A program made the position numbers and the translations under genes. From positions 1 to 64,000 of the forward strand of contig NZ_VJNA01000013.1 in assembly GCF_007556585.1 (NCBI RefSeq): DNA of 64,000 nt, written 5' to 3'. Positions 1 to 64,000 of this stretch are shown piece after piece (position 1 is the stretch's first letter; each line of letters opens with the position of its first letter). The stretch is from Tepidimonas aquatica (GTDB taxonomy: Bacteria; Pseudomonadota; Gammaproteobacteria; Burkholderiales; Burkholderiaceae_C). The notes beneath the pieces are model-generated. The model had not been told where the DNA came from. It saw only the letters and a list, made by a program, of their open reading frames with translations, and did no database searches.

Positions 1-148
1 GCTGGGCCCGCTGGCTGCGCAGTTGCGGCTGCCGTCGGCGGGCGGCATGGCGTCGGTAGCACGACGGGGCCATCTGCAACACGCGGCAGATGGGCTCGAC
101 CCCGTACAGATGGCGGTGCTGGTCGACAAAGCGCTTCAACTCTTCAAA
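1..148 (-). CDS. IS3-family transposase OrfB (N-terminal part, cut by window)
   Basis: Read in the -1 frame relative to orfA, the sequence from about 148 down to 1 is open. It encodes the typical start of OrfB, including [19 protein letters not shown] and then a run of arginines. OrfB carries the DDE integrase catalytic core, which lies beyond the window. Expression probably depends on frameshifting from orfA before its stop at 136. A TTG codon at 139 is a possible independent start. The true start is therefore uncertain. Confidence 0.75.
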
Positions 149-459
149 CGGAGGTCGAGCTCCGCCTGGGCAAAAAACGCGCTGGCCGCCTTGAGGATGT
201 CGTTGGCCCGGCGCAGTTCCCGGTTCTCGCGTTCCAGTTGCCGCAGCCGCTCGCGCTCGCCGCTGGTCAGTCCCTCGCGCTGGCCGGCATCGACTTCCTG
301 GCGCTTGACCCATTCGAGCAGGGTCTGCGGCACGCAGCCAATCTTGGGTGCTATCGATTCCACAGCCGCCCACAGTGAAGGGCACTCGCTCCGGTGCTCT
401 TGCACCATGCGCACGGCGCGCTCGCGGACCTCGGGTGAGAATTTCGATGTCTTGTTCAT
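136..459 (-). CDS. IS3-family transposase OrfA (helix-turn-helix subunit)
   Basis: The product is 107 residues, the normal OrfA size. It starts [19 protein letters not shown], a helix-turn-helix DNA-binding region, and continues with the leucine-zipper-like stretch around residues 65-90 (repeated [14 protein letters not shown]) that mediates OrfA dimerisation. It normally binds the element ends and, by -1 ribosomal frameshifting, is fused to OrfB to give the active transposase. The ATG at 457-459 is preceded by a GGAG sequence. OrfA looks intact; nothing is missing. Confidence 0.9.
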
Positions 460-491
460 GGCTCCATCTTCTCAAGAGTTGGAGCCTCCTC

Positions 492-509
492 AAAACCCGG
501 GGCGGTTCA
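492..509 (-). repeat. Terminal inverted repeat of the IS3-family element
   Basis: On the minus strand this reads TGAACCGCCCCGGGTTTT. It starts with the TG dinucleotide typical of IS3-family ends and lies just upstream of orfA. The partner repeat is outside the window, so the exact length of the repeat is inferred. Confidence 0.6.
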
Positions 510-654
510 TCATTATGCCGAGATAAGCGCCGCTCAAGCGCCAAGCGAGGCCGCAGGCACGCCAACAGCCCCCACAGGCCGACAGCCCCCACGCTGGGTT
601 TGGCCGCTGTTGCTGGGGTTGTGGATCGGCCATGCGTGGGGAGATGATGGATGA
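510..654 (+). pseudogene. Possible C-terminal stub of a gene interrupted by the IS element
   Basis: Immediately outside the IS end, one plus-strand frame stays open to a TGA at 652-654. It ends in a hydrophobic helix-like segment (RWVWPLLLGLWIGHAWGDDG). This would fit the tail of a small membrane protein cut by the insertion. There is no start codon or recognisable family. In such GC-rich DNA an open frame of this length also occurs by chance, so confidence is low. The rest of the 510-705 gap shows nothing else. Confidence 0.2.
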
Positions 655-705
655 GCACGTGGCCCGGTATCAGGGGCCGGGCGTCGATGGCGATGCGGCC
701 AGGTG

Positions 706-1887
706 TCAGCCAAGCACCCGCAGCGCTTGCTGCAAGTCGGCGCGCAGGTCGTCCACGTCTTCCAGGCCGACGGCCAGCCGCACGACGCGCGGCGCATGGG
801 GCCACGGGCGCGCCCGCATCGTGGGCACGTCGTACGGAACGCATAGGCTGACCGGCCCAGCCCAACTGTAGCCCAGCCGAAACAGCCGCAGCGCGTCGCA
901 AAAGGCGTCGATTTGTGTCGGCGCCACGTCCGGCTCGAACACCACCGTCAGCAGCGCCGCAGCGGCGCGGGCGTCGCGTTGCCAGTGGGTGTGGCCTGGT
1001 GAGCCGGGCAGCGCCGGGTGCAACACCTGCGCCACCTTGGGTTGCTCGGCCAGCCATGCGGCCAGCGCACGGGCGCTGCGGTCTTGCGCGTGGTAGCGCA
1101 GCGCCAGCGTGGGCAGCCCGCGCAGCACCAGCTCGGCGTCGTTGGCGCCCACGCCCAGGCCCAGTCGCATGTGGGTCATCAGCACCGCGTGGTGCAAGGC
1201 GTCGTCCCGTGTGCAGACGGCGCCCATCAGCACGTCGGCCCCGCCGCTGGCGTACTTGGTGAGCGCCTGCACGGCGATGTCCGCCCCCAGCTCGAACGGG
1301 CGGTACGCCACGCCTGCTCCCCAGGTATCGTCCAGCGCGGTGACGATCGGGCGCGCGCGGCCAACGTTGGCCCGGCGCACAACGTCCACCAGCGCAGGCA
1401 CGTCGGGGAATTCCAGCGTGACGGAGCCGGCGGCTTCCATCCACACCAAGCGCGTGCGAGGGGTGATCGCACCGGCCAGGTCCGCCGGGTTCATGGGGTC
1501 GTACACGCGATGCGCGATGCCCCAGGCGGCCAGCTCGTGCTCGGCCAGGGCCTTGTTGGGGCCGTAGGCGTTGTCGGGGATCAGCACCTCGTCACCGCTG
1601 CACAGCAGCGCTTGGTCCACCAGGGCGATGGCCGCCAGCCCGCTGGGCGCCAGCACGCAGTGGCGCGCGCCTTCCAGCGTGGCCAGGCGCTCTTCCAACG
1701 TGAACGTGGTGGGTGTGCCGTGCAACCCGTAGGTGTAACCGGACTTGTCCTGCCAGCGGCGCGTGCGCATGGCCGCGACGTTGGAGAAAAACACCGTCGA
1801 GGCCTTGTGCACCGCCACCGGCGCGGCGTCGAAGCCGTCCGGCGCGCGGTACGGGTGGTGGATCAGCCGTGTGCTCAGACCTTCCAT
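706..1887 (-). CDS. metC: Cystathionine beta-lyase (PLP-dependent trans-sulfuration enzyme)
   Basis: This is a 393-residue Cys/Met metabolism PLP enzyme that cleaves cystathionine to homocysteine, pyruvate and ammonia in methionine synthesis. The PLP-binding lysine is visible as K211 in ALTKYASGGADVLMG. The cofactor-phosphate segment APSGLAA lies around residue 80, and the aspartate pairing with the pyridine ring is in LDDTWG around 186. The start MEGLSTRLIHHPY at 1887 is chosen because it matches the family N-terminus and overlaps the end of the upstream gene by 13 bases, which suggests translational coupling. An in-frame ATG further upstream (1926) would lie deep inside that neighbour. Cystathionine gamma-lyase or a related family member cannot be excluded from sequence alone. 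Confidence 0.88.
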   Translation of the reverse strand: MEGLSTRLIHHPYRAPDGFDAAPVAVHKASTVFFSNVAAMRTRRWQDKSGYTYGLHGTPTTFTLEERLATLEGARHCVLAPSGLAAIALVDQALLCSGDEVLIPDNAYGPNKALAEHELAAWGIAHRVYDPMNPADLAGAITPRTRLVWMEAAGSVTLEFPDVPALVDVVRRANVGRARPIVTALDDTWGAGVAYRPFELGADIAVQALTKYASGGADVLMGAVCTRDDALHHAVLMTHMRLGLGVGANDAELVLRGLPTLALRYHAQDRSARALAAWLAEQPKVAQVLHPALPGSPGHTHWQRDARAAAALLTVVFEPDVAPTQIDAFCDALRLFRLGYSWAGPVSLCVPYDVPTMRARPWPHAPRVVRLAVGLEDVDDLRADLQQALRVLG

Positions 1888-2399
1888 TTGACCATCAACT
1901 GCTCGGGCCGCAGGTTGTCGTAGCACTCAAACGGCTGGTGGATCCAGGGGTTGGTGGGCAAAAACTCCACCGAGTAGTCGGGCGTGAAGATCGACACCGC
2001 CTTGGTCCACAGCACCGCCGTGCGCAGCTCGGTGATCGGGGGGTAGTGGGTGCGCAGCAGCTCCACCACCGCCTTGAGGGTATGGCCGGAGTCGGCCAAG
2101 TCGTCCACCAGCAGCACGCGCCCGGCAATTTCGCCCTTGGGCGTGGTGATGTAGCGCGCAATGTCGAGCTGGCCTCGCACCGTGCCCCCTTCGGCACGGT
2201 AGGAGCTCGTGGACATGATGGCCAAGGGTTTGTCGAAGATGCGGCTGAGGATATCGCCCGGCCGCATGCCACCGCGCGCCAGACACAGGATGGTGTCGAA
2301 CGCCCAGCCGGACTGGTGGATTTTGATGGCCAGTTTTTCGATCAGGTTGTGGTACTCGTCGTACGACACGTACAGGTGCTTGCCGTCTTCGGTGAGCAT
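1875..2399 (-). CDS. Phosphoribosyltransferase (purine PRTase-like)
   Basis: The product is 174 residues of the type I phosphoribosyltransferase fold. The PRPP-binding signature is VLLVDDLADSGHT at residues 96-108. The family transfers phosphoribose from PRPP to a nucleobase. The usual annotation in this position beside purA is xanthine/guanine-type PRTase, but substrate residues cannot be assigned by eye. The start at 2399 (MLTEDGKHLY) has AAAGG about 8 bases upstream and is preferred over an ATG six codons earlier. It lies 26 bases after purA on the same strand and overlaps metC, so the three are probably co-transcribed. Confidence 0.82.
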   Translation of the reverse strand: MLTEDGKHLYVSYDEYHNLIEKLAIKIHQSGWAFDTILCLARGGMRPGDILSRIFDKPLAIMSTSSYRAEGGTVRGQLDIARYITTPKGEIAGRVLLVDDLADSGHTLKAVVELLRTHYPPITELRTAVLWTKAVSIFTPDYSVEFLPTNPWIHQPFECYDNLRPEQLMVKWKV

Positions 2400-2425
2400 G
2401 GGGCGGACCTTTCGCAACGGGGCCG

Positions 2426-3868
<1,443 letters not shown>

Positions 3869-5041
3869 TCAGGCAGCCAGCGGCTGCACGATCCAGGTGC
3901 CCGCGCGCTGCACCAGCTCGCGGTCGCAGGCGAATTCGTCCACTTCGTGCTCGTGCCCGGGCAACACGCACACCACCGTTTCGCCCTGCGCGCGCAGCGC
4001 GGCCACGGTGGCGCGCAAAGCGGCATCGTCGTGCCGCCACGGTGCGCGGATGGCGGCGCGCAACGGCGGTGCCGGCACCAGCCGCACCAGCTGCTTGAGG
4101 TCCAGGCTGAACCCGGCCGCAGGGCGCTGGCGGCCAAACACCGCGCCGACCGCGTCGTAGCGCCCGCCACGGGCGATCTCCTGCGGCTGCCCCTGGCCAC
4201 CGTAGATGGCAAAGCGCACCCCGGTGTAGTAGGCGTAGCCGCGCAGATCCGCCAGGTCGAACGTCACCCGCACGTCGGGGGCCAGCTCGTGCAGCCGCGC
4301 TTGCAGCCAGCCCAGGTCAGCCAGCGCCGCTTGCAGCGCCGCCCCGCCCCGCAGGCGCTGCGCCGCGGCTTGCAGCACGTCGCTGCCGCCCCACAACGTG
4401 GGCAGCGCCAGCAGCGCAGCGCGCACGTCGGCAGGCAACGGTGCCGCCAAGGTCGCCAGCGTGGCCGTGTCCTTGGCCGCCAGCGCGGCGTGCACGGCAC
4501 TCACCTGCGCCGGCGTCAACGCGCAGCCCTGCAGCACCGCATCGACGATGCGCACGTCGCCCAAGTCCACCTGCAAGCCCTGCAACCCAGCAGCGCGCAG
4601 CGCGTCCAGCGCCAGCTCCAGCACCTCCAGGTCGGCTTCACGACCGGCGTGGCCGTAGATCTCGGCTCCGAACTGCAGCGGCTCGCGCGTGCCGTGGGCG
4701 CCGCCAGCGCGCGTGTGCAGCACCGGGCCGCAGTAGCACAAGCGGGTCACCCCTTGGCGGTTGAGCAGGTGCGCGTCGATGCGCGCCACCTGCGGCGTGG
4801 TGTCGGCCCGCAGCCCCAGCGTGCGCCCAGAGAGCTGGTCCACCAGCTTGAACGTTTGCAGCTCCAGCGCCTCGCCGGTGCCGGTCAGCAACGACTCCAG
4901 ATGCTCCAGCAACGGCGGGATGACCAGCTCGTAACCGTAGCGGCGCGCCGCCTCCAGCAGGTTGCGCCGCAGGTCTTCGAGGTGACGTGCCTCGGAGGGC
5001 AGAACGTCGGCGATGTGATCCGGCAGCAGCCAGGCGGACAT
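3869..5041 (-). CDS. hisZ: ATP phosphoribosyltransferase regulatory subunit
   Basis: The 390-residue product is a class II aminoacyl-tRNA-synthetase-like protein, a paralogue of HisS that lacks tRNA charging. It forms a hetero-octamer with the short form of HisG and confers histidine feedback on the first step of histidine synthesis. Visible family features are the N-terminal [14 protein letters not shown], the motif 2-like [12 protein letters not shown], and [15 protein letters not shown] near residue 280. It is found only where HisG is short, so a separate hisG is expected elsewhere. A TACAAT sequence sits just upstream in the gap to hflC. Confidence 0.93.
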
Positions 5042-5076
5042 GGGGTGTGGCGGGTGGGCAGCGGGACAAAACTGCG

Positions 5077-5082
5077 ATTGTA
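5077..5082 (-). promoter_or_regulatory. Candidate -10 element upstream of hisZ
   Basis: The minus strand reads TACAAT 35 bases before the hisZ start codon, in the short gap after hflC. No convincing -35 hexamer is seen at 16-18 bases upstream. It could provide a local start for hisZ-purA within the longer run. Confidence 0.3.
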
Positions 5083-5103
5083 CCCCGCGGCCCCGGTGTC
5101 TTT

Positions 5104-6006
5104 TCAGCGGCTGGGGCTGCCCACCCCACCCGTGCCCTTGAAGGCACGGAAAAACTCCGACGACGGATCGATCACCAGCACGTCCCCTTTGCTGGCGAAA
5201 CTGGCCTTGTAGGCCTCCAGGCTGCGGTAAAACTGCGCAAACGCCGGGTCACGGCCAAACGCCTGGTTGTAGATGCGCGCCGCTTCGGCATCGCCCTCAC
5301 CCTTGATTTTTTGCGCCTGGCGGTAGGCCTCGGCCAGGATGACCTCGCGCTCGCGATCGGCTTCGGCGCGGATTTTTTCGCCCTCCGCAAAGCCGGTGGA
5401 GCGCAGCTCGTTGGCCACCCGCTTGCGCTCGGCTTCCATGCGGTCGTACACCGAACGGGTGATCGACTCGGCGTAGTCGATGCGCGAGATGCGCACGTCG
5501 ACCACGTCCATGCCCCAGGGTTTTTCGGCCCCGCGCACGGCGGCCAGCACCTCGCGCTGCACCGCGGCCATCAGTTCCTCACGCTTGGCCGACAACAGCT
5601 CACGCAGGGTGCGTTTGTTGACCTCTTGCTGGAAAGCGTTGCGCACCACGCGGTTGAGCTGGGCGGCGCCAGCGCGCTCATCCAGCCCCACGTTGCGGAT
5701 GTAGGCCGAGGGGTCCGAGATGCGCCAGCGCACATACCAGTCGATGACGACGCGCTGCTTCTCGGCCGTCAACGTCGGCTCGGTGTCGGTGCTCTCCAGC
5801 GTCAGCAGCCGCTTGTCGATGTACGACACGTTTTGGAACGGCGGCGGCAGCTTGAAGTTGAGCCCCGGTTCGGTGACGACGTTGCGGATCTGACCGAACT
5901 GAAACACCACGCCGTACTGGCGCTGGTCGACAACGAACATCGTGGAGCTGAGCACTGCCAGCGCCACCAACAGAGTCGATACGAAGAATCCGATGCGGTT
6001 GGCCAT
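5104..6006 (-). CDS. hflC: HflC, SPFH/band-7 subunit of the HflKC membrane complex
   Basis: The product is 300 residues with one N-terminal membrane anchor (about residues 5-25) followed by the SPFH/band-7 domain and a helical segment rich in charged residues. With HflK it forms a large periplasm-facing assembly that surrounds and modulates the FtsH protease. The start at 6006 (MANRIGF) is chosen over an ATG six codons upstream because a GAGG sequence precedes it and it leaves a 14-base gap after hflK. Ending with the short GSPSR tail is normal. Confidence 0.94.
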
Positions 6007-6020
6007 GGTGATCCTCGTCG

Positions 6021-7363
6021 TCAACGACCTTCACGGTCACGGCTGCGGGCGTCGTCACGGGTGCGCGGGTCGCGCGTCGTGGTCGCGTTCGGCGCGGCGG
6101 CGCTGCTGGCCGCCGGCGCCGGGACGGTGGCTTCGGCGCTGACCTGCTGCATGATTTTGTCCAACGGCAGGTACAGCAGGTTGGATTGCTGGCGCGTGTC
6201 GATCAACACCTTGGTCACGTTGGCGTAAATCTGCTGCATGGCCTCCAGGTACAGCCGCTCGCGCATCACCTGTGGAGCCTTGGCGTACTCAGCCTGCACG
6301 AGGGCGAAGCGCTGCGCATCCCCCTGCGCCTGCGCCACGATGCGCGCTTTGTAGCCTTCGGCCTCCTGCAGCAGCCGCGCGGCCGCCCCCCGCGCGCGCG
6401 GCACGACGTCGTTGGCGTAGGCTTCGGCCTCGTTTTTGGCACGCTCGCGCTCCTGTCCGGCTTTGAGCACGTCGTCAAACGCGGCTTGCACCTGCTCGGG
6501 CGGGCGCACCCCGCCCGCTTGCAGGTTGATGCCGACGATTTCGATGCCGACGTTGTAGCGGTCCAGGATGGTTTGCATCAACGTGCGCACACGCGGCGCA
6601 ATCTGCTCGCGCTCTTCCGCCAGCGCCGCGTCCATCTTCATCTTACCCACCACCTCACGCACGGCGGTTTCGGCGGCCTTGACCACCGCGGCGTCGGGAT
6701 CGCGGCTGCTGAACAGGTACGCGCGTGCGTCACTGAGGCGGTACTGCACCGCAAACTTGATTTCGACGATGTTTTCGTCCTCGGTCAGCATGGCCGATTC
6801 GCGCAGGCCCGTGGCGCGCACGATGGCGTCACGGCCGATGTCGACCGAGCGGATTTGCGTGACAAACACCGTCTCGTGGCGCTGGATCGGGTACGGCAGC
6901 CGCCAGTTGAAGCCCGCCCCCACCGTGCTGTGGTAGCGACCAAACTGGGTGATGACGGCTTGCTGGCCTTCTTGCACGACGAAAAACCCGGTGCCCAGCC
7001 AGATCAAGACCGCCACCCCGGCGATCAGCCCCACGCCGATGCCGGCGCCCTTGGCGTCGGGCCGCCGCGGCGGCTCGGCACCGGACCAGCCGGAGCGCCC
7101 TCCATCGCCGCCGCCCCCGCGACCGCCGAACAGGCCGCCCAACTTGCGGTTGAAATCACGCCACAGCTCGTCGAGGTCGGGCGGCTGGCCGTCGCTGTCG
7201 CGCGGGCGGCGGGCCCGGCCGTCATCGTCGGAGCCACCGCGCCCCCAGCGCGGGTCGTTCAGGTTGAACACGCGGCCCAGCCAACGACGCCAGCCCGTGG
7301 CTCGGGCGGCGGGGGGGCGCATGGGTTCGGTGTCGGGCATCAACCCCAGCGGGGTGTGGTCGT

Positions 7364-7367
<4 letters not shown>
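6021..7367 (-). CDS. hflK: HflK, SPFH/band-7 subunit of the HflKC membrane complex
   Basis: The product is 448 residues. A glycine- and proline-rich cytoplasmic N-terminus of about 120 residues is followed by a single membrane span (around VGLIAGVAVLIWLGTGFFVV) and the SPFH domain, with the family motif VVREVVGKMKMD. It partners HflC in controlling FtsH access. The C-terminal tail is low-complexity (Ala/Thr/Arg), which is usual. The start codon overlaps the hflX stop in an ATGA, indicating coupled translation. Confidence 0.94.
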
Positions 7368-8509
<1,142 letters not shown>

Positions 8510-8568
8510 CAGGATGACCCCCGGCGCCGCAGCGGCGTCGGGGGAAGCCGTCGGTTGCAGCAGGGTGC

Positions 8569-8817
8569 TCAGGCTTGGTCCTCAGCGCCTTGGTTGGCCG
8601 AAAACTGCACGGGGCGGCCCGGCACGATGGTCGAAATGGCGTGCTTGTACACCATCTGGGTGACGGTGTTGCGCAGCAGCACCACGTACTGGTCGAACGA
8701 TTCGATCTGGCCTTGCAGTTTGATGCCGTTGACCAGGTAGATCGACACCGGCACGTGCTCGCGACGCAGTTGGTTGAGGAACGGGTCCTGAAGGAGTTGG
8801 GCCTTGTTGTTGCTCAC
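8569..8817 (-). CDS. hfq: RNA chaperone Hfq
   Basis: The 82-residue product has the Sm1 region ([19 protein letters not shown]) and the Sm2 motif YKHAIST of Hfq. Hfq hexamers bind A-rich mRNA sites and U-rich sRNA tails and mediate small-RNA regulation. The start is the GTG at 8817 ([15 protein letters not shown] after initiation), with GGAA upstream. A longer reading from 8880 adds residues unlike any Hfq. The C-terminal tail is short, as usual in beta-proteobacteria. The order der-hfq-hflX matches related genomes. Confidence 0.96.
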
Positions 8818-8837
8818 GATATGTTCCGTGTTGCTAG

Positions 8838-8852
8838 GGTTGAAAAACCGGG
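8838..8852 (-). promoter_or_regulatory. Leader motif CCCGGTTTTTCAACC upstream of hfq
   Basis: This 15-base motif lies 21 bases before the hfq start codon on the coding strand. An identical copy sits 18 bases before ppsA (35,698-35,712). It can form a small GGTT/AACC stem over a U-rich loop. Its function is unknown. Confidence 0.4.
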
Positions 8853-8901
8853 ATGCTGAAGTTACCACAAACCAGACCACCGCGCCCGCGTGGGCGTATC
8901 G

Positions 8902-10257
8902 TCAGGCATAGGGGTTGTCTTGCGTGCGCAGCTCGATGCGCAGCGGTGTGCCCACCAGATCGAATGCCTTGCGAAAGCGCGCTTCCAAGTAGCGCCGGTA
9001 GGCGTCCCCGACGTGCTGCAGCGCGTTGCCGTGGATGACGATCACCGGCGGGTTGTGGCCGCCTTGGTGGGCGTAGCGCAGCTTGGGGCGCACGTTGCCG
9101 GCGCGTTTGGGGGCCTGGAACGCCACCGCCTCGTGCAGCAGTCGGGTCAGCAGCGGGGTGGGCATTTTGATCATCGCCGACTCGTAGGCACGCACGATGG
9201 ATGTGAACAGCGCTTGGATGCCCAAGCGCTGGCGCGCCGAGATGAAGTGCAGCGGCGCGTGCTTCAAAAAGCCCAGCCGTGCCTCGATCGAGCGCTGCAC
9301 CAGTTGGCGCTGGTACTCGTCCACCGCGTCCCATTTGTTGACCGCCAGCACCACCGAGCGGCCGCTGTCAAGAATGAAGCCCGCGATGTGCGCGTCTTGC
9401 TCGGTCACGCCCTCGGTGGCGTCCAGCAGCAGCAACACGACGTGCGCGCCTTCGATGGCCTGCAAGGTCTTGACGACGGAAAATTTTTCCACCGCCTGAA
9501 ACACCTTGCCCTTGCGGCGCAGACCCGCAGTGTCGATGAGCTCGAAGCGTCGCCCCTCGCGCTCGAACGGCACTCGGATGGCGTCGCGCGTGGTGCCGGG
9601 CAAGTCGAACGCGACCAAGCGCTCCTCGCCCAACCAGGCGTTGATCAGGGTGCTCTTGCCGACGTTGGGCCGTCCGGCCACGGCCAGCCGGATGACGCCG
9701 TCGCCAGCCTCGGCCGCCTCGGTGGCATCGGGGGGTGACGGCTCGGCCTCGTCCAAGCCCAGGCGCTGCAGCGCGGTGTCGACCAGCGAGCGCAGCCCTT
9801 GGCCGTGCGCCGCCGACACCGGCACCACCTCACCCAGCCCAAGCTCGAAAAACTCCGCCCACTGCGCGCTTTCGCGCATGCCTTCGGCCTTGTTGGCCAC
9901 CAGCACCACCGGCTTGCCCAGGCGCCGCAGGTACGCGGCGATGTCGTGATCCTGCGCAGTCAGGCCCGCGCGCGCGTCGACGACGAACAGCACCACGTCA
10001 GCTTCAGCCACCGCTTGGCGGGTCTGTTTGGCCATCTCGCGCACGATGCCCTGCTCGGCGGTGGGCTCGAACCCCCCGGTGTCGACGACGATGAAATCGC
10101 GCCGCCCCCAGCGCGCTTGCCCGTAGTGGCGGTCGCGCGTCAGGCCGGGCAGATCCGCCACCAGCGCGTCGCGGCTGCGCGTGAGGCGGTTGAACAGCGT
10201 GGATTTGCCGACGTTGGGGCGGCCCACCAACGCCACCACGGGCGTGCGTCCACTCAT
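8902..10257 (-). CDS. der: Ribosome biogenesis GTPase Der (EngA)
   Basis: The 451-residue product has the two tandem G domains that define Der. The first P-loop is GRPNVGKST at residues 12-20 with DTGGF as G3 and NKAEG as G4. The second is the same GRPNVGKST at 195-203, with DTAGL and NKWD. A KH-like C-terminal domain follows. Der acts in late 50S subunit maturation. Its start overlaps the bamB stop by 4 bases (ATGA). The acidic linker between the two G domains (about 165-190) is normal for the family. Confidence 0.97.
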
Positions 10258-11411
10258 TGCGGTCGCCAGGCGTAGACGCCACCCGCGCGGGTGACGGCGA
10301 TCAAGGTGTTGCCCGCCGCCAGCGGGCCTTCGACGATCGGCGAGCCGTCGGTGGCCAAGCGGTTCAGCAAAGCCCCGTCGGCGCGCGCCAGCAGGTGCAC
10401 GTAGCCCTGCGCGTCACCGATGGCCAGCGAGCGCCCGATCGCCAGCGGCGCGCTCAGCCCACGGTGCAGCAGCCGTTCGTTGGACCAGGCCTGGCCCCCG
10501 TCGCTGCGGCGCCACGCGCGCACACGGCCGTTGGCTTCGGTGCCGTACACGCGTTCGGCGTCGGCCTGCACGCCGACGGCGCCATCGGCCGGCTGGCTCC
10601 ACAGCGTACGCCCGCTGACCGTGTCCACACACCCCACCGCCGCTTGGAAGGCGCGCACGCACAGCACATCGCCGTCGCGGCCGACGCGGCCCACGGGGTC
10701 CACCAGCCGCTCGATTTCGGTGGCGCCCCGGGTGCGCGCCACCACCGTGTCCCACTGCACACGACCGGCGTCCGGGTCCAGGCCGACCAGGCGGCCGCCG
10801 ATGCCGACCACCAACGTGTTGCGCACGGCGGTCAGCACGCCGGCTTGCTGCAGCACCAGCGGCTCGGTGCCGCGGCTGGTCCAGCGCCACAGCGGCGCAC
10901 CGGTGCGCGCGTCAAAGGCGCTGACACTGCGGTCGCCCGCCAGCACGAACACCCGCTCGCCGGCCACCAGTGGGGGCGTGTAGACACGTGCGGCGATGCG
11001 CTGGCGCCACGCCACCCCGGTCGGCGTCAGCACCACCAGGTCGCTGTCGCGCGTCACCAGCGCCACGCGCTGGCCGTCGAACCCCACCCCTGCCCCCATC
11101 GGCGCACCCGCAGCGGCGCGCCAGCGCAGCTGCCCGGTTTCGGCCTGCAGCACGCTGACCTCGCCGGCGGCGTTGGCCAACGCCAGCAGCCCGTCGCGCA
11201 CCACCGGCACCAGCAGCGGGTCGATGGCGCCCACCTGCTGCGACCAGACCTGCTGCGCCGCCACCAGCGGCACCACCGGCTCCAACGGCGCTGGCTGGGG
11301 TTTTTTGGGGCCGGACGAGCACGCCGCCAAGCCGATGGCCAACACCATCAGGGCTGAGCGCATGACGCGCCCCCCCACCCCATGCCGATGCGTCTGTTGC
11401 TTGTTGCTCAT
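10254..11411 (-). CDS. bamB: Outer membrane assembly lipoprotein BamB
   Basis: The 385-residue product starts with a lipoprotein signal peptide: a basic N-region, a hydrophobic stretch and the lipobox LAAC near residues 28-31. The rest is PQQ-like beta-propeller repeats with recurring W at blade ends ([30 protein letters not shown]). BamB is an accessory subunit of the BAM complex that inserts outer membrane beta-barrels. The start at 11411 ([11 protein letters not shown]) shares one base with the upstream stop (TGATG). An internal ATG at residue 17 (MRSALMV) is a possible alternative directly before the hydrophobic core. Confidence 0.93.
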
Positions 11412-12067
11412 CACCGCTGCTCCTGCGCGCCGGGATCGACGCCGAGTGCGTTCAATTTGGCTTCGACGATGGCGCGGTAGCCGACCTCGGCCGGCAGCGC
11501 GCGCCACGCCTGCAGGTAGGCCTCGCGCGCGGCGTCGGGCTGGCCCTGGCGCTGCCGCAGGTCCCCCAGGCGGTCGGCCCGCCAGGCGGCCCAGGCCTCG
11601 GGCAGCGGCTGTTGCAGCAGCCGCTCGGCTTCATCCAGCTGGCCCGCATCCAGCGCCAGCCCGGCCTGACGCAGCCGCGCCACGGCGGCCAGCTCGTCGT
11701 CATCGCGCCGTTGCACGACGAACACCAGCGCCGCACGCGCGTCGTCGGCATGCCCGCCTTGCACCAGCACACGCGCGGCCAACAGCGCGCCGAGTCGGGC
11801 CTGCTCGGTGCGGGCCGCCTGCGCCTGCAGATCGCCCCAGACGCGGCGCACGCGCTCGACGTCACCGCCTTGCGCGGCTTGCTCCAGCTCGTCCAGCAGC
11901 ACGGTGGCCTGCACGGCCTGGCGCTGCTGCCAGTAGTTCCAGCCTTGCCAGCCAGCGTAGACCAGCAAGGCCAGCGTCACCGCCCAGGTGATGAGGTTGC
12001 CCCAGCGTGCCCAAAAGGCCTTCAACTGGGCGAGTTGTTCCTGTTCTTCGAGGTCGTAAGCCGCCAT
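11411..12067 (-). CDS. YfgM-like tetratricopeptide membrane protein
   Basis: The 218-residue product starts MAAYDLEEQEQLAQLKAFW, the conserved N-terminus of the YfgM/BamB-neighbour family. One membrane span follows at about residues 24-43, then a periplasmic helical region of TPR-like pairs. In enterobacteria YfgM associates with the SecYEG/PpiD translocon and secretion stress; the role in this organism is inferred. It sits between hisS and bamB in the canonical order and is translationally coupled to bamB through TGATG. Confidence 0.85.
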   Translation of the reverse strand: MAAYDLEEQEQLAQLKAFWARWGNLITWAVTLALLVYAGWQGWNYWQQRQAVQATVLLDELEQAAQGGDVERVRRVWGDLQAQAARTEQARLGALLAARVLVQGGHADDARAALVFVVQRRDDDELAAVARLRQAGLALDAGQLDEAERLLQQPLPEAWAAWRADRLGDLRQRQGQPDAAREAYLQAWRALPAEVGYRAIVEAKLNALGVDPGAQEQR

Positions 12068-12097
12068 CGTCCGTCCGTTGCCTTGCGATTCGTGTGC

Positions 12098-12103
12098 ATT
12101 GTA
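12098..12103 (-). promoter_or_regulatory. Candidate -10 element upstream of the yfgM-like gene
   Basis: The minus strand reads TACAAT 30 bases before the start codon, in the 47-base gap after hisS. No good -35 hexamer is visible, so this is only a candidate for a yfgM-bamB-der start. Confidence 0.28.
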
Positions 12104-12114
12104 GGGGCGCGGCT

Positions 12115-13413
12115 TCAGCGCGCGGCGCGCAGCTCGGCCGCCCAAGCAGCGGCCTGGTCCAGCGGCCGCCGTTGCTGCTCGGTGATCGGCCCCACACCTT
12201 CGCGCAGCGGCTTGATCGCCACCATGCCTTGGGCCAGCTCGTCGGTACCAAAAATCAGCGCGTAGCGCGCGCCGCTGGCATCCGCTTTTTTGAACTGTGC
12301 CTTCATGCTGGCCAAGCCATCGGCGGTGCTGGCATGCATGACCACTTCCAGCCCGGCGGCGCGCAGCGCGCGCAGGGTCGGCAGCACCTGCGGCCACGCG
12401 GCGGCGTCGGGCACGATCGCGTAGGCGTCCGGCACCGGCACCGCGGGCAAGCGCTGCTGGGCTTTGAGCAGCTCCAGCAGCCGCTCGACCCCCATAGCCC
12501 AGCCCACCCCCGGAGCCGGTTTGCCACCCAGCTCGGCCACCAGGCCGTCGTAGCGGCCGCCGGCGCAAACGGTGCCTTGGGCCCCCAACGACGTCGTGAC
12601 GAACTCGAACACCGTGTGGTGGTAGTAGTCCAGCCCGCGCACCAGGCGCGGGTTGATGCGGTAGCCAATACCCAGCGCGTCCAGCAGTCGACACACCTGA
12701 TCGAAGTGCGCGCGCGACGCCGCGCCCAGGTGGTCCAGCAGCTTGGGGGCGGCCTCCACCAACGGCTGCATGGCCGGGTTCTTGGTGTCGAGGATGCGCA
12801 GCGGGTTGGTGTACAGCCGCCGTTGCGCGTCGGCGTCGAGCTGGTCGCGATGCTGCTCGAAATACGCGATCAGCGCCTGCCGGTGCGCCGCGCGCTCGGC
12901 CGGCTGGCCCAGCGTGTTGAGCTCCAGCGTCACATCCTGCACGCCCAGCTCGGCCCACAGATCGGCGGCCAGCGCGATCACCTCCGCGTCAGCTTCCGGA
13001 CCGGCCAGTCCGAGCGCCTCGATGCCGATTTGGTGAAACTGCCGGTAGCGCCCGCGCTGCGGCCGCTCGTGGCGGAACATCGGCCCCATGTAATACAGGC
13101 GCTTGGGCCCGTCGTACAGCAGGTTGTGTTCGACCACCGCCCGCACCACGCCGGCGGTGCCCTCGGGGCGCAGCGCCAACTGTTCGCTGTTGAGGCGGTC
13201 TTCGAAGGCGTACATCTCCTTTTCGACGATGTCGGTCACTTCGCCCAGCCCGCGCACAAACAGCGCCAGCGGCTCCACGATGGGGGTGCGCAGGTTGCGG
13301 TAGCCGTAACGGGCCAGCAGCGCGCGCACGCGCGCTTCCAGCCACTCCCAGTGCGCCGAGTCGGGCGGCGCGATGTCGTTCATGCCTTTGACGGCGGTGA
13401 TGCGTTCACTCAT
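12115..13413 (-). CDS. hisS: Histidyl-tRNA synthetase
   Basis: The 432-residue class II synthetase charges tRNA-His. Visible features are the N-terminal [13 protein letters not shown], motif 2 ([20 protein letters not shown]) and the HisRS-specific [15 protein letters not shown] and [10 protein letters not shown]-terminal anticodon-binding domain follows. The start at 13413 ([10 protein letters not shown]) fits the family; reading further upstream runs back into ispG DNA in another frame. It lies 73 bases after ispG. Confidence 0.97.
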
Positions 13414-13486
13414 GATGGATGGTTCAATGGGGGCGGCACGGGTCACACCCGCCTTGCGGGACGTGGGCCGCGCGACACCCACCGGG

Positions 13487-14782
13487 TCAATGGCCGTGGG
13501 CGCCCCAGCGGCGCGCCACGTAGTCTTCGACGATTTGACGGAACTCCTCGGCGATGCGCTCGCCGCGCAGCGTGGCCACCTTGCGGCCATCGAGGTACAC
13601 CGGGGCGGCCGGGGCCTCGCCGGTGCCCGGCAGGCTGATGCCGATGTCGGCGTGTTTGCTTTCACCCGGCCCGTTGACGATGCAGCCCATGACGGCGACT
13701 TTGAGGTTTTCCACGCCGGGGTAGCGGCGACGCCACTCGGGCATGGCGGCGCGCAGGTGGTCGTCGATCTGCTTGGCCAGTTGCTGGAACACCGTGCTGG
13801 TGGTGCGGCCACACCCCGGGCACGCGGTCACGCTGGGCACAAAGGCGCGCAGTCCCAGCGCCTGCAAAATCTCCAGCGCCACGACGACCTCCTGCGTGCG
13901 GGGCTCGCCCGGCTGAGGGGTGAGGCTGACGCGGATCGTGTCGCCGATGCCTTGCTGGAGCAACACGGCCAGCGCCGCCGCCGACGCCACCGTGCCTTTG
14001 GTGCCCATGCCGGCTTCGGTCAGCCCCAGGTGCAGCGGGTGGTCGCAGCGGCGCGCCAACTCCTGGTACACCGCGATCAGGTCCTGCGCGTTGGACACCT
14101 TGCACGACAGCACGATATCCTGCGGCGCCATGCCCAGCGCCATCGCCCGCTGCGCCGAGGCCAGCGCCGACGTGATCAGCGCCTCGTACATCACCTGGCG
14201 CGCGTCCCACGGTTGCGCCCGGCGTGCGTTGCGGTCCATCAGCTCGGCCAGCAGCTCCTGGTCCAGGCTGCCCCAGTTGACGCCGATGCGCACCGGCCGC
14301 CCATGGCGCAACGCGGTTTCGATCATCTGCGCAAACTGTTTGTCTTTTTTGTCGCCGCGCCCAACGTTGCCGGGGTTGATGCGGTACTTGGACAGCGCCT
14401 CGGCCATCGCCGGGTGGTCGGCCAGCAGGTGGTGCCCGTTGAAATGAAAGTCGCCGATCAGGGGCACGTCCACCCCCATGCGGTCGAGCTGCTCGCGGAT
14501 GTGCGGCACCGCCCGGGCGGCCTCGTCGTTGTTGACCGTGATGCGCACCAACTCCGACCCCGCTTGCGCCAGCTCCTTGACCTGGATCGCGGTGGCGATG
14601 GCGTCGGCGGTGTCGGTGTTGGTCATCGACTGCACACGCACCGGTGCATCGCCCCCCACGGTGACGCGGTTGTTGCCCCACGCCACCACCCCTTGGCGCG
14701 AGCGGCGCGGCGCGGAGCCGCCCAGCGGGATCGGGTGCTCAGCCTCGGGGGGCAGGCACGGGGGTGTGGCTGTGGCGGTCAT
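13487..14782 (-). CDS. ispG: 4-hydroxy-3-methylbut-2-enyl diphosphate synthase (IspG)
   Basis: This 431-residue iron-sulfur enzyme performs the penultimate step of the MEP isoprenoid pathway. The [4Fe-4S] ligands are recognisable in ACPGCGRT and [10 protein letters not shown], and the TIM-barrel part includes VQSMTNTDT and NPGNVGRG. The length is typical for the bacterial two-domain form. It follows the rodZ-like gene by 10 bases and precedes hisS, the conserved order. Confidence 0.97.
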
Positions 14783-14792
14783 GGTGTGGCGA

Positions 14793-15686
14793 TCAGCGAA
14801 CCTCGAAACGGGCCACGTTGTTGCGCGTCACGGGCATCAGGTCGAACGGCTGGCCCCGCACGCTCACCTGGGTCGCGTCCGCCCGGCCCACGGTGACGGC
14901 CAGCGGTGCGTCGTCGGCCGACAGGCTGACCACCTCGCCCGGCTGTACGTTGCGCTGCAGCAGCACGCGCCCGGATGCCCCCACGACCTGCACCCAACTG
15001 GTGGCCACAACGCGCACGGTCAGCAGCGCGTTGGTCGCAACGGGTGTCGGGGCCGCGGCGGACGGTGCCGCGCCGGAGGCGGTGGCGTGCGCCGGCACCG
15101 GCGGTTCGGCCGCGGGTGCAGCGGCAGGCGTAGACGGTGACGAAGGCGCTGCCGTCGCGGATGCCTCGGCAACGGCTGGGGCCGCCGTGGCCCCCGGCGG
15201 CGGGCCAGGCTCGGCCGGCGCAGCGGCCGGCGAGGCTGCGGTGGAGCGTTCGTCCTCGTGCGGGCGCTGCGGCAGCCACCACCACGCCAGCGCGGCCACG
15301 CCCAACAGCAGCAGCGCCAGCAGCCATGGCAGGCGGCGGGTATGGGCGCCTGGGTCGGCAAAGGCCAGCGGCTGGTCCTCACGCGGCATCGGTGTGGCCA
15401 GGTCCCCGCTGACCGGTACCAGGCGCGGCGCCGCGGTGCTGGGCAAGGCGGCCAGGATCGGCGCCGGGTCGAGCTTGAGCGCCCGGCACACGCTCAACGC
15501 CAGGGCACGGGTGAACGTGGCGTCGGGCAGCGCGTCGTACGCACCGGCCTCCAGCGCTTGCAGACGCTGCACCGGCACCTTCAGCGTGGCCGCCAGCGTT
15601 TCGATCGGCAGCCCGGCTCGCTCGCGGGCCAGACGCAGTTGCACCCCGGCGTCCGGGGCCGGGTGGTTCGGCGCCGCCTCATTCAT
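14793..15686 (-). CDS. RodZ-like helix-turn-helix membrane protein
   Basis: The 297-residue product has an N-terminal HTH_25-type domain ([22 protein letters not shown] and following), a single membrane span near residues 120-138 ([19 protein letters not shown]), a long Ala/Pro-rich linker and a C-terminal DUF4115 beta domain. This is the architecture of RodZ, which links MreB filaments to the cell wall machinery. The gene overlaps the pilF stop by 8 bases (start ATG at 15686). Position between pilF and ispG agrees with RodZ/YfgA in related genomes. Confidence 0.8.
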
Positions 15687-16485
15687 CGAACGCCCCCCGC
15701 TCGTAGGACCCGGCTTCGCGCGAAGCCGGAAAACGGCGGCGCAGCTGCTCGCCCAGCTGCTGCGCCGCCTCGCGGTTGCCCAGGCGACGCTCGATCTTGA
15801 CGCCAAGCCACAACGACTCGGCGTTGGCCAGCTCGGAGTTGTTCAGACGGCGCGCGTAAAACCGCGCACGCTCGTCGTCGCCGCGCTGGTGCAACAGCAA
15901 CGCCAGGTTGTACATCGTGATGGGGTTGCCCGGGTCGAGCTCGAACGCGCGCAGCAACGCGCGCTCAGCGTCCTGACGCTGGCCGGCGCGCGCTTGGCAC
16001 ACCCCCAGCGCCAGCCAGGTGCGCGCCACACCGCGGTAGCCAGGCGTGTCCAGCGCGCGGCGCAGCGCGTCGAACGACGCCGGGTAGCGTGCCTCCTGAC
16101 ACAGCATCCAGCCGTAGTTGTGCCACGTATCCCCATCGCGCGGGTCGAGCCGCAGGGCCTGCTGAAAGCTGTCTTCGGCCAGCCGGCTGTCGCGCAGCGC
16201 CGTGTAGATCAGGCCACGCAGGTTGAACGCAGCCGGGTAAGTGGGGTCGATCTGGATGGCCTGCTTGACCTCGTCCAGCGCCACCGTGTACTGGCCTTGC
16301 TCGAAGTAGCCCGCCGCCAGCTCCACACGGGTGCGGGCGCGCTTGCGCTGCGGTGGCTCGTCGGATTCGGTCACCCAGTCCTGCCCAGCCCCGGTCGGGC
16401 GTGCGCCGCCGGCGCACCCCACCAAGGTGGCAGCCAGCAGCAGCACCAGCAGCGCTGACGACCACCCACGCAGCGCCCGGCTCAT
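15679..16485 (-). CDS. pilF: PilF/PilW-type TPR lipoprotein (type IV pilus biogenesis)
   Basis: The 268-residue product begins with a lipoprotein signal peptide whose lipobox is LVGC at about residues 21-24. Some six TPR motifs follow, with repeated features such as [19 protein letters not shown] and [17 protein letters not shown]. PilF/PilW is the pilotin that carries the PilQ secretin to the outer membrane. The start ATG overlaps the rlmN stop (ATGA). No other pilus gene is in the window, but this location beside rlmN is standard. Confidence 0.85.
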
Positions 16486-17633
16486 GCCGCGGCCTCCTGG
16501 GCAGCGGGCCGCGTACGCTCGACGGCCAGCCGCAGCGTGCCACGGCGCGCCAGGCGCTCGCGCACGCGGGTACGGTCCAGCACGTCGCCGGCCAATTGGC
16601 CACACGCCGCGTCGATGTCGTCGCCGCGGGTCTTGCGCACCGTGGTGACGATGCCGGCGCCGTTGAGGCGGTCGGCAAACGCCTTGACCGCCTCCGGGCG
16701 CGAGCGCCGCAGGCCCGACGCCGCAAACGGGTTGAACGGGATCAGGTTGATCTTGCACGGCACCCCCCGTCCGCGGTGGGTGCGCAGCAGGGTCAGCAGC
16801 TGCTCGGCGTGCGCCAGCGTATCGTTGACGCCGTCGAGCATGCAGTATTCGAACGTGATGAAGTCACGCGGAGCGGCCGGAAGGTAGCGCAGGCAGGCAT
16901 CGAGCAGCTCGGCCAGTGGGTACTTGCGGTTCAGCGGCACCAGTTCGTCGCGCAGCGCGTCGTTGGGCGCATGCAGCGATACCGCCAGCGCCACCGGGCA
17001 GTCCTGCGCCAGCCGGTCGATCATCGGCACCACGCCGGAGGTCGACACCGTGACGCGCCGGCGCGACAGGCCGTAGCCGTGGTCGTCCAGCATCACCCGC
17101 AGCGCCGGCACCAGCGCCGCGTAGTTTTGCAGCGGCTCGCCCATGCCCATCATGACCACGTTGGAAATGACGCGCTCGTGCGTGCCCAAGCGCCGCCGCA
17201 ACGCGTGCTCGGCGTACCACAGCTGGGCGATGATTTCGCCGGTGGTGAGGTTGCGGCTGAAACCCTGGTGGCCGGTGGCGCAAAAGCGGCAGGCCACCGC
17301 GCAGCCGGCTTGGCTCGACACGCACAGCGTACCGCGGTCGTCTTCGGGAATGTAAACCGTTTCGACCGCGTTGCCGTCGCCAACGTCGAACAGCCACTTG
17401 ATGGTGCCGTCGCCCGACACCTGCTCGGCCAGCACAGGCAGCGCGCGCACCTGCGCCAGCCCGGCCAAGCGCTGGCGCAGGTCGCGCGCCAGGTCGCTCA
17501 TGGCGTCGAAATCGGCCACCCCTTTTTGGTGGATCCAGCGAAACAGCTGCACCGCGCGAAAGCGCTTGTGGCCCAGCCGCTCGCACCAGGCGGCCAACCC
17601 CTCGAGGTCGAAATCGAGCAAATTGGCCGTCAT
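16482..17633 (-). CDS. rlmN: Dual-specificity RNA methyltransferase RlmN
   Basis: This 383-residue radical SAM enzyme methylates C2 of A2503 in 23S rRNA and of A37 in some tRNAs. The [4Fe-4S] cluster motif is C111-x3-C115-x2-C118 (CAVACRFC). The second catalytic cysteine lies in the C-terminal segment DIDAACGQL. The N-terminal part has the accessory HhH-like region. The start at 17633 ([13 protein letters not shown]) fits the family. It follows ndk by 7 bases. Confidence 0.96.
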
Positions 17634-17640
17634 GGCATCG

Positions 17641-18066
17641 TCAGCGCGAGTAAATGTTCATGCCGGGGAAGAAAAACGCCACTTCGACGGCCGCCGTCTC
17701 AGGCGCGTCGGAGCCATGCACCGCGTTGGCGTCGATGCTGTCGGCAAAGTCGGCGCGGATGGTGCCGGGGGCGGCTTTCTTGGGGTCGGTGGCACCCATC
17801 AGCTCGCGGTTCTTGGCGATGGCGTTTTCGCCCTCGAGCACCTGCACCATCACCGGACCGGACACCATGAAGTCGACCAGGTCCTTGAAAAACGGGCGCT
17901 CTTTGTGCACGGCGTAAAACGCCTCGGCCTCGCGGCGCGACAGGTGCACCATCTTGGCCGCGACGATCTTGAGACCGGCGGCTTCGAAGCGGCTGTAGAT
18001 TTGACCGATGACGTTCTTGGCAACGGCGTCGGGCTTGATGATGGAAAGGGTTCGTTCGATGGCCAT
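17641..18066 (-). CDS. ndk: Nucleoside diphosphate kinase
   Basis: The 141-residue enzyme transfers the gamma phosphate between nucleoside triphosphates and diphosphates through a phosphohistidine, H117 in NAVHGSDA. The length and N-terminus ([18 protein letters not shown]) are exactly family-like; a longer reading five codons upstream is less likely. It heads the rlmN-pilF-rodZ run. Confidence 0.98.
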
Positions 18067-18099
18067 GGTGTTTGCGTGCAATGATAAAGAAAACCTGAG

Positions 18100-18105
18100 A
18101 TTTTA
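18100..18105 (-). promoter_or_regulatory. Candidate -10 element upstream of ndk
   Basis: The minus strand reads TAAAAT 34 bases before the ndk start, in an AT-rich patch at the rluB stop codon. No clear -35 hexamer accompanies it. The AT-richness stands out against the GC-rich surroundings. Confidence 0.28.
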
Positions 18106-19017
18106 GCTGTTGCGCGCCGGCTTGGGGCGGCTGGGGCGAGGCCCCGCGCCGCGCGGTGGGCCGCTGCGACGCCGTGGCGCCTGCGGGCGCTGCGGCACCG
18201 CCATGCCGGCGTGCTGCAGCAGGGCCTGCACCTCGGGCGCGGGCAACTCCACCCAGGCGCCGCGGCGCAGCCCCCGCGGCAGTGTCACCTGGCCGTAGCG
18301 CACCCGGATCAGGCGGCTGACCACGTGGCCCACCGCCTCGAACAAGCGCCGGACCTCGCGGTTGCGCCCTTCGGCCAGCACCACGCGGTACCAGCGGTTG
18401 GCGCCGCTGCCGCCGGCGTCGTCCAACGCCAGCACGCGCGCCGGGCCGTCGTCCAGCGTCACGCCATCGAGCAGCCGCTGGCGCTCCTCGGTGCTGAGCG
18501 CGCCCAGGATACGCACCGCGTATTCACGCTCCAGCCCATAGCGCGGGTGCATCAGCCGGTTGGCCAGCTCGCCCGAGTCGGTGAACAGCAGCAGCCCCTC
18601 GGTGTTGATGTCGAGCCGTCCCACCGCCATCCACTTGCCGCTGCGCAGCCGCGGCAGGCGGGCAAACACGGTCGGGCGGTTTTGGGGATCGTCCAGCGTC
18701 ACCACCTCGCCGGTGGGCTTGTGGTACAGCAGCACGCGGGGCAGGCGCGTCGGCGCGGCACGCCAGCGCACCAACTGGCCGTCGAAGCGGATCACGTCGC
18801 CAGCGGTCACACGCTGCCCGGTGTGGGCCGGCTGCCCGTTGACGGTGACGCGCCCGGCGGCGATGGCCTGCTCCATGTCGGCGCGCGAACCCAGCCCAAG
18901 TTGGGCCAGCACTTTGTGCAGCTTGACGCTGCTGGGGGCCGCGGGCACCTCGGTCGCACGGGTGCGACGCGGGCTGCTCGGCGCGCGCCCGGGGCGCGGT
19001 GTCGGTGGGGTGTTCAT
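18103..19017 (-). CDS. rluB: 23S rRNA pseudouridine synthase, RluB/RsuA family
   Basis: The 304-residue product has an S4 RNA-binding domain ([18 protein letters not shown], residues 32-50) followed by the RsuA-type catalytic domain with the active-site aspartate D136 in [16 protein letters not shown]. RluB makes pseudouridine 2605 of 23S rRNA. The N-terminal and C-terminal ends are Arg/Pro-rich, common in this group. Its start overlaps the scpB stop by 4 bases, and the scpB-rluB pairing is conserved. RluE/RsuA specificity is less likely given the neighbour. Confidence 0.88.
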
Positions 19018-19589
19018 GGTGTCGAGGATTGTTCGGGGGGTGCGGGGTCCAGGCCCGGCAGTTCAGGGCCGGGGTCGGGGGCGTCGTGCAAGGCGGGCAG
19101 AGCCGCCAGCGACGGCAGCCCCATGTCGTCCAGGAACTGCCGCGTGGTGGCGTACAGCGCCGGGCGACCGACGGTGTCGCGGTGCCCGACGACCTCGATC
19201 CAGCCGCGTTCCTCGAGCTGGCGCAGGATCGGGGTGCCCAGCGTCACGCCACGGATGGCTTCGATGTCGCCGCGCGTCACCGGCTGCCGGTAGGCAATGA
19301 CCGCCAGCGTTTCCAACACGGCGCGGCTGTAGCGGGGCGGCTTTTCTGGGTGCAGACGCTGCAAAAACGGGTGCACATGCGGCCGGCTCTGGAACCGCCA
19401 GCCGTCGGCCACCTCCACCAGCGCCAGGCCGCGCCCTTGCCATGCCTGCCGAAGGTCGTGCAGCGCGGCCAGCACCTCGGTGCGTGTCAGCGTGCCGTCA
19501 AACAGCGCCACCAACTCCGCCAGCGGCAGCGGCCGGCCGGCGCACAACAGGGCCGCCTCCAGTATCTGTTGGGCCTCGTCGCGCTGCAT
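19014..19589 (-). CDS. scpB: Segregation and condensation protein B
   Basis: The 191-residue product has the two winged-helix domains of ScpB. The recognisable segments are [11 protein letters not shown] at the start and [27 protein letters not shown] in two parts around residues 88-115. It binds ScpA and SMC to form the condensin that compacts the chromosome. The C-terminus is Pro/Asp-rich and variable. It starts 5 bases after rluD and overlaps rluB. A scpA is not adjacent in this window. Confidence 0.92.
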
Positions 19590-19594
19590 ACACC

Positions 19595-20623
19595 CTACTC
19601 CACCGCCTGGTCCGGGTCATCACCGGGCCACAAAAGCGCGCGATTGTAGTGCAGACCCGCGGCCTCGATGGCCTGCTGCACATCGGCGGGCAACGCACTG
19701 TCCCATACCATCCAGCGCCCCAGCACCGGGTGCGGCAGCCCCAGGCGTACCGCATGCAGCGCCTGCCGCGCCATGCCCCACGCCAGCCGGCCACCGTAGA
19801 GCAGGTCACCCACCAGAGGGTGCCCCAACCACGCCAGATGCACGCGAATCTGGTGCGTGCGACCGGTGTGCAGGCGGCATGCCAGCAGCGTGGCGGCGGT
19901 GTTGCCGTCGAGCACGCGCAGGTCGGTGCGGGCCGGCTTGGCCCCCGCGCCACCGCCGGGGTGCACGGCCATACGCAGACGCTGGCGGGGGTCGCGCCCG
20001 ATCGGTTGTTCGATCGTTTGGTGCGCCCCACCCTGCCAGCGGCCGTGCGCCAGTGCCACGTAGATGCGGCGCACACGCCGCGCGGCGATGGCGGCCACCA
20101 GCGCCTCGTAGGCCGGCGCGCTTTTGGCCACCACCATCAGGCCGCTGGTGTCCTTGTCGAGCCGGTGCACGATGCCCGCGCGCGGCAGTGCGGCCGCCCC
20201 GGCGTGGTGCGCCAGCAAGCCGTTGAGCAGGGTGCCGCTCCAGTGCCCAGCGCCGGGGTGCACCACCATGCCGACAGGCTTGTCCAGCACCGCAATGTGC
20301 TCGTCCTCAAACACGATCGGCAGCGCCATCGCCTGCGGCACGTAGGCCATGGCCTGCTCGCTGGGCCGCAGCAGCACGCGCACCGGCTCACCGACACGCA
20401 GCCGCTGCGCGCTTTTGCGCACCACCCGCCCAGCCACCTGCACCGCGCCGTCGTCGATGAGCTGCTGCAGGTAGGTGCGCGAAAACGCCTCCAGCTGCGC
20501 CGCCAGCCAACGGTCCAGCCGCTGGCCGTGGCCTGCCGCGTCCACCGTCAGCTCACGCAGTTCGGTGCCTTCGTCGTCGTCCGCCCCCTGGGGGGGGCAC
20601 GGGGCCTCTATAATTTTTTCCAT
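19595..20623 (-). CDS. rluD: 23S rRNA pseudouridine synthase RluD
   Basis: The 342-residue product has an S4 domain (about residues 33-80) and the RluA-family catalytic core with D156 in GIVHRLDKDTSGLMVVAK. RluD makes pseudouridines 1911, 1915 and 1917 in helix 69 of 23S rRNA. The start at 20623 (MEKIIEAPCPP) gives family-like length; upstream sequence belongs to the divergent bamD leader. It is divergent to bamD, the usual arrangement in beta-proteobacteria. Confidence 0.93.
   Translation of the reverse strand: MEKIIEAPCPPQGADDDEGTELRELTVDAAGHGQRLDRWLAAQLEAFSRTYLQQLIDDGAVQVAGRVVRKSAQRLRVGEPVRVLLRPSEQAMAYVPQAMALPIVFEDEHIAVLDKPVGMVVHPGAGHWSGTLLNGLLAHHAGAAALPRAGIVHRLDKDTSGLMVVAKSAPAYEALVAAIAARRVRRIYVALAHGRWQGGAHQTIEQPIGRDPRQRLRMAVHPGGGAGAKPARTDLRVLDGNTAATLLACRLHTGRTHQIRVHLAWLGHPLVGDLLYGGRLAWGMARQALHAVRLGLPHPVLGRWMVWDSALPADVQQAIEAAGLHYNRALLWPGDDPDQAVE
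20609..20614 (+). promoter_or_regulatory. Candidate -10 element for bamD
   Basis: A perfect TATAAT on the plus strand lies 53 bases before the bamD ATG, inside the first codons of the divergent rluD gene. The matching -35 region is GC-rich with no TTGACA-like hexamer. The T-run directly after it is within rluD codons. Confidence 0.4.
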
Positions 20624-20666
20624 CTTGATTGCAGGCGCGGCAGCGCGCCGTCTGGGGCGCCACCCG

Positions 20667-21488
20667 ATGAAACCGTTCGCATTATCCGTTGCTCCGCTGC
20701 GTCGCCCCACCCTGGCGGCGGCCGTGGTGCTGGCCCTGCTGGCCGGTTGCGCCAGCGGCCCCGAAAAAGACGTCACCGCCGGCTGGAGCCCCAACAAGCT
20801 CTACGCCGAGGCGATGGACGAGCGCGCCGCCGGCAATTACGACAAGGCCATCCAATACTTCGAAAAGCTCGAAGGGCGTGCCGCCGGCACCCCCCTGGCG
20901 CAGCAAGCCCAGCTGGAAAAAGCCTACGCACACTACAAAAACGGCGAGCCCGCGCAGGCCATCGCGACGCTGGACCGCTTCATGCGGCTGCATCCGGCCA
21001 GCCCGGCGCTGGACTATGCGCTGTACCTCAAAGGCTTGGTCAATTTCAACGACAACCTGGGCTTGTTCGGGTTTATCTCGCAGCAGGATTTGTCCGAGCG
21101 CGACCAAAAAGCCGCGAAGGATTCGTTCGAAGCGTTCAAGCAGCTGGTCGAGCGCTTCCCGGACTCCCGCTACGCCCCCGACGCGCGCCAGCGCATGGTG
21201 TACATCGTCAATGCGCTGGCGCAGTCGGAAGTGCACATCGCGCGCTACTACTACCGCCGCGGCGCTTACGTGGCGGCCATCAACCGCGCACAACAGGCCA
21301 TTCGCGACTACACCAACGTACCCGCCGCCGAAGAAGCTTTGTACCTGCTGTACAAGTCGTACGAGGCGCTGGGTATGGAGCAGCAGGCCAACGATGCGAG
21401 GCGCGTGCTGGAGGCCAACTTCCCCGCCAGCCCCCTGCTGACCCGCGGGCTGCAACGCGACAGCGGCCCGTGGTGGAAGCTGTGGTGA
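20667..21488 (+). CDS. bamD: Outer membrane assembly lipoprotein BamD
   Basis: The 273-residue product begins with a lipoprotein signal peptide (hydrophobic core LAAAVVLALLAGC, lipobox cysteine at about residue 28). Five TPR-like repeats follow, starting NKLYAEAMDERAAGNYDKAI. BamD (ComL) is the essential partner of BamA in beta-barrel insertion; BamB is encoded about 10 kb away in this window. The start at 20667 (MKPFALSV) places the signal peptide correctly. It is the only plus-strand gene in the first 25 kb apart from the IS flank. Confidence 0.95.
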   Translation: MKPFALSVAPLRRPTLAAAVVLALLAGCASGPEKDVTAGWSPNKLYAEAMDERAAGNYDKAIQYFEKLEGRAAGTPLAQQAQLEKAYAHYKNGEPAQAIATLDRFMRLHPASPALDYALYLKGLVNFNDNLGLFGFISQQDLSERDQKAAKDSFEAFKQLVERFPDSRYAPDARQRMVYIVNALAQSEVHIARYYYRRGAYVAAINRAQQAIRDYTNVPAAEEALYLLYKSYEALGMEQQANDARRVLEANFPASPLLTRGLQRDSGPWWKLW

Positions 21489-21489
21489 G

Positions 21490-21533
21490 CTAAAAAACAA
21501 CGACGGGCCGCCCGCTGGGGGCCAGCCCGTCGT
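21490..21533 (-). terminator. Intrinsic terminator of the rpsF-rplI cluster
   Basis: The inverted repeat ACGACGGGC (21500-21508) and GCCCGTCGT (21525-21533) forms a 9-bp stem. On the minus strand it is followed by TTGTTTTTT, a U-tract, so it terminates the ribosomal cluster just after rplI. The hairpin also lies right after the bamD stop and may act in both directions. Confidence 0.8.
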
Positions 21534-21581
21534 CGGTGGCAGGGCGCCGGGCCCACGTCGGGGTCCGGGTCAGCCGCGGCT

Positions 21582-22034
21582 TTAGACCGTCTCGCCCAAC
21601 ACCTGGACGTTGACGTCCACCACCACGTCGGTGTGCAGCGCCACCTGCACGGTGTAGTCGCCGACGTTTTTGAACACGCCGCTGGGCATGCGCACCTGCG
21701 ACTTGTGCACCGTGAAGCCGGCCTTGTTGAGCTCGGCGGCAATGTCGTGGTTGGTGACCGAGCCGAACAGGCGACCGTCGACGCCCGCTTTTTGCGTCAC
21801 CTTGACGGTGAAGCCGGCCAGTTTTTCGCCAATGGCCTTGGCTTCGGCCAGCTTGGCCGCGGCGGCCTTTTCCAATTCAGCGCGGCGCGCGTTGAACTCG
21901 TCGATGGCGGCCTGCGTGGCGCGGCGCGCACGGCCCGTCGGGATCAGGTAGTTGCGGGCGTAGCCGTCCTTGACCCTGACGATATCGCCGAGGTTGCCCA
22001 GGTTGACGACCTTGTCGAGCAGAATCACTTGCAT
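21582..22034 (-). CDS. rplI: 50S ribosomal protein L9
   Basis: The 150-residue product starts [19 protein letters not shown] and contains [13 protein letters not shown], the L9 signature. A long connecting helix (about residues 45-75, Ala/Glu/Lys-rich) joins the N-terminal rRNA-binding and C-terminal domains. L9 binds near the L1 stalk of the large subunit. It is last in the rpsF-priB-rpsR-rplI operon and is followed by a terminator. Confidence 0.98.
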
Positions 22035-22048
22035 GGTGGCGGGCTCCT

Positions 22049-22327
22049 TCAGACGCGGTGCTGGTCGGTGTACGGCAGCAAAGCCAGGAAGCGCGCGCGT
22101 TTGATGGCGGTGGCCACCTGACGCTGGAAGATCGCGCGCGTGCCAGTCAGGCGCGCCGGGATGATCTTGCCGTTTTCGGCAATGAAATCCTTCAGCGTGT
22201 CGATGTCTTTGTAGTCCACCTCTTCGACGCCGGTGACGGTGAAGCGGCAGAACTTCTTGCGCTTGAACAGCGGGTTGCTGTTGACGCGCTTGGGCCGGTT
22301 GGCCGAGTTGCGTTGCGGTGCAGCCAT
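22049..22327 (-). CDS. rpsR: 30S ribosomal protein S18
   Basis: The 92-residue product has the S18 core ([12 protein letters not shown], then [12 protein letters not shown] and the [11 protein letters not shown] end). S18 binds the platform of the small subunit beside S6. The basic Asn/Arg-rich N-terminus is usual for beta-proteobacteria. It lies between priB and rplI with 9 and 14 base gaps. Confidence 0.98.
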
Positions 22328-22336
22328 GATGGTTTC

Positions 22337-22654
22337 CTACTGCGGTTCGAATGTCTGAATGTGTAAGACGACGCCGTGTCCACGGCGCGGGGAGGCAAGA
22401 AAGCCTTCGCACCGCAATCCGCTGCCGAGATCGGTTCGGGCCAGCCGTTCGGCCAGCGGGCCAAAGGCCACGGCCTTCAGGCGCAGGGCCACGAGGTGCT
22501 CGCCCCCGGCCTCGCTTTGCAGCGACTGGTGCTCCAGCACCACATCCTGCGCAGCCAAGCCTGCTGGGGTATAGCGCAGCGCCGCTTTTTCGGCCAGCCG
22601 CGCCTGCAGCTGCAATCGGTTGGTCAACGGATCGACGGCGCCTAGCGCCCTCAA
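22337..22654 (-). CDS. priB: Primosomal replication protein N (PriB)
   Basis: The 105-residue OB-fold protein binds single-stranded DNA and supports PriA-dependent replication restart. It resembles a short [22 protein letters not shown] at the start and [11 protein letters not shown] at the end. The start is a TTG (22654) that overlaps the rpsF stop in TTGA, implying translational coupling. The operon position between rpsF and rpsR is diagnostic. Confidence 0.92.
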
Positions 22655-23019
22655 GCGGCGGCTTCCTGTTGGGCCTGGGCCTTGCGCGCTTCCTCGCGCT
22701 CGACGGCTTTCATCATGGCCGACGGACCCGTTTCAGCCTTCTTCTTCTGCACCACCAAGTGGCGCAGCACGGCGTCGTTGAAGCGGAACGCCGTCTCGAG
22801 CTCGGCCATCACCTCTTTGCCGGCCTCGATGTTCAGACACAGGTAGTGCGCCTTTGACAGCTTGTTGATCTGGTAAGCCAGCTGACGGCGGCCCCAGTCT
22901 TCCACGCGGTGGATGATGCCGCCACCGGCGGTGATCATCCCCTTGTAGCGCTCCAGCATGGCGGGCACCTGCTCGCTCTGATCCGGGTGGATCAGCATGA
23001 CGATTTCGTAGTGACGCAT
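22651..23019 (-). CDS. rpsF: 30S ribosomal protein S6
   Basis: The 122-residue product starts [18 protein letters not shown] and contains the S6 segment [17 protein letters not shown]. The tail is Ala/Glu/Gln-rich. S6 forms a heterodimer with S18, whose gene is in the same operon. A strong AAGGAG ribosome-binding site 5 bases upstream fixes the start at 23019; a longer frame upstream is not used. Confidence 0.98.
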
Positions 23020-23081
23020 GAACTCTCCTTGTGGAAAAACTGCCGCCCCGGCGTCGCTCGGGTGTGGCAAGGAAGCCCGTG

Positions 23082-23087
23082 ATTATA
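23082..23087 (-). promoter_or_regulatory. rpsF: Promoter of the rpsF operon (-10 element)
   Basis: The minus strand carries a perfect TATAAT 63 bases upstream of rpsF, overlapping the stop codon of the upstream symporter gene. A TTGCGC at 23107-23112 could be the -35 with a rather long 19-base spacer. Confidence 0.5.
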
Positions 23088-25170
23088 GCCCGCCGGCTGC
23101 TGGCGTGCGCAAGCGCCTCACCCACGCGCGTCGCGCCGCCGTGGGCGCCGGTGTCACCAGGCTGACCACCACCAGGGCGGCGGCGCTGGCCGGCACGCCG
23201 AACACGCCCGCGGCCATCGGGTCAATCCCCCACCACAGCCCCGGCTCGATATGCACCCCCAGCCAGCTGCGCACCCACGGCTGGTTGACCACCATGTAAC
23301 CGAGTGTGACGCCGACACCGGTCAGCATCGCCGCCACCGCACCAGGGCCGTTGGCGCGGGTCCAAAAAATCCCCGCGACCAGTGGCACGAAAAACGCCGA
23401 TGCCGCCAACGAAAACGCCGCCGCCACCAGCGGCAGGATGTCCGCTGGCCGCTGCGCCGCCAGGTAGGTGGCCAGCAGCGCCACCACCAGCAGCAGCACC
23501 TTGGACAGTGTCACGCGCCGCGCGGTGGCGGCCTGGGGGACGAGCGTCTTGTAGTACACGTCGTGGCTGAGTGCGCTGGTGATGGCCAGCAGCAAGCCGT
23601 CCGCCGTCGACAGCGCCGCCGCCAAGCCCCCTGCCGCCACCAGCGCCGCCACCACGTAGGGCAACCCCGCGATTTCGGACGCCGCCAGCACGATGATGTC
23701 CGCGCCCAGTGTGATTTCGCCCCACTGCAGCACGCCGTCGCGGTTGACGTCACGCACCGACAACAGCGCCGGGTCGACCCGACTCCACGCCGTCACCCAC
23801 GCCGGCAGCCGGTCCACGGGCATGCCCACGAGCTGACTCAGCACCTCGTGCTTGACAAACACCGCCAGCGCCGGCGCCGTCACGTACAGCAAGGCGATAA
23901 AACCCACGCCCCACACCACCGACCAGCGCGCCGCGGCCACCGTGGGCACCGTGTAAAACCGCACCAGCAGGTGGGGCAGCGACGCCGTGCCGACCATCAG
24001 GCAAAACACCAGCGCCAGAAAATTGCGCCGCGACGTCTCGAACGCTTCGCGCTGCGCCGCGGTGCCGTGGGGGTCGCCAGCAAACGGCTTGGCCTGTGGC
24101 GCCACCCCCGCCAGCGGCTGCGCGCGCGCCTGGGCATGTGCCCACTGTTGGCGCCACAGCGCCTCGGCGGCCACGGCGTCGCGCGGCAGGCGCAACAGCG
24201 CGCGCTCGGTGGCGGCGATCTCGTTCGCATCGGCCCCCAGCTGGCGCAACGCCTGCAGGTGACCTTCGAGCTGGTCGCGCTCGCGTTGCAGCGCCGCGGC
24301 GGGGTCCCGCAGCCGTTCGGCCAACACGTGCGCCTGGTTGGCCCACACCCGCTGCACATGGCGCTCGGCGGGGTCATCGAGCAGCGCTTGCTCGCGTTGC
24401 AACACCCGCTGCAGCTGCTCGCCGTAGGTCAGCAGGGCCAGTGGTGAGCCAGTCTGCTTGTACGACAGCCACGCCACCGGCACCGCAAACGCCAGCATCA
24501 GCACGATGTACTGCGCCACCTGCGTCCACGTGATGGCGCGCATGCCCCCCAAAAACGAACACACCAGGATGCCCCCCAACCCCAGGAAGACACCCACCTC
24601 GAACGCCAAGCCGGTCAGGCGCGAGGTGATCAGCCCGACGCCGACGATCTGCGCCACCACGTAGACGAACGAGCACAGCAGCACCGCCACCACGGCCAGC
24701 AACCGTGGCACGGTGCCCCCGTAGCGCTCGGCCAAAAAGTCGGGGATCGTCAACCCACCATAGCGGCGCAGGTACGGCGCCAGCAGTACCGCCACCAGCA
24801 CAAAGCCGCCCGACCACCCCAGCACAAACGCCAGCCCACCAAACCCCTGCAGGTACAAGGTGCCCGCCAGCCCGATGAACGAGGCCGCCGACAGCCAATC
24901 GGCCGCCAGCGCCATGCCGTTGAACAGCGCCGGCACACGCCGCCCGGCCACGTAGTATGCGGTGGCGTCGACCGTGCGTGCCGCCAAGCCGATCGTGGCG
25001 TACACGCCCAGGGTGGCCAGCAAAAAAGTCAGGCCGATGGCCATGCGCGACACCCCCAGGTGCTCCAGCGCACCCAGCAGCACCGTGAACAACACGAACG
25101 CCAGCGTAAAGCGGGCGTACAGACGCAGCAAGACACGCTGCGATGGCACATCGGCGGTGGGCGGTTGCAT
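23083..25170 (-). CDS. Sodium:solute symporter (SSS family) with EF-hand-like loop
   Basis: The 695-residue inner membrane protein has 12-14 hydrophobic spans and the SSS signature regions (FNGMALAADWLSAASFIGLAG near 83-103 in parts; ALVAAGGLAAALSTADGLLL near 510). By similarity to the VC_2705/ActP-like group it probably carries a small monocarboxylate with Na+. Two features stand out. A charged, helical insertion runs from about 250 to 385 between membrane spans. A 12-residue EF-hand-type loop (DVNRDGVLQWGE) lies at residues 474-485. The start at 25170 is chosen because the sequence before it belongs to the divergent gene's leader. It is divergent from the CBS/DUF294 gene. Confidence 0.85.
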   Translation of the reverse strand: MQPPTADVPSQRVLLRLYARFTLAFVLFTVLLGALEHLGVSRMAIGLTFLLATLGVYATIGLAARTVDATAYYVAGRRVPALFNGMALAADWLSAASFIGLAGTLYLQGFGGLAFVLGWSGGFVLVAVLLAPYLRRYGGLTIPDFLAERYGGTVPRLLAVVAVLLCSFVYVVAQIVGVGLITSRLTGLAFEVGVFLGLGGILVCSFLGGMRAITWTQVAQYIVLMLAFAVPVAWLSYKQTGSPLALLTYGEQLQRVLQREQALLDDPAERHVQRVWANQAHVLAERLRDPAAALQRERDQLEGHLQALRQLGADANEIAATERALLRLPRDAVAAEALWRQQWAHAQARAQPLAGVAPQAKPFAGDPHGTAAQREAFETSRRNFLALVFCLMVGTASLPHLLVRFYTVPTVAAARWSVVWGVGFIALLYVTAPALAVFVKHEVLSQLVGMPVDRLPAWVTAWSRVDPALLSVRDVNRDGVLQWGEITLGADIIVLAASEIAGLPYVVAALVAAGGLAAALSTADGLLLAITSALSHDVYYKTLVPQAATARRVTLSKVLLLVVALLATYLAAQRPADILPLVAAAFSLAASAFFVPLVAGIFWTRANGPGAVAAMLTGVGVTLGYMVVNQPWVRSWLGVHIEPGLWWGIDPMAAGVFGVPASAAALVVVSLVTPAPTAARRAWVRRLRTPAAGGL

Positions 25171-25264
25171 GCCAGGGATCCGCGGCCGCGCAGCGGTGGC
25201 TGCCGGCGCACACGGCGGTGTACGATGCGATGATCTTAGCGCCAACCCGATCCGATGCCCCGCC

Positions 25265-26719
25265 ATGCCCGAGCCACCAACCTGTCTCAATGACACGCTG
25301 ACCCTGACCTCGACGCCGGTGCGTTCGCTGCTGCGCCGCGCGCCCATCTGCGTGCCCCCCGAGCTGCCGGTGCGTGCGGCGGCGCAGACGATGCGCGAGC
25401 ACAACGTGTCGTCGGTGCTGGTCACCGACGGTGACACGCTGCGCGGCATCGTGACCGACCGCGACCTGCGCAACCGCGTGCTGGCCGCGGGGCTCGACCC
25501 CCAGCGGCCGATCATCGAGGTGGCCACCACCGCCGTGCAAACGGTCGATATCGGCGACGCGGCCTTCGATGCGCTGCTGTTGATGGCGCGCCTCAACATC
25601 CACCATGTGCCCGTCACCGACGGCGGCCGCGTGGTCGGCCTAATTTCCAGCAGCGACCTGCAGCAGCGGCAAAGCGACTCGGCGGTGGTGCTGGCCCAAG
25701 CCATTTACCAGCAAGACAGCGTGGCCGAGCTGCAAGCCGTGGCGGCGCGTATCCCCGCGCTGCAGCGCCAACTCGCGACGGCCGGCACCAGCGCGCATGC
25801 GATGGGGCGCATGGTGTCGGCGATGACCGACGCCATCACCACCCGGCTGCTGCAACTGGCCGAACGTGAGCTGGGGCCGGCGCCGGTGCCCTGGGCGTGG
25901 GTGGCGGCCGGCTCGCAAGGCCGCAACGAACAAACCGCCAAAAGCGACCAGGACAACTGCCTGGTGCTGGACGACGCCTACGACGCAGCGCAACATGGCC
26001 CCTACTTCGAGGCGCTGGCGCGCTTCGTCTGCGACGGCCTCAACGCCTGCGGCTACGTCTACTGCCCAGGCGAGATGATGGCGCTGACCGCGACGTGGCG
26101 CCAGCCCTGGAGCCGCTGGCGGGAGTATTTCGTGCGTTGGATCGAGACCCCCGACCCCAAGGCGTTGATGCTGACCTGTGTGTTTTTCGATCAGCGCTTC
26201 GTCGCCGGCGAGCGCGCGCTGCTGGACACACTGCGGGCCGAGGTGCTGGCGCGCACGCCCAAGCAGCGTATCTTTTTGGCGCACATGGTGTCCAACGCAC
26301 TCGCCCACACCCCGCCGCTGAACTGGCTGGGCAACCTGCAAACGATCCGCGGCGGCGAGCACGACGGCACCATCGACCTCAAGCACAGCGGCATCGTGCC
26401 GATCATCGACCTGGCGCGCGTTTATGCCCTGGCCGGAGGCATTGCCGCGGTCAACACGCGCGAGCGCCTGCTGCACAGCGCCGACAGCGGCGAAATCACC
26501 CGCGAGCGGGTGCGCGACCTGCTGGCCGCACTGGAGTTTTTGACCACGCTGCGCGTGCAGCACCAGGTGCGCCGCCTGGAGGCGGGACAGCCGGCCGACA
26601 ATTTTTTGCGCCCGGACGAACTGTCCGTCCTGGAACAGCGCCACCTCAAGGACGCCTTCGCGGTCGTCAAGGCGTTGCAAGGGGTGCTGGAAAAACGCTA
26701 CCTGGCCGGGCGCTTTTAG
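25265..26719 (+). CDS. CBS-domain / DUF294 nucleotidyltransferase-like signalling protein
   Basis: The 484-residue cytoplasmic protein has a pair of CBS domains (about residues 20-135; VTDGDTLRGIVTDRDLRNRV and VTDGGRVVGLISSSDL). A DUF294 putative nucleotidyltransferase domain follows, with the motif GSQGRNEQT (216-224) and SDQD (227-230), and then its C-terminal helical domain. CBS pairs bind adenosyl nucleotides; the chemistry of the DUF294 part is not established. No cyclic-nucleotide domain is present. Related proteins are found next to acetate-type symporters and DnaQ-like exonucleases, as here, so a role in regulating transport or carbon metabolism is inferred. Confidence 0.82.
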   Translation: MPEPPTCLNDTLTLTSTPVRSLLRRAPICVPPELPVRAAAQTMREHNVSSVLVTDGDTLRGIVTDRDLRNRVLAAGLDPQRPIIEVATTAVQTVDIGDAAFDALLLMARLNIHHVPVTDGGRVVGLISSSDLQQRQSDSAVVLAQAIYQQDSVAELQAVAARIPALQRQLATAGTSAHAMGRMVSAMTDAITTRLLQLAERELGPAPVPWAWVAAGSQGRNEQTAKSDQDNCLVLDDAYDAAQHGPYFEALARFVCDGLNACGYVYCPGEMMALTATWRQPWSRWREYFVRWIETPDPKALMLTCVFFDQRFVAGERALLDTLRAEVLARTPKQRIFLAHMVSNALAHTPPLNWLGNLQTIRGGEHDGTIDLKHSGIVPIIDLARVYALAGGIAAVNTRERLLHSADSGEITRERVRDLLAALEFLTTLRVQHQVRRLEAGQPADNFLRPDELSVLEQRHLKDAFAVVKALQGVLEKRYLAGRF

Positions 26720-26726
26720 CGCGAAC

Positions 26727-26744
26727 ACGCCAAGGGCTTGGCGT
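26727..26744 (+). repeat. Perfect palindrome before the toxin-antitoxin genes
   Basis: ACGCCAAG-GG-CTTGGCGT forms two 8-base arms just upstream of the toxin gene and 8 bases after the preceding stop codon. It could be an operator bound by the antitoxin or toxin-antitoxin complex. A very short-looped terminator of the preceding gene is the alternative, but no T-run follows. Confidence 0.45.
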
Positions 26745-26757
26745 CTCCGGCGATATC

Positions 26758-27342
26758 ATGGACAATATGATCACCAGGATCGTCCTCGACACCAATGTCC
26801 TGGTTGCAGCCAGTCGCAGCCGTCATGGCGCGTCTTTCGCGCTGTTACACGCCGTGCGGCAGCGTCGGTTGCGCCCGTTGGCGTCTGTACCGTTGATGTT
26901 GGAGTACGAAGCGGCGCTCAAGCGGTGTGCGCATGAAGCGGCGTTTCGTGCTGTGCCGGTCGATACGTTTTTGGATGCGTTGTCGCTTTTTATCGAACCG
27001 GTGACGTTGCATTACCAGGCCGTTGAAAAACGTCGCGAGGATGGCCAGATGCAAGGCGCACGGAGCACAGCGACCGAAGCCTATCAAACAGATAGGCGAG
27101 GGAGCGAGCACCGCGCAACGCCGCAGATGGCCTACCGCAGCAGTTTTTCAACGGCCTGCTACTTGTGGCGTCCCCAGCTACCCGATCCAAGCGATGAAAT
27201 GGTGCTGGAAACCGCGCTCAATGGTCACGCCGATGCGTTGGCCACCCACAACGTGGCTGACTTTGCCGCAGCGGCCAAGCGTTTCGCTTTGCCGCTGCTG
27301 ACACCGCGACAGTTGGTATCGTCTTGGCACGAGGACCTCTGA
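26758..27342 (+). CDS. PIN-domain toxin (VapC-like), expanded in frame by a palindromic element
   Basis: The 194-residue product has a PIN ribonuclease fold: RIVLDTNVLVAA at the start (D11 the first metal ligand), an acidic residue in LMLEYEAAL, and DPSDEMVLETA and THNVADF towards the end. PIN toxins cleave RNA. The usual size is about 140-145. Here residues 87-134 are encoded by an inserted palindromic element, so LHY is separated from LWRPQLPDP by 48 foreign residues plus a duplicated Tyr. The frame is kept. The starts at 26758 or 26767 are both possible. Base composition is lower in GC than in the neighbours, suggesting acquisition. Whether the enlarged toxin is active is unknown. Confidence 0.8.
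   Translation: MDNMITRIVLDTNVLVAASRSRHGASFALLHAVRQRRLRPLASVPLMLEYEAALKRCAHEAAFRAVPVDTFLDALSLFIEPVTLHYQAVEKRREDGQMQGARSTATEAYQTDRRGSEHRATPQMAYRSSFSTACYLWRPQLPDPSDEMVLETALNGHADALATHNVADFAAAAKRFALPLLTPRQLVSSWHEDL
27016..27159. mobile_element. MITE-like palindromic element inserted in the toxin gene
   Basis: Perfect 16-base terminal inverted repeats, CAGGCCGTTGAAAAAC at 27016-27031 and GTTTTTCAACGGCCTG at 27143-27158, enclose a roughly palindromic core. Its centre is the hairpin GCCTATC-aaaca-GATAGGC (27079-27097). The element is flanked by TAC on both sides (27013-27015 and 27160-27162), a probable 3-base target duplication with one extra C. It encodes no transposase. Removing it together with one TAC restores a normal PIN-domain reading (LHY-LWRPQ). 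Confidence 0.82.
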
Positions 27343-27343
27343 A

Positions 27344-27592
27344 ATGGCCCAATACGCGCTTCGCTTACCCGACTCGTTTATGGCCTACGCCAAGCAATTG
27401 GCGAAGGAGGAGCACGTGTCGATGAATCAGCTGTTTCTGTCCGCGATCGCCGAAAAGATATCCGCCCTCAAGACGCAAGCCTACTTCCGCGAGCGGCAGC
27501 AAAGGGGCAGCGAAGCGGTGTTCGACCAATGGCTCGATGCCGTGCCCGATGCCCCGCCCACCGCGGGCGATGAGTCCCCGTCGACGGACTGA
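27344..27592 (+). CDS. HicB-like / ribbon-helix-helix antitoxin
   Basis: The 82-residue product begins MAQYALRLPDSFMAYAKQLA and continues HVSMNQLFLSAIAEKIS, the pattern of a ribbon-helix-helix DNA-binding domain of the HicB/CopG antitoxin type. A charged, probably disordered C-terminus (Pro/Asp/Glu-rich) would wrap the toxin. It starts one base after the toxin stop, so the toxin is first in the operon, the reverse of the classic order. It likely neutralises the PIN toxin and represses the operon, possibly at the palindrome upstream. Confidence 0.72.
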   Translation: MAQYALRLPDSFMAYAKQLAKEEHVSMNQLFLSAIAEKISALKTQAYFRERQQRGSEAVFDQWLDAVPDAPPTAGDESPSTD

Positions 27593-27664
27593 GCGTCATC
27601 GACCGTTTGCCCTGGTGATGCGGCACCGGCAGCCGCTGGCTGTTGAAAACGGGCAACGCCCGCC

Positions 27665-29857
27665 TCAGTACGTCAGCCGGGCGTAGTAGGTGCGCTCGGC
27701 GGCTTGGCGCGCCTGGCCCAGGGTGACGATGCCCTGCTGCGCCAGCAGCGGGATGAGGCGCAAAAACACCTCGGCCGTCACCAGCGCATCGCCCAGCGCG
27801 GTGTGGCGGCCCAGCACAGCGATGCCAAAGCGCGCGGCGATCTCGTCCAGGCTGTGCGAGGGCTGCTCCGGGTGCACCACCGCCGACAACAGCAAGGTGT
27901 CCAGCACCGGCTGGTCGAAGCTGACACCGACGAGGCGCTCCTTCAGCTGCAAAAACCGCATGTCGAACGCGGCGTTGTGCGCCACCAGCACCGTGTCGCG
28001 GGCAAAGGCATGGAACGCCGGCAACACCTGCGTGATGTCGGGCTGGCCGCGCACCATCTCGGGCGTGATGCCATGGATGGGAATGGAGGCGCGCGGAATC
28101 GGCCGACGGGGATCGATCAGCTGCTCAAAACTCTCGTGCCGCAGCAGCCGCCCGTTGACGATGCGGGTGGCGCCGATCTGGATGATTTCGTCACCGTCGG
28201 ATGGGTTGAGGCCGGTGGTTTCGGTGTCGAACACGGTGTAGACCAGCTCGGTCAGGGGCACGTCGTCCCACGCGCGTGCCGCGGGGCTGACGCGAAACAG
28301 ATCGAAGTCGTAAAACTCCGGGCGGCTTTCCACGCGCACCATGGACGGCGCCTCGACGCTGGCGGCCGGCACCGCGGCTGGCAGCAACAGCCGTAAACAG
28401 GTTAGCCCCTGGGCCGGTTCGTCTTGCACCCAGGCGTCGCCACCGTGGCGCTGGGCCACCTCGCGCACGGTGCCGTGGGCGCTGCCCTCGGCGTCGCTGT
28501 CGAGCCAACCCTGGCAGGGCGCGGCGCCGGTGCGCGCGGTGGGCCAGGCCAGCTCCAGCGTGACGTGCGCCGCCGGCCCCACCCCGCTGGCCGGTGCCAG
28601 CCTCAGCGTCACGCGGTCCACCCCGCCATCCGCCGCCAAACGTTGCACGAAGCGCTGCAACGCATGGGCCAAGCCCAGGCTTTCCACCCGCAGCCAGCAC
28701 GCCGGGTCGGGCTCGCGCACGTCGATCTGTACGCCCGGCACTTCGGCCAGGCGGCGTTGCAGCACGGCCAGCACGTCGGCCCCCAGCATGTCCTCCAACG
28801 GGGCGTGCGCCGTCGTGTCGGCCAGCCCTTCGCGCGCGACCTCGTGCAGGCGGTCGCCCAGCGCCACCACCTCGTCACGGATCACGGCCAGCAGCCGCTC
28901 GCGCAGCGCCGCGTCGGCGTCGGGCAGCTGCAGCACCTCGACGGCCGCGCGCACGTTGCCGACCGCGCGGCGCGCCGCCTCGGTCAAGTTGGCCCACAGG
29001 CGTTGCTGCTGCGCGGCCTGCTCGTATTCGCGCGTGATGTTGTCCAGCACCAGCACGAACCCCGCCATGGCGGCGGGGTCGGTGTCGCGCGGGCGGCCCT
29101 CCTCTTCGACCAGCCGCACGGGGGCCACCTGCACGCGCAGCAACTGCCCGCCCCGTGTGGCGGTGACGAACTGGGTGCTGGGCTGCGCCGCCCCCTTGCG
29201 CAGGCGCTGGCGCAGCTCGTCCAGCGCGTGGGCGAGCACGGCGCGGTCCAGCACGGTGTAAATCGAGCGGCCCAACCCCAGCAGCTCGGCGCCGCCCAAC
29301 CCCTGCGGCGCTTGCGACAACGCACGCACCTGCAACCGGGCGCGGTTGTTGTACAGCAGCACGCGGCCATCCAGGTTGCAGACGATGACGCTTTGCGTCA
29401 GCTCGGCCATCAGCGCGGCCAAGCGGCGCTTTTCTTGCTCGATGTCGCGCGCGGCGGCGCGCACGCGCTCGTCCACCTCGCGCCGCCAGCGCTCCCGCTG
29501 CCGCACCAGCTCGTTGAACAGATGCGCGACCCGGCGCACGTCGGCCGGTCCTCGCTCGCGCAGCGTGGGTGGCGGATCGGCCGTCAGCAGCACGGCCGCT
29601 TCTTCGGCCAGGCGCCGCCAGGGGTGCACGCCGACGTCGAAGGCGCGCTGCAGCCCCCAGCCGATCCCCGTCATCCCCAACAGCCACATCAGCAGCACCA
29701 AACCCCAACGGTCGCCCAGCAGCTCCAGCATGCGCTGGCGCGCCTCCGGCTCCAGCGTGACGGCGATCAACCCGACGGTCACCCCCAGCCAGGCCAGCGA
29801 CACCGCCGCGGCCCCGGCCAGCAGCCACCACAGGCGGCGATCGACCCGCCGTTTCAT
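27665..29857 (-). CDS. Membrane PAS / degenerate-kinase protein fused to a DnaQ-type 3'-5' exonuclease
   Basis: The 730-residue protein has two N-terminal membrane spans (about 8-32 and 50-68), a HAMP-like helical region, a PAS-like domain (about 145-270) and a region resembling a histidine kinase dimerisation and ATPase module (about 280-500). This region lacks a clear phospho-acceptor histidine and the N and G boxes. A C-terminal DEDDh exonuclease follows (from about 540), with D544 and E546 in FDTETTG, D632 in NAAFDMRF, and H685 and D690 in HTALGD. The exonuclease catalytic set is complete. It overlaps the receiver gene by 4 bases (ATGA). A nuclease tethered to a membrane sensor is unusual; it is often annotated simply as DNA polymerase III epsilon, but a replication role is unlikely. 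Confidence 0.8.
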   Translation of the reverse strand: MKRRVDRRLWWLLAGAAAVSLAWLGVTVGLIAVTLEPEARQRMLELLGDRWGLVLLMWLLGMTGIGWGLQRAFDVGVHPWRRLAEEAAVLLTADPPPTLRERGPADVRRVAHLFNELVRQRERWRREVDERVRAAARDIEQEKRRLAALMAELTQSVIVCNLDGRVLLYNNRARLQVRALSQAPQGLGGAELLGLGRSIYTVLDRAVLAHALDELRQRLRKGAAQPSTQFVTATRGGQLLRVQVAPVRLVEEEGRPRDTDPAAMAGFVLVLDNITREYEQAAQQQRLWANLTEAARRAVGNVRAAVEVLQLPDADAALRERLLAVIRDEVVALGDRLHEVAREGLADTTAHAPLEDMLGADVLAVLQRRLAEVPGVQIDVREPDPACWLRVESLGLAHALQRFVQRLAADGGVDRVTLRLAPASGVGPAAHVTLELAWPTARTGAAPCQGWLDSDAEGSAHGTVREVAQRHGGDAWVQDEPAQGLTCLRLLLPAAVPAASVEAPSMVRVESRPEFYDFDLFRVSPAARAWDDVPLTELVYTVFDTETTGLNPSDGDEIIQIGATRIVNGRLLRHESFEQLIDPRRPIPRASIPIHGITPEMVRGQPDITQVLPAFHAFARDTVLVAHNAAFDMRFLQLKERLVGVSFDQPVLDTLLLSAVVHPEQPSHSLDEIAARFGIAVLGRHTALGDALVTAEVFLRLIPLLAQQGIVTLGQARQAAERTYYARLTY

Positions 29858-30231
29858 CGCGGCGTCTCCAGCAGCTCACGCACGCGCTGCACCAGGTCGG
29901 CGGTGGCAAACGGTTTGGTCAGGTAGGCGTCGGCCCCCAGGGCCAAACCACGGGCGACGTCGCTGTCGCGGCCCTTGGCGGTCAGCATCACCACGCGCAC
30001 CGACGCCAGCGCCGGGTCGCTGCGGATCAGCCCACAGACTTCAAACCCGTCGCGTTGCGGCATCATCACGTCCAGCAGGACGAGGTCGGGGCGCCACTGC
30101 TGCACGGCCTGCCAGCCCTCTTCGCCGTCGCGCGCGCTGCGTACCTCGTAGCCTTCGCGCCGCATCAAAAACTCCAAAGGCAGCAGGATGTTGGGTTCGT
30201 CATCGACGATCAGCACGCGCGGGGCGACCAT
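29854..30231 (-). CDS. Stand-alone response regulator receiver (CheY-like)
   Basis: The 125-residue product is a single receiver domain with the acidic pocket D10-D11, the phospho-acceptor D54 in LVLLDVMMP, the Thr/Ala switch in MLTAKG and the conserved lysine in YLTKPF. It has no output domain. The gene sits between the symporter-kinase upstream (50-base gap) and the exonuclease fusion (4-base overlap), so it is probably phosphorylated by the kinase. It may act on the degenerate kinase/exonuclease protein by contact, which is inference. Confidence 0.9.
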   Translation of the reverse strand: MVAPRVLIVDDEPNILLPLEFLMRREGYEVRSARDGEEGWQAVQQWRPDLVLLDVMMPQRDGFEVCGLIRSDPALASVRVVMLTAKGRDSDVARGLALGADAYLTKPFATADLVQRVRELLETPR

Positions 30232-30281
30232 GGTGGTTGTCTCCTGAGGTAGCCAAGCCGCTGCGGCAGCCCGGCCACTTT

Positions 30282-33011
30282 TTAGTGTACGTCCATGGGC
30301 TGACGTGGCCCCAACAGCGGCAGCTCGATGACGAAGCATGCCCCGGGGCCAGCGTCGGCCTCCAGCCACAGCCGCCCGCCCAGGTGCTCGACGATGCGGC
30401 GGCTGATCGGCAGCCCCAGGCCGGTGCCACCGCGGGCACCCTTGCCTTGGTGAAAGCGCTCGAAAATCGTCTCGCGTTCGGCCGCCGGCACGCCAGGGCC
30501 GTTGTCGAGCACGGCGACCCGCACAGTGCCCTGCGCGCCTGGCGGCCCGGGCTCGACCCGCACCTGCACCCAGCCGGTGCCATCGTCCGGCACAAAACGC
30601 GCGGCGTTGGACAGCAGGTTGAGCAACGCCTGCTGCAGCCGGTCGGGGTCGGCGCGCACCACCGCCTGCGGCAGCGTGGTCTGCACCTCCAGCCGGGCAT
30701 GACGCGCCTGCAGCAACGGGTCCGCGGCGGCAGCGGCGTGCTTGACGAGCTGCACCAGATCCACCTCGGCGCTGACCCAGTCGGCACGCCCGGCTTCGAT
30801 TTTGGCCAGGTCCAGCACCTGGTTGACCAGCCGCGACAGGCGCTGTGCTTCGTCGACGATGACACCCAGAAACTGCTGGCGCTGCTCGCTGGGCAGTCCC
30901 GGCTCGTCGCGCAGGATTTCGGCCAGCGCCCGGATCGACGTCAGCGGTGTGCGCAGTTCGTGCGTCACCGACGACATGAAGTCGTCTTTGAGCCGGTCGA
31001 GCTCCTGCAGCCGCGCGTTGGCGGCCTGCAACTGGCGGGTGGTTTCCTGCAACGAGCGCGACAGCGTCTTCAGGCGGCTGGTTTCCTGCAACAGGTCGAG
31101 CACGTCGTCGACCGACAGCGGCTGCTCCTGCACGACCGACGCCACCAGGCGGCGCGCCGACGCGCTGCCGACCGTACCGGCCAACTGGGTTTCGGCCCAT
31201 TGCACCAACGCCGCGTCGGCTTCCAGCCGCGCCAGCGGCACACCGCGTTGGCGCGCCTGCTCGGCCAACCGCGCTTGGGCTTGTTCGGCCCCCAACACGC
31301 GCGCCAGCAACGTCTGCAACGCCGGCAACGTAGCCTGCCCCCGCCACAGCACTGGCAGGCTCGCCTCGTCGCCCGCGTGGGCACCCCGCGGCTGGGTGTA
31401 CAGCATGGCTTGCGCGGTTTCGGCCACCCCCGGCGGGCGTGCCAGCGACACGCCCACGTACAGTGCGACGTTGACCAGCAGGCTCCAAAACAGCCCGTGG
31501 GTCAGGGCGTCGAAACCCTGCAAGCCCAACAACGCCTCGGGCCGCAGCAGCCCCCAACCGAACAGACCGTGATCCACCCACCCGCGCGGCAACCAACCCG
31601 ATTTGGCCAACGACGGCAACATCAGCGTGTAGGCCCACACGGCAAAGCCGCCCAGCAACCCCGCCAGCGCCCCGGCGTGGCTGGCACCGCGCCACAGCAA
31701 GCCACCGAACAGCGCCGGCGCGAATTGCGCCACCGCAGCAAAGCTGATGAGGCCAATGCTGACCAGCGCGTAAGCATCGCCCGCCGCCCGGTAGTACCCG
31801 TAGCCGAGCAGCAACACGCCCACGATGGTGGCGCGCCGGATGCGCAACACCGCCCGCCGCAGGTCGCCGTCGGCGTGCACCACAGCGCGGCGGCGCAACC
31901 ACCACGGCAACACCAGGTCGTTGCAGACCATCGTGGCCACCGCGATCGACTCGACGATGACCATGCCGGTGGCAGCCGACACCCCCCCGAGGTAGACCAG
32001 CAGCACCAGCGCGTCCAGCCCCATGGTCTGCGGCAGCCGCAGCACGAACAGCTCGGCCTGCACGGCAGCCTGTGGTCCCCACACCAGCAGGCCGGCCAAC
32101 GCCAGCGGCAACACAAACAGGTTGATCAGCCACAGGTACAGCGGAAACACCCACGCCGCGCGGCGCAGGTGGCGATCATCCTCCAGCTCCACCACCATGA
32201 CCTGAAACTGACGCGGCAGCAACAGCACCGACAGGCCCGCCAGCAGCGTCAGCGCCGCCCAGCTCGACCACGCGAAGGCGCCCGGGTCCCCCAGCGTCAA
32301 CAGGCGCGCCAGCTCCGGCACCGTCTGGGCACGCCGCAACAGGTCCGCTGGCCCGTCGAACAGCCCCCACGTCACCGCCACGCCGGCCGCCACAAAAGCC
32401 ACCAGCTTGACCATCGACTCCAGCGCGATGGCCGTCACCATGCCAGCGTGGCGCTCGGTGCCGTCCCAGTGCCGTACCCCAAACACGATGGTGAACGCCG
32501 CCAGCCCCAAGGCCAGGTACAGCGTGCTGTCCGCCCACCACGCTTGGGCGTGTGCCACCTGCAGCGGTTGCCCGGTCACCACCGCCGTGGCCACCGCGAT
32601 GCCTTTGATTTGTAGCGCGATGTACGGCACGATGCCCACCACGGTGATCAGGGTGACGGCGCCGGCCAGCAGCGAGCTTTTGCCGTAGCGGTTGGCGATG
32701 AAGTCGGCGATGGTGGTGATGCGCTGCTGGCGTGCGATGCGCACGATGCGCCGTAGCACCACCCACGCCAGCACCATGGCCAGCGTGGGGCCGAGGTAAA
32801 TCGGCAAAAACCACAGCCCGCCGCTGGCGGCACGCCCGACGCTACCGAAGTAGGTCCACGCGGTGCAATACACCGCCAACGACAGGGCGTACACCCAGGC
32901 GCTGCGCGTCGGCGAGCGCCCGGCGCGCGCCCGGGCGTCGGCCCAGTGCGCTACCGCAAACAACAACCCCAGGTAAGCGAACGCGGCGCTGGCGACGACG
33001 GCGGTGGACAT
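30282..33011 (-). CDS. Histidine kinase with sodium:solute symporter-like sensor domain (CbrA/CrbS type)
   Basis: The 909-residue protein begins with about 12 membrane spans of SSS/SLC5 type (roughly residues 1-500). A STAC-like helical linker region (about 510-620), a coiled-coil stretch, a HisKA domain with H684 in SSVTHELRTPLTS, and a HATPase domain follow (N box NLLSNAARF near 798, DNGPG near 836, GGTGLGL). It is not a hybrid: no receiver is fused. In CbrA and CrbS the symporter-like domain links transport to signalling; CrbS controls acetate scavenging in Vibrio and Pseudomonas. The start at 33011 (MSTAVVA) is preferred over an ATG three codons earlier. The ligand here is unknown; acetate-like acids are suggested by the neighbours. 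Confidence 0.88.
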   Translation of the reverse strand: MSTAVVASAAFAYLGLLFAVAHWADARARAGRSPTRSAWVYALSLAVYCTAWTYFGSVGRAASGGLWFLPIYLGPTLAMVLAWVVLRRIVRIARQQRITTIADFIANRYGKSSLLAGAVTLITVVGIVPYIALQIKGIAVATAVVTGQPLQVAHAQAWWADSTLYLALGLAAFTIVFGVRHWDGTERHAGMVTAIALESMVKLVAFVAAGVAVTWGLFDGPADLLRRAQTVPELARLLTLGDPGAFAWSSWAALTLLAGLSVLLLPRQFQVMVVELEDDRHLRRAAWVFPLYLWLINLFVLPLALAGLLVWGPQAAVQAELFVLRLPQTMGLDALVLLVYLGGVSAATGMVIVESIAVATMVCNDLVLPWWLRRRAVVHADGDLRRAVLRIRRATIVGVLLLGYGYYRAAGDAYALVSIGLISFAAVAQFAPALFGGLLWRGASHAGALAGLLGGFAVWAYTLMLPSLAKSGWLPRGWVDHGLFGWGLLRPEALLGLQGFDALTHGLFWSLLVNVALYVGVSLARPPGVAETAQAMLYTQPRGAHAGDEASLPVLWRGQATLPALQTLLARVLGAEQAQARLAEQARQRGVPLARLEADAALVQWAETQLAGTVGSASARRLVASVVQEQPLSVDDVLDLLQETSRLKTLSRSLQETTRQLQAANARLQELDRLKDDFMSSVTHELRTPLTSIRALAEILRDEPGLPSEQRQQFLGVIVDEAQRLSRLVNQVLDLAKIEAGRADWVSAEVDLVQLVKHAAAAADPLLQARHARLEVQTTLPQAVVRADPDRLQQALLNLLSNAARFVPDDGTGWVQVRVEPGPPGAQGTVRVAVLDNGPGVPAAERETIFERFHQGKGARGGTGLGLPISRRIVEHLGGRLWLEADAGPGACFVIELPLLGPRQPMDVH

Positions 33012-33047
33012 GGCCGGCAAGCCCTTGCGTCGTGCGCGCCAGCCGCT

Positions 33048-33269
33048 TCAGTCCGGCGCGTGCTCCATCCACCATGCCAGGGCGGCGATCAGCACCGCCC
33101 ACACGCCAAACGTCGCCACCGCCCATGGGGCGGGCAGCCCCGCGTCGTTGGCCAGCGCCGCCCACACCCCCAGCAGGGGGAAGTTGAACACCACCACCCC
33201 GGCGGCAAACAGCGCCCACAGACGCGCCGCCAGCGGGGCGCGGGGGGTGGCGTCACGGCGGCGCTCCAT
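33048..33269 (-). CDS. Small two-span membrane protein, unknown function
   Basis: The 73-residue product has a basic N-terminus (MERRRDATPR) and two hydrophobic segments (about 18-40 and 45-66), ending WWMEHAPD. I do not recognise a family. It lies 20 bases after ppsA and 36 bases before the symporter-kinase gene on the same strand. Small proteins of this kind are commonly found directly before SSS-type kinases or symporters, so a helper role in membrane assembly or gating is a guess. Confidence 0.6.
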   Translation of the reverse strand: MERRRDATPRAPLAARLWALFAAGVVVFNFPLLGVWAALANDAGLPAPWAVATFGVWAVLIAALAWWMEHAPD

Positions 33270-33289
33270 CGTTGGGCGGTTTGGGGGCT

Positions 33290-35680
33290 TCAGCCCTGGG
33301 CCAGGCGTTGCCAGGTATCCACCACGGTGTCCGGGTTCAGCGAGATCGAGCTGATGCCCTTATCCATCAGCCAGCGCGCGAAGTCCGGATGGTCGCTGGG
33401 CCCCTGACCGCAGATGCCGATGTACTTGCCCTGCGCACGGCAGGCCTCGATGGAGCGCTCGATCAACGCCAGCACCGCCGGGTCGCGCTCGTCGAAGTCG
33501 TGCGCCAGCAGCTCCAGACCCGAGTCGCGGTCCAACCCCAGCGTCAGCTGCGTGAGGTCGTTGGAGCCAATCGAAAAGCCGTCGAAGTACTGCAAGAACT
33601 GCTCGGCCAAAATGGCGTTGCTCGGGATTTCGCACATCATGATGAGCTTGAGGTCGTGCTCGCCGCGCTTGAGCCCCATCGAGGCCAGCAGCTCGGTGAC
33701 GCGCTGGGCCTGCGCCAGCGTGCGCACGAACGGCACCATCACCTGCACGTTGGTCAGGCCCATGTCCAGCCGCACGCGCTTGAGGGCTTCGACCTCCATC
33801 GCGAACGCCTCGGCGAAGTCGTCGCTGATGTAGCGCGCCGCACCGCGGAAACCCAGCATCGGGTTTTCTTCGTCGGGCTCGTAGCGGCTGCCGCCGATGA
33901 GTTTGCGGTACTCGTTGCTCTTGAAGTCGCTCAGTCGCACGATGACGGGCTTGGGCCAGAACGCTGCCGCGATAGTGGCCACGCCTTCGGCCACCTTGTC
34001 GACGTAAAAGGCGCGCGGGCTGGCGTGGCCGCGCGCGGCGGACTCCACCGCGCGCTTGAGGTCAGCGTCGATCTGCGGATAGTCCAGGATCGCCTTGGGG
34101 TGCACGCCGATGTTGTTGTTGATGATGAACTCCAGCCGCGCCAGCCCCACGCCGCCGTTGGGGATCTGGGCAAAGTCGAACGCCAGTTGCGGATTGCCCA
34201 CGTTCATCATGATCTTGACCGGCAGCTCGGGCATGGCGCCGCGCTGCACCTCGGTCACCTCGGTCTCAAGCAGCCCTTCGTAAATATGGCCGGTGTCGCC
34301 CTCGGCGCAGCTGACGGTGACCAACTGCCCGTCCTTGAGCGCCTCGGTGGCGTTGCCGCAGCCCACCACGGCCGGGATGCCCAGCTCGCGCGCGATGATG
34401 GCGGCATGGCAGGTGCGCCCGCCACGGTTGGTAACGATGGCGCTGGCGCGCTTCATGATCGGTTCCCAGTTGGGGTCGGTCATGTCGGTGACCAGCACGT
34501 CGCCCGGCTGCACCTTGTCCATCTCGGCGATCGAGTGCACGATGCGCACCTTGCCGGTGCCGATTTTTTGGCCGATGGCGCGGCCCTGCGCCAGCAACGG
34601 CCCCTTGGCCTTGAGCTTGTAGCGCAGCTCCACCTGGCCGCTGGCCTGGCTTTTGACCGTCTCAGGGCGGGCCTGCAGGATGTAGATCTGGCCGTCCACG
34701 CCGTCCTTGCCCCACTCGATGTCCATCGGACGGCCGTAGTGTTGCTCGATGATCAGCGCGTAGCGCGCCAGCTCCAGCACCTCGGCGTCAGACAAGCAGT
34801 AGCGGTTGCGCTGCTCGGGCGGCACGTCCACCGTTTTGACCAGCTTGCCGCCGGCGGCCTTGTCCTCGTCGCTGGCAAACACCATCTGGATCAGCTTGCT
34901 GCCCAGCGTGCGCCGGATGATGGCCTGTTTGCCCGCCTTGAGCATGGGCTTGTGCACATAGAACTCGTCGGGGTTGACGGCGCCTTGCACGACCGTTTCG
35001 CCCAAGCCGTAGCTGGCGGTGATGAACACCACGTCCTCAAAGCCGCTTTCGGTGTCGATCGTGAACATCACCCCCGAGGCGCCCAGGTCCGAGCGCACCA
35101 TGCGCTGCACACCGGCCGACAACGCCACCTCGCTGTGCGCAAAGCCCTTGTGCACGCGGTAGCTGATCGCACGGTCGTTGTACAGGCTGGCGAACACTTC
35201 CTTGATCTTGTGCAGGATGTGCTCGATACCCACGACGTTGAGGAAGGTCTCCTGCTGACCCGCGAACGACGCGTCGGGCAGGTCTTCGGCCGTGGCGGAC
35301 GAGCGCACCGCGTAGCTGGCGTTGAGGCCACCGTCAAGCTTGGCGTAGGCCTCGCGGATGGCGGCTTCGAGCGCGGGCGGGAACGGCTGCGCCTCGACCA
35401 TGGCGCGGATCTCGGCGCCGGTGGCCGCCAGCGCCTTGACGTCGTCGGCATCCAGCGCCGCCAGCTTGGCGTGGATGCGCTCGTCCAAGCCGCCGTGCTT
35501 GAGGAACTCACGAAACGCGTGCGCCGTCGTGGCAAAGCCCGTGGGCACGCGCACCCCTTGGGGCAGTTGCGAAATCATTTCGCCCAGGCTGGCGTTTTTG
35601 CCGCCAACGATCTCGACGTCGGCCATGCGCAGCTGCTCGAACGGCACCACCAGCGCGTCAGGGGGAAAACGGTTGGACAT
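33290..35680 (-). CDS. ppsA: Phosphoenolpyruvate synthase
   Basis: The 796-residue enzyme converts pyruvate, ATP and water to PEP, AMP and phosphate, needed for growth on C2-C3 acids. Domain order is the N-terminal ATP-grasp part ([36 protein letters not shown] in parts), the swivelling phosphohistidine domain ([18 protein letters not shown], catalytic His) and the C-terminal PEP/pyruvate barrel. The start at 35680 has a GAGGAG site 8 bases upstream; a GTG three codons earlier is unlikely. It is divergent from its regulator ppsR and close to the C2-acid transport genes. Confidence 0.97.
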
Positions 35681-35697
35681 GGTGAACACTCCTCGAT

Positions 35698-35712
35698 GGT
35701 TGAAAAACCGGG
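35698..35712 (-). promoter_or_regulatory. Leader motif CCCGGTTTTTCAACC upstream of ppsA
   Basis: This is identical over 15 bases to the motif before hfq (8838-8852) and lies at almost the same distance from the start codon (18 versus 21 bases). The role is unknown. Confidence 0.4.
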
Positions 35713-35809
35713 TCGCGGCGCGGCGGGATCGGGGTTGTCGTTGTCATCGTGCGTCCCGCCGTGGGCACCAGCCGCCACGGGCACGGGTCAGGCTCGCGCC
35801 GGCAGCCGC

Positions 35810-35827
35810 GATAATAGGGTGATTGTA
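35810..35827. promoter_or_regulatory. Divergent promoter region between ppsA and ppsR
   Basis: On the plus strand GATAAT at 35810-35815 is a -10 candidate for ppsR (61 bases from its ATG). On the minus strand TACAAT at 35822-35827 is a -10 candidate for ppsA, which would give a leader of about 135 bases. No strong -35 hexamers are seen. The remainder of the 195-base gap contains only the leader motif near ppsA. Confidence 0.35.
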
Positions 35828-35875
35828 GTCGTCCCACCCTGCCACACCACGGCCCCACGGGCCGCACGCACTAGC

Positions 35876-36706
35876 ATGAGCAGCCACGCCAACCGCAGTG
35901 TCTTTTTTGTCTCCGACGGCACCGGCATCACGGCCGAAACGTTTGCCGACGCGCTGCTGCGGCAGTTCGAAATCCGCCCCAAGCGGGTGCGGCTGCCCTT
36001 CGTCGACGACGCCGACAAGGCCCACCAGGCGGTGCGCCAGATCAACCACGCCGCCGCCGTCGATGGCACACGGCCGCTGGTGTTCACCACGGTGGTCAAC
36101 ATGGAGGTGCTGCAGGTGCTGCAACAGCACTGCCAGGGCATGCTGATCGACATGTTCGGCACCTTCATCGCGCCGCTGGAGCACGAGCTGGGCATGAAGT
36201 CCAACCACCGCGTGGGGCGCTTTTCCGATGTCACCAAAAGCCGCGAGTACCACGACCGCATCGAAGCGATCAACTTCACACTGGAGCACGACGACGGGCA
36301 GACCAACGAGAACCTGGAAAAATCCGACGTCATCCTGATCGGCGTCAGCCGCAGCGGCAAAACGCCCACCTCGCTGTACCTGGCGTTGCAGTTTGGCCTC
36401 AAAGCGGCCAATTACCCGTTGATTCCCGAGGACTTCGAGCGCCGACAGTTGCCGCCGGCGCTGCTGCCGCACAAGAAAAAGCTGTTCGGGCTGACGATCG
36501 ACCCGCAGCGGCTGAGCGAAATCCGCCACGAGCGCCGCCCCCACTCGCGCTACGCGAGCCTGGAAAACTGCCGCTACGAGGTGCGCGAGGCCGAATCGCT
36601 GATGCGCCGCGCGGGCATCCGCATCCTCTCGACCACGCACAAGTCGATCGAGGAGATCGCCACCATCATCCGGCAGGACTTGGAGCAGCTGCACGGCGGG
36701 CGCTGA
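35876..36706 (+). CDS. ppsR: PEP synthase regulatory kinase/pyrophosphorylase (PSRP)
   Basis: The 276-residue product is the DUF299 bifunctional regulator. It inactivates PpsA by ADP-dependent phosphorylation of a threonine beside the catalytic histidine and reactivates it by phosphate-dependent dephosphorylation. The P-loop GVSRSGKT is at residues 156-163. The N-terminus VFFVSDGTGITAETFADALL is typical. It stands head to head with ppsA. Confidence 0.95.
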   Translation: MSSHANRSVFFVSDGTGITAETFADALLRQFEIRPKRVRLPFVDDADKAHQAVRQINHAAAVDGTRPLVFTTVVNMEVLQVLQQHCQGMLIDMFGTFIAPLEHELGMKSNHRVGRFSDVTKSREYHDRIEAINFTLEHDDGQTNENLEKSDVILIGVSRSGKTPTSLYLALQFGLKAANYPLIPEDFERRQLPPALLPHKKKLFGLTIDPQRLSEIRHERRPHSRYASLENCRYEVREAESLMRRAGIRILSTTHKSIEEIATIIRQDLEQLHGGR

Positions 36707-36727
36707 GGCACCGCGACTAGGTGGCCA

Positions 36728-37096
36728 TCACACCGCGGGCTTGTCGGACCGCGCGCGCCGCCCCAAACCAACGCCGTGCGCGTGGCGGCCCAGCGCGAAC
36801 GACAGAAAAATCTTCACCCACAGCGTGGACCCCGCGATGGCCACCCATTCCTCGTAGGCCAGCCACCCCATCAGCACCGACACGATCACGCCCACCAGCA
36901 CCCCGCCGGCGACGAGGTTGAGCGCGAGCTCGTACGGTGCCCAGCGCGCTGCGTTCGCCGGGGGCTCACCCTTGCGCAGCGCAACCTCGGAAAAATCATG
37001 CCGCACGGCAATGCGCCAGGCGCGCCGCAGCCAAAAAAAGGCCACCGGAAACAGCACCAGAAAAAACAGAATCTTGATCGGGTAAACGCTGATCAT
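36728..37096 (-). CDS. Three-span membrane protein, unknown function
   Basis: The 122-residue product starts MISVYPIKILFFLVLFP and has three hydrophobic segments (about 5-25, 60-84 and 88-112). It ends with a basic tail. No family is recognised. It lies downstream of actP on the same strand but beyond a hairpin at 37120-37144, so it may be expressed separately or by read-through. It converges on ppsR. Confidence 0.55.
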   Translation of the reverse strand: MISVYPIKILFFLVLFPVAFFWLRRAWRIAVRHDFSEVALRKGEPPANAARWAPYELALNLVAGGVLVGVIVSVLMGWLAYEEWVAIAGSTLWVKIFLSFALGRHAHGVGLGRRARSDKPAV

Positions 37097-37119
37097 CACG
37101 GCCCATCCTACAAGCGAAA

Positions 37120-37144
37120 GGCCCCGCCGGCAAGCGGCGGGGCC
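37120..37144 (-). terminator. Hairpin terminator after actP
   Basis: GGCCCCGCC-ggcaagc-GGCGGGGCC is a perfect 9-bp stem 88 bases beyond the actP stop. On the minus strand it is followed only by a modest T-rich stretch (TTTCGCTT), so termination may be partial and could let the next small gene be read. Confidence 0.55.
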
Positions 37145-37231
37145 GTTGAAGCCGCGGCGGCGCTCGTAGCACCGCGCCGCGCGGCCGCGCAAGGAGCGGG
37201 GCCAGCCGCGGCCCGCCCCTCACCCAGGGGG

Positions 37232-39085
37232 TCAGTGGCCGACCGCCGCGCCTGCGCCCTTGGGCACGCGCACCGATTCGACCAGGTCCTGGATGTGCGC
37301 CGGCACCGGCTTGGACACCGCGCTGACCGCGAACGCCACGATGAAGTTGACGATCGCGCCCACGGTGCCGAAGGCTTCCGGCGTGATGCCGAAGAAGCTG
37401 TTGGCGCCGCCGATCAGGTCCAGGTACTCCGTGCCCTTGACAAAGAAGATGCCCTTGTGCGCGAACACATAGAACAGCGTCACGAACAGGCCGGCGAGCA
37501 TGCCCGCCACGGCGCCGGAGCCGGTCACCTTCTTGCTGAAGATGCCCATCATCAGCGCCGGGAAGATCGTCGAGGCGGCGATACCGAAGGCCAACGCCAC
37601 GGTGCCCGCGGCGAAGCCCGGCGGATTCAGGCCCAGGTAGCCGGACACGATGATCGCGCCCGCCATGGCGATCTTGCCGGCCAGCAGCTCGTTCTTCTCG
37701 CTGATGTTGGGGTTGATGGCGCCCTTGATCAGGTCGTGCGAGATGGCCGACGAAATCGCCATCAGCAGACCCGCCGCAGTGGACAGGGCCGCGGCCAGAC
37801 CACCGGCGGCGACCAGCGCGATGACCCAGTTCGGCAGCAGCGCGATTTCGGGGTTGGCCAGCACGATGATGTCGGCGTTGACGGTCAGCTCGTTGCCCTT
37901 GAGGCCGGCCGCTTCGGCCTTGGCCTTGACGGCCGGGTTGGCGGTCTTGTCGTTGTAGAACTGGATACGGCCGTCGCCGTTCTTGTCCTCGAACTTCAGC
38001 AGGCCGGTCTTCTCCCAGCGCTTGAACCAGTCCGGACGCTGCTCATAGGGCAGCGCGGATTCGGCCGCGAACAGATCCGCATTGGCCTTGACGCGCTCGG
38101 CGTTCACGCGGATGCCACCGGCGGGATCCGGCTCCACGCCGACCGCGGTGTTGACGGTGCCGATCAGGTTGAGGCGCGCCATACCACCGACCGCGGGGGC
38201 CGTGGTGTAGAGCAAGGCGATGAAGACCAGCGCCCAGCCCGCGGACGAACGGGCGTCCGAAACCTTGGGCACCGTGAAGAAGCGCACGATGACGTGCGGC
38301 AGGCCGGCCGTGCCGATCATCAGCGACACGGTGTAGAAGAACATGTTGAGCTTGTTGCCCGCCACCGCGGTGGTGTATTCGGCAAAGCCCAGGTCCTTGA
38401 CCACCTGGTCCAGCTTGGCCAGCAGCGCGACGTCCGTGCCCTTGAGGTCGGCCCCCAGGCCCAGTTGCGGCAGGACGTTGCCGGTCAGCGCCAGCGAAAT
38501 GTAGACAGCCGGCACCAGGTAGGCCAGGATCAGCACGATGTACTGCGCCACCTGGGTGTAGGTGATGCCCTTCATGCCGCCGAACACCGCGTAGGCGAAC
38601 ACGATGGCCTGCCCGATGTAGATGCCGGTTTCGCTGGATACGCCCAGGAAGCGCGAGAACGTCACGCCCACGCCGGTCATCTGGCCGATGATGTAGGTGA
38701 TGGACGCCACCAGCAGGCAGATCACGCCGACGTTGCGCGCAGTCTGCGAGTAGTAGCGGTCACCGATGAACTCCGGCACGGTGAACTTGCCAAACTTGCG
38801 CAGGTACGGCGCGAGCAGGCAGGCCAGCAGCACGTAGCCGCCGGTCCAGCCCATCAGGAACACGGCGCCGCCGTAGCCCATGTTGGCGATCAGGCCGGCC
38901 ATCGAGATGAACGACGCCGCGCTCATCCAGTCGGCCGCGGTGGCCATGCCGTTGGTCACGGGGTGCACGCCGCCGCCGGCGACGTAAAAGTCGGAGGTGC
39001 TGCCGGCGCGCGACCACACCGCGATGCCGATGTACAGCGCGAAGGTCGCGCCAACGACCAGATAAGTCCAGAGTTGCAAACTCAT
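37232..39085 (-). CDS. actP: ActP-like cation/acetate symporter
   Basis: The 617-residue inner membrane protein has about 13 spans and SSS signatures (VTNGMATAADWMSAASFIS, residues 43-61; ALVAAGGLAAALSTAAGLL near 415-433). It is assigned to acetate-type Na+ symport because of its family resemblance and the DUF4212 partner 16 bases upstream. An extramembrane insertion of about 300-400 contains an EF-hand-like loop (DKNGDGRIQFYN at 367-378), in which position 12 is Asn rather than Glu. A glycolate- or propionate-specific transporter is an alternative. Confidence 0.85.
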   Translation of the reverse strand: MSLQLWTYLVVGATFALYIGIAVWSRAGSTSDFYVAGGGVHPVTNGMATAADWMSAASFISMAGLIANMGYGGAVFLMGWTGGYVLLACLLAPYLRKFGKFTVPEFIGDRYYSQTARNVGVICLLVASITYIIGQMTGVGVTFSRFLGVSSETGIYIGQAIVFAYAVFGGMKGITYTQVAQYIVLILAYLVPAVYISLALTGNVLPQLGLGADLKGTDVALLAKLDQVVKDLGFAEYTTAVAGNKLNMFFYTVSLMIGTAGLPHVIVRFFTVPKVSDARSSAGWALVFIALLYTTAPAVGGMARLNLIGTVNTAVGVEPDPAGGIRVNAERVKANADLFAAESALPYEQRPDWFKRWEKTGLLKFEDKNGDGRIQFYNDKTANPAVKAKAEAAGLKGNELTVNADIIVLANPEIALLPNWVIALVAAGGLAAALSTAAGLLMAISSAISHDLIKGAINPNISEKNELLAGKIAMAGAIIVSGYLGLNPPGFAAGTVALAFGIAASTIFPALMMGIFSKKVTGSGAVAGMLAGLFVTLFYVFAHKGIFFVKGTEYLDLIGGANSFFGITPEAFGTVGAIVNFIVAFAVSAVSKPVPAHIQDLVESVRVPKGAGAAVGH

Positions 39086-39101
39086 GGTGCGTTCCTTCGG
39101 A

Positions 39102-39362
39102 TCAGTCTTCGGCCATGCCGAACTTGGCGTCGATCTTGCGCATCTGCGCCGCGTACCAGAAGATCAGCGCGATGAACACGTAAATGGAACCCTGCTGGGC
39201 AAACCAAAAGCCCAGCGGATAGCCTCCCAGTTTGATGCTGTTGAGCGCGTCGGCAAAGATAATGCCGGCGCCATACGACACCAGGAACCAGATGACCAGC
39301 ACTTTGGTCAGCAGCCCCAGCGTCGCGGACCAATAGGCCCGGGCGTTGTCGTTCAGGGACAT
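39102..39362 (-). CDS. DUF4212 small membrane protein (symporter small subunit)
   Basis: The 86-residue product has two membrane spans (LTKVLVIWFLVSYGAGIIF and SIYVFIALIFWYAAQ) and is the DUF4212/sodium-solute-symporter small subunit found directly before ActP-like transporters. A GAGGAG site lies before the ATG at 39362. It probably forms a complex with or stabilises the symporter. YjcH plays the equivalent place in enterobacteria but is a different family. Confidence 0.85.
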   Translation of the reverse strand: MSLNDNARAYWSATLGLLTKVLVIWFLVSYGAGIIFADALNSIKLGGYPLGFWFAQQGSIYVFIALIFWYAAQMRKIDAKFGMAED

Positions 39363-39413
39363 GGATGCTCCTCGGATAGTTGTTGCGAACCGGCGGCCGC
39401 AGCCGCCCCGATC

Positions 39414-39432
39414 GCATCGCCGGTGGCGATGC
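39414..39432. repeat. Inverted repeat in the leader of the DUF4212-actP operon
   Basis: GCATCGCC-ggt-GGCGATGC is a perfect 8-base inverted repeat 52 bases before the DUF4212 start codon. It could be an operator or a leader hairpin. It lies in the 135-base gap between cobC and the symporter operon, which otherwise shows only a second small GC hairpin (GGCGGC...GCCGCC) near 39393. Confidence 0.4.
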
Positions 39433-39497
39433 GTCACGTCACACTGTTGCGGTGCAAACTTACAGCCCGCTGAACGCAACCCGGTTTCGTGCCGGTT

Positions 39498-40070
39498 CTA
39501 AGGGAAAATACCGAGACCCGGCAGCGCCACGATGCGCCATTGCCCCCACCCAGGCGCCTGCGCCGGCCACTGCTCGGCCCGCCGCGGCGCGGCAGGGCCG
39601 TGCTCGAGCAACCACTGCACGGCCCGGATCACCCCGGCGTGGGTGATCCAGACGACGTCGCCCTCCGGGTGCAGGGCGCGCACCTCGTGCAGCGCCGCGT
39701 GCACCCGGCGCAGCAGGTCGGCCACCGACTCGCCAGCGCCGGGGCGATGGTGGGCAAAGTTCGCCACCCAGGCGTCCAGTGCCCCCGGCCCCACGGCGTC
39801 CCACGGCAGGCCTTCCCAAGCCCCGAAGTCGATCTCGTCCAGCCGCGCGTCAAGGCGCCAGTCGGCCAGCGGCGGCGCGCCCAGCGCCTGGGCCAGCGCA
39901 CGCGCGCGTTGCAGGCCGGAGTGCCAGCCCGCCCAGCGCGGCGGCAGGGCCCGACGCAGCGCCTGGGCCGCGGCGGCGGTGGCCGTGGGGTCGGCCGCCA
40001 CATCCAACCGGCCGTAACACAACCCCGGGGCCACCACCGGCGCCGCGTGCCGCACCAGCCACAAACGCAT
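39498..40070 (-). CDS. cobC: Alpha-ribazole phosphatase (histidine phosphatase family)
   Basis: The 190-residue phosphoglycerate-mutase-like protein removes phosphate from alpha-ribazole 5'-phosphate (or from adenosylcobalamin 5'-phosphate) in the nucleotide loop branch. The N-terminal motif is VRHAAP, so the usual RHG/RHT is RHA here; the catalytic His and Arg are present, as is the second His in WITHAGV. It is the last gene of the cobalamin run and starts 3 bases after cobS. Confidence 0.82.
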   Translation of the reverse strand: MRLWLVRHAAPVVAPGLCYGRLDVAADPTATAAAAQALRRALPPRWAGWHSGLQRARALAQALGAPPLADWRLDARLDEIDFGAWEGLPWDAVGPGALDAWVANFAHHRPGAGESVADLLRRVHAALHEVRALHPEGDVVWITHAGVIRAVQWLLEHGPAAPRRAEQWPAQAPGWGQWRIVALPGLGIFP

Positions 40071-40073
40071 GCC

Positions 40074-40904
40074 TCACCCCAGCCGTGACGCCAGCCCCAT
40101 CGCCGCGCCGAGCAAAAACGCCGCCTCCACCACCTGCTGGGTGGCCCCCAGCGTGTCGCCGGTGAACCCCTGCAGCCGCCGGGCCAGCCACGCGCGCATG
40201 CGCCAGCCCGCCAGCCACGCCGCGCCCAGCGCGGCAACCCACGCGGCAGGCGCCAGCGGCCGCCACGCCCACAGCGCGCACAGCGCGGCCGCCGTCCAGG
40301 CGCTGGCCAGCGCCAGTGCCCGCCGGTCGATGGCGTCGGCCAGCGGTTTGGCCTTGCGGCCGTCGGCGTCGCCAACGTACGGCAGCGTGCGCATCAGCCA
40401 CAGCGGCGCGTAGCGCGACACCACGTGCGCTGCCCACGCCAGCGCCGGCGTCAGCGCCGGCTGGGTTTGCAGCAGCAGCGCCAGCAGCCCCACTTTCAAC
40501 ATCAGCAGCAGCGTCACCCCCAGGGCGCCGTAGCTGCCGATGCGCGAGTCCTTCATGATGGCCAGCGCCCGCTCGCGTGGCACCGCGCCGCCCAGTGCGT
40601 CGCAGGTGTCGGCCCAGCCGTCTTCGTGGAACGCCCCGGTCAGCCACACGGTGGCGGCGCAGGCCAGCACGGCCACCACCCACGCCTGCGCTGGCTGAGT
40701 TGGCAGCCACCCTGGCAACCACGCCAGCACCGCCGCCGCCACGGCGCCGACCCCCACCCCCACCAGCGGAAAATAAGCCGCGCTGGAGCGCAGCATGGCC
40801 GGCGAATACCCCACCCAGGCCGCCAGCCGCCCGGTCACCGGCACGCGGGTAAAAAATTGCAACGCCAGCAGCGCGTGGCGCACGCCGCGCAGCAAGGCCT
40901 TCAT
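40074..40904 (-). CDS. cobS: Adenosylcobinamide-GDP ribazoletransferase (cobalamin synthase)
   Basis: The 276-residue membrane protein has several spans and the family marks FFTRVPVTG, FHEDGWADTCDALGG (metal-binding acidic motif near residue 88) and KDSRIGSYGALG. It joins adenosylcobinamide-GDP with alpha-ribazole (phosphate), the last assembly step of cobalamin. It lies 12 bases after cobT. Confidence 0.94.
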   Translation of the reverse strand: MKALLRGVRHALLALQFFTRVPVTGRLAAWVGYSPAMLRSSAAYFPLVGVGVGAVAAAVLAWLPGWLPTQPAQAWVVAVLACAATVWLTGAFHEDGWADTCDALGGAVPRERALAIMKDSRIGSYGALGVTLLLMLKVGLLALLLQTQPALTPALAWAAHVVSRYAPLWLMRTLPYVGDADGRKAKPLADAIDRRALALASAWTAAALCALWAWRPLAPAAWVAALGAAWLAGWRMRAWLARRLQGFTGDTLGATQQVVEAAFLLGAAMGLASRLG

Positions 40905-40916
40905 GCCACGGCGCCC

Positions 40917-41984
40917 TCAGCCTGCGACCGCGGCCGTGGCACGGCGCCGGGCCACGCCCGCGGCGCCGAAACTCGCCATCTCGCGCAGGATCGCGCAGGC
41001 CGACACCAGCAGCGGCCAGGCCAGCGCCGCACCAGACCCTTCGCCCAGGCGCAGCCCCAGGTCCAGCAGCGGCTCGGCCTTCAGGTGCGCCAGCAGCAGC
41101 GCATGCCCGCGCTCGCCGGAGCGATGCGCGAACACGCAGCGCTGCAAGACGTGCGGACGCAGCCGCGCCGCCACCAGCACCGCGGCGGTGGTGATGAAGC
41201 CGTCCACGACGATGACGCGGCGCTCGGCGGCGGCCCGCAGGATGGCGCCGGTCATCGCGGCGATTTCGAAGCCGCCCAGCGCCGCCAGCGCCGGCAGCGG
41301 CTCGGTGGCCTGCGCGTGGCGCTCGAGCACCCGGCGCAGCACGTCGATCTTGCGCTGCACACCGGCGGCGTCCAGCCCGGTTCCGGCGCCGGTGCAGTCC
41401 GCAATGTCCAGCCCCGTCAGGCGGCTCATCAGCAGCGCCGCGGCGGAGGTGTTGCCGATGCCCATCTCGCCCAGCAGCAGCACGTTGCCGGGCAGGCGGC
41501 GCACGAGGTCGATACCGTGCTGCAGCGCCTGCGCGCATTGCGCGTCGGTCATCGCGGGCTGCTGCAGCGCGTCCGCCGTGCCCCAGGCGACCTTCGCGTC
41601 CACCAGGCCCGCCCGCGGCGCGAAGGCATGGCGCACGCCGCAGTCGACCACCGTCAGCGCCAGGCCGTGCTGGCGCGCCAGCACGCTGACCGCCGCGCCG
41701 CCGGCGAGAAAGTTTTCCACCATCTGCCAGGTGACGTCGCTCGGGTAGGCCGACACGCCGTGCGCAGCCAGCCCGTGGTCGGCAGCAAAGACCACCAGTT
41801 GCGGCGCGCGCAGCGCCGGGGCCTCGGTGCCAAGGATCAGGCCGAGCCGCTGCGCCAGCGCCTCCAGCCGGCCGAGCGACCCCAGCGGCTTGGTCTTGTC
41901 GTCCAGCAGCGCCTGCAGGCGCGCGGCCAGCGCCTCGTCGTGCAGATCCGCCACCACGGGCAGGTCGTTTGTGGTCGGTGTCAT
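40917..41984 (-). CDS. cobT: Nicotinate-nucleotide:dimethylbenzimidazole phosphoribosyltransferase
   Basis: The 355-residue enzyme activates DMB to alpha-ribazole phosphate using nicotinate mononucleotide. Recognisable parts are DDKTKPLGSLGRLEALA, VFAADHGLAAHGVSAYP, GEMGIGNTSAAA and, at the C-terminal side, HRSGERGHALLL. The start at 41984 has GAGGAG upstream. Together with BluB in the same run it supplies the lower ligand. Confidence 0.95.
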   Translation of the reverse strand: MTPTTNDLPVVADLHDEALAARLQALLDDKTKPLGSLGRLEALAQRLGLILGTEAPALRAPQLVVFAADHGLAAHGVSAYPSDVTWQMVENFLAGGAAVSVLARQHGLALTVVDCGVRHAFAPRAGLVDAKVAWGTADALQQPAMTDAQCAQALQHGIDLVRRLPGNVLLLGEMGIGNTSAAALLMSRLTGLDIADCTGAGTGLDAAGVQRKIDVLRRVLERHAQATEPLPALAALGGFEIAAMTGAILRAAAERRVIVVDGFITTAAVLVAARLRPHVLQRCVFAHRSGERGHALLLAHLKAEPLLDLGLRLGEGSGAALAWPLLVSACAILREMASFGAAGVARRRATAAVAG

Positions 41985-42054
41985 CGCAGTGGTCTCCTCG
42001 TGCAACGGGGAAAGGAAAGGGATATCGGCGATCGCCAAGGAATGGGGTGGGCCG

Positions 42055-43524
42055 TCATGGGCCGGCCAGCGCGGCCAGCACGCCGGGGGCGAAGTGCGCC
42101 TCGACCAGGCCGGCGAGGTCGTCGAACACGTCGGCCAGCGGCCGGGCGCGCGCGCCGAGCAGCGCGCGCAGCGCGGCCTCGTCCTCGAACAGGCCGTGCA
42201 GGTACAGGCCCAGCACGTTGCCGGCGGCGTTGCACCACGCCAGCCCCGGCAGCACCTCGTGCGCGATCTCCCCGCGCGCCACCAGCGCCGGATGCGGCAC
42301 GGTGCGGCCGTGGTGGATTTCGTAGCCGCGCACCCGCACGCCACCCAAGCCCGCCCACGGACCGGGCGGCAGCGCGGCGAACGTCGCGGCGCTGCGGCGC
42401 ACGGTCTTGTCGCGCTCGAAGGCGGTCACCAGCGGCAGCAGGCCGAGCCCCGGGGCGTTGCCGTCCACCCCGTGCGGATCAATGAGCGCCTCGCCCAGCA
42501 TCTGCAGCCCGCCGCAGATGCCCAGCACCGCCCCGCCGCGCGCGGCGTGCGCGGCGATCGCGGCATCCAGCCCCTGCGCACGCAGCCAGGCCAAGTCCGC
42601 CGCCGTCGCCTTGGAGCCGGGCAGGATGATCCAGTCCGCCCCGGCGCAATCGGCTGGGGTGCGCGCCCACACCAGCCGCACGCCGGCGGCGTTCTTCAGC
42701 GGCTGGAATTCGTCCAGGTTGCTGATGCGCGGGTAGGCCACCACCGCCACCGTGCTACGCACCGGCCCGCCCCCCCGCGTCGCGCGGTCGTCGAACACGC
42801 CGTCTTCCTCCGGCAGGCCGTGGCCCCAGCGCAGCGGCAGCGTGGCCAGCGTCGGCACGCCGGTGAGCGCCTGCAGCCGCTGCGGCGCCGGCTCCAGCAG
42901 CGCCGCGTCGCCGCGGAACTTGTTCAGCACGAAGCCGCGCAGCGCGTCGCGCAGGTCCGCCGGCAGCAGCGCCCAGGTGCCGTAGAGGTGCGCGAACGCC
43001 CCGCCGCGGTCGATGTCGGCCACCAGCAGCGCGCGCGCCTGCGCGTGGCGCACCGGCGCGAGGTTGACGATGTCGGTGTCCTGCAGGTTGATCTCCGCCG
43101 GGGAGCCGGCACCCTCCATCACGATCAGGTCGTGCTCCGCACGCAACTCGTCCAGCGCCTGCCGCACCACCGGCCAGACGCGCGGGGAGCGCTCGCGCCA
43201 CCGCAGGGCGGTCAGCTCGGCATCGACGCGACCCAGAAGCACCACCTGGCTGCGCGTGTCGGCCTCGGGCTTGAGCAGCAGCGGGTTCATCCGCACGTCG
43301 GGCTCGACGCCGGCGGCCAGTGCCTGGAAATACTGCGCGGCGCCGATTTCGCCCTCCGTGCCGTCCGGGGTGGCCACCACGCGCGCGTTGTTGCTCATGT
43401 TCTGCGCCTTGAACGGCGCCACGCGCAGACCCTGGCGCGCATACCAGCGGCACAGCGCAGTGGCAAGCCAGCTCTTGCCGGCGCCGCTGCTGGTGCCCCA
43501 GACCATCAGGCAGCGCGCGGTCAT
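42055..43524 (-). CDS. cobQ: Cobyric acid synthase
   Basis: The 489-residue glutamine-dependent amidotransferase amidates positions b, d, e and g of adenosylcobyrinate diamide. The N-terminal dethiobiotin-synthetase-like ATPase starts MVWGTSSGAGKSWLATAL. The C-terminal triad-type glutaminase has the nucleophile Cys in GICGGLQMLG. Its ATG overlaps the cobD stop (ATGA). A 70-base gap to cobT carries no feature. Confidence 0.96.
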   Translation of the reverse strand: MTARCLMVWGTSSGAGKSWLATALCRWYARQGLRVAPFKAQNMSNNARVVATPDGTEGEIGAAQYFQALAAGVEPDVRMNPLLLKPEADTRSQVVLLGRVDAELTALRWRERSPRVWPVVRQALDELRAEHDLIVMEGAGSPAEINLQDTDIVNLAPVRHAQARALLVADIDRGGAFAHLYGTWALLPADLRDALRGFVLNKFRGDAALLEPAPQRLQALTGVPTLATLPLRWGHGLPEEDGVFDDRATRGGGPVRSTVAVVAYPRISNLDEFQPLKNAAGVRLVWARTPADCAGADWIILPGSKATAADLAWLRAQGLDAAIAAHAARGGAVLGICGGLQMLGEALIDPHGVDGNAPGLGLLPLVTAFERDKTVRRSAATFAALPPGPWAGLGGVRVRGYEIHHGRTVPHPALVARGEIAHEVLPGLAWCNAAGNVLGLYLHGLFEDEAALRALLGARARPLADVFDDLAGLVEAHFAPGVLAALAGP

Positions 43525-44618
43525 CGCGGCGCCCTCCGCCGGGCTGCTGCGGGGGCGCCCGCCAGCGCCGGCACGTCCAGCGCGTCGGCCAGTGCCTGCA
43601 GCGCCTGCGGCGGCTGCGCCGACAGGCGCCACCAGCCGGGCAGGCCCAACGAGGCCGCATCGCGCAGCTTGACGCCGCGCGCGCGCAGCGCCGCCGCGTC
43701 GAGCGGCTGCGGCGGGCGGGCGCAGAGAAACGGCGTGACGCTGGCGGCGACCTCCCAGCCGCGCGCCTCGAGCATCTGCACGAGCGCGGCCTTCCACTGC
43801 GCCAGCGTGGCGTGGGTTGCCTGCAGCCAGCGCTGCGTGGAGGGCTCCACCCAGGCGACCAGCAGCGCCACGCCATCGGCCCCGATCGGCCACGACGGCG
43901 CCAGCGCCTGCAGCTCGGCGAGCTGGCCGGGCTCGGCCTCTTCCGGCGCGATCACGTAGGCCGCACGCACGCCGGTCAGGCCCAGCGCCTTGTTGGGGCT
44001 GTAAAGCTGCCAGCAGCGCGCGCGCTGCCGCTCGGTCAGCACCGCCTCGCCCTGCAGCCGCAGCGGCGCGTAGGCCAGGTCCAGCGTCACCGGCGCGCCG
44101 GCGGCCAGCAGCGCCTCGGCCACGGCGGCATCCTCCGGCTGGCCAAGCGGGCTGCCGGGGTCGCACAGCCAGCCGGCGCGCGCCTGCGCCGGGCCGGGCG
44201 CGCGCACCAGGCCCCAGACGTCGGCGGCGTGCGCGTAGTCGCCGTAGCCGGGCACCGGCCACCAGAGGGGCCCGTACCCACGCCGCGCGCACCAGGCGGC
44301 AAAGCGCAGGATCCACTCGCTGCCGCTGGCGGCCAGCAGCACCCGGTGCGGTGCCACGCCGTGCCAATCGGCCAGCCGACGGCGCAGGTCCGCGTAGGTG
44401 GGGTCAGGGTAGTGACGCCGCGCCGCCGCCTGCACGCGCGCCAAGGCTTGCGGACAGGGTCCGCAGGCATTGGCATTGGTGGAAAAGTCCCACGGCGGCA
44501 CACCGTCGGCGTCGGGGCCGCCGTGCGTGCGCGGCGGCCCCGCAGGCGACTGCGTCGTCCCCGGAGCCGGTTCGGTCACGCCGGCTTCGGCAGCCAAGTG
44601 TTCCAGCCGCTCTTTCAT
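43521..44618 (-). CDS. cobD: Threonine-phosphate decarboxylase (aminopropanol phosphate supply)
   Basis: The 365-residue aminotransferase class I/II protein binds PLP through the lysine in YSPNKALGLTG. It makes (R)-1-amino-2-propanol phosphate, which CbiB attaches to cobyric acid. Other marks are FSTNANACGPCPQAL near residue 45 and HYPDPTYADLRRRLA. It is called CobC in the Pseudomonas denitrificans naming. Its start overlaps the cbiB stop. Confidence 0.88.
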   Translation of the reverse strand: MKERLEHLAAEAGVTEPAPGTTQSPAGPPRTHGGPDADGVPPWDFSTNANACGPCPQALARVQAAARRHYPDPTYADLRRRLADWHGVAPHRVLLAASGSEWILRFAAWCARRGYGPLWWPVPGYGDYAHAADVWGLVRAPGPAQARAGWLCDPGSPLGQPEDAAVAEALLAAGAPVTLDLAYAPLRLQGEAVLTERQRARCWQLYSPNKALGLTGVRAAYVIAPEEAEPGQLAELQALAPSWPIGADGVALLVAWVEPSTQRWLQATHATLAQWKAALVQMLEARGWEVAASVTPFLCARPPQPLDAAALRARGVKLRDAASLGLPGWWRLSAQPPQALQALADALDVPALAGAPAAARRRAPR

Positions 44619-45601
44619 GACGGCCTCCCGAGCATCGCCACGCCCGCCAGACCCGCCACCAGCAGCGCGCCCCACCCGGCCACCGCGCGGTCGCACCATG
44701 CCAAGGCACGCGCGGTATCGACAGGCTGCGGCAGCCGCGCGGCCTCGTTGAGTGCATACACCCCGGGCTTGACGAGCCGCACCCCCAGCCGCAGCGCCAG
44801 CGCCCCCATCGGCCAGCCACCGTTGGGCGACGGCGTGCGCCGCGCCTGCGCGCGCAGCGCGCGCCACGGCACGCTTCGGCCGGAGGCGGCCAGCAGCAGC
44901 ACAGCGGTCAGCCGTGCCGGCAGCCACGACAGCGCATCGTCGGCCCGCGCGGCCCAGCGCCCGGCAAAGGTCCAGTCGCGCCCGCCGCGCACGCCGCGGT
45001 ATCCCCACATCGCATCGGCGGTGTTGGCCCAGCGGTACAGCGCCGCGCCGGGCAGGCCCGCGAGCGCGAACCAGAACAGCGGCGCCACCACCGAGTCGTT
45101 GAGGTTTTCCGCCAGGGTGGACAGCGCCGCCTGCCGCACGCCGGCCTCGTCCAGCGCCTGCACGTCACGGCTGACCAGCCGCGCCACCTGCGTGCGACCG
45201 GCCTGGAGCCCCAGCGACAGCGCCGCCTCCACCGCGGCCACCTCGTCGCGCAGCATCCGCCAGGCCAGCAGCGGCTTGAGCAGCACGCCGAGCGCCAGCC
45301 CCTGCGCCCACCACGGCGCATGGCTCAGCAACGCCTGCGGCACCCACGCCAGCGCCACCACCCCAGCAGCCCCGAGCGTCCACGCCAGCATCCCGGCGGC
45401 AAACACGCGCGCCGGCGGCACCGGCGCGCCGGGCGGCGGTGCCACACGCCGCCCGAGCGTCGCCAGCATCCAGCCCATGCCGACGACCGGATGCAGCCGC
45501 GCCGGCGGCTCGCCAAAGCGCACGTCCCACAGCAGCGCCGTGGCCACCGCCAGCGCCAGCGCGCCCGCCGTGGGCCATCCGAGCGCTGCCTGCTCCATCA
45601 C
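44615..45601 (-). CDS. cbiB: Adenosylcobinamide-phosphate synthase
   Basis: The 328-residue integral membrane protein attaches aminopropanol phosphate to adenosylcobyric acid. Family marks are WDVRFGEPPARLHPVVGMG near residue 25-43, STLAENLNDSVVAPLFW and YRWANTADAMWGYR. It is CobD in P. denitrificans naming. It lies 12 bases after bioB and overlaps cobD. Confidence 0.94.
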   Translation of the reverse strand: MMEQAALGWPTAGALALAVATALLWDVRFGEPPARLHPVVGMGWMLATLGRRVAPPPGAPVPPARVFAAGMLAWTLGAAGVVALAWVPQALLSHAPWWAQGLALGVLLKPLLAWRMLRDEVAAVEAALSLGLQAGRTQVARLVSRDVQALDEAGVRQAALSTLAENLNDSVVAPLFWFALAGLPGAALYRWANTADAMWGYRGVRGGRDWTFAGRWAARADDALSWLPARLTAVLLLAASGRSVPWRALRAQARRTPSPNGGWPMGALALRLGVRLVKPGVYALNEAARLPQPVDTARALAWCDRAVAGWGALLVAGLAGVAMLGRPS

Positions 45602-45613
45602 CGGGGCTGGCTC

Positions 45614-46645
45614 TCAACCTTCGAGCGACACCGGGCGCGTGCGCAGACCCAGCCGCGTCAGCAGCGCGCGGTCGGCCTCCACGTCCGGGTTGCCGGTGAC
45701 CAGCAGCTTGTCGCCGTAGAAGATCGAGTTGGCACCCGCCAGAAAGCACAGCACCTGGGTCGACTCATCCATGCTGCGCCGCCCGGCCGACAGCCGCACC
45801 CTGGCGCGCGGCATCGTGATGCGCGCGGCCGCAATCGTGCGCACGAACTCCAGCGGGTCGAGGTCGGGCTGATCCGCCAGCGGCGTGCCGGCCACCTTGA
45901 CCAGGTGGTTGATCGGCACCGACTCCGGATAGGGATCGAGGTTGGCCAGCTGCGCGATCAGCCCGGCACGCTGCAGCCGCGACTCGCCCATGCCGACGAT
46001 GCCGCCGCAGCAGACGCGGATGCCGGCCTGGCGCACGTGCTCGAGCGTGCGCAGCCGATCCTCATAGTCGCGCGTGTGGATGATGGCACCGTAGAACTCC
46101 GGCGCCGTGTCGAGGTTGTGGTTGTAGTAGTCCAGGCCCGCCTCCCTCAGCGTCTGGGCCTGCTCGGCGGTGAGCATGCCCAGCGTGCAGCACGCCTCCA
46201 GGCCTTCTTCCTTGACGACGCGCACCAGCTCGGCGACCTTGTCCAGATCGCGGTCAGTCGGCGCGCGCCACGCCGCCCCCATGCAGAAACGCTGCGACCC
46301 GGCCTGCCGGGCCGCACGCACGGCGGCCCGCACGTCCTCGGGCGACATCAGCTTGGTGGCCTTCACGCCGGTTTCGTGGTGAACCGACTGCGGGCAGTAG
46401 GCGCAGTCTTCGGGGCAGCCGCCGGTCTTGACCGACAGCAGCGTGGCCAGTTCGATTTCCGCCGGATCGTGGTGCTGACGGTGCACCTGCTGCGCGCGAA
46501 AGATCAGCTCGGGCAGCGGCAGCTCCAGCAGTGCCTGCACGTCGGCCACCGTCCAGCGCTCCGACGCTGGCGATGGGGCAACGCGTGCAGGTCTGGAGGC
46601 GGATTCGCAAGCCTCAATCGACGCAGCCGGTTGTGCCTCAGTCAT
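45614..46645 (-). CDS. bioB: Biotin synthase
   Basis: The 343-residue radical SAM enzyme inserts sulfur into dethiobiotin. The SAM cluster cysteines are in [13 protein letters not shown] (C-x3-C-x2-C). The [2Fe-2S] ligands and arginine are in the expected downstream segments ([21 protein letters not shown]). The start at 46645 (MTEAQP) has AAGGAG 9 bases upstream; upstream ATGs at 46663 and 46714 are possible. It is unexpected inside a cobalamin operon, and no other biotin gene is in the window. Confidence 0.95.
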
Positions 46646-46729
46646 GCCTTTGAACTCCTTCATGCAAACGCCACCGACCCGCATCCGTTCGATGCGGCGG
46701 CGACCTTGAGCCACCGCTGCGTCCCACGC

Positions 46730-47446
46730 TCATGCGGCGGGCGCATCGTCACGCAGCGGCAACGTGCTGGGCTGCTCCCAGCGATTTTCAAACACCACAT
46801 CGCGCAGCGACAGGCGCTTCGCCCAGCGCTCGCGCTGCAACATCGGCTCATCATAGAACAAGTACACCGGGCCTAAGCACAGCAGCGCCAGCGGACGCGA
46901 CCCTGGCGGACAGCCCAGCAGATCGGCAACCTGCTGCGGGTCGAAGATCGACACCCACCCCACGCCGAGCCCCTCGGCGCGCGCGGCGAGCCACAGATTT
47001 TGGATGGCACAGGCAGCGGAGGCTACATCCATCTCAGGCAAGGTGCGCCGGCCAAAGACATGCCGTTCACGCTCGGGCATCAGCACCACGGCCCACAGCT
47101 CTGCGGACTCCAGAATGCCTTCCACCTTCAGACGCGCAAACGCCTCACCGCGCTCACCGAGCGCCTGGGCCGTGCGTACCCGCTCCTGCTGCACCAGCTC
47201 ATGCAAGCGTTGACGTTGCACAGGGTGCGTGATGCGGATCCAACGCCACGGCTGCATGAAGCCGACGCTGGGTGCCCAGTGCGCAGCGCGCAGCAGCCGC
47301 ACCAGCACTTCGGGCTGCACGTGACCACCGGCAAAGTGACGCATGTCGCGCCGCAGTTCGATGGCGCGATAGACCGCAGCGCGCGAGGCGGGGTCGAACG
47401 CGTGCGCAGCGGTCTCGGGTTGCGAACGGGATGAGAGAAGAGACAT
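46730..47446 (-). CDS. bluB: 5,6-dimethylbenzimidazole synthase BluB
   Basis: The 238-residue nitroreductase-fold enzyme uses reduced FMN and oxygen to make DMB, the lower base of cobalamin. Family marks are IELRRDMRHFAGG, HWAPSVGFMQPWRW and the C-terminal GPVYLFYDEPML. The start at 47446 (MSLLSSRSQPE) is chosen on family length. Requirement for O2 agrees with the aerobic CobG/CobF pathway. The 84-base gap to bioB shows no clear signal. Confidence 0.93.
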   Translation of the reverse strand: MSLLSSRSQPETAAHAFDPASRAAVYRAIELRRDMRHFAGGHVQPEVLVRLLRAAHWAPSVGFMQPWRWIRITHPVQRQRLHELVQQERVRTAQALGERGEAFARLKVEGILESAELWAVVLMPERERHVFGRRTLPEMDVASAACAIQNLWLAARAEGLGVGWVSIFDPQQVADLLGCPPGSRPLALLCLGPVYLFYDEPMLQRERWAKRLSLRDVVFENRWEQPSTLPLRDDAPAA

Positions 47447-47454
47447 GGCGAGCT

Positions 47455-48084
47455 TCAGTTCCAATCGTTCAACGCCACATGATGGGCCTGCCAATGGTGC
47501 GCCCACTGGCGAGCTTGGCCGAGCGCGGGTTGGTCGTCGTCGGCGTCCACCACCACACAAACCTCAAAAGCGGGGCGCGGCGGCTCCTGTCGCACCTGCC
47601 CGTCGGTGAGCAGCCACAGGACCCGCCGCGCGCGCCCGCCGAAGCGCCGAGTCCACGCCTGCGCCAGCGTCTCGGCGCGCTGCAGGGCTACCGTCAGCGG
47701 CGTGCCGCCGCCCCCCCTCACCGCGCGCACGGTCACCCCCAAGGCGCGCCGCGCCGGCGCGGGCGGCTGCAGCACCTGCGCGCCGTAACCGCTGGCCAGC
47801 AGTAGCGCGACATGCTGGTCGCGGCGCGCGGCGCGCTGAACCAGCAGCAGCGCCACGGTCTTGGCGCGCGCCAGACGCCCGCGGCGCAGCATCGAGCCGG
47901 ATGCGTCCAGCACGATCACGTGCAGGCACGCCGGCTCGGGCGGGACCGCGCGCCAGACCAGGTCGGCGGGCCTGAGCGGACGGGGCCCTTTGCGCGCGAG
48001 GGTGGCAGGCCAGTCCAACATCACCGGCGTGGCGCCGTCGCGCCGGGCGGACGCGGCGGCATGGTCAGGCGATCGCAGCCCCAT
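47455..48084 (-). CDS. VWA-domain protein, probable cobaltochelatase partner (ChlD/CobT-like)
   Basis: The 209-residue product is essentially one von Willebrand A domain with the MIDAS motif DASGSM (D60) and the downstream TDG. In metal chelatases the VWA subunit docks on the AAA+ ring. Here the AAA+ part is the neighbouring gene and this protein replaces the large CobT/ChlD. The start at 48084 is the first plausible ATG after the upstream stop at 48117; other starts in the 32-base gap are not evident. Confidence 0.75.
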   Translation of the reverse strand: MGLRSPDHAAASARRDGATPVMLDWPATLARKGPRPLRPADLVWRAVPPEPACLHVIVLDASGSMLRRGRLARAKTVALLLVQRAARRDQHVALLLASGYGAQVLQPPAPARRALGVTVRAVRGGGGTPLTVALQRAETLAQAWTRRFGGRARRVLWLLTDGQVRQEPPRPAFEVCVVVDADDDQPALGQARQWAHHWQAHHVALNDWN

Positions 48085-48116
48085 CCCGGCAGGCGGCTTA
48101 CGCGCGCCGGCGGGGC

Positions 48117-49280
48117 CTAAGGCTTTGGGACAGGCCAGCCTCCGGGTATCTGGGCCAGCGGCGGCGCCATGCCGACCGGTTGCGGCGGCAACGCACCCCA
48201 GTCAGCCTCGCCCGCCGCTGCGTGGCGCGGGGGACTCTCTCCCTGCAGCTTGCCGTCTTGCGGCGCAGACCCATCGTACGGCGCGGCAGACGTGCGCTGC
48301 GGCGCCGCTGACTGCCAAGGGGGTGTGATGGCGCTGGCTGCTCCCTCGGCAGCGGCTGCCGCCGTGCCACTGCGCCGGTGCGCCAACACCCACGGGGCCA
48401 CCGCCCGCAAGTCGGCCAGGTCAATGGCGGTCTTGCCGTGCCAGGCCGCGTGGGCGCGTGCCGCTTTCAGCAGCGTTAAGTCACCGCGCAAACCGTCAGC
48501 GCCGCTTTGGAGCGCCTGCGCACAGGCTTGCACAATGAGTTCGTCCGACCAGGTCAGCGTGCCCAGCGCCTGCCGCGCGCGCTGCAAGCGCTGCTGCAAG
48601 GTCTGCTGCTGCAAATGGTGGCAGGCGACGAAGGCCGCCGGGTCGGCTTCGAACGCCAGCCGCGCTCGCACGATAGCGGCGCGCACCGCCGCAGCGTCCG
48701 GATTGCTCAGCTCGACGCACAGGCCAAAGCGATCCAGAAGCTGCGGGCGCAACTCCCCCTCCTCCGGGTTCATCGTGCCGATCAGCGCAAAGCGCGCGGC
48801 GTGGCGCTGCGAAATGCCGTCGCGTTCCACGGTGTGCACGCCGCTGGCGGCGGCATCCAACAGCACATCGGCCAGCGCATCGGGCAACAGGTTGACCTCG
48901 TCCACGTAAAGCACCCCGCCGTGTGCGCGCGCCAGCAGCCCGGGCCGCCATGTAATGCGTCCATGGCGCAGCGCATCTTGAAGTTCCAGCGTGCCGACGA
49001 TCTGCTCCAGCGTAGCCCCCAGTGGTAACTGCACAAACGGGGCGCCCGGTAGCAAGTCGGCCAGCGCGCGCGCCGCGGTCGACTTGGCCGTGCCGCGTGG
49101 GCCGCGGATAAGTACCCCACCGAGCGTAGGGTCGATGGCCACCAACAACAGCGCCAGCTGCAAATCCGGTACCCCCACCAGCGCTGCAAAGGGATAGCGC
49201 GGTGTCTCTGGCGTCGTATCAGGTGGCGCAGCCGTCGTTGAGCACGCGTCCGTGGTGGTCAGATTGACGGATGTTCCCAT
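48117..49280 (-). CDS. AAA+ ATPase of the cobalt/magnesium chelatase family (ChlI-like)
   Basis: The 387-residue product has Walker A GPRGTAKST (60-68), Walker B VLYVDEVNLLPD, and the MoxR/ChlI sensor GTMNPEEGELRPQLLDRF. It ends in a long Pro/Ala-rich tail of about 90 residues, resembling the linker that in one-chain chelatase subunits leads to the VWA domain. It probably powers CobN-dependent cobalt insertion in place of CobS. Its start lies 22 bases inside the cobN end, which suggests tight coupling. Confidence 0.85.
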   Translation of the reverse strand: MGTSVNLTTTDACSTTAAPPDTTPETPRYPFAALVGVPDLQLALLLVAIDPTLGGVLIRGPRGTAKSTAARALADLLPGAPFVQLPLGATLEQIVGTLELQDALRHGRITWRPGLLARAHGGVLYVDEVNLLPDALADVLLDAAASGVHTVERDGISQRHAARFALIGTMNPEEGELRPQLLDRFGLCVELSNPDAAAVRAAIVRARLAFEADPAAFVACHHLQQQTLQQRLQRARQALGTLTWSDELIVQACAQALQSGADGLRGDLTLLKAARAHAAWHGKTAIDLADLRAVAPWVLAHRRSGTAAAAAEGAASAITPPWQSAAPQRTSAAPYDGSAPQDGKLQGESPPRHAAAGEADWGALPPQPVGMAPPLAQIPGGWPVPKP

Positions 49281-52200
49281 GACTCTTCCAGCTCCAGCTG
49301 TAATTGCCGCAGGCGCTGCTGCAGCGCCACCGGAGGCGTCCAAAGCCCCTGTTCGATGGCTTGCCATAAGCGCTGCGCCATACGGCGCAAGGCCGGCAGG
49401 TTGTGCTGCCGTAAAAAGCTCTGGTTGGACTCGTTGAACAGCAGCGTCTCCGCAACCAGATCAAGCTGGTGCGCCGACACCCCCTGACCAAGCGCCGCCC
49501 AACCCAGCAGATGTTCCAGCGTGGCGGCCATCTCGGCTGCGCCCGCGTAGCCGTGCGCCTGCATGGCTTGCAGCCAGCGCGGGTGCGTCACGCGCGCGCG
49601 CACGATGCGCGCCAGCTCTTCCCGCAACGGGCGCACCCGCACCGCGGTCGTACTGCTGTCGGCGTGATAGACCGCGGGCGCTTGCCCGCGCAGGACTTGC
49701 GCGGCGGCAGCCATGCCGCCAAGGTATTCGACAAAGCCATCGATGTCCAGCGCATCGTGCTCACGGTGGTCCTGGATGTGCGCGGCCAGATCCAGGCGCG
49801 CCAACCGCCGCTCCCACGCCGCCGGCGCCGCCACCCCATGGGCTCCCCGGCCGTAGGCGTAAGCACCGCTGCCCAGGTAGGCGCGAACCAGCGCGTTCCG
49901 GTCAAACGCCGCGTCTGTTTGCGCCACCTCGCCGATGCCGGCGCCATACGAGCCCGGGCGCGGACCAAACAAGCGCCAGCTGGCCTGGCGCTGCGCTTGC
50001 GCGGGGTCCAGGCCTTGCGCGAGCAGCGCTTGTGCCTCCCGCTGCACGTGCACGCGCACGGGGTTGAGTTCGTCTGGCTCGTCCGCTGGATCGATGGCGG
50101 CCACCGCCTGCACGGCGGTGTCGAGCAAATCGATCAGGTGCGCAAACGCGTCGCGGAACAAGCCGGAGACCCGCAGCGTCACGTCCACCCGCGGATAGGG
50201 CCGCAGCGACGCCGGCAGAACCTCCACCTCGATCACGCGGCCACTGCCTTCATCCCAGCGTGGCCGCACACCCAACAGGGCCAGCGCCGTGGCCACGTCC
50301 TCGCCGCCTGTGCGCAAGGTGGTGGTGCCCCACAGCGACAAGCCGATGGCGCTGGGAAACACTCCGTGATCTTGGGCGTAGCGCTCAATGAGTCGCGCCG
50401 CGATGCGCTGACCGCTGTCCCACGCCGCTGGGGTTGGTAGGCTGCGCGGGTCGCTAGCATAAAAATTGCGCCCTGTGGGAAGCGCATCGATGCGTCCGCG
50501 TGACGGCGCCCCGCTGGGGCCTGGCGGCACAAACCGGCCATGCAGTCCGCGTAGCAGTTGTGTTGTCTCATTGGATCCGCAAGCATCCAGCCGCGGCGCG
50601 AGATACTGCCAGACCCAGCGCAGCACCTGCTGAGCGCGCGGGCCGGCCTGCCGCTCGGCCAGCGCTGGATCTTGCAGCCACGCCAGCGCCAGCTGGTGCA
50701 GCCGCTGGCGCGTGTGGCCGGCGTGGCGCCATGGTCCGCCGGGGTCGATGGCCCGCAGCAGCGCCGGGCGCGGCCCGCGCCAGGGCTCGGCGGGGTCTGC
50801 TTGCAGCGGGTCGAAGCCGTCCAGCCCCAAATCTTGCGCCATGGCACGCAGCAGGCTGTCGTCCTGCGCGCGGTTGCCGCGCGGCTGGCGCAGGAAGGCC
50901 AGCAGGGTTTGCGCACGCGTCAAGCCTTGGGGCGAAGTGCCCCATACGTGCAAGCCAGCACGAAGTTGGCTTTCCTTGATTTCGCAGAGGTAGGCATCTA
51001 GACGTTGCAGCCACTGCGCCAGCACCGCCGCATCCCGCGGATCGCCCTGCAAACCCAGCTCCTCGTGCACGCCCAGCCGCAACGTTTCGTCCACGATCGC
51101 TTGACGCAGCCGCCGCGCGCGTGGGGGATCCATCGTCAGCGCATCGTAATACTCCTCCACCATGCGCTCCAGCGGGAGCAGGGTGCCGCTGTCCTGCGCG
51201 TCGGCCAGCGGCGGCATCAGGTGGTCGATGATCACCGCCTGCGTGCGCCGCTTGGCCTGCACACCTTCGCCCGGATCGTTCACGATGTAAAGGTAGAGGT
51301 GCGGCAGCGGTCCCAGCAGCCGCTGCGGCCAGCACAGCGGACCCAGTGCCACGCTTTTGCCCGGCAGCCACTCCAGGTTGCCGTGCGTGCCGACTTGCAC
51401 GACGGCATCCACTTGCCAAACCTCGCGCAACCAGAGGTAAAACCCCACGTGGGCGTGCGGCGGCACCTGCTCGGCATCATGGTAGGCAGCGCGACGCTGC
51501 CTCGGGTCGCGTGGGGGCTGCAGGCCGATGAACACCTGACCCAACCGAATACCGGGAATCATCAGCCGGCCAGCGCGCGCCATCGGATCGCGCTCGGGTG
51601 CCCCCCACCGCTGCTGTAGCGCTTCGACCAGCGGTGCCGGCCACGCCTCCAGCATTCGCCTGTAGTCGGTCAGCGCCAGGCTTTGCCAAGCCGGGCGTGC
51701 ATCGTTGTCGTCGATAGCGTGCGTGACGCCGCTGCGCAGCCAGCGCATCAGCTCGTCACCGTCACGCGGCAACGCGGGACCATCGCCCAGGTCATAGCCA
51801 TTGCGGTGCAACGCCTGCAACATGCGCACGACCGAGGCCGGTACGTCCAGCCCCAGCGCCATGCCGATGCGGGCGTCGTCGCTCGGGTAGTCAGTCAGCA
51901 CCACGGCCAGCCGCACCTGGGAGCGCTCTAATCGGCGCAGCCGACACCAGCGCCAAGCTAGCTCGGCGACCCAATCGATGGCCTCAGTGTCGGCGGCATA
52001 GCGGATCAAATCGATCTGGGTGCGTGGGTCGTGGCACTGCACCGCTTTGAAGCTGATGGCGCGGGTGGCGATGCGACCGTCGAGCTCTGGCAGCACCACT
52101 TGCATGGCCATGTCGCGCGGCGGCAGACCGTGCGGGTCGTCGTTCCAGTGCTGGCGCGTCACGCCCGCGGTGATAAGCTGCAGCACCGGAGCGTCGCCCG

Positions 52201-53014
52201 CCAGTGTCTGGCCATCCTCCAAACCAAGGGCGAAAGCCGTGGCGTTTAGCACCAAATCCACACCGCCACCCTCCGCCAGGTCATGCAGGCGTTGGCGCAC
52301 CTGGGGGTTTTTCAGGCTGTCCACGGCCCAAGCGCGCGCACGCAGCCCCCGCGCGTGCAGCGCACGCAGCAAGGCATCGAAAGGCCCTGTGTTGCTGGCC
52401 TGGACATGGGCGCGGTAAAACAGCAGCAGCGCCTGCGGCGCGTCGGGAGCCACCGGCGGCAAGTCCGCGACTTGGTGCTCCACGATAGACGGCAGCGGCT
52501 GCGGCGGCGTGTAGGGTTGTTCCTTCAACCCTAGGGCGCGCTGTCCGATCAGGGCCCAAAAGCGCGCGGCGTTGGCTTGTCCACCGTAGCGCAGCGCGCG
52601 CCAAAGCGTGCGCGCGTCATCCCAGTCCACGGTACCTTGCGCCAGCAGCTGCGGATCGTCCTGTCCGTCGCCGGAAAACACCGCTAGCCACTGCCCGCGC
52701 TGACGCGCCAGCGCCGCGCAGCGCTCCACCAGATAAGCCCAGTCGTGGTAAGCCCCCAGGTGATCGATGATCACCGCGCGCGCGTGCTGCAGCACGTCCT
52801 CCACGTAGAGATCCACCGTCGCCGGCTGGCGCAGCGCCATCAGATTGGCCAGCCGCACTTCGGGGTAGTCTTTCGGCAGCACCGAAGCCAGCAGCGACAG
52901 CGTGGTATCGGCGGCGCTGAGCACCACCACGGGCGCAGGGGTTTGCGCCAGCCGCACGACCGCGCCGCTGGTGTCGTCGATAAAGCCGCCGGCACGGGTG
53001 GCCAACAAGTGCAT
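49259..53014 (-). CDS. cobN: Cobaltochelatase large subunit CobN
   Basis: The 1251-residue protein is the catalytic H-subunit of the ATP-dependent aerobic cobaltochelatase, inserting Co2+ into hydrogenobyrinate a,c-diamide. Family marks are VGFYLWLREVWQVDAVVQVGTHGN (in two parts around residues 510-535), LEWLPGKSVALG and GRNFYASDPRSLPTPAAW. The length is normal. It follows cobW by 3 bases and overlaps the ChlI-like gene. Confidence 0.96.
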   Translation of the reverse strand: MHLLATRAGGFIDDTSGAVVRLAQTPAPVVVLSAADTTLSLLASVLPKDYPEVRLANLMALRQPATVDLYVEDVLQHARAVIIDHLGAYHDWAYLVERCAALARQRGQWLAVFSGDGQDDPQLLAQGTVDWDDARTLWRALRYGGQANAARFWALIGQRALGLKEQPYTPPQPLPSIVEHQVADLPPVAPDAPQALLLFYRAHVQASNTGPFDALLRALHARGLRARAWAVDSLKNPQVRQRLHDLAEGGGVDLVLNATAFALGLEDGQTLAGDAPVLQLITAGVTRQHWNDDPHGLPPRDMAMQVVLPELDGRIATRAISFKAVQCHDPRTQIDLIRYAADTEAIDWVAELAWRWCRLRRLERSQVRLAVVLTDYPSDDARIGMALGLDVPASVVRMLQALHRNGYDLGDGPALPRDGDELMRWLRSGVTHAIDDNDARPAWQSLALTDYRRMLEAWPAPLVEALQQRWGAPERDPMARAGRLMIPGIRLGQVFIGLQPPRDPRQRRAAYHDAEQVPPHAHVGFYLWLREVWQVDAVVQVGTHGNLEWLPGKSVALGPLCWPQRLLGPLPHLYLYIVNDPGEGVQAKRRTQAVIIDHLMPPLADAQDSGTLLPLERMVEEYYDALTMDPPRARRLRQAIVDETLRLGVHEELGLQGDPRDAAVLAQWLQRLDAYLCEIKESQLRAGLHVWGTSPQGLTRAQTLLAFLRQPRGNRAQDDSLLRAMAQDLGLDGFDPLQADPAEPWRGPRPALLRAIDPGGPWRHAGHTRQRLHQLALAWLQDPALAERQAGPRAQQVLRWVWQYLAPRLDACGSNETTQLLRGLHGRFVPPGPSGAPSRGRIDALPTGRNFYASDPRSLPTPAAWDSGQRIAARLIERYAQDHGVFPSAIGLSLWGTTTLRTGGEDVATALALLGVRPRWDEGSGRVIEVEVLPASLRPYPRVDVTLRVSGLFRDAFAHLIDLLDTAVQAVAAIDPADEPDELNPVRVHVQREAQALLAQGLDPAQAQRQASWRLFGPRPGSYGAGIGEVAQTDAAFDRNALVRAYLGSGAYAYGRGAHGVAAPAAWERRLARLDLAAHIQDHREHDALDIDGFVEYLGGMAAAAQVLRGQAPAVYHADSSTTAVRVRPLREELARIVRARVTHPRWLQAMQAHGYAGAAEMAATLEHLLGWAALGQGVSAHQLDLVAETLLFNESNQSFLRQHNLPALRRMAQRLWQAIEQGLWTPPVALQQRLRQLQLELEESWEHPSI

Positions 53015-53017
53015 GGG

Positions 53018-54097
53018 TCACACTCCGGCCGACGTGGATGACTCCGCCAGCAACCCAGCCTGGCGCAGATCGGCGCGCAGCGCGGCCTCGTCGAGCCCTA
53101 GCCCGATGCAAACCAGGACGCTGCAGCGCGGCTCGCCCACGCGCCACGGGCGGTCGAAGTGGCTGTCCAGCCGCGGACCCACACCCTGCACCACCAGCCG
53201 CAGCGCCGCCTTCGGCAGCGCCACGAACCCCTTAATGCGCAGCAGGCCGTGACGCGCCACCAGCGTCGAAAGCGTCTGCAGCAGGTGTTGCCTGTCGCGC
53301 ACGTCCAGCGCCAGCACCACGGATTGAAAGGCGTCGTGGTCGTGGTCGTCGTCCTCATCGTCGTGGTGGGTGAGGCGGCTTTCGATCACTTCTTCCACAG
53401 CGCGGCCCAAGCCCAGCAGCACCTCGGGCGGCACTTGGCCGTGCCGCGCCACCACGGTCTGCACCGCCGCCGGCGAGCGCGCCGCCACCATCGCGCGCAC
53501 GCGCTGCAGGGTATCGGCATCGACCCGTTCGACTTTGTTGAGCACGACTAGGTCGGCGGTGGCCAGCTGATCCTCAAAGAGCTCGGCCAACGGCGTGTCG
53601 TGGTCAAGCTCCGGGTCGGCGCGACGCTGCGCTTCGACCGCCTGTGGGTCAGACGCAAAACAACCCTGCGCCACCGCCGGCACATCAACCACGGTGACCA
53701 CCGCATCGACGGTGAAAGCGTGCCGGATAGTGGGCCACTGAAACGCCTGCACCAGCGGTTTGGGCAGCGCCAGGCCGGAGGTTTCAATCACCACGTGATC
53801 AATCAGGTCGCGGCGCTGGGCGAGCAGTTCCATCACCGGAGCAAATTCTTCTTGCACCGTGCAACACAGGCAGCCGTTGGCCAGCTCGATGACCTGGCCG
53901 TTTTCCGCGCCGGTCTCGTCGCAGCCGATGCCACAGCCTTTGAGCAATTCACCGTCGATGCCGAGCTCGCCAAACTCGTTGACGATGACGGCGATGCGCC
54001 GCCCCTGCGCGTGGGTCAGCAGATGGCGCAGCAGCGTGGTCTTGCCGGCGCCAAGAAAGCCGGTGATGATGGTGGCAGGGGTTTTGTCAAGATTCAT
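53018..54097 (-). CDS. cobW: CobW-family GTPase (cobalt metallochaperone)
   Basis: The 359-residue G3E GTPase has Walker A GFLGAGKTT (13-21), the metal-binding CLCC (76-79) in NGCLCCTV, and NKVE as the base-recognition motif. A His/Asp-rich loop (HHDDEDDDHDHD, 244-255) probably binds metal. CobW is thought to deliver cobalt to the CobN chelatase. The start at 54097 (MNLDKTPATIITG) fits the family; a longer version is unlikely. Confidence 0.92.
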   Translation of the reverse strand: MNLDKTPATIITGFLGAGKTTLLRHLLTHAQGRRIAVIVNEFGELGIDGELLKGCGIGCDETGAENGQVIELANGCLCCTVQEEFAPVMELLAQRRDLIDHVVIETSGLALPKPLVQAFQWPTIRHAFTVDAVVTVVDVPAVAQGCFASDPQAVEAQRRADPELDHDTPLAELFEDQLATADLVVLNKVERVDADTLQRVRAMVAARSPAAVQTVVARHGQVPPEVLLGLGRAVEEVIESRLTHHDDEDDDHDHDAFQSVVLALDVRDRQHLLQTLSTLVARHGLLRIKGFVALPKAALRLVVQGVGPRLDSHFDRPWRVGEPRCSVLVCIGLGLDEAALRADLRQAGLLAESSTSAGV

Positions 54098-54132
54098 GAC
54101 TTGAAATGTCGTAAAGAAAAATGCCAAAGAGG

Positions 54133-54711
54133 TCAATCTTCAATGCCACGCTGCGCTGGCACGCCGGCATCGAAGTGGTGCTTGTGCTTGACCATTTCGG
54201 TGACGGTGTCGGCCAAGTCGATGAGCTCCTGGGGCGCGTGGCGCCCAGTGAGCACCACCGTCATCTCGGTCGGGCGCTGACGCAGCGCGTCCAGTACCGC
54301 CTCCAGTGGGATCCAGCCGTAGCGCAGCGGGTACATGATTTCGTCGAGCACCACCATGAAATGCGCGCCTGCGCGGATCACCGCCTCGGCGCGCGCCCAT
54401 CCTTGGCGCGCCAGCTCGGCGGAGTGCTCAAGGTCACGGCTTTTCCAGCTAAATCCATCCCCCAGCCCTTCGATCGGAATGCCGAGTTGCTCGAAAACGC
54501 GGTGCTCACCGAAGCGGGCGCTGGGCACTTTCATGAATTGAAAAATCTTGACGGCCTTGCCGCGTCCGTGCGCACGCAGCGCCAGGCCGAAGGCCGCGGT
54601 GCTTTTGCCTTTGCCATGGCCGGTGTGCACGATGATGAGGCCGCGGCGCGGACCTTGCGGCTTGGGGGTGGTGCGCAGCAGCGGGGGGGTCTGCAGTTCC
54701 ATCGGTTCCAT
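54133..54711 (-). CDS. cobO: Cob(I)yrinic acid a,c-diamide adenosyltransferase
   Basis: The 192-residue CobO/BtuR/CobA-type enzyme transfers the adenosyl group from ATP to Co(I) corrinoid. The P-loop HTGHGKGKST lies near residue 25, with KIFQFMK, FSWKSRD and LDEIMYPLRYGW following. Starts at 54711 and 54702 (both ATG) are possible; GGAG spacing favours the second. It lies 18 bases after cobF and 35 bases before cobW. Confidence 0.95.
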   Translation of the reverse strand: MEPMELQTPPLLRTTPKPQGPRRGLIIVHTGHGKGKSTAAFGLALRAHGRGKAVKIFQFMKVPSARFGEHRVFEQLGIPIEGLGDGFSWKSRDLEHSAELARQGWARAEAVIRAGAHFMVVLDEIMYPLRYGWIPLEAVLDALRQRPTEMTVVLTGRHAPQELIDLADTVTEMVKHKHHFDAGVPAQRGIED

Positions 54712-54729
54712 CTCCAGAGGTTGCGGAGG

Positions 54730-55539
54730 TCAGCAGTCGTCGGCGCCACGACGCTTGAGCAGGTAGATATCCAGCATCCAGCCGTGCGCCTGCCGCAAGG
54801 CCGCGCGGGCGCGCGCGATGCGCGGACCGGCTTGCGGCAGCGGGCCGCTGTCCAAGGTTTGCTGCGGCAGCCCGAGGTAAGCGCCCCACCAGATGTGCCA
54901 TGCGTACGGGTCGGGCAGCGCCTCAAAAGCCGTGCCGCCATCAAGCATGACGGCCAGCGCCGGCACGTCCGCAGGGCAGCCGTGCTGGCGCAGCCACCGT
55001 CCTGAAGTGATCAACACCGGGCTAGCCAGCTCATTGAGCGGCACGGCATGCGCGGCGGCAAGCGCCTGCAGGGCGCTGATGCCGGGCACCACCTCCCATT
55101 CAAGCGGCAGCTCGCGCGCCACACGCTGGGCGATGCGCATCGAGCTGTCGAATAAGGCCGGATCGCCCCAGATCAGCACACCTGCTTGCCCGCCTTGAGG
55201 CAGGTGCTCACGCAGCGCTTGCGTCCAGGCTCGGGCCAGTGCGTCGTGCCAGCGCCGCACAGCGTCGAGATAGCGCGGTGTGTCGGCGGCATCGGCGCCT
55301 TCACGCGAGGGCACGGCGTAGCGCGCCACGCGCGGACCGCCACCCGCCTCGGCGTCGAAGTCGGGGCGCACCGTCTGCAGCAGGCGCAGCCGCGCCGCGG
55401 CCAGCTCGGCCTTATCTTCGCCTTTGTCCGGCAGCAACAACAGATCGACGCGGCGCAGCGCCTGCTCGCCCTGGAGCGTCAGGTGCGCAGGGCTACCCAT
55501 GCCCATGCCAATGAGGCTCAACCGCCAGCGCGGACTCAT
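54730..55539 (-). CDS. cobF: Precorrin-6A synthase (deacetylating)
   Basis: The 269-residue SAM-dependent methyltransferase methylates C1 of precorrin-5 and releases acetate, a step specific to the aerobic pathway. It has the tetrapyrrole-methylase fold start ([18 protein letters not shown]), [15 protein letters not shown] and [15 protein letters not shown]. The start overlaps the cobM stop (ATGA). Confidence 0.94.
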
Positions 55540-56309
55540 GCAGCATCCTCAGCGGACGTGGCCCGGCGATAGCGGCGCTCGTAATCCGGCGCATACAGGC
55601 GGCTGCGGCCAAAGCCGTCTTGGGCCAGATTGCGCCCGACCAGGATCAGCGCGGTGCGCTCCAGCCCACCCTGCGCGGCCTGCACCAGCTCGCCCAGCGG
55701 CGCGCGCACGATCCGCTCATCCGGCCAACTGGCGCGCCAGACCACTGCTGCCGGGCAGTCGCCGCCGTAGTGCGGCAGCAGTGTCTGCACCACTGGCTCC
55801 AGCACGTGGATGCTCAGGTGGATCGCCAGCGTGGCCCCGGTGGCGGCCAAGACCTCCAAACGCTCGCCATCTGGCACCGGGGTGGCGCGCCCGTGGGCGC
55901 GGGTCAGCACGACCGTTTGGCTGCCGCCGGGCAAGGTCAACTCGCAGCCCAAGGCCGCCGCCGCGGCAGCAAAGGACGGCACTCCAGGCGTGATCGTGTA
56001 CGGAATGCCTTCGGCCCGCAGCGCGCGCAACTGCTCTGCCATCGCCGACCACACCGACAAGTCGCCCGAGTGCAACCGAGCCACGTCCTGCCCGCAGGCA
56101 TGGGAGGCGCGGATTTCCTCCAGGATTTGCTCCAGCGACAGCGGCGCGGTGTCGATCAAGCGCGCCTGCGGCGGGCAGTACGCCAGTACCTGCGGCGGCA
56201 CCAACGAGCCGGCATACAGGCACACCGGACAGCGGGCGATCAACTCGCGCGCGCGCAGCGTCAGCAGATCGGGCGCGCCCGGCCCGGCACCGATGAAATG
56301 CACGGTCAT
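55536..56309 (-). CDS. cobM: Precorrin-4 C11-methyltransferase
   Basis: The 257-residue enzyme makes precorrin-5. Marks are [18 protein letters not shown] at the start, [18 protein letters not shown] and [17 protein letters not shown]. The GGAGGAG site 7 bases before the ATG at 56309 fixes the start. It overlaps cobL by 4 bases. Confidence 0.95.
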
Positions 56310-57526
56310 GTCACATCTCCTCCAAGTTCGACAGCTGATGCCTGCCACGCCCACTGCCACTGTGGCCGCCACGGCACCCAGCCCTGTTGCGCCCCAAGGG
56401 GTTGCGCCTCGGCCAGGACGATCTGGCGCAGCTGGCCACCGTGGCGCTCATGCAACTGCGCCAACAAGGCTTGGGTGGCGGTGGTCACGGCGTTGACAAC
56501 CACCCGGCAGCCCGCAGGCAGCCGAGGCCGCAGTGCATGCCACAGTGCTGCGTCCATGCCGCCGCCGATGAACACCGCCTGCGGCTCGGGCAGCTGCGCC
56601 AGCGTCGCCAAGGTCTCGCTCGACCAGACGCGCAGGCGTGGGGTTAGGCCGAAGCGCTCGGCGTTGCGCTGCACGCGCTCGGCACGCACCGCGTCGCGCT
56701 CCACCGCCTCGGCCACACCGCCAGCCAGGCACCACTCGATGCTGATTGAGCCGCTGCCGGCACCCAAGTCCCACAACCGCTGCCCAGGGCGCGGCGCCAG
56801 CGCCTGCAGCGTCAACGCCCGCATCGGCGCTTTGGTGAGCTGGCCGTCGTGCTCGAACAGCGCATCGGGCAAACCGACGCAGGCGGGCAAGCCTTCCGGG
56901 CCATCGTGCAAGTCCAGCGCCAGCGCCAGCGGCGCTTGCAGGCCAGCTGGCGCGCCGTCCCGGATCGAGAAACGCTCGATGCGCTGCCGCGGCCCGCCCA
57001 GCCGTTGCAATGCCCAGGCGGTGCTGGCGCCAAAGCCTTCTTCGCGCAGCAGCACCACCGCTGCCTGCAACGCCGCCTCGTCGCGCAGCAGGCACAGCAG
57101 ACGCCGCCCCCGCCCCAGGTGCGGCCAAAGCGCGCGCAGCGGTTGCGCGTGCAACCCAAGGCAGCGCACCTCCTCCAAAGGCCAGCCCAAGGCGCTAGCG
57201 GCCCACGCAAATGTTGAGGGCGCGGGGATAGCTTGCCACTCCTGGCGTGGCAACGCGCGCGCCAGCACGCTGCCGGCGCCAAACCAAAACGGATCGCCCG
57301 AGACCAGAGCGACTACCGGCTGGCCGCGCCAGGCCAGCAGCGGGCCAATGTCGAACGGCACCGGCCACGGCTCGGCGCGCTCGGGCTCGATGCCCGCCAG
57401 TGCCAGATGGCGCGGCCCGCCAAACACGCGCCGCGCTTGCGCCAACAAACGGCGGGTAGACTCGCTGCAATCCTCTAAACCGTCTTCGCCGATGCCGATA
57501 ATCGACAACCACGCTTCAGCCGCCAT
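56306..57526 (-). CDS. cobL: Precorrin-6Y C5,15-methyltransferase (decarboxylating)
   Basis: The 406-residue protein has two fused methyltransferase domains: a CbiE-like tetrapyrrole methylase ([25 protein letters not shown]) and a CbiT-like Rossmann domain ([15 protein letters not shown] near residue 245). It methylates C5 and C15 and removes the C12 acetate carboxyl. The start at 57526 shares the tetranucleotide CATG with the start of divergent cobK. Confidence 0.95.
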
Positions 57527-58310
57527 GCATGTCCTCCTGCTCGGGGGCACCACCGAAGCCTCGCAGCTGGCGCAGGCACTCGCCCGCGCTGGCGTGCCCG
57601 CGACTTTTTCCTACGCCGGGCGCACTGCGCAGCCTATTGCGCAGCCGCTGCCAACTCGCGTGGGCGGCTTCGGCGGCCCCGATGGGCTGGCGGCCTTCTT
57701 GCGCCAGCAGCGCATCACGCACGTGATCGATGCCACGCACCCTTTTGCCGCACAGATGAGCCGCCACGCCATTGAGGCTTGCGCTCGGCTTGGCGTGCCG
57801 CTGCTGGCGTTGCAGCGCCCGCCTTGGCGTCCCGGCCCCGGCGACCGCTGGCACAGCGTGCCCGATTTCGACGCCGCGGTGCGTGCCCTGCCGACTGCGC
57901 CAAGCCGCGTCTTTTTGGCCATTGGGCGCCAGCAGGTGCAGCCTTTCTTGCAGCACACGCCGCACTGGTATTTGCTGCGCGTCGTGGAGCCGGGGCTTGA
58001 GGTGGCGCCGCAACGCGGCACGGTAGTGGTGCAGCGCGGCCCTTACACGCTTGAGGACGATCTGGCGCTCCTGCGCGCCCATCGCATCGAGTGGATAGTG
58101 GCCAAAAACTCGGGCGGCGAAGGGGGCCAAGCCAAGCTCGAAGCCGCACGCGTCCTGGGCCTGCCGGTGCTGCTGATCGAGCGTCCGACGCTGCCGCCGC
58201 GCCCCCTTGTAGAGACCGTCGCCGAAGCGTTGCAATGGCTTGGGCTGCCGGCACAAGAGGGTCACGCCAACCTCAACACAGGACCGTCCGCCCATGCCCC
58301 TGCAGCCTGA
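57525..58310 (+). CDS. cobK: Precorrin-6A reductase
   Basis: The 261-residue NADPH-dependent enzyme reduces precorrin-6A to 6B. The N-terminus [16 protein letters not shown] is the standard CobK start and fixes the ATG at 57525-57527. Further marks are VIDATHPFAAQMS and IVAKNSGGEGGQAKLEAA. It is the only gene of the cobalamin run on the plus strand, lying antisense between cobJ and cobL, with its ATG overlapping the cobL start by two bases. The 41-base gap to cobJ has a 7-bp inverted repeat but no T-tract. Confidence 0.94.
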   Translation: MHVLLLGGTTEASQLAQALARAGVPATFSYAGRTAQPIAQPLPTRVGGFGGPDGLAAFLRQQRITHVIDATHPFAAQMSRHAIEACARLGVPLLALQRPPWRPGPGDRWHSVPDFDAAVRALPTAPSRVFLAIGRQQVQPFLQHTPHWYLLRVVEPGLEVAPQRGTVVVQRGPYTLEDDLALLRAHRIEWIVAKNSGGEGGQAKLEAARVLGLPVLLIERPTLPPRPLVETVAEALQWLGLPAQEGHANLNTGPSAHAPAA

Positions 58311-58351
58311 GCCGCGCCGATGCGACGGCTGACGCCCCCGGCCCGGCGCCA

Positions 58352-59089
58352 TCAGCCGCCCCTCCGCGGGGTGTAGATGTAGCGCCCCACCGTGCGCGTG
58401 GCGCGGTTGCCAACGATGACCAGCGTGCGCATGTCGGCCATGTCCGGCTGCACGTGCGCCAGCGGCAGGTGCCGAATCGATTCCTGTGGTGTGAAGACCG
58501 CGCGCGCCAACCCCACCCAGCGCTGCGGCTCGCAGTGCTGGCGCAGCACCGCCAAGGCGCGGGCAAAACCTTCAGGCCGGCCGCGCGAACGCGGATTGTA
58601 GAGGGCCAGCACCAGGTCGGCTTGCACCGCCAGCACGAGCCGCCGCTCGATCACCGACCACGGCTTGAGGTTGTCGCTTAAATTGATGGCGCAAAAGTCA
58701 TGCCCGAGTGGCGCGCCCAGCCTGGCAGCTGCCGCCAGCATCGCCGTCACCCCGGGCAGCACGCGCACATCCAGCTGCTGCCAAGCCGGCTCAGACTCCA
58801 TGACTTCGAACACAGCCGCAGCCATGGCAAACACCCCCGGATCGCCAGAGGAGACGATCACCGCCCGCCGCCCCGCCTGCGCGAGCCGCAACCCGTGGCG
58901 CGCGCGTTCGAGCTCCTCGCGGTTGTCGCTGGCGTGATACGCTTGATCCGCACGCCGCGGCACACGCGCCAAGTAAGGGCCATACCCCAGCACGTCGGTG
59001 GCTTCCTGCAACGCCTGCTGCACCTGAGGGGTAACCAGCGCCGCATCCCCCGGCCCGAGGCCAGCCACGCACAGCCAACCGCCGCTCAT
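58352..59089 (-). CDS. cobJ: Precorrin-3B C17-methyltransferase
   Basis: The 245-residue enzyme methylates C17 and contracts the ring to precorrin-4. Marks are VAGLGPGDAALVTPQVQQA, VIVSSGDPGVFAMAAAVFE, LPGVTAMLAAAARLGAPLGH and, near the end, LVIVGNRATRTVG. The start at 59089 (MSGGWLC) overlaps the cobI stop. Confidence 0.94.
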   Translation of the reverse strand: MSGGWLCVAGLGPGDAALVTPQVQQALQEATDVLGYGPYLARVPRRADQAYHASDNREELERARHGLRLAQAGRRAVIVSSGDPGVFAMAAAVFEVMESEPAWQQLDVRVLPGVTAMLAAAARLGAPLGHDFCAINLSDNLKPWSVIERRLVLAVQADLVLALYNPRSRGRPEGFARALAVLRQHCEPQRWVGLARAVFTPQESIRHLPLAHVQPDMADMRTLVIVGNRATRTVGRYIYTPRRGG

Positions 59090-59826
59090 CCTTCCACCTC
59101 CGGCCGGCGGCCCTGACCCGGCACCAGCACCAGGGCGAAATAGGGGCAAGACGCTTGCTCATCCACGCTGGCCAGCGGCTGCACCTGCTGCCCGTTCATC
59201 GTGCCTTCCTGCACCAGCCAAGCTCGTGCCAGCAGACCCGCGCGCTGCAGCGCCCGCCGCACCCGCCCGAGATGCCGGCCCACTTTCATCACCACCAGCG
59301 CGTCGGCCTGCTGCATGTGCCGCACCAAATCATCCTCGGGCAGCGTGCCCATCAGGATGGTCAACACGTCATCGCCCCAGGTCATCGGCTGGCCGCAGAC
59401 CGACCAGCAACCGACCATACCCGGCAACCCCGGCACCACCTCCACCGGCACGTGGCCACGGCGGCGCAGTCGCTCATAGAGGTGCATGAATGAGCCGTAG
59501 AAAAACGGATCGCCCTCGCACAGCACCACGACGTCGTTCTGCGCGGCCAGCGCCTCCAGACGCTCAACCCAGTGGTCATAAAAGCGGGCCAGCAGATCGA
59601 TGTAGGCCGGGCTGTCAAACGGCAGCTCGGTGGTGACGGGGTACTCCATCGCATGCTCCACCGCCTGCGGCGCCAGCCAGGTCAGGGCGATGCGCCGCGC
59701 GCGTCCGGGGCGGCCAGGCTTGCGGAAATAGGCCACTTGACGAGCCTGGGAGAGCCAACGCTGGGCACGCACCGTCACCAACTGCGGGTCGCCCGGCCCC
59801 AAACCGACGCCAACGATGCGCCCCAT
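59086..59826 (-). CDS. cobI: Precorrin-2 C20-methyltransferase
   Basis: The 246-residue enzyme makes precorrin-3A. Marks are GVGLGPGDPQLVTVRAQR, VVLCEGDPFFYGSFMHLYE and EVVPGLPGMVGCWS. The ATG at 59826 shares its first base with the cobH stop (TGATG). Confidence 0.95.
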   Translation of the reverse strand: MGRIVGVGLGPGDPQLVTVRAQRWLSQARQVAYFRKPGRPGRARRIALTWLAPQAVEHAMEYPVTTELPFDSPAYIDLLARFYDHWVERLEALAAQNDVVVLCEGDPFFYGSFMHLYERLRRRGHVPVEVVPGLPGMVGCWSVCGQPMTWGDDVLTILMGTLPEDDLVRHMQQADALVVMKVGRHLGRVRRALQRAGLLARAWLVQEGTMNGQQVQPLASVDEQASCPYFALVLVPGQGRRPEVEG

Positions 59827-60470
59827 CAGTGCTCCTCCTCGCTGGCCAGTGCATTGATCGCCGCCGCGACAATGGCCGAGCCGCCCAGACGCCCGTGCAC
59901 CGTCAGCGCCGGTGCGGGCGGCTGCGCCATCAACGCCGCTTTGGATTCTGCCGCCCCGACGAACCCCACCGGACAGCCCAAAATGGCCGCGGGGCGCGGG
60001 CAGTCGGGCTCGCGCAGCATTTCCAGCAGCCGAAACAGGGCCGTAGGCGCGTTGCCGATAACCACCACCGCGCCGGCCAGATGGGGCCGCCACAGCTCCA
60101 GCGCCGCCGCGCTGCGCGTGGTGCCCAGCCGCTGCGCCAGGGTACCGACCTGCGGATCGTGCAGCGTGCACAGCACCGGGTTGTCAGCTGGCAGACGGCG
60201 GCGCGTGATGCCGGCGGCCACCATCTGCGCGTCGCACAGAATCGGCGCACCGCTGCACAGCGCGGCGCGGGCCGCCGGCACCAGATCGGGCGTGAAAGCC
60301 ACGTCCTTGGCCAGCTCCACCAGGCCGCAGGCGTGGATCATGCGCACCACCACCGGCTCTTGCCGGGCATCGAAGCGGGCCAGGTCGGCCTCCGTGCGGA
60401 TGATGGCAAACGAGCGTCGGTAGATCGCCGCGCCATCGCGTTCGTAATCGTCAAACAGCTCTTGTGTCAT
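59826..60470 (-). CDS. cobH: Precorrin-8X methylmutase
   Basis: The 214-residue enzyme moves the C11 methyl to C12, giving hydrogenobyrinate. The catalytic histidine is in [16 protein letters not shown] (about residue 46). Later marks are [21 protein letters not shown] and [16 protein letters not shown]. It overlaps cobG (ATGA) and cobI (TGATG). Confidence 0.96.
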
Positions 60471-61696
60471 CGTACAAGCCACCCTTCTGCCTGCCCATGA
60501 CCGACATGCCGCCCGGCGCTTCGGCGCACCGCGTCGATGAGCGGCGCAAGTGCACCCCAGTGCGCATCGGCCGCGGCATCGGCCCGCCCCCATCCGATCC
60601 AATCCCAGCCGTCGGGGCGCACGCGTACCGTGGGCGCTGGATAGGGATGCGCGCAACCTTTGGCGCAACCGCTGACGTGTAACCAGCCCTCGTTTGGCAA
60701 GTACGCGGCCAACAGCCCGGCCAACGGCAGCGTGCCACCCGAAGCCTGCACGCAGCCGGGGGCGCCGACGCAAGCGGCCACGCGCAGACGCGGGTCTGTC
60801 GCATCGGTGATCCACGCTTCGTCCGGCGGGGCCAGGGCGTGGCGTTCCAGCAACACGGCGCGCCACGGCGTCAGCCGCAACGGTGCCAGCTGCGCCAGCC
60901 GCGCCCACGCCGCGGCGCTGAGTCGCCCAAACGGCGCAGCCACCCAGGCCATACCCGGCGGCAGCGTGGCCCACCAAGGCTCAAGCGCTTGTGAGTCGGC
61001 ATTGATCGGGGCTGGAGACAGAGTCTCACTCGCGGGCCGGCGCCGCTGCGCCATCCAAGCGGCCATGCGACGCGGAGCACCGGGCCCATGAGCGTGTTCG
61101 GCGAACCACGCCGCCAGCGCCATCGCTTCCTCAGCCGCACGCTTCAGCGGCACCGCCATACCATGCGGGCTGCCATCGGGCCGCACGAGCACCCAGCCAT
61201 CCTGCAGGGGCTCGATGCGCACGTCGGCGCTGGCGGCGCGCAGGTAGGGGCGCTTGCCCAGATCGACGGCAAAGCCGAACTTGGCTGGCAGCCGCGGGGC
61301 ATCGGGCTGGCGCAGCCGCTTGAGCAACCCCCGCGCCACCCGGTGCGTGGCATCGCCCGGTTGCCAGCACGGCTGCACCAGCACGTTGCGCCGCGCTTCT
61401 TGCATGGCGTCCCCGTCAAGCAGGCCCAGCGCCCGCAGGCCACTCAGCAGCGCAGTGTGCTGAGCCGGCTGCACGCCGCGCCATTGCAAATGGGAGCGCT
61501 GGGTCAACTCGATGACATCGAGCCGCTGCGCCTGCATCAGGGCCGCCAGCCCCTCGGCCTGCCGCCGCGACAGCCGCCCCATCGGCACGCGGATGCGCAG
61601 GATCCAACCATCGCCCGATGGCATCGGACGCCAGGCTCCCGGGCACCAGCCGCGGCGCAGCGCCTCTCGGTTTTGGCCCGCATCAAGTTCGCTCAT
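60467..61696 (-). CDS. cobG: Precorrin-3B synthase
   Basis: The 409-residue sulfite/nitrite-reductase-like [4Fe-4S] monooxygenase uses O2 to make precorrin-3B. The cluster cysteines are recognisable in CVGAPGC and SGCAKGC. The N-terminal ferredoxin-like half contains [18 protein letters not shown]. Its presence defines the oxygen-dependent pathway. The start at 61696 (MSELDAGQ) overlaps cobA. Confidence 0.92.
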
Positions 61697-62481
61697 CGCG
61701 CCAGCTCCTCCCACGGGGCTGCTGCCTGCGCCCGGTAGTGCGGGCTCAAGGCCACCGTCGGGCCGATGATCAACAGCCCAGGCCGCGGCCCATATGGCGG
61801 GGCCTGGCTGGCCAACACCTGCAGCGGACAAGCCAGCACGGTTTGGGTCGGACGCGTGCCGTCCAGCACCAGTGCCGCTGGCGTATCCGGCGGCAGTCCA
61901 TGCGCCATGAGGCGCTCGGCGATGCGCGCCAGCCGCGCCACTCCCATGTAAAACACCAAAGTCTGGGCGGGACGAGCCAGCGCCGCCCAGTCATAGCCGA
62001 CGTCGCCGCTGTCACCGTGCCCCGGCAAGAAGACGCACAGGCTGGCCAGCCCTCGCTGCGTCAGCGGGATACCCGCGGCGGCCCCGCAGCCCTGCGCCGC
62101 GCTGACCCCAGGCACGATCTCAAACGGCACCGCCGCGGCGCACAGCGCCTGCATCTCCTCGCCGCCGCGACCAAAAATGAACGGATCGCCGCCCTTTAAC
62201 CGCACGACGCGGCGGCCTGCGCGGGCGTGCGCCACCATCAGCGCGTGGATGTCGGACTGCGGCAGCGTGTGCCGGCCGCGCGCCTTGCCAACGTCGTAGC
62301 GCAGCGCCTGCGCCGGAATCTCGGCCAGGATGTCGGCGCCGATCAGACGGTCGTGAATGACCACCTCAGCGCGCCGCAGCCGATCCAGGGCACGCAGGGT
62401 CAGCAAATCCAATGGCCCGGGGCCGGCGCCGACGATCGACACCCACCCCGGTGCCATCGGCACCGCAGCCTCAAGCAGCAT
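61693..62481 (-). CDS. cobA: Uroporphyrinogen-III C-methyltransferase
   Basis: The 262-residue SUMT makes precorrin-2, the entry to the pathway. Marks are [47 protein letters not shown] and [11 protein letters not shown]. It is the single-domain form without a CysG oxidase part. It overlaps the CbiM-like gene by 11 bases; an ATG eight codons later ([10 protein letters not shown]) is an alternative start. Confidence 0.95.
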
Positions 62482-63148
62482 GGTAGAGCCGGCGCTGCAC
62501 CGCCGCGCTGTGCTTCAACGCGTGCAGGCCTTTGGCTGCCGCCAGCACCGCCAGGTCGATCAGCGGCTCAGCCACAATCACCGCCACGTACGCCGCGCCG
62601 AACGCCGCAATGTCGGCCAGGTTGTCCGCTTCCATGCCGTGACCATACAGCGCCCAAAACGCCACCCAAACCACGATACCACCCTGATAAGCCAGTGACA
62701 GCTTGAACGCCTGCGCATAGCGCAGATCGACATAGGCCACCTGCTGCGGGATGACCCGCTGCGCCAGCACCGCGGTGGCATACAGCGGCACCAACAGCGT
62801 GGTGACGTTCATCCCATATTGCGGCAAATCGGTTGGCGCAAAAAACAGCCCCTGAATCAGCAACCCACCGGCCAGCCCCAAGGCGGCCGGCGCCACCCCA
62901 AAAAGCAGCAGCAAGGTGGTGCCCAGGATCAGGTGCACCTCCGAGACGCCGACCGGATGGTGCGGCAGCACCTCGAAAAAGCAAAACACCAGGGCGGTGG
63001 TCAGCAGCGATCGCAGCAGCAACGCCAGCGTCCCCTCCTGCCGCAGCATGTCCCAAGCCAGCTTGCCAGCCCATGCCAAAGCAGCGGTGCCGGTAGCGTA
63101 CCCCAGCAACGCTTTGCTGCCTTCAACGATTCCAGGTTCGATGTGCAT
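62471..63148 (-). CDS. CbiM-like energy-coupling-factor permease (cobalt uptake)
   Basis: The 225-residue membrane protein starts MHIEPGIVEGSKALLGYATG, the CbiM-type N-terminus whose His2 takes part in metal binding. About seven spans follow, with HPVGVSEVHLILGTTLLLLFG near residue 60-80. A strong TAAGGAGG site before the ATG fixes the start. CbiN, CbiQ and CbiO were not found beside it; the neighbouring ATPase is of the BtuD type, so it may work alone or with subunits elsewhere. Confidence 0.82.
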   Translation of the reverse strand: MHIEPGIVEGSKALLGYATGTAALAWAGKLAWDMLRQEGTLALLLRSLLTTALVFCFFEVLPHHPVGVSEVHLILGTTLLLLFGVAPAALGLAGGLLIQGLFFAPTDLPQYGMNVTTLLVPLYATAVLAQRVIPQQVAYVDLRYAQAFKLSLAYQGGIVVWVAFWALYGHGMEADNLADIAAFGAAYVAVIVAEPLIDLAVLAAAKGLHALKHSAAVQRRLYHAA

Positions 63149-64000
63149 GACAGACCTCCTTAGAGATGAATGCGCCCGGGTGGGCGCGAGCGGCCCCGGC
63201 GGCGCAGCCGCCTTCGGCCCCAACAGGCACCTTGGGCACCACAACCCAACGCGCCCCAACATCGCCCGCAACAGTGGCCTCAACGTCCAGCGGTCGCACC
63301 ACGATGCGCCGCTCGAACACCCGCTCCAGCGCGCGGTGCGTGGCCGGATCGTCCGCCGGGCCTTGATGGGGCACTTGACCGCCGTCCAGGATCAGCAGCT
63401 CGTCGGCCTGCAGCGCCATCGTCAGATCGTGCAGGACGCTGACCACCGTGTGTCCACGCTGCACAAGGCCGCGCACCAGCGCCAGCCAGTCGGCCTGGTG
63501 CGGCGGATCCAGATGCGCCAGCGGCTCGTCCATCAGCAGAATCGGCGCCTGCACCGCCAGCAGACGCGCCAGCAGCACGCGCTGGCGCTGCCCGCCCGAT
63601 AGCTGCGCAAGCGGCCGCGCGCGCCAGTCCCACGCCTGCGTCAGGCGCAGCGCCTCTTCGACCGCGCGGCGGTCGGCGGGGCTGGGCGCGCCGAGCCACG
63701 GCTGGTGCGGCAGCCGGCCCAGCATCGCCACGTCCCAGGCGGTCAGGTCGTCGCCGCCCGGCTCGGCCTGCCCGAGCCACGCCACCGTGCGGGCGCGCGC
63801 CCGGCGCGGCCAGTCCTGCAGCGCCCGCCCCAGCAGCTCGACGCGCCCGCCCTGCAGCGGCAGCAAGCCCGCCAGCGCCTTCAGCAGCGTCGATTTGCCC
63901 GCGCCGTTGGGGCCGACGATGCAGGTCCAGCGCCCGCGCGGCAGCGCCGCCGTCACGCCGTGCAGCACGGGGTGGCGGCCCAGCCGGACGCTGACCCCCT
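63123..64000 (-). CDS. ABC transporter ATP-binding protein, BtuD/FecE-like (N-terminus beyond window)
   Basis: The visible part has Walker A GPNGAGKST, the signature LSGGQRQRVLLA, Walker B ILLMDEPLAHLD and the switch histidine in SVLHDLT. It resembles the ATPases of cobalamin or siderophore importers (BtuD, FecE). The reading frame is still open at base 64000 (GVSVRLGRHPVLHG precedes the GTG at 63968), so the gene continues beyond the edge. The C-terminal tail after the ATPase is unusual (Gly/Ala-rich) and ends 26 bases inside the CbiM-like gene. Confidence 0.85.
   Translation of the reverse strand, partial: GVSVRLGRHPVLHGVTAALPRGRWTCIVGPNGAGKSTLLKALAGLLPLQGGRVELLGRALQDWPRRARARTVAWLGQAEPGGDDLTAWDVAMLGRLPHQPWLGAPSPADRRAVEEALRLTQAWDWRARPLAQLSGGQRQRVLLARLLAVQAPILLMDEPLAHLDPPHQADWLALVRGLVQRGHTVVSVLHDLTMALQADELLILDGGQVPHQGPADDPATHRALERVFERRIVVRPLDVEATVAGDVGARWVVVPKVPVGAEGGCAAGAARAHPGAFISKEVCHAHRTWNR

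Follow-up and report, generated by a model that had tools for sequence, protein, structure and literature searches.

The DNA analyzed here (the window) is a stretch of 64,000 nucleotides from Tepidimonas aquatica (contig NZ_VJNA01000013.1), in which a gene at 27665..29857 on the minus strand encodes a protein of 730 residues. On the evidence of its open reading frame (ORF), Pfam and NCBIfam matches, an 81-sequence alignment and a structure model, this protein comprises a probable membrane anchor, a PAS-like domain, a pseudo-histidine kinase and a DEDDh exonuclease, in agreement with the initial annotation of a membrane sensor with a degenerate kinase region joined to an intact DEDDh exonuclease; the minus-strand position of the gene is a correction to that annotation. 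The start codon is ATG, as given by the ORF and its translation. A chance ORF is rejected, since a single frame is open in 80 of 80 homologous loci; the homologous ORFs, with starts picked near the stop of the receiver gene described next, are 717-787 residues long.

Directly upstream of the nuclease gene lies a gene for a single-domain receiver of 125 residues (29854..30231, minus strand), recognized by sequence, NCBIfam receiver matches and conservation in 77 sequences, and next to it a gene for an intact transporter-type kinase, an SSF-type sensor histidine kinase resembling CrbS/MxtR (30282..33020, minus strand; a 912-residue ORF with Pfam SSF, HisKA and HATPase_c intact). The receiver stop and the nuclease start share 4 bases, ATGA. 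The receiver frame is open upstream to 32154, and the ATG at 30231 was chosen as its start, which stands behind an AGGAG and directly after the kinase stop. Residues D10, D11, D54, T84 and K106 are all present, conservation being judged over the 77 sequences with that of the window included. The window also holds a CBS-DUF294 nucleotidyltransferase (25265..26719, plus strand; identified by Pfam, with an ORF from 24962 and an estimated likely start at 25265) and a sodium/solute symporter of the VC_2705 family (23083..25044, minus strand; TIGR03648, 694 bits; 25044 the likely start among the candidates). A DUF294 motif pattern fits 20 of 57 aligned sequences, and a GSQA variant that this pattern excludes is seen in the examples displayed.

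In the predicted structure of the whole 730-residue protein (mean pLDDT 84), helices at residues 7-34 and 37-76 come first, then a long helix spanning 105-151 and a fold of PAS type; a hairpin of two helices (275-309 and 316-344) and a sandwich resembling a CA domain lead on to the exonuclease. The first two are predicted membrane helices (29630..29839, minus strand) from the model and from hydropathy, which in 19-residue windows exceeds 1.6 over residues 9-37; no such window supports 37-76, and the second helix is therefore less sure. Of the two membrane spans annotated initially, both are modelled as helices and hydropathy supports the first; the protein is probably membrane-anchored. The PAS-like domain (residues 142-276; 29030..29434, minus strand) matches PAS_4 at residues 153-248 with 19.4 bits, under the 23.1-bit Pfam cut-off, yet a PAS-like fold is modelled and the region is conserved (in the homologue alignment the most common residue has a mean frequency of 0.79).

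The C-terminal DEDDh 3'-5' exonuclease domain (residues 539-730; 27668..28243, minus strand) was identified by Pfam, PDB sequence matches, fold and catalytic residues. RNase_T (PF00929) covers residues 542-698 (E 1.5e-38; 133.4 bits against a cut-off of 24), and the catalytic residues D544, E546, D632, H685 and D690 are invariant across the aligned homologues (81 of 81) and kept in every one of another 100 exonuclease loci (100 of 100). The earlier description of a DnaQ-like domain with all five catalytic residues is upheld by these counts; judged by its residues the nuclease is intact, and it is predicted to be a 3'-5' exonuclease. PDB sequence matches are to 2p1j, PolC, epsilon and DinG, and the fold matches from the structure search agree. 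The domain is thus like DEDDh domains of PolC or DnaQ type (2p1j, 1j53) in fold and in its five catalytic residues, and unlike them in having no polymerase and in its membrane sensor architecture. A stand-alone relative of 203 residues, 44% identical, occurs at locus L219.

Between the PAS-like domain and the nuclease lies the pseudo-histidine kinase (residues 276-497; 28367..29032, minus strand), characterized by profile comparison, residue counts, fold and Pfam. A Pfam search of the window protein gave no HisKA or HATPase match at E <= 1, and PAS_4 was found below cut-off only; among the 81 members, HisKA is matched in 3 at E <= 0.01 and HATPase_c in none. The place of the phospho-acceptor His is taken by E293 (codon 28979..28981, minus strand), and across the homologues this position holds Glu in 77 of 81 and Gln in 4 of 81, against His in 71 of 71 aligned partner kinases. 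A His four residues before this place, present in 54 of the 81, is absent from the window protein. The N-box Asn is likewise replaced (R406 here; Arg in 76, Leu in 2, His in 2 and Lys in 1 of 81), the G1 Asp position is Trp in 81 of 81 (W438 here), and no conserved G2 GxGxG is found in the aligned stretch of the 81 homologues, while the partner kinases, that of the window included, hold every counted H, N, D and G residue (71/71). A functional kinase is therefore rejected: HisKA and HATPase are unmatched, and the acceptor His and ATP-site motifs are replaced.

Full-length alignment of the pseudokinase with the partner kinase nevertheless gives an hhalign probability of 98%. Because the nuclease domain fills a whole-protein structure search, the pseudokinase part was modelled and searched alone, which yielded a two-helix hairpin and a CA sandwich (pLDDT 89). 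In Foldseek, DivL (4q20) is the second-ranked DHp-CA structure match, with E 5.7e-11 over both parts; superposition gives TM 0.49 and rmsd 12.3, and hence a different relative placing of the DHp and CA parts. The CA part compared with PrrB gives Z 14.9 and rmsd 2.5 over 131 residues. By sequence and model, then, the kinase-shaped region is a pseudokinase that keeps a predicted DHp-CA fold and has lost the catalytic motifs tested. The initial annotation was right that acceptor His, N box and G box are missing; the kinase likeness it reported is not vague, and amounts to a complete DHp-CA fold minus those motifs.

The arrangement of kinase, receiver and nuclease recurs in most of the best 80 loci of the named collection. 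An SSF-type kinase lies within the retrieved stretch of 73 of these, and a same-strand upstream receiver is found in 76, of which 59 have the identical 4-base overlap; in all 76 loci with an upstream receiver (76/76) the receiver frame ends 0-12 residues past the receiver match. A DUF294 match is present in the retrieved stretch of 59 of the 80. The full cluster also lies on plasmid 1 of Paracoccus denitrificans PD1222 (PDEN_RS25395-PDEN_RS25415), as a run of five genes, each overlapping the next (DUF294, a small hypothetical protein, SSF-type kinase, a 121-residue receiver and the PAS-pseudokinase-nuclease).

Co-occurrence was measured in a second census of 103 loci, comprising all nuclease-domain matches minus the window's own plus 3 found by the PAS-pseudokinase query only. 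A scoring exonuclease is present in 100 of the 103 (the nuclease domain is under score in L224, L263 and L286), and for 95 the upstream sequence is 600 bases or longer (L144, L253, L254, L272 and L280 were dropped on this count); the two samples overlap slightly, since one nuclease domain among the 100 also occurs, unchanged, among the 81 profile homologues. A pseudokinase was called at 30 bits or more on the profile built from the 81 homologues. A receiver gene that stops where the receiver does lies next to 58 of 70 nucleases with a pseudokinase and 2 of 25 without (Fisher p 2.7e-11), or 34 of 39 and 2 of 22 when collapsed by genus (p 1.5e-9), p-values that kinship of the genomes still inflates. 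Four loci at 18-29 bits and with no receiver (L230, L231, L232, L262) were classed as without pseudokinase; with them in the other class the counts become 58 of 74 and 2 of 21. Of the nuclease domains, 112 were placed in a tree. To account there for the 16 rows that have no pseudokinase, receiver or DUF294 fusion takes 7 changes, and well-supported branches force no fewer than 5 of these, an argument against a one-time inherited event. On the genus-collapsed census and the tree, we reject the idea that the receiver-pseudokinase link is wholly due to one accident of inheritance. The link to the overlapping receiver, proposed at first from the overlap, is supported both by conserved gene order and by the census.

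How a receiver might address the pseudokinase is suggested by DivL of Caulobacter crescentus, which is membrane-bound; its partner DivK is a single receiver domain. DivL is described as a pseudo-histidine kinase that reads DivK~P, and its R553A substitution, at the His+3 place, impairs DivK~P binding (PMC4211667). The corresponding Arg is retained in 81 of 81 homologues of the window protein, which is further like DivL in its DHp-CA fold, replaced acceptor His, PAS domain and putative response-regulator ligand. It differs in that DivL, as described there (PMC4211667), keeps the N, G1 and G2 motifs, whereas the window pseudokinase has lost its ATP-site motifs too; the acceptor is replaced by Glu here and by Tyr in DivL, and an exonuclease output is attached here. 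Five receiver-contact positions derived from HK853 exceed the DHp average in conservation only modestly, with 0.785 against 0.647 (8% of random sets match this), and with three DivL positions added the value is 0.843 (matched by 0.4% of random sets); the residues at these positions coincide only partly with those of the partner kinase, and the test is no more than suggestive.

Given these features, the nuclease gene has an even chance, in our estimation, of being the effector of a two-component system with a nuclease output, in which the phosphorylated receiver docks on the pseudokinase and gates the nuclease. From what was computed (the nuclease residues, the pseudokinase fold and its lost motifs, the kinase and receiver residues, gene order, co-occurrence and the DUF294 association) we infer five steps, with their direction of control, ligand, substrate, docking and gating. 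The SSF-type kinase would sense that a small carboxylate, e.g. acetate or pyruvate, is being transported or is available, and would phosphorylate the single-domain receiver encoded directly upstream of the nuclease; receiver~P would dock on the DHp part of the pseudokinase, a state reader as DivL is for DivK~P; the signal, perhaps together with a PAS ligand, would travel down the dimer and switch the DEDDh exonuclease at the inner membrane face; and the nuclease would trim an RNA 3' end or take off nucleotides added by DUF294, tuning uptake or use of the acid. Against this reading stand the 12 of 70 pseudokinase nucleases that have no adjacent receiver, although in 3 of these (G053, G390, G520) the genome's other copy has one and the remainder may use a receiver encoded elsewhere, and the SSF-type kinase, found in the retrieved stretch of only 45 of the 70 loci. 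Against it stand also 3 relatives in which all five nuclease residues are lost while PAS and pseudokinase are retained, and whose output must therefore differ.

The response regulator CrbR has a DNA-binding part of the LuxR type. The locus resembles the CrbS/CrbR (MxtR/ErdR) acetate system in its SSF-type kinase, symporter and CBS-nucleotidyltransferase context (PMC5715377, PMC8402216, PMC9927547), and differs in that its 125-residue receiver lacks a DNA-binding part and that the proposed output is a nuclease. The Pseudomonas putida protein PP_0353, which we take to be a stand-alone nuclease, is probably related to the fused nuclease, being likened to it by description, family and neighbours. 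PP_0353 (an RNase_T-family exonuclease) and PP_0354 (a CBS protein) are reported as MxtR/ErdR targets, so that this pair is tied to a two-component system as a transcription target; the likeness extends to the RNase_T-type nuclease beside a CBS protein (beside actP in some other Pseudomonas) and to the organic-acid context (PMC9927547). The window nuclease, unlike PP_0353, has membrane helices, PAS and pseudokinase fused to it and is clustered with kinase and receiver. P. putida needs PP_0353 to grow normally on pyruvate (PMC9927547), which counts in favour of the proposed role of the nuclease in organic-acid metabolism.

An alternative, which we regard as rather unlikely, is a writer and eraser in which CBS-DUF294 would attach one nucleotide or a short tail to an RNA or protein and the DEDDh enzyme would strip it off, with the receiver an add-on of some lineages. 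Of the 95 census loci, 79 have DUF294 nearby or fused (25 of 25 without pseudokinase and 54 of 70 with), and nuclease-DUF294 fusions occur in 7 of the 100 exonuclease loci, with a CBS match in between in 4 of the 7; of the possible substrates, with the RNA, oligonucleotides or nucleotide signal suggested at first being guesses, this association and fusion make either an RNA 3' end or some nucleotidylated molecule the likelier. A DEDDh enzyme taking off a protein modification would, however, be unusual. Pflu5625, with CBS and nucleotidyltransferase domains, is described as predicted to act by nucleotidylation (PMC5715377). P. putida lacking PP_0353 shows delayed growth on pyruvate and the PP_0354 mutant does not, a difference in phenotype that argues against a simple shared pathway (PMC9927547). 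The same pyruvate defect, shared by an actP-I mutant, accords with degradation of carbon-metabolism or transporter mRNAs near the membrane, which the P. putida authors propose for PP_0353 as speculation only (PMC9927547); the sequence examined gives no distinction between RNA and DNA substrates, and we hold this possibility to be doubtful.

Alternatively, the pseudokinase could be a mere dimerizing spacer, with PAS ligand and membrane localization governing the nuclease and the receiver acting elsewhere, e.g. in partner-kinase feedback. Conservation is lower in the kinase-like region (0.65-0.71) than in the PAS region (0.79), and six loci (L215, L216, L221, L225-L227) have ~270-317 N-terminal residues with no pseudokinase or receiver match, although among these the PAS profile matched L215 alone, and weakly. 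However, the pseudokinase and the receiver occur, or are missing, together far above expectation, and the replaced positions E293, R406 and W438 are themselves conserved, which a spacer would not need; we judge a spacer unlikely. A tethered, epsilon-like replication or repair exonuclease with incidental membrane attachment is very improbable: the nearest solved sequence relatives are PolC and epsilon proofreading domains, but the protein scores 111.4 bits on the epsilon model TIGR01406 against a cut-off of 222.7, a separate DnaQ gene in the same genome (G000:C56) scores 291 bits, so that the replicative epsilon subunit itself is rejected, and the gene carries membrane and signalling domains and is clustered with a sensor kinase. 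The view that DNA replication does not explain this protein is thereby sustained, and neither of the two outcomes named beforehand as contradicting the initial annotation, a full kinase motif set or replacement of epsilon, was found; its interpretation as a whole is partly supported.

Known two-component systems mostly act on transcription, second messengers or motility. A DEDDh nuclease would be an unusual output for such a system, and gene order conserved in related bacteria suggests that a neighbouring signalling protein switches it. The layout of animal receptor guanylyl cyclases offers a parallel. They too have a membrane receptor, an inactive kinase-like domain (PMC1592074) and then an enzyme; they differ in that their pseudokinase is of the Ser/Thr-kinase type and the enzyme a cyclase, and no common ancestry is suggested. 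For the fused, receiver-linked nuclease no description was found in the available portions of the literature searched for the fusion, the system and its precedents. The docked receiver as regulator of the nuclease may be extended, tentatively and with low confidence, to a scheme in which a receiver without output domain gates a membrane exonuclease that forms, with CBS-DUF294, a write-and-erase nucleotidylation or an RNA 3'-end switch, so that carboxylate sensing would act on an enzyme and not on transcription. Tests are practicable, as the family is not rare: close relatives of the nuclease domain, fused or unfused, occur in 58 of the 398 genomes of the phylum sample (its own genome counted), and P. 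denitrificans PD1222 has the full cluster. If true, the proposal would extend the outputs of two-component systems to a post-transcriptional or nucleotidylation step and provide a further example of a histidine-kinase core converted to a receiver reader. It would also suggest a role for CBS-DUF294 proteins, and one for PP_0353, whose part in the use of pyruvate is unclear according to its authors (PMC9927547).

The minus-strand gene at 27665-29857 encodes a protein of 730 residues (open reading frame and translation), in which residues 542-698 match an exonuclease in Pfam (E 1.5e-38), residues 153-248 match PAS only below threshold, and no kinase domain is matched, HisKA and HATPase included. 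An AlphaFold model built from 81 homologues (mean pLDDT 84) has two N-terminal helices fit to span the membrane and then a long helix, followed by a PAS-like fold, then a two-helix hairpin and a CA-like sandwich, with the nuclease last; the relative placing of the domains is undefined in this model because its pTM is 0.39. The initial annotation, which had described a membrane sensor with a degenerate kinase region and an intact exonuclease, is confirmed.

Judged by sequence and predicted structure, the kinase-like region is a pseudokinase. Its profile aligns with that of 71 partner kinases (SSF-type sensor histidine kinases, the window's included) at an hhalign probability of 98%, and the region modelled alone (pLDDT 89) matches histidine kinases; DivL is second in the Foldseek ranking (E 5.7e-11), with the two parts placed differently relative to each other, and the CA part superimposes on PrrB over 131 residues (Z 14.9, rmsd 2.5). 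A profile search of the PDB matched VicK across almost the whole region (E 9.8e-6), a match that is weak by itself since protein A fusions appear in the same list. As the initial annotation had noted, phospho-acceptor His and N box are missing: the His position holds E in 77/81 homologues and Q in 4/81, the N-box Asn position holds R in 76/81 and N in 0/81, and the G1 Asp position is W in all 81, while 71/71 partner kinases have H, N and D as well as each glycine that was counted. An off-register His lies four residues ahead of the acceptor place in 54/81, and residues 285-312 of the window protein contain no His. At His+4 the partner kinases have Thr (71/71) and the pseudokinases A, S, R or G. 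The replaced positions are conserved, and the pseudokinase therefore probably retains a non-catalytic role.

The nuclease looks intact from its sequence, for the five catalytic residues recognized initially (D544, E546, D632, H685 and D690) are invariant in 81/81 aligned homologues and kept in 100/100 further exonuclease loci. The closest domain by sequence is the PolC-type proofreading domain (2p1j, E 2.8e-35), and the closest by fold are PolC, DinG and epsilon (Z 21-25). A replicative epsilon role is rejected, as the protein scores half of the epsilon-family cut-off and a separate gene of the same genome exceeds it; the earlier view that DNA replication does not explain this nuclease thus holds. 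Three more distant relatives (L165, L170 and L171, also within loci L224, L263 and L286) keep PAS and pseudokinase and have lost all five nuclease residues; with these lost beside a pseudokinase, kinase and nuclease both look dead. A receiver-like gene (29.7 bits) lies immediately upstream in L224.

In the window, an SSF-type histidine kinase gene (30282-33020; Pfam matches SSF, HisKA and HATPase) comes first on the minus strand, then a single-domain receiver (29854-30231) and then the nuclease; the last two share ATGA, the 4-base overlap noted initially. Gene order was compared in the best 80 loci of a named genome collection, which represent the closest relatives only (Tepidimonas, Hydrogenophaga, Rhodoferax, Zoogloea, Thauera, Thiothrix, Colwellia, Thioalkalivibrio and others). 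The kinase lies within the fetched stretch in 73 of them, and was not matched in that of L053 (at a contig end), L085, L091, L101, L102, L103 and L105; a same-strand receiver lies upstream of the nuclease in 76, and was not found in L091, L102, L103 and L105. The four-base overlap occurs in 59 of these 76, a count that used the start nearest the receiver stop and so favours short distances. The receiver phosphorylation site is kept in 77/77 sequences, window included. In the L105 locus (10001-12925, Rhodoferax antarcticus), whose stretch holds neither receiver nor SSF-type kinase, the N-terminal part of the nuclease protein has a second, partial match directly upstream. A phosphoenolpyruvate synthase gene (33290-35689, minus strand; 1254 bits, cut-off 598) adjoins the sensor kinase in the window; homologues occur in only 17/80 stretches, and the neighbourhood link to pyruvate is therefore limited mainly to close relatives. 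For the PIN-domain gene between DUF294 and nuclease (26737-27342, plus strand; PIN_3, E 2.2e-17), a tblastn comparison with the 80 homologous loci gave no hit, so that it is perhaps a local insertion. Paracoccus denitrificans PD1222 carries consecutive genes, each overlapping the next, for DUF294 (with CBS), a hypothetical protein, an SSF-type kinase, a receiver of 121 aa and a PAS-pseudokinase-nuclease of 706 aa, the last annotated just as "exonuclease domain-containing protein".

A wider census used the nuclease domain alone as query and included the window's own genome in each sample, matching 21/300 genomes of the order (E <= 1e-50), 22/369 of the class (1e-35) and 58/398 of the phylum (1e-30). 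Sequence was retrieved for each of the 100 matching places apart from the window's own, and for three more that only a PAS-pseudokinase query detected; at least 600 bases upstream were available in 95/100 exonuclease loci. An adjacent receiver gene, ending at the receiver, accompanies the nuclease in 58/70 loci with the pseudokinase vs 2/25 without it (34/39 and 2/22 when collapsed by genus). Placed on a tree of 112 nuclease domains, the 16 rows that lack pseudokinase, receiver and DUF294 fusion require 7 changes, and well-supported branches force at least 5 of these. Pseudokinase and receiver therefore tend to be gained or lost together, which, though a correlation, is the best evidence that the two may work together. 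The initial suggestion, in which the receiver would govern the nuclease, is supported in part: gene order and this co-occurrence back a link between the two. The exceptions are 12 pseudokinase loci with no neighbouring receiver, 3 of them in genomes with a second, receiver-bearing copy; in each of genomes G053 (L267, L268), G390 (L252, L248) and G520 (L251, L247), only one of the two copies has a receiver next to it. Among loci with the pseudokinase, 45/70 have an SSF-type kinase in the fetched stretch; among those without, 5/25 do.

The DUF294 nucleotidyltransferase, whose C-terminal domain (DUF294_C) has been grouped with those of GlnD/GlnE-like nucleotidyltransferases (PMC3710099), is in the stretch or fused in 25/25 loci without and 54/70 with the pseudokinase, and a symporter-type gene is in 18/25 and 36/70, respectively. 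A protein that begins with the nuclease and ends in DUF294 is encoded in 7/100 loci, with a CBS stretch matched between the two in 4/7; in the nuclease-domain tree these fusions (L222, L223, L238-L242) make up one side of a branch with weak support. Six loci (L215, L216, L221, L225-L227) have shorter nuclease versions (open frames of 467-512 aa) with DUF294 and symporter in the stretch and no pseudokinase or receiver match.

In P. putida, PP_0353 (RNase_T family) and the CBS protein PP_0354 are reported to form one operon (PMC9927547), and ErdR, from the MxtR/ErdR system, whose sensor kinase is of the SSS type, to bind the PP_0354 promoter (PMC9927547; PMC8402216). The PP_0353 mutant, like mxtR, erdR and actP-I mutants, is described as impaired on pyruvate and the PP_0354 mutant as not; on 20 mM acetate both genes are described as making no difference, and the authors speculate on mRNA decay, leaving the mechanism open (PMC9927547). 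For Pflu5625 of P. fluorescens (CBS and nucleotidyltransferase domains), the CrbS/R paper reports no phenotype (PMC5715377). A fused, receiver-linked nuclease was not found described in the literature searched, which was mainly open-access. A precedent is reported in DivL, whose histidine-kinase core acts as reader of a receiver in its phosphorylated state; the DivL substitution R553A, at His+3, impairs DivK~P binding (PMC4211667); the nuclease protein has this Arg in common with DivL, as R296, invariant among homologues.

In the reading that we favour, the sensor kinase would phosphorylate the receiver, which in that state would dock on the DHp part of a membrane-bound pseudokinase dimer and change the nuclease, a gating scheme that as a whole we consider evenly balanced between right and wrong; the candidate substrates, which are 3' ends of RNA or a nucleotide that DUF294 has attached, are rated lower. 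Two-component signalling with a DivL-like reader is known, the proposed enzymatic output is what is unusual here, and the system merits experiments in a tractable strain.
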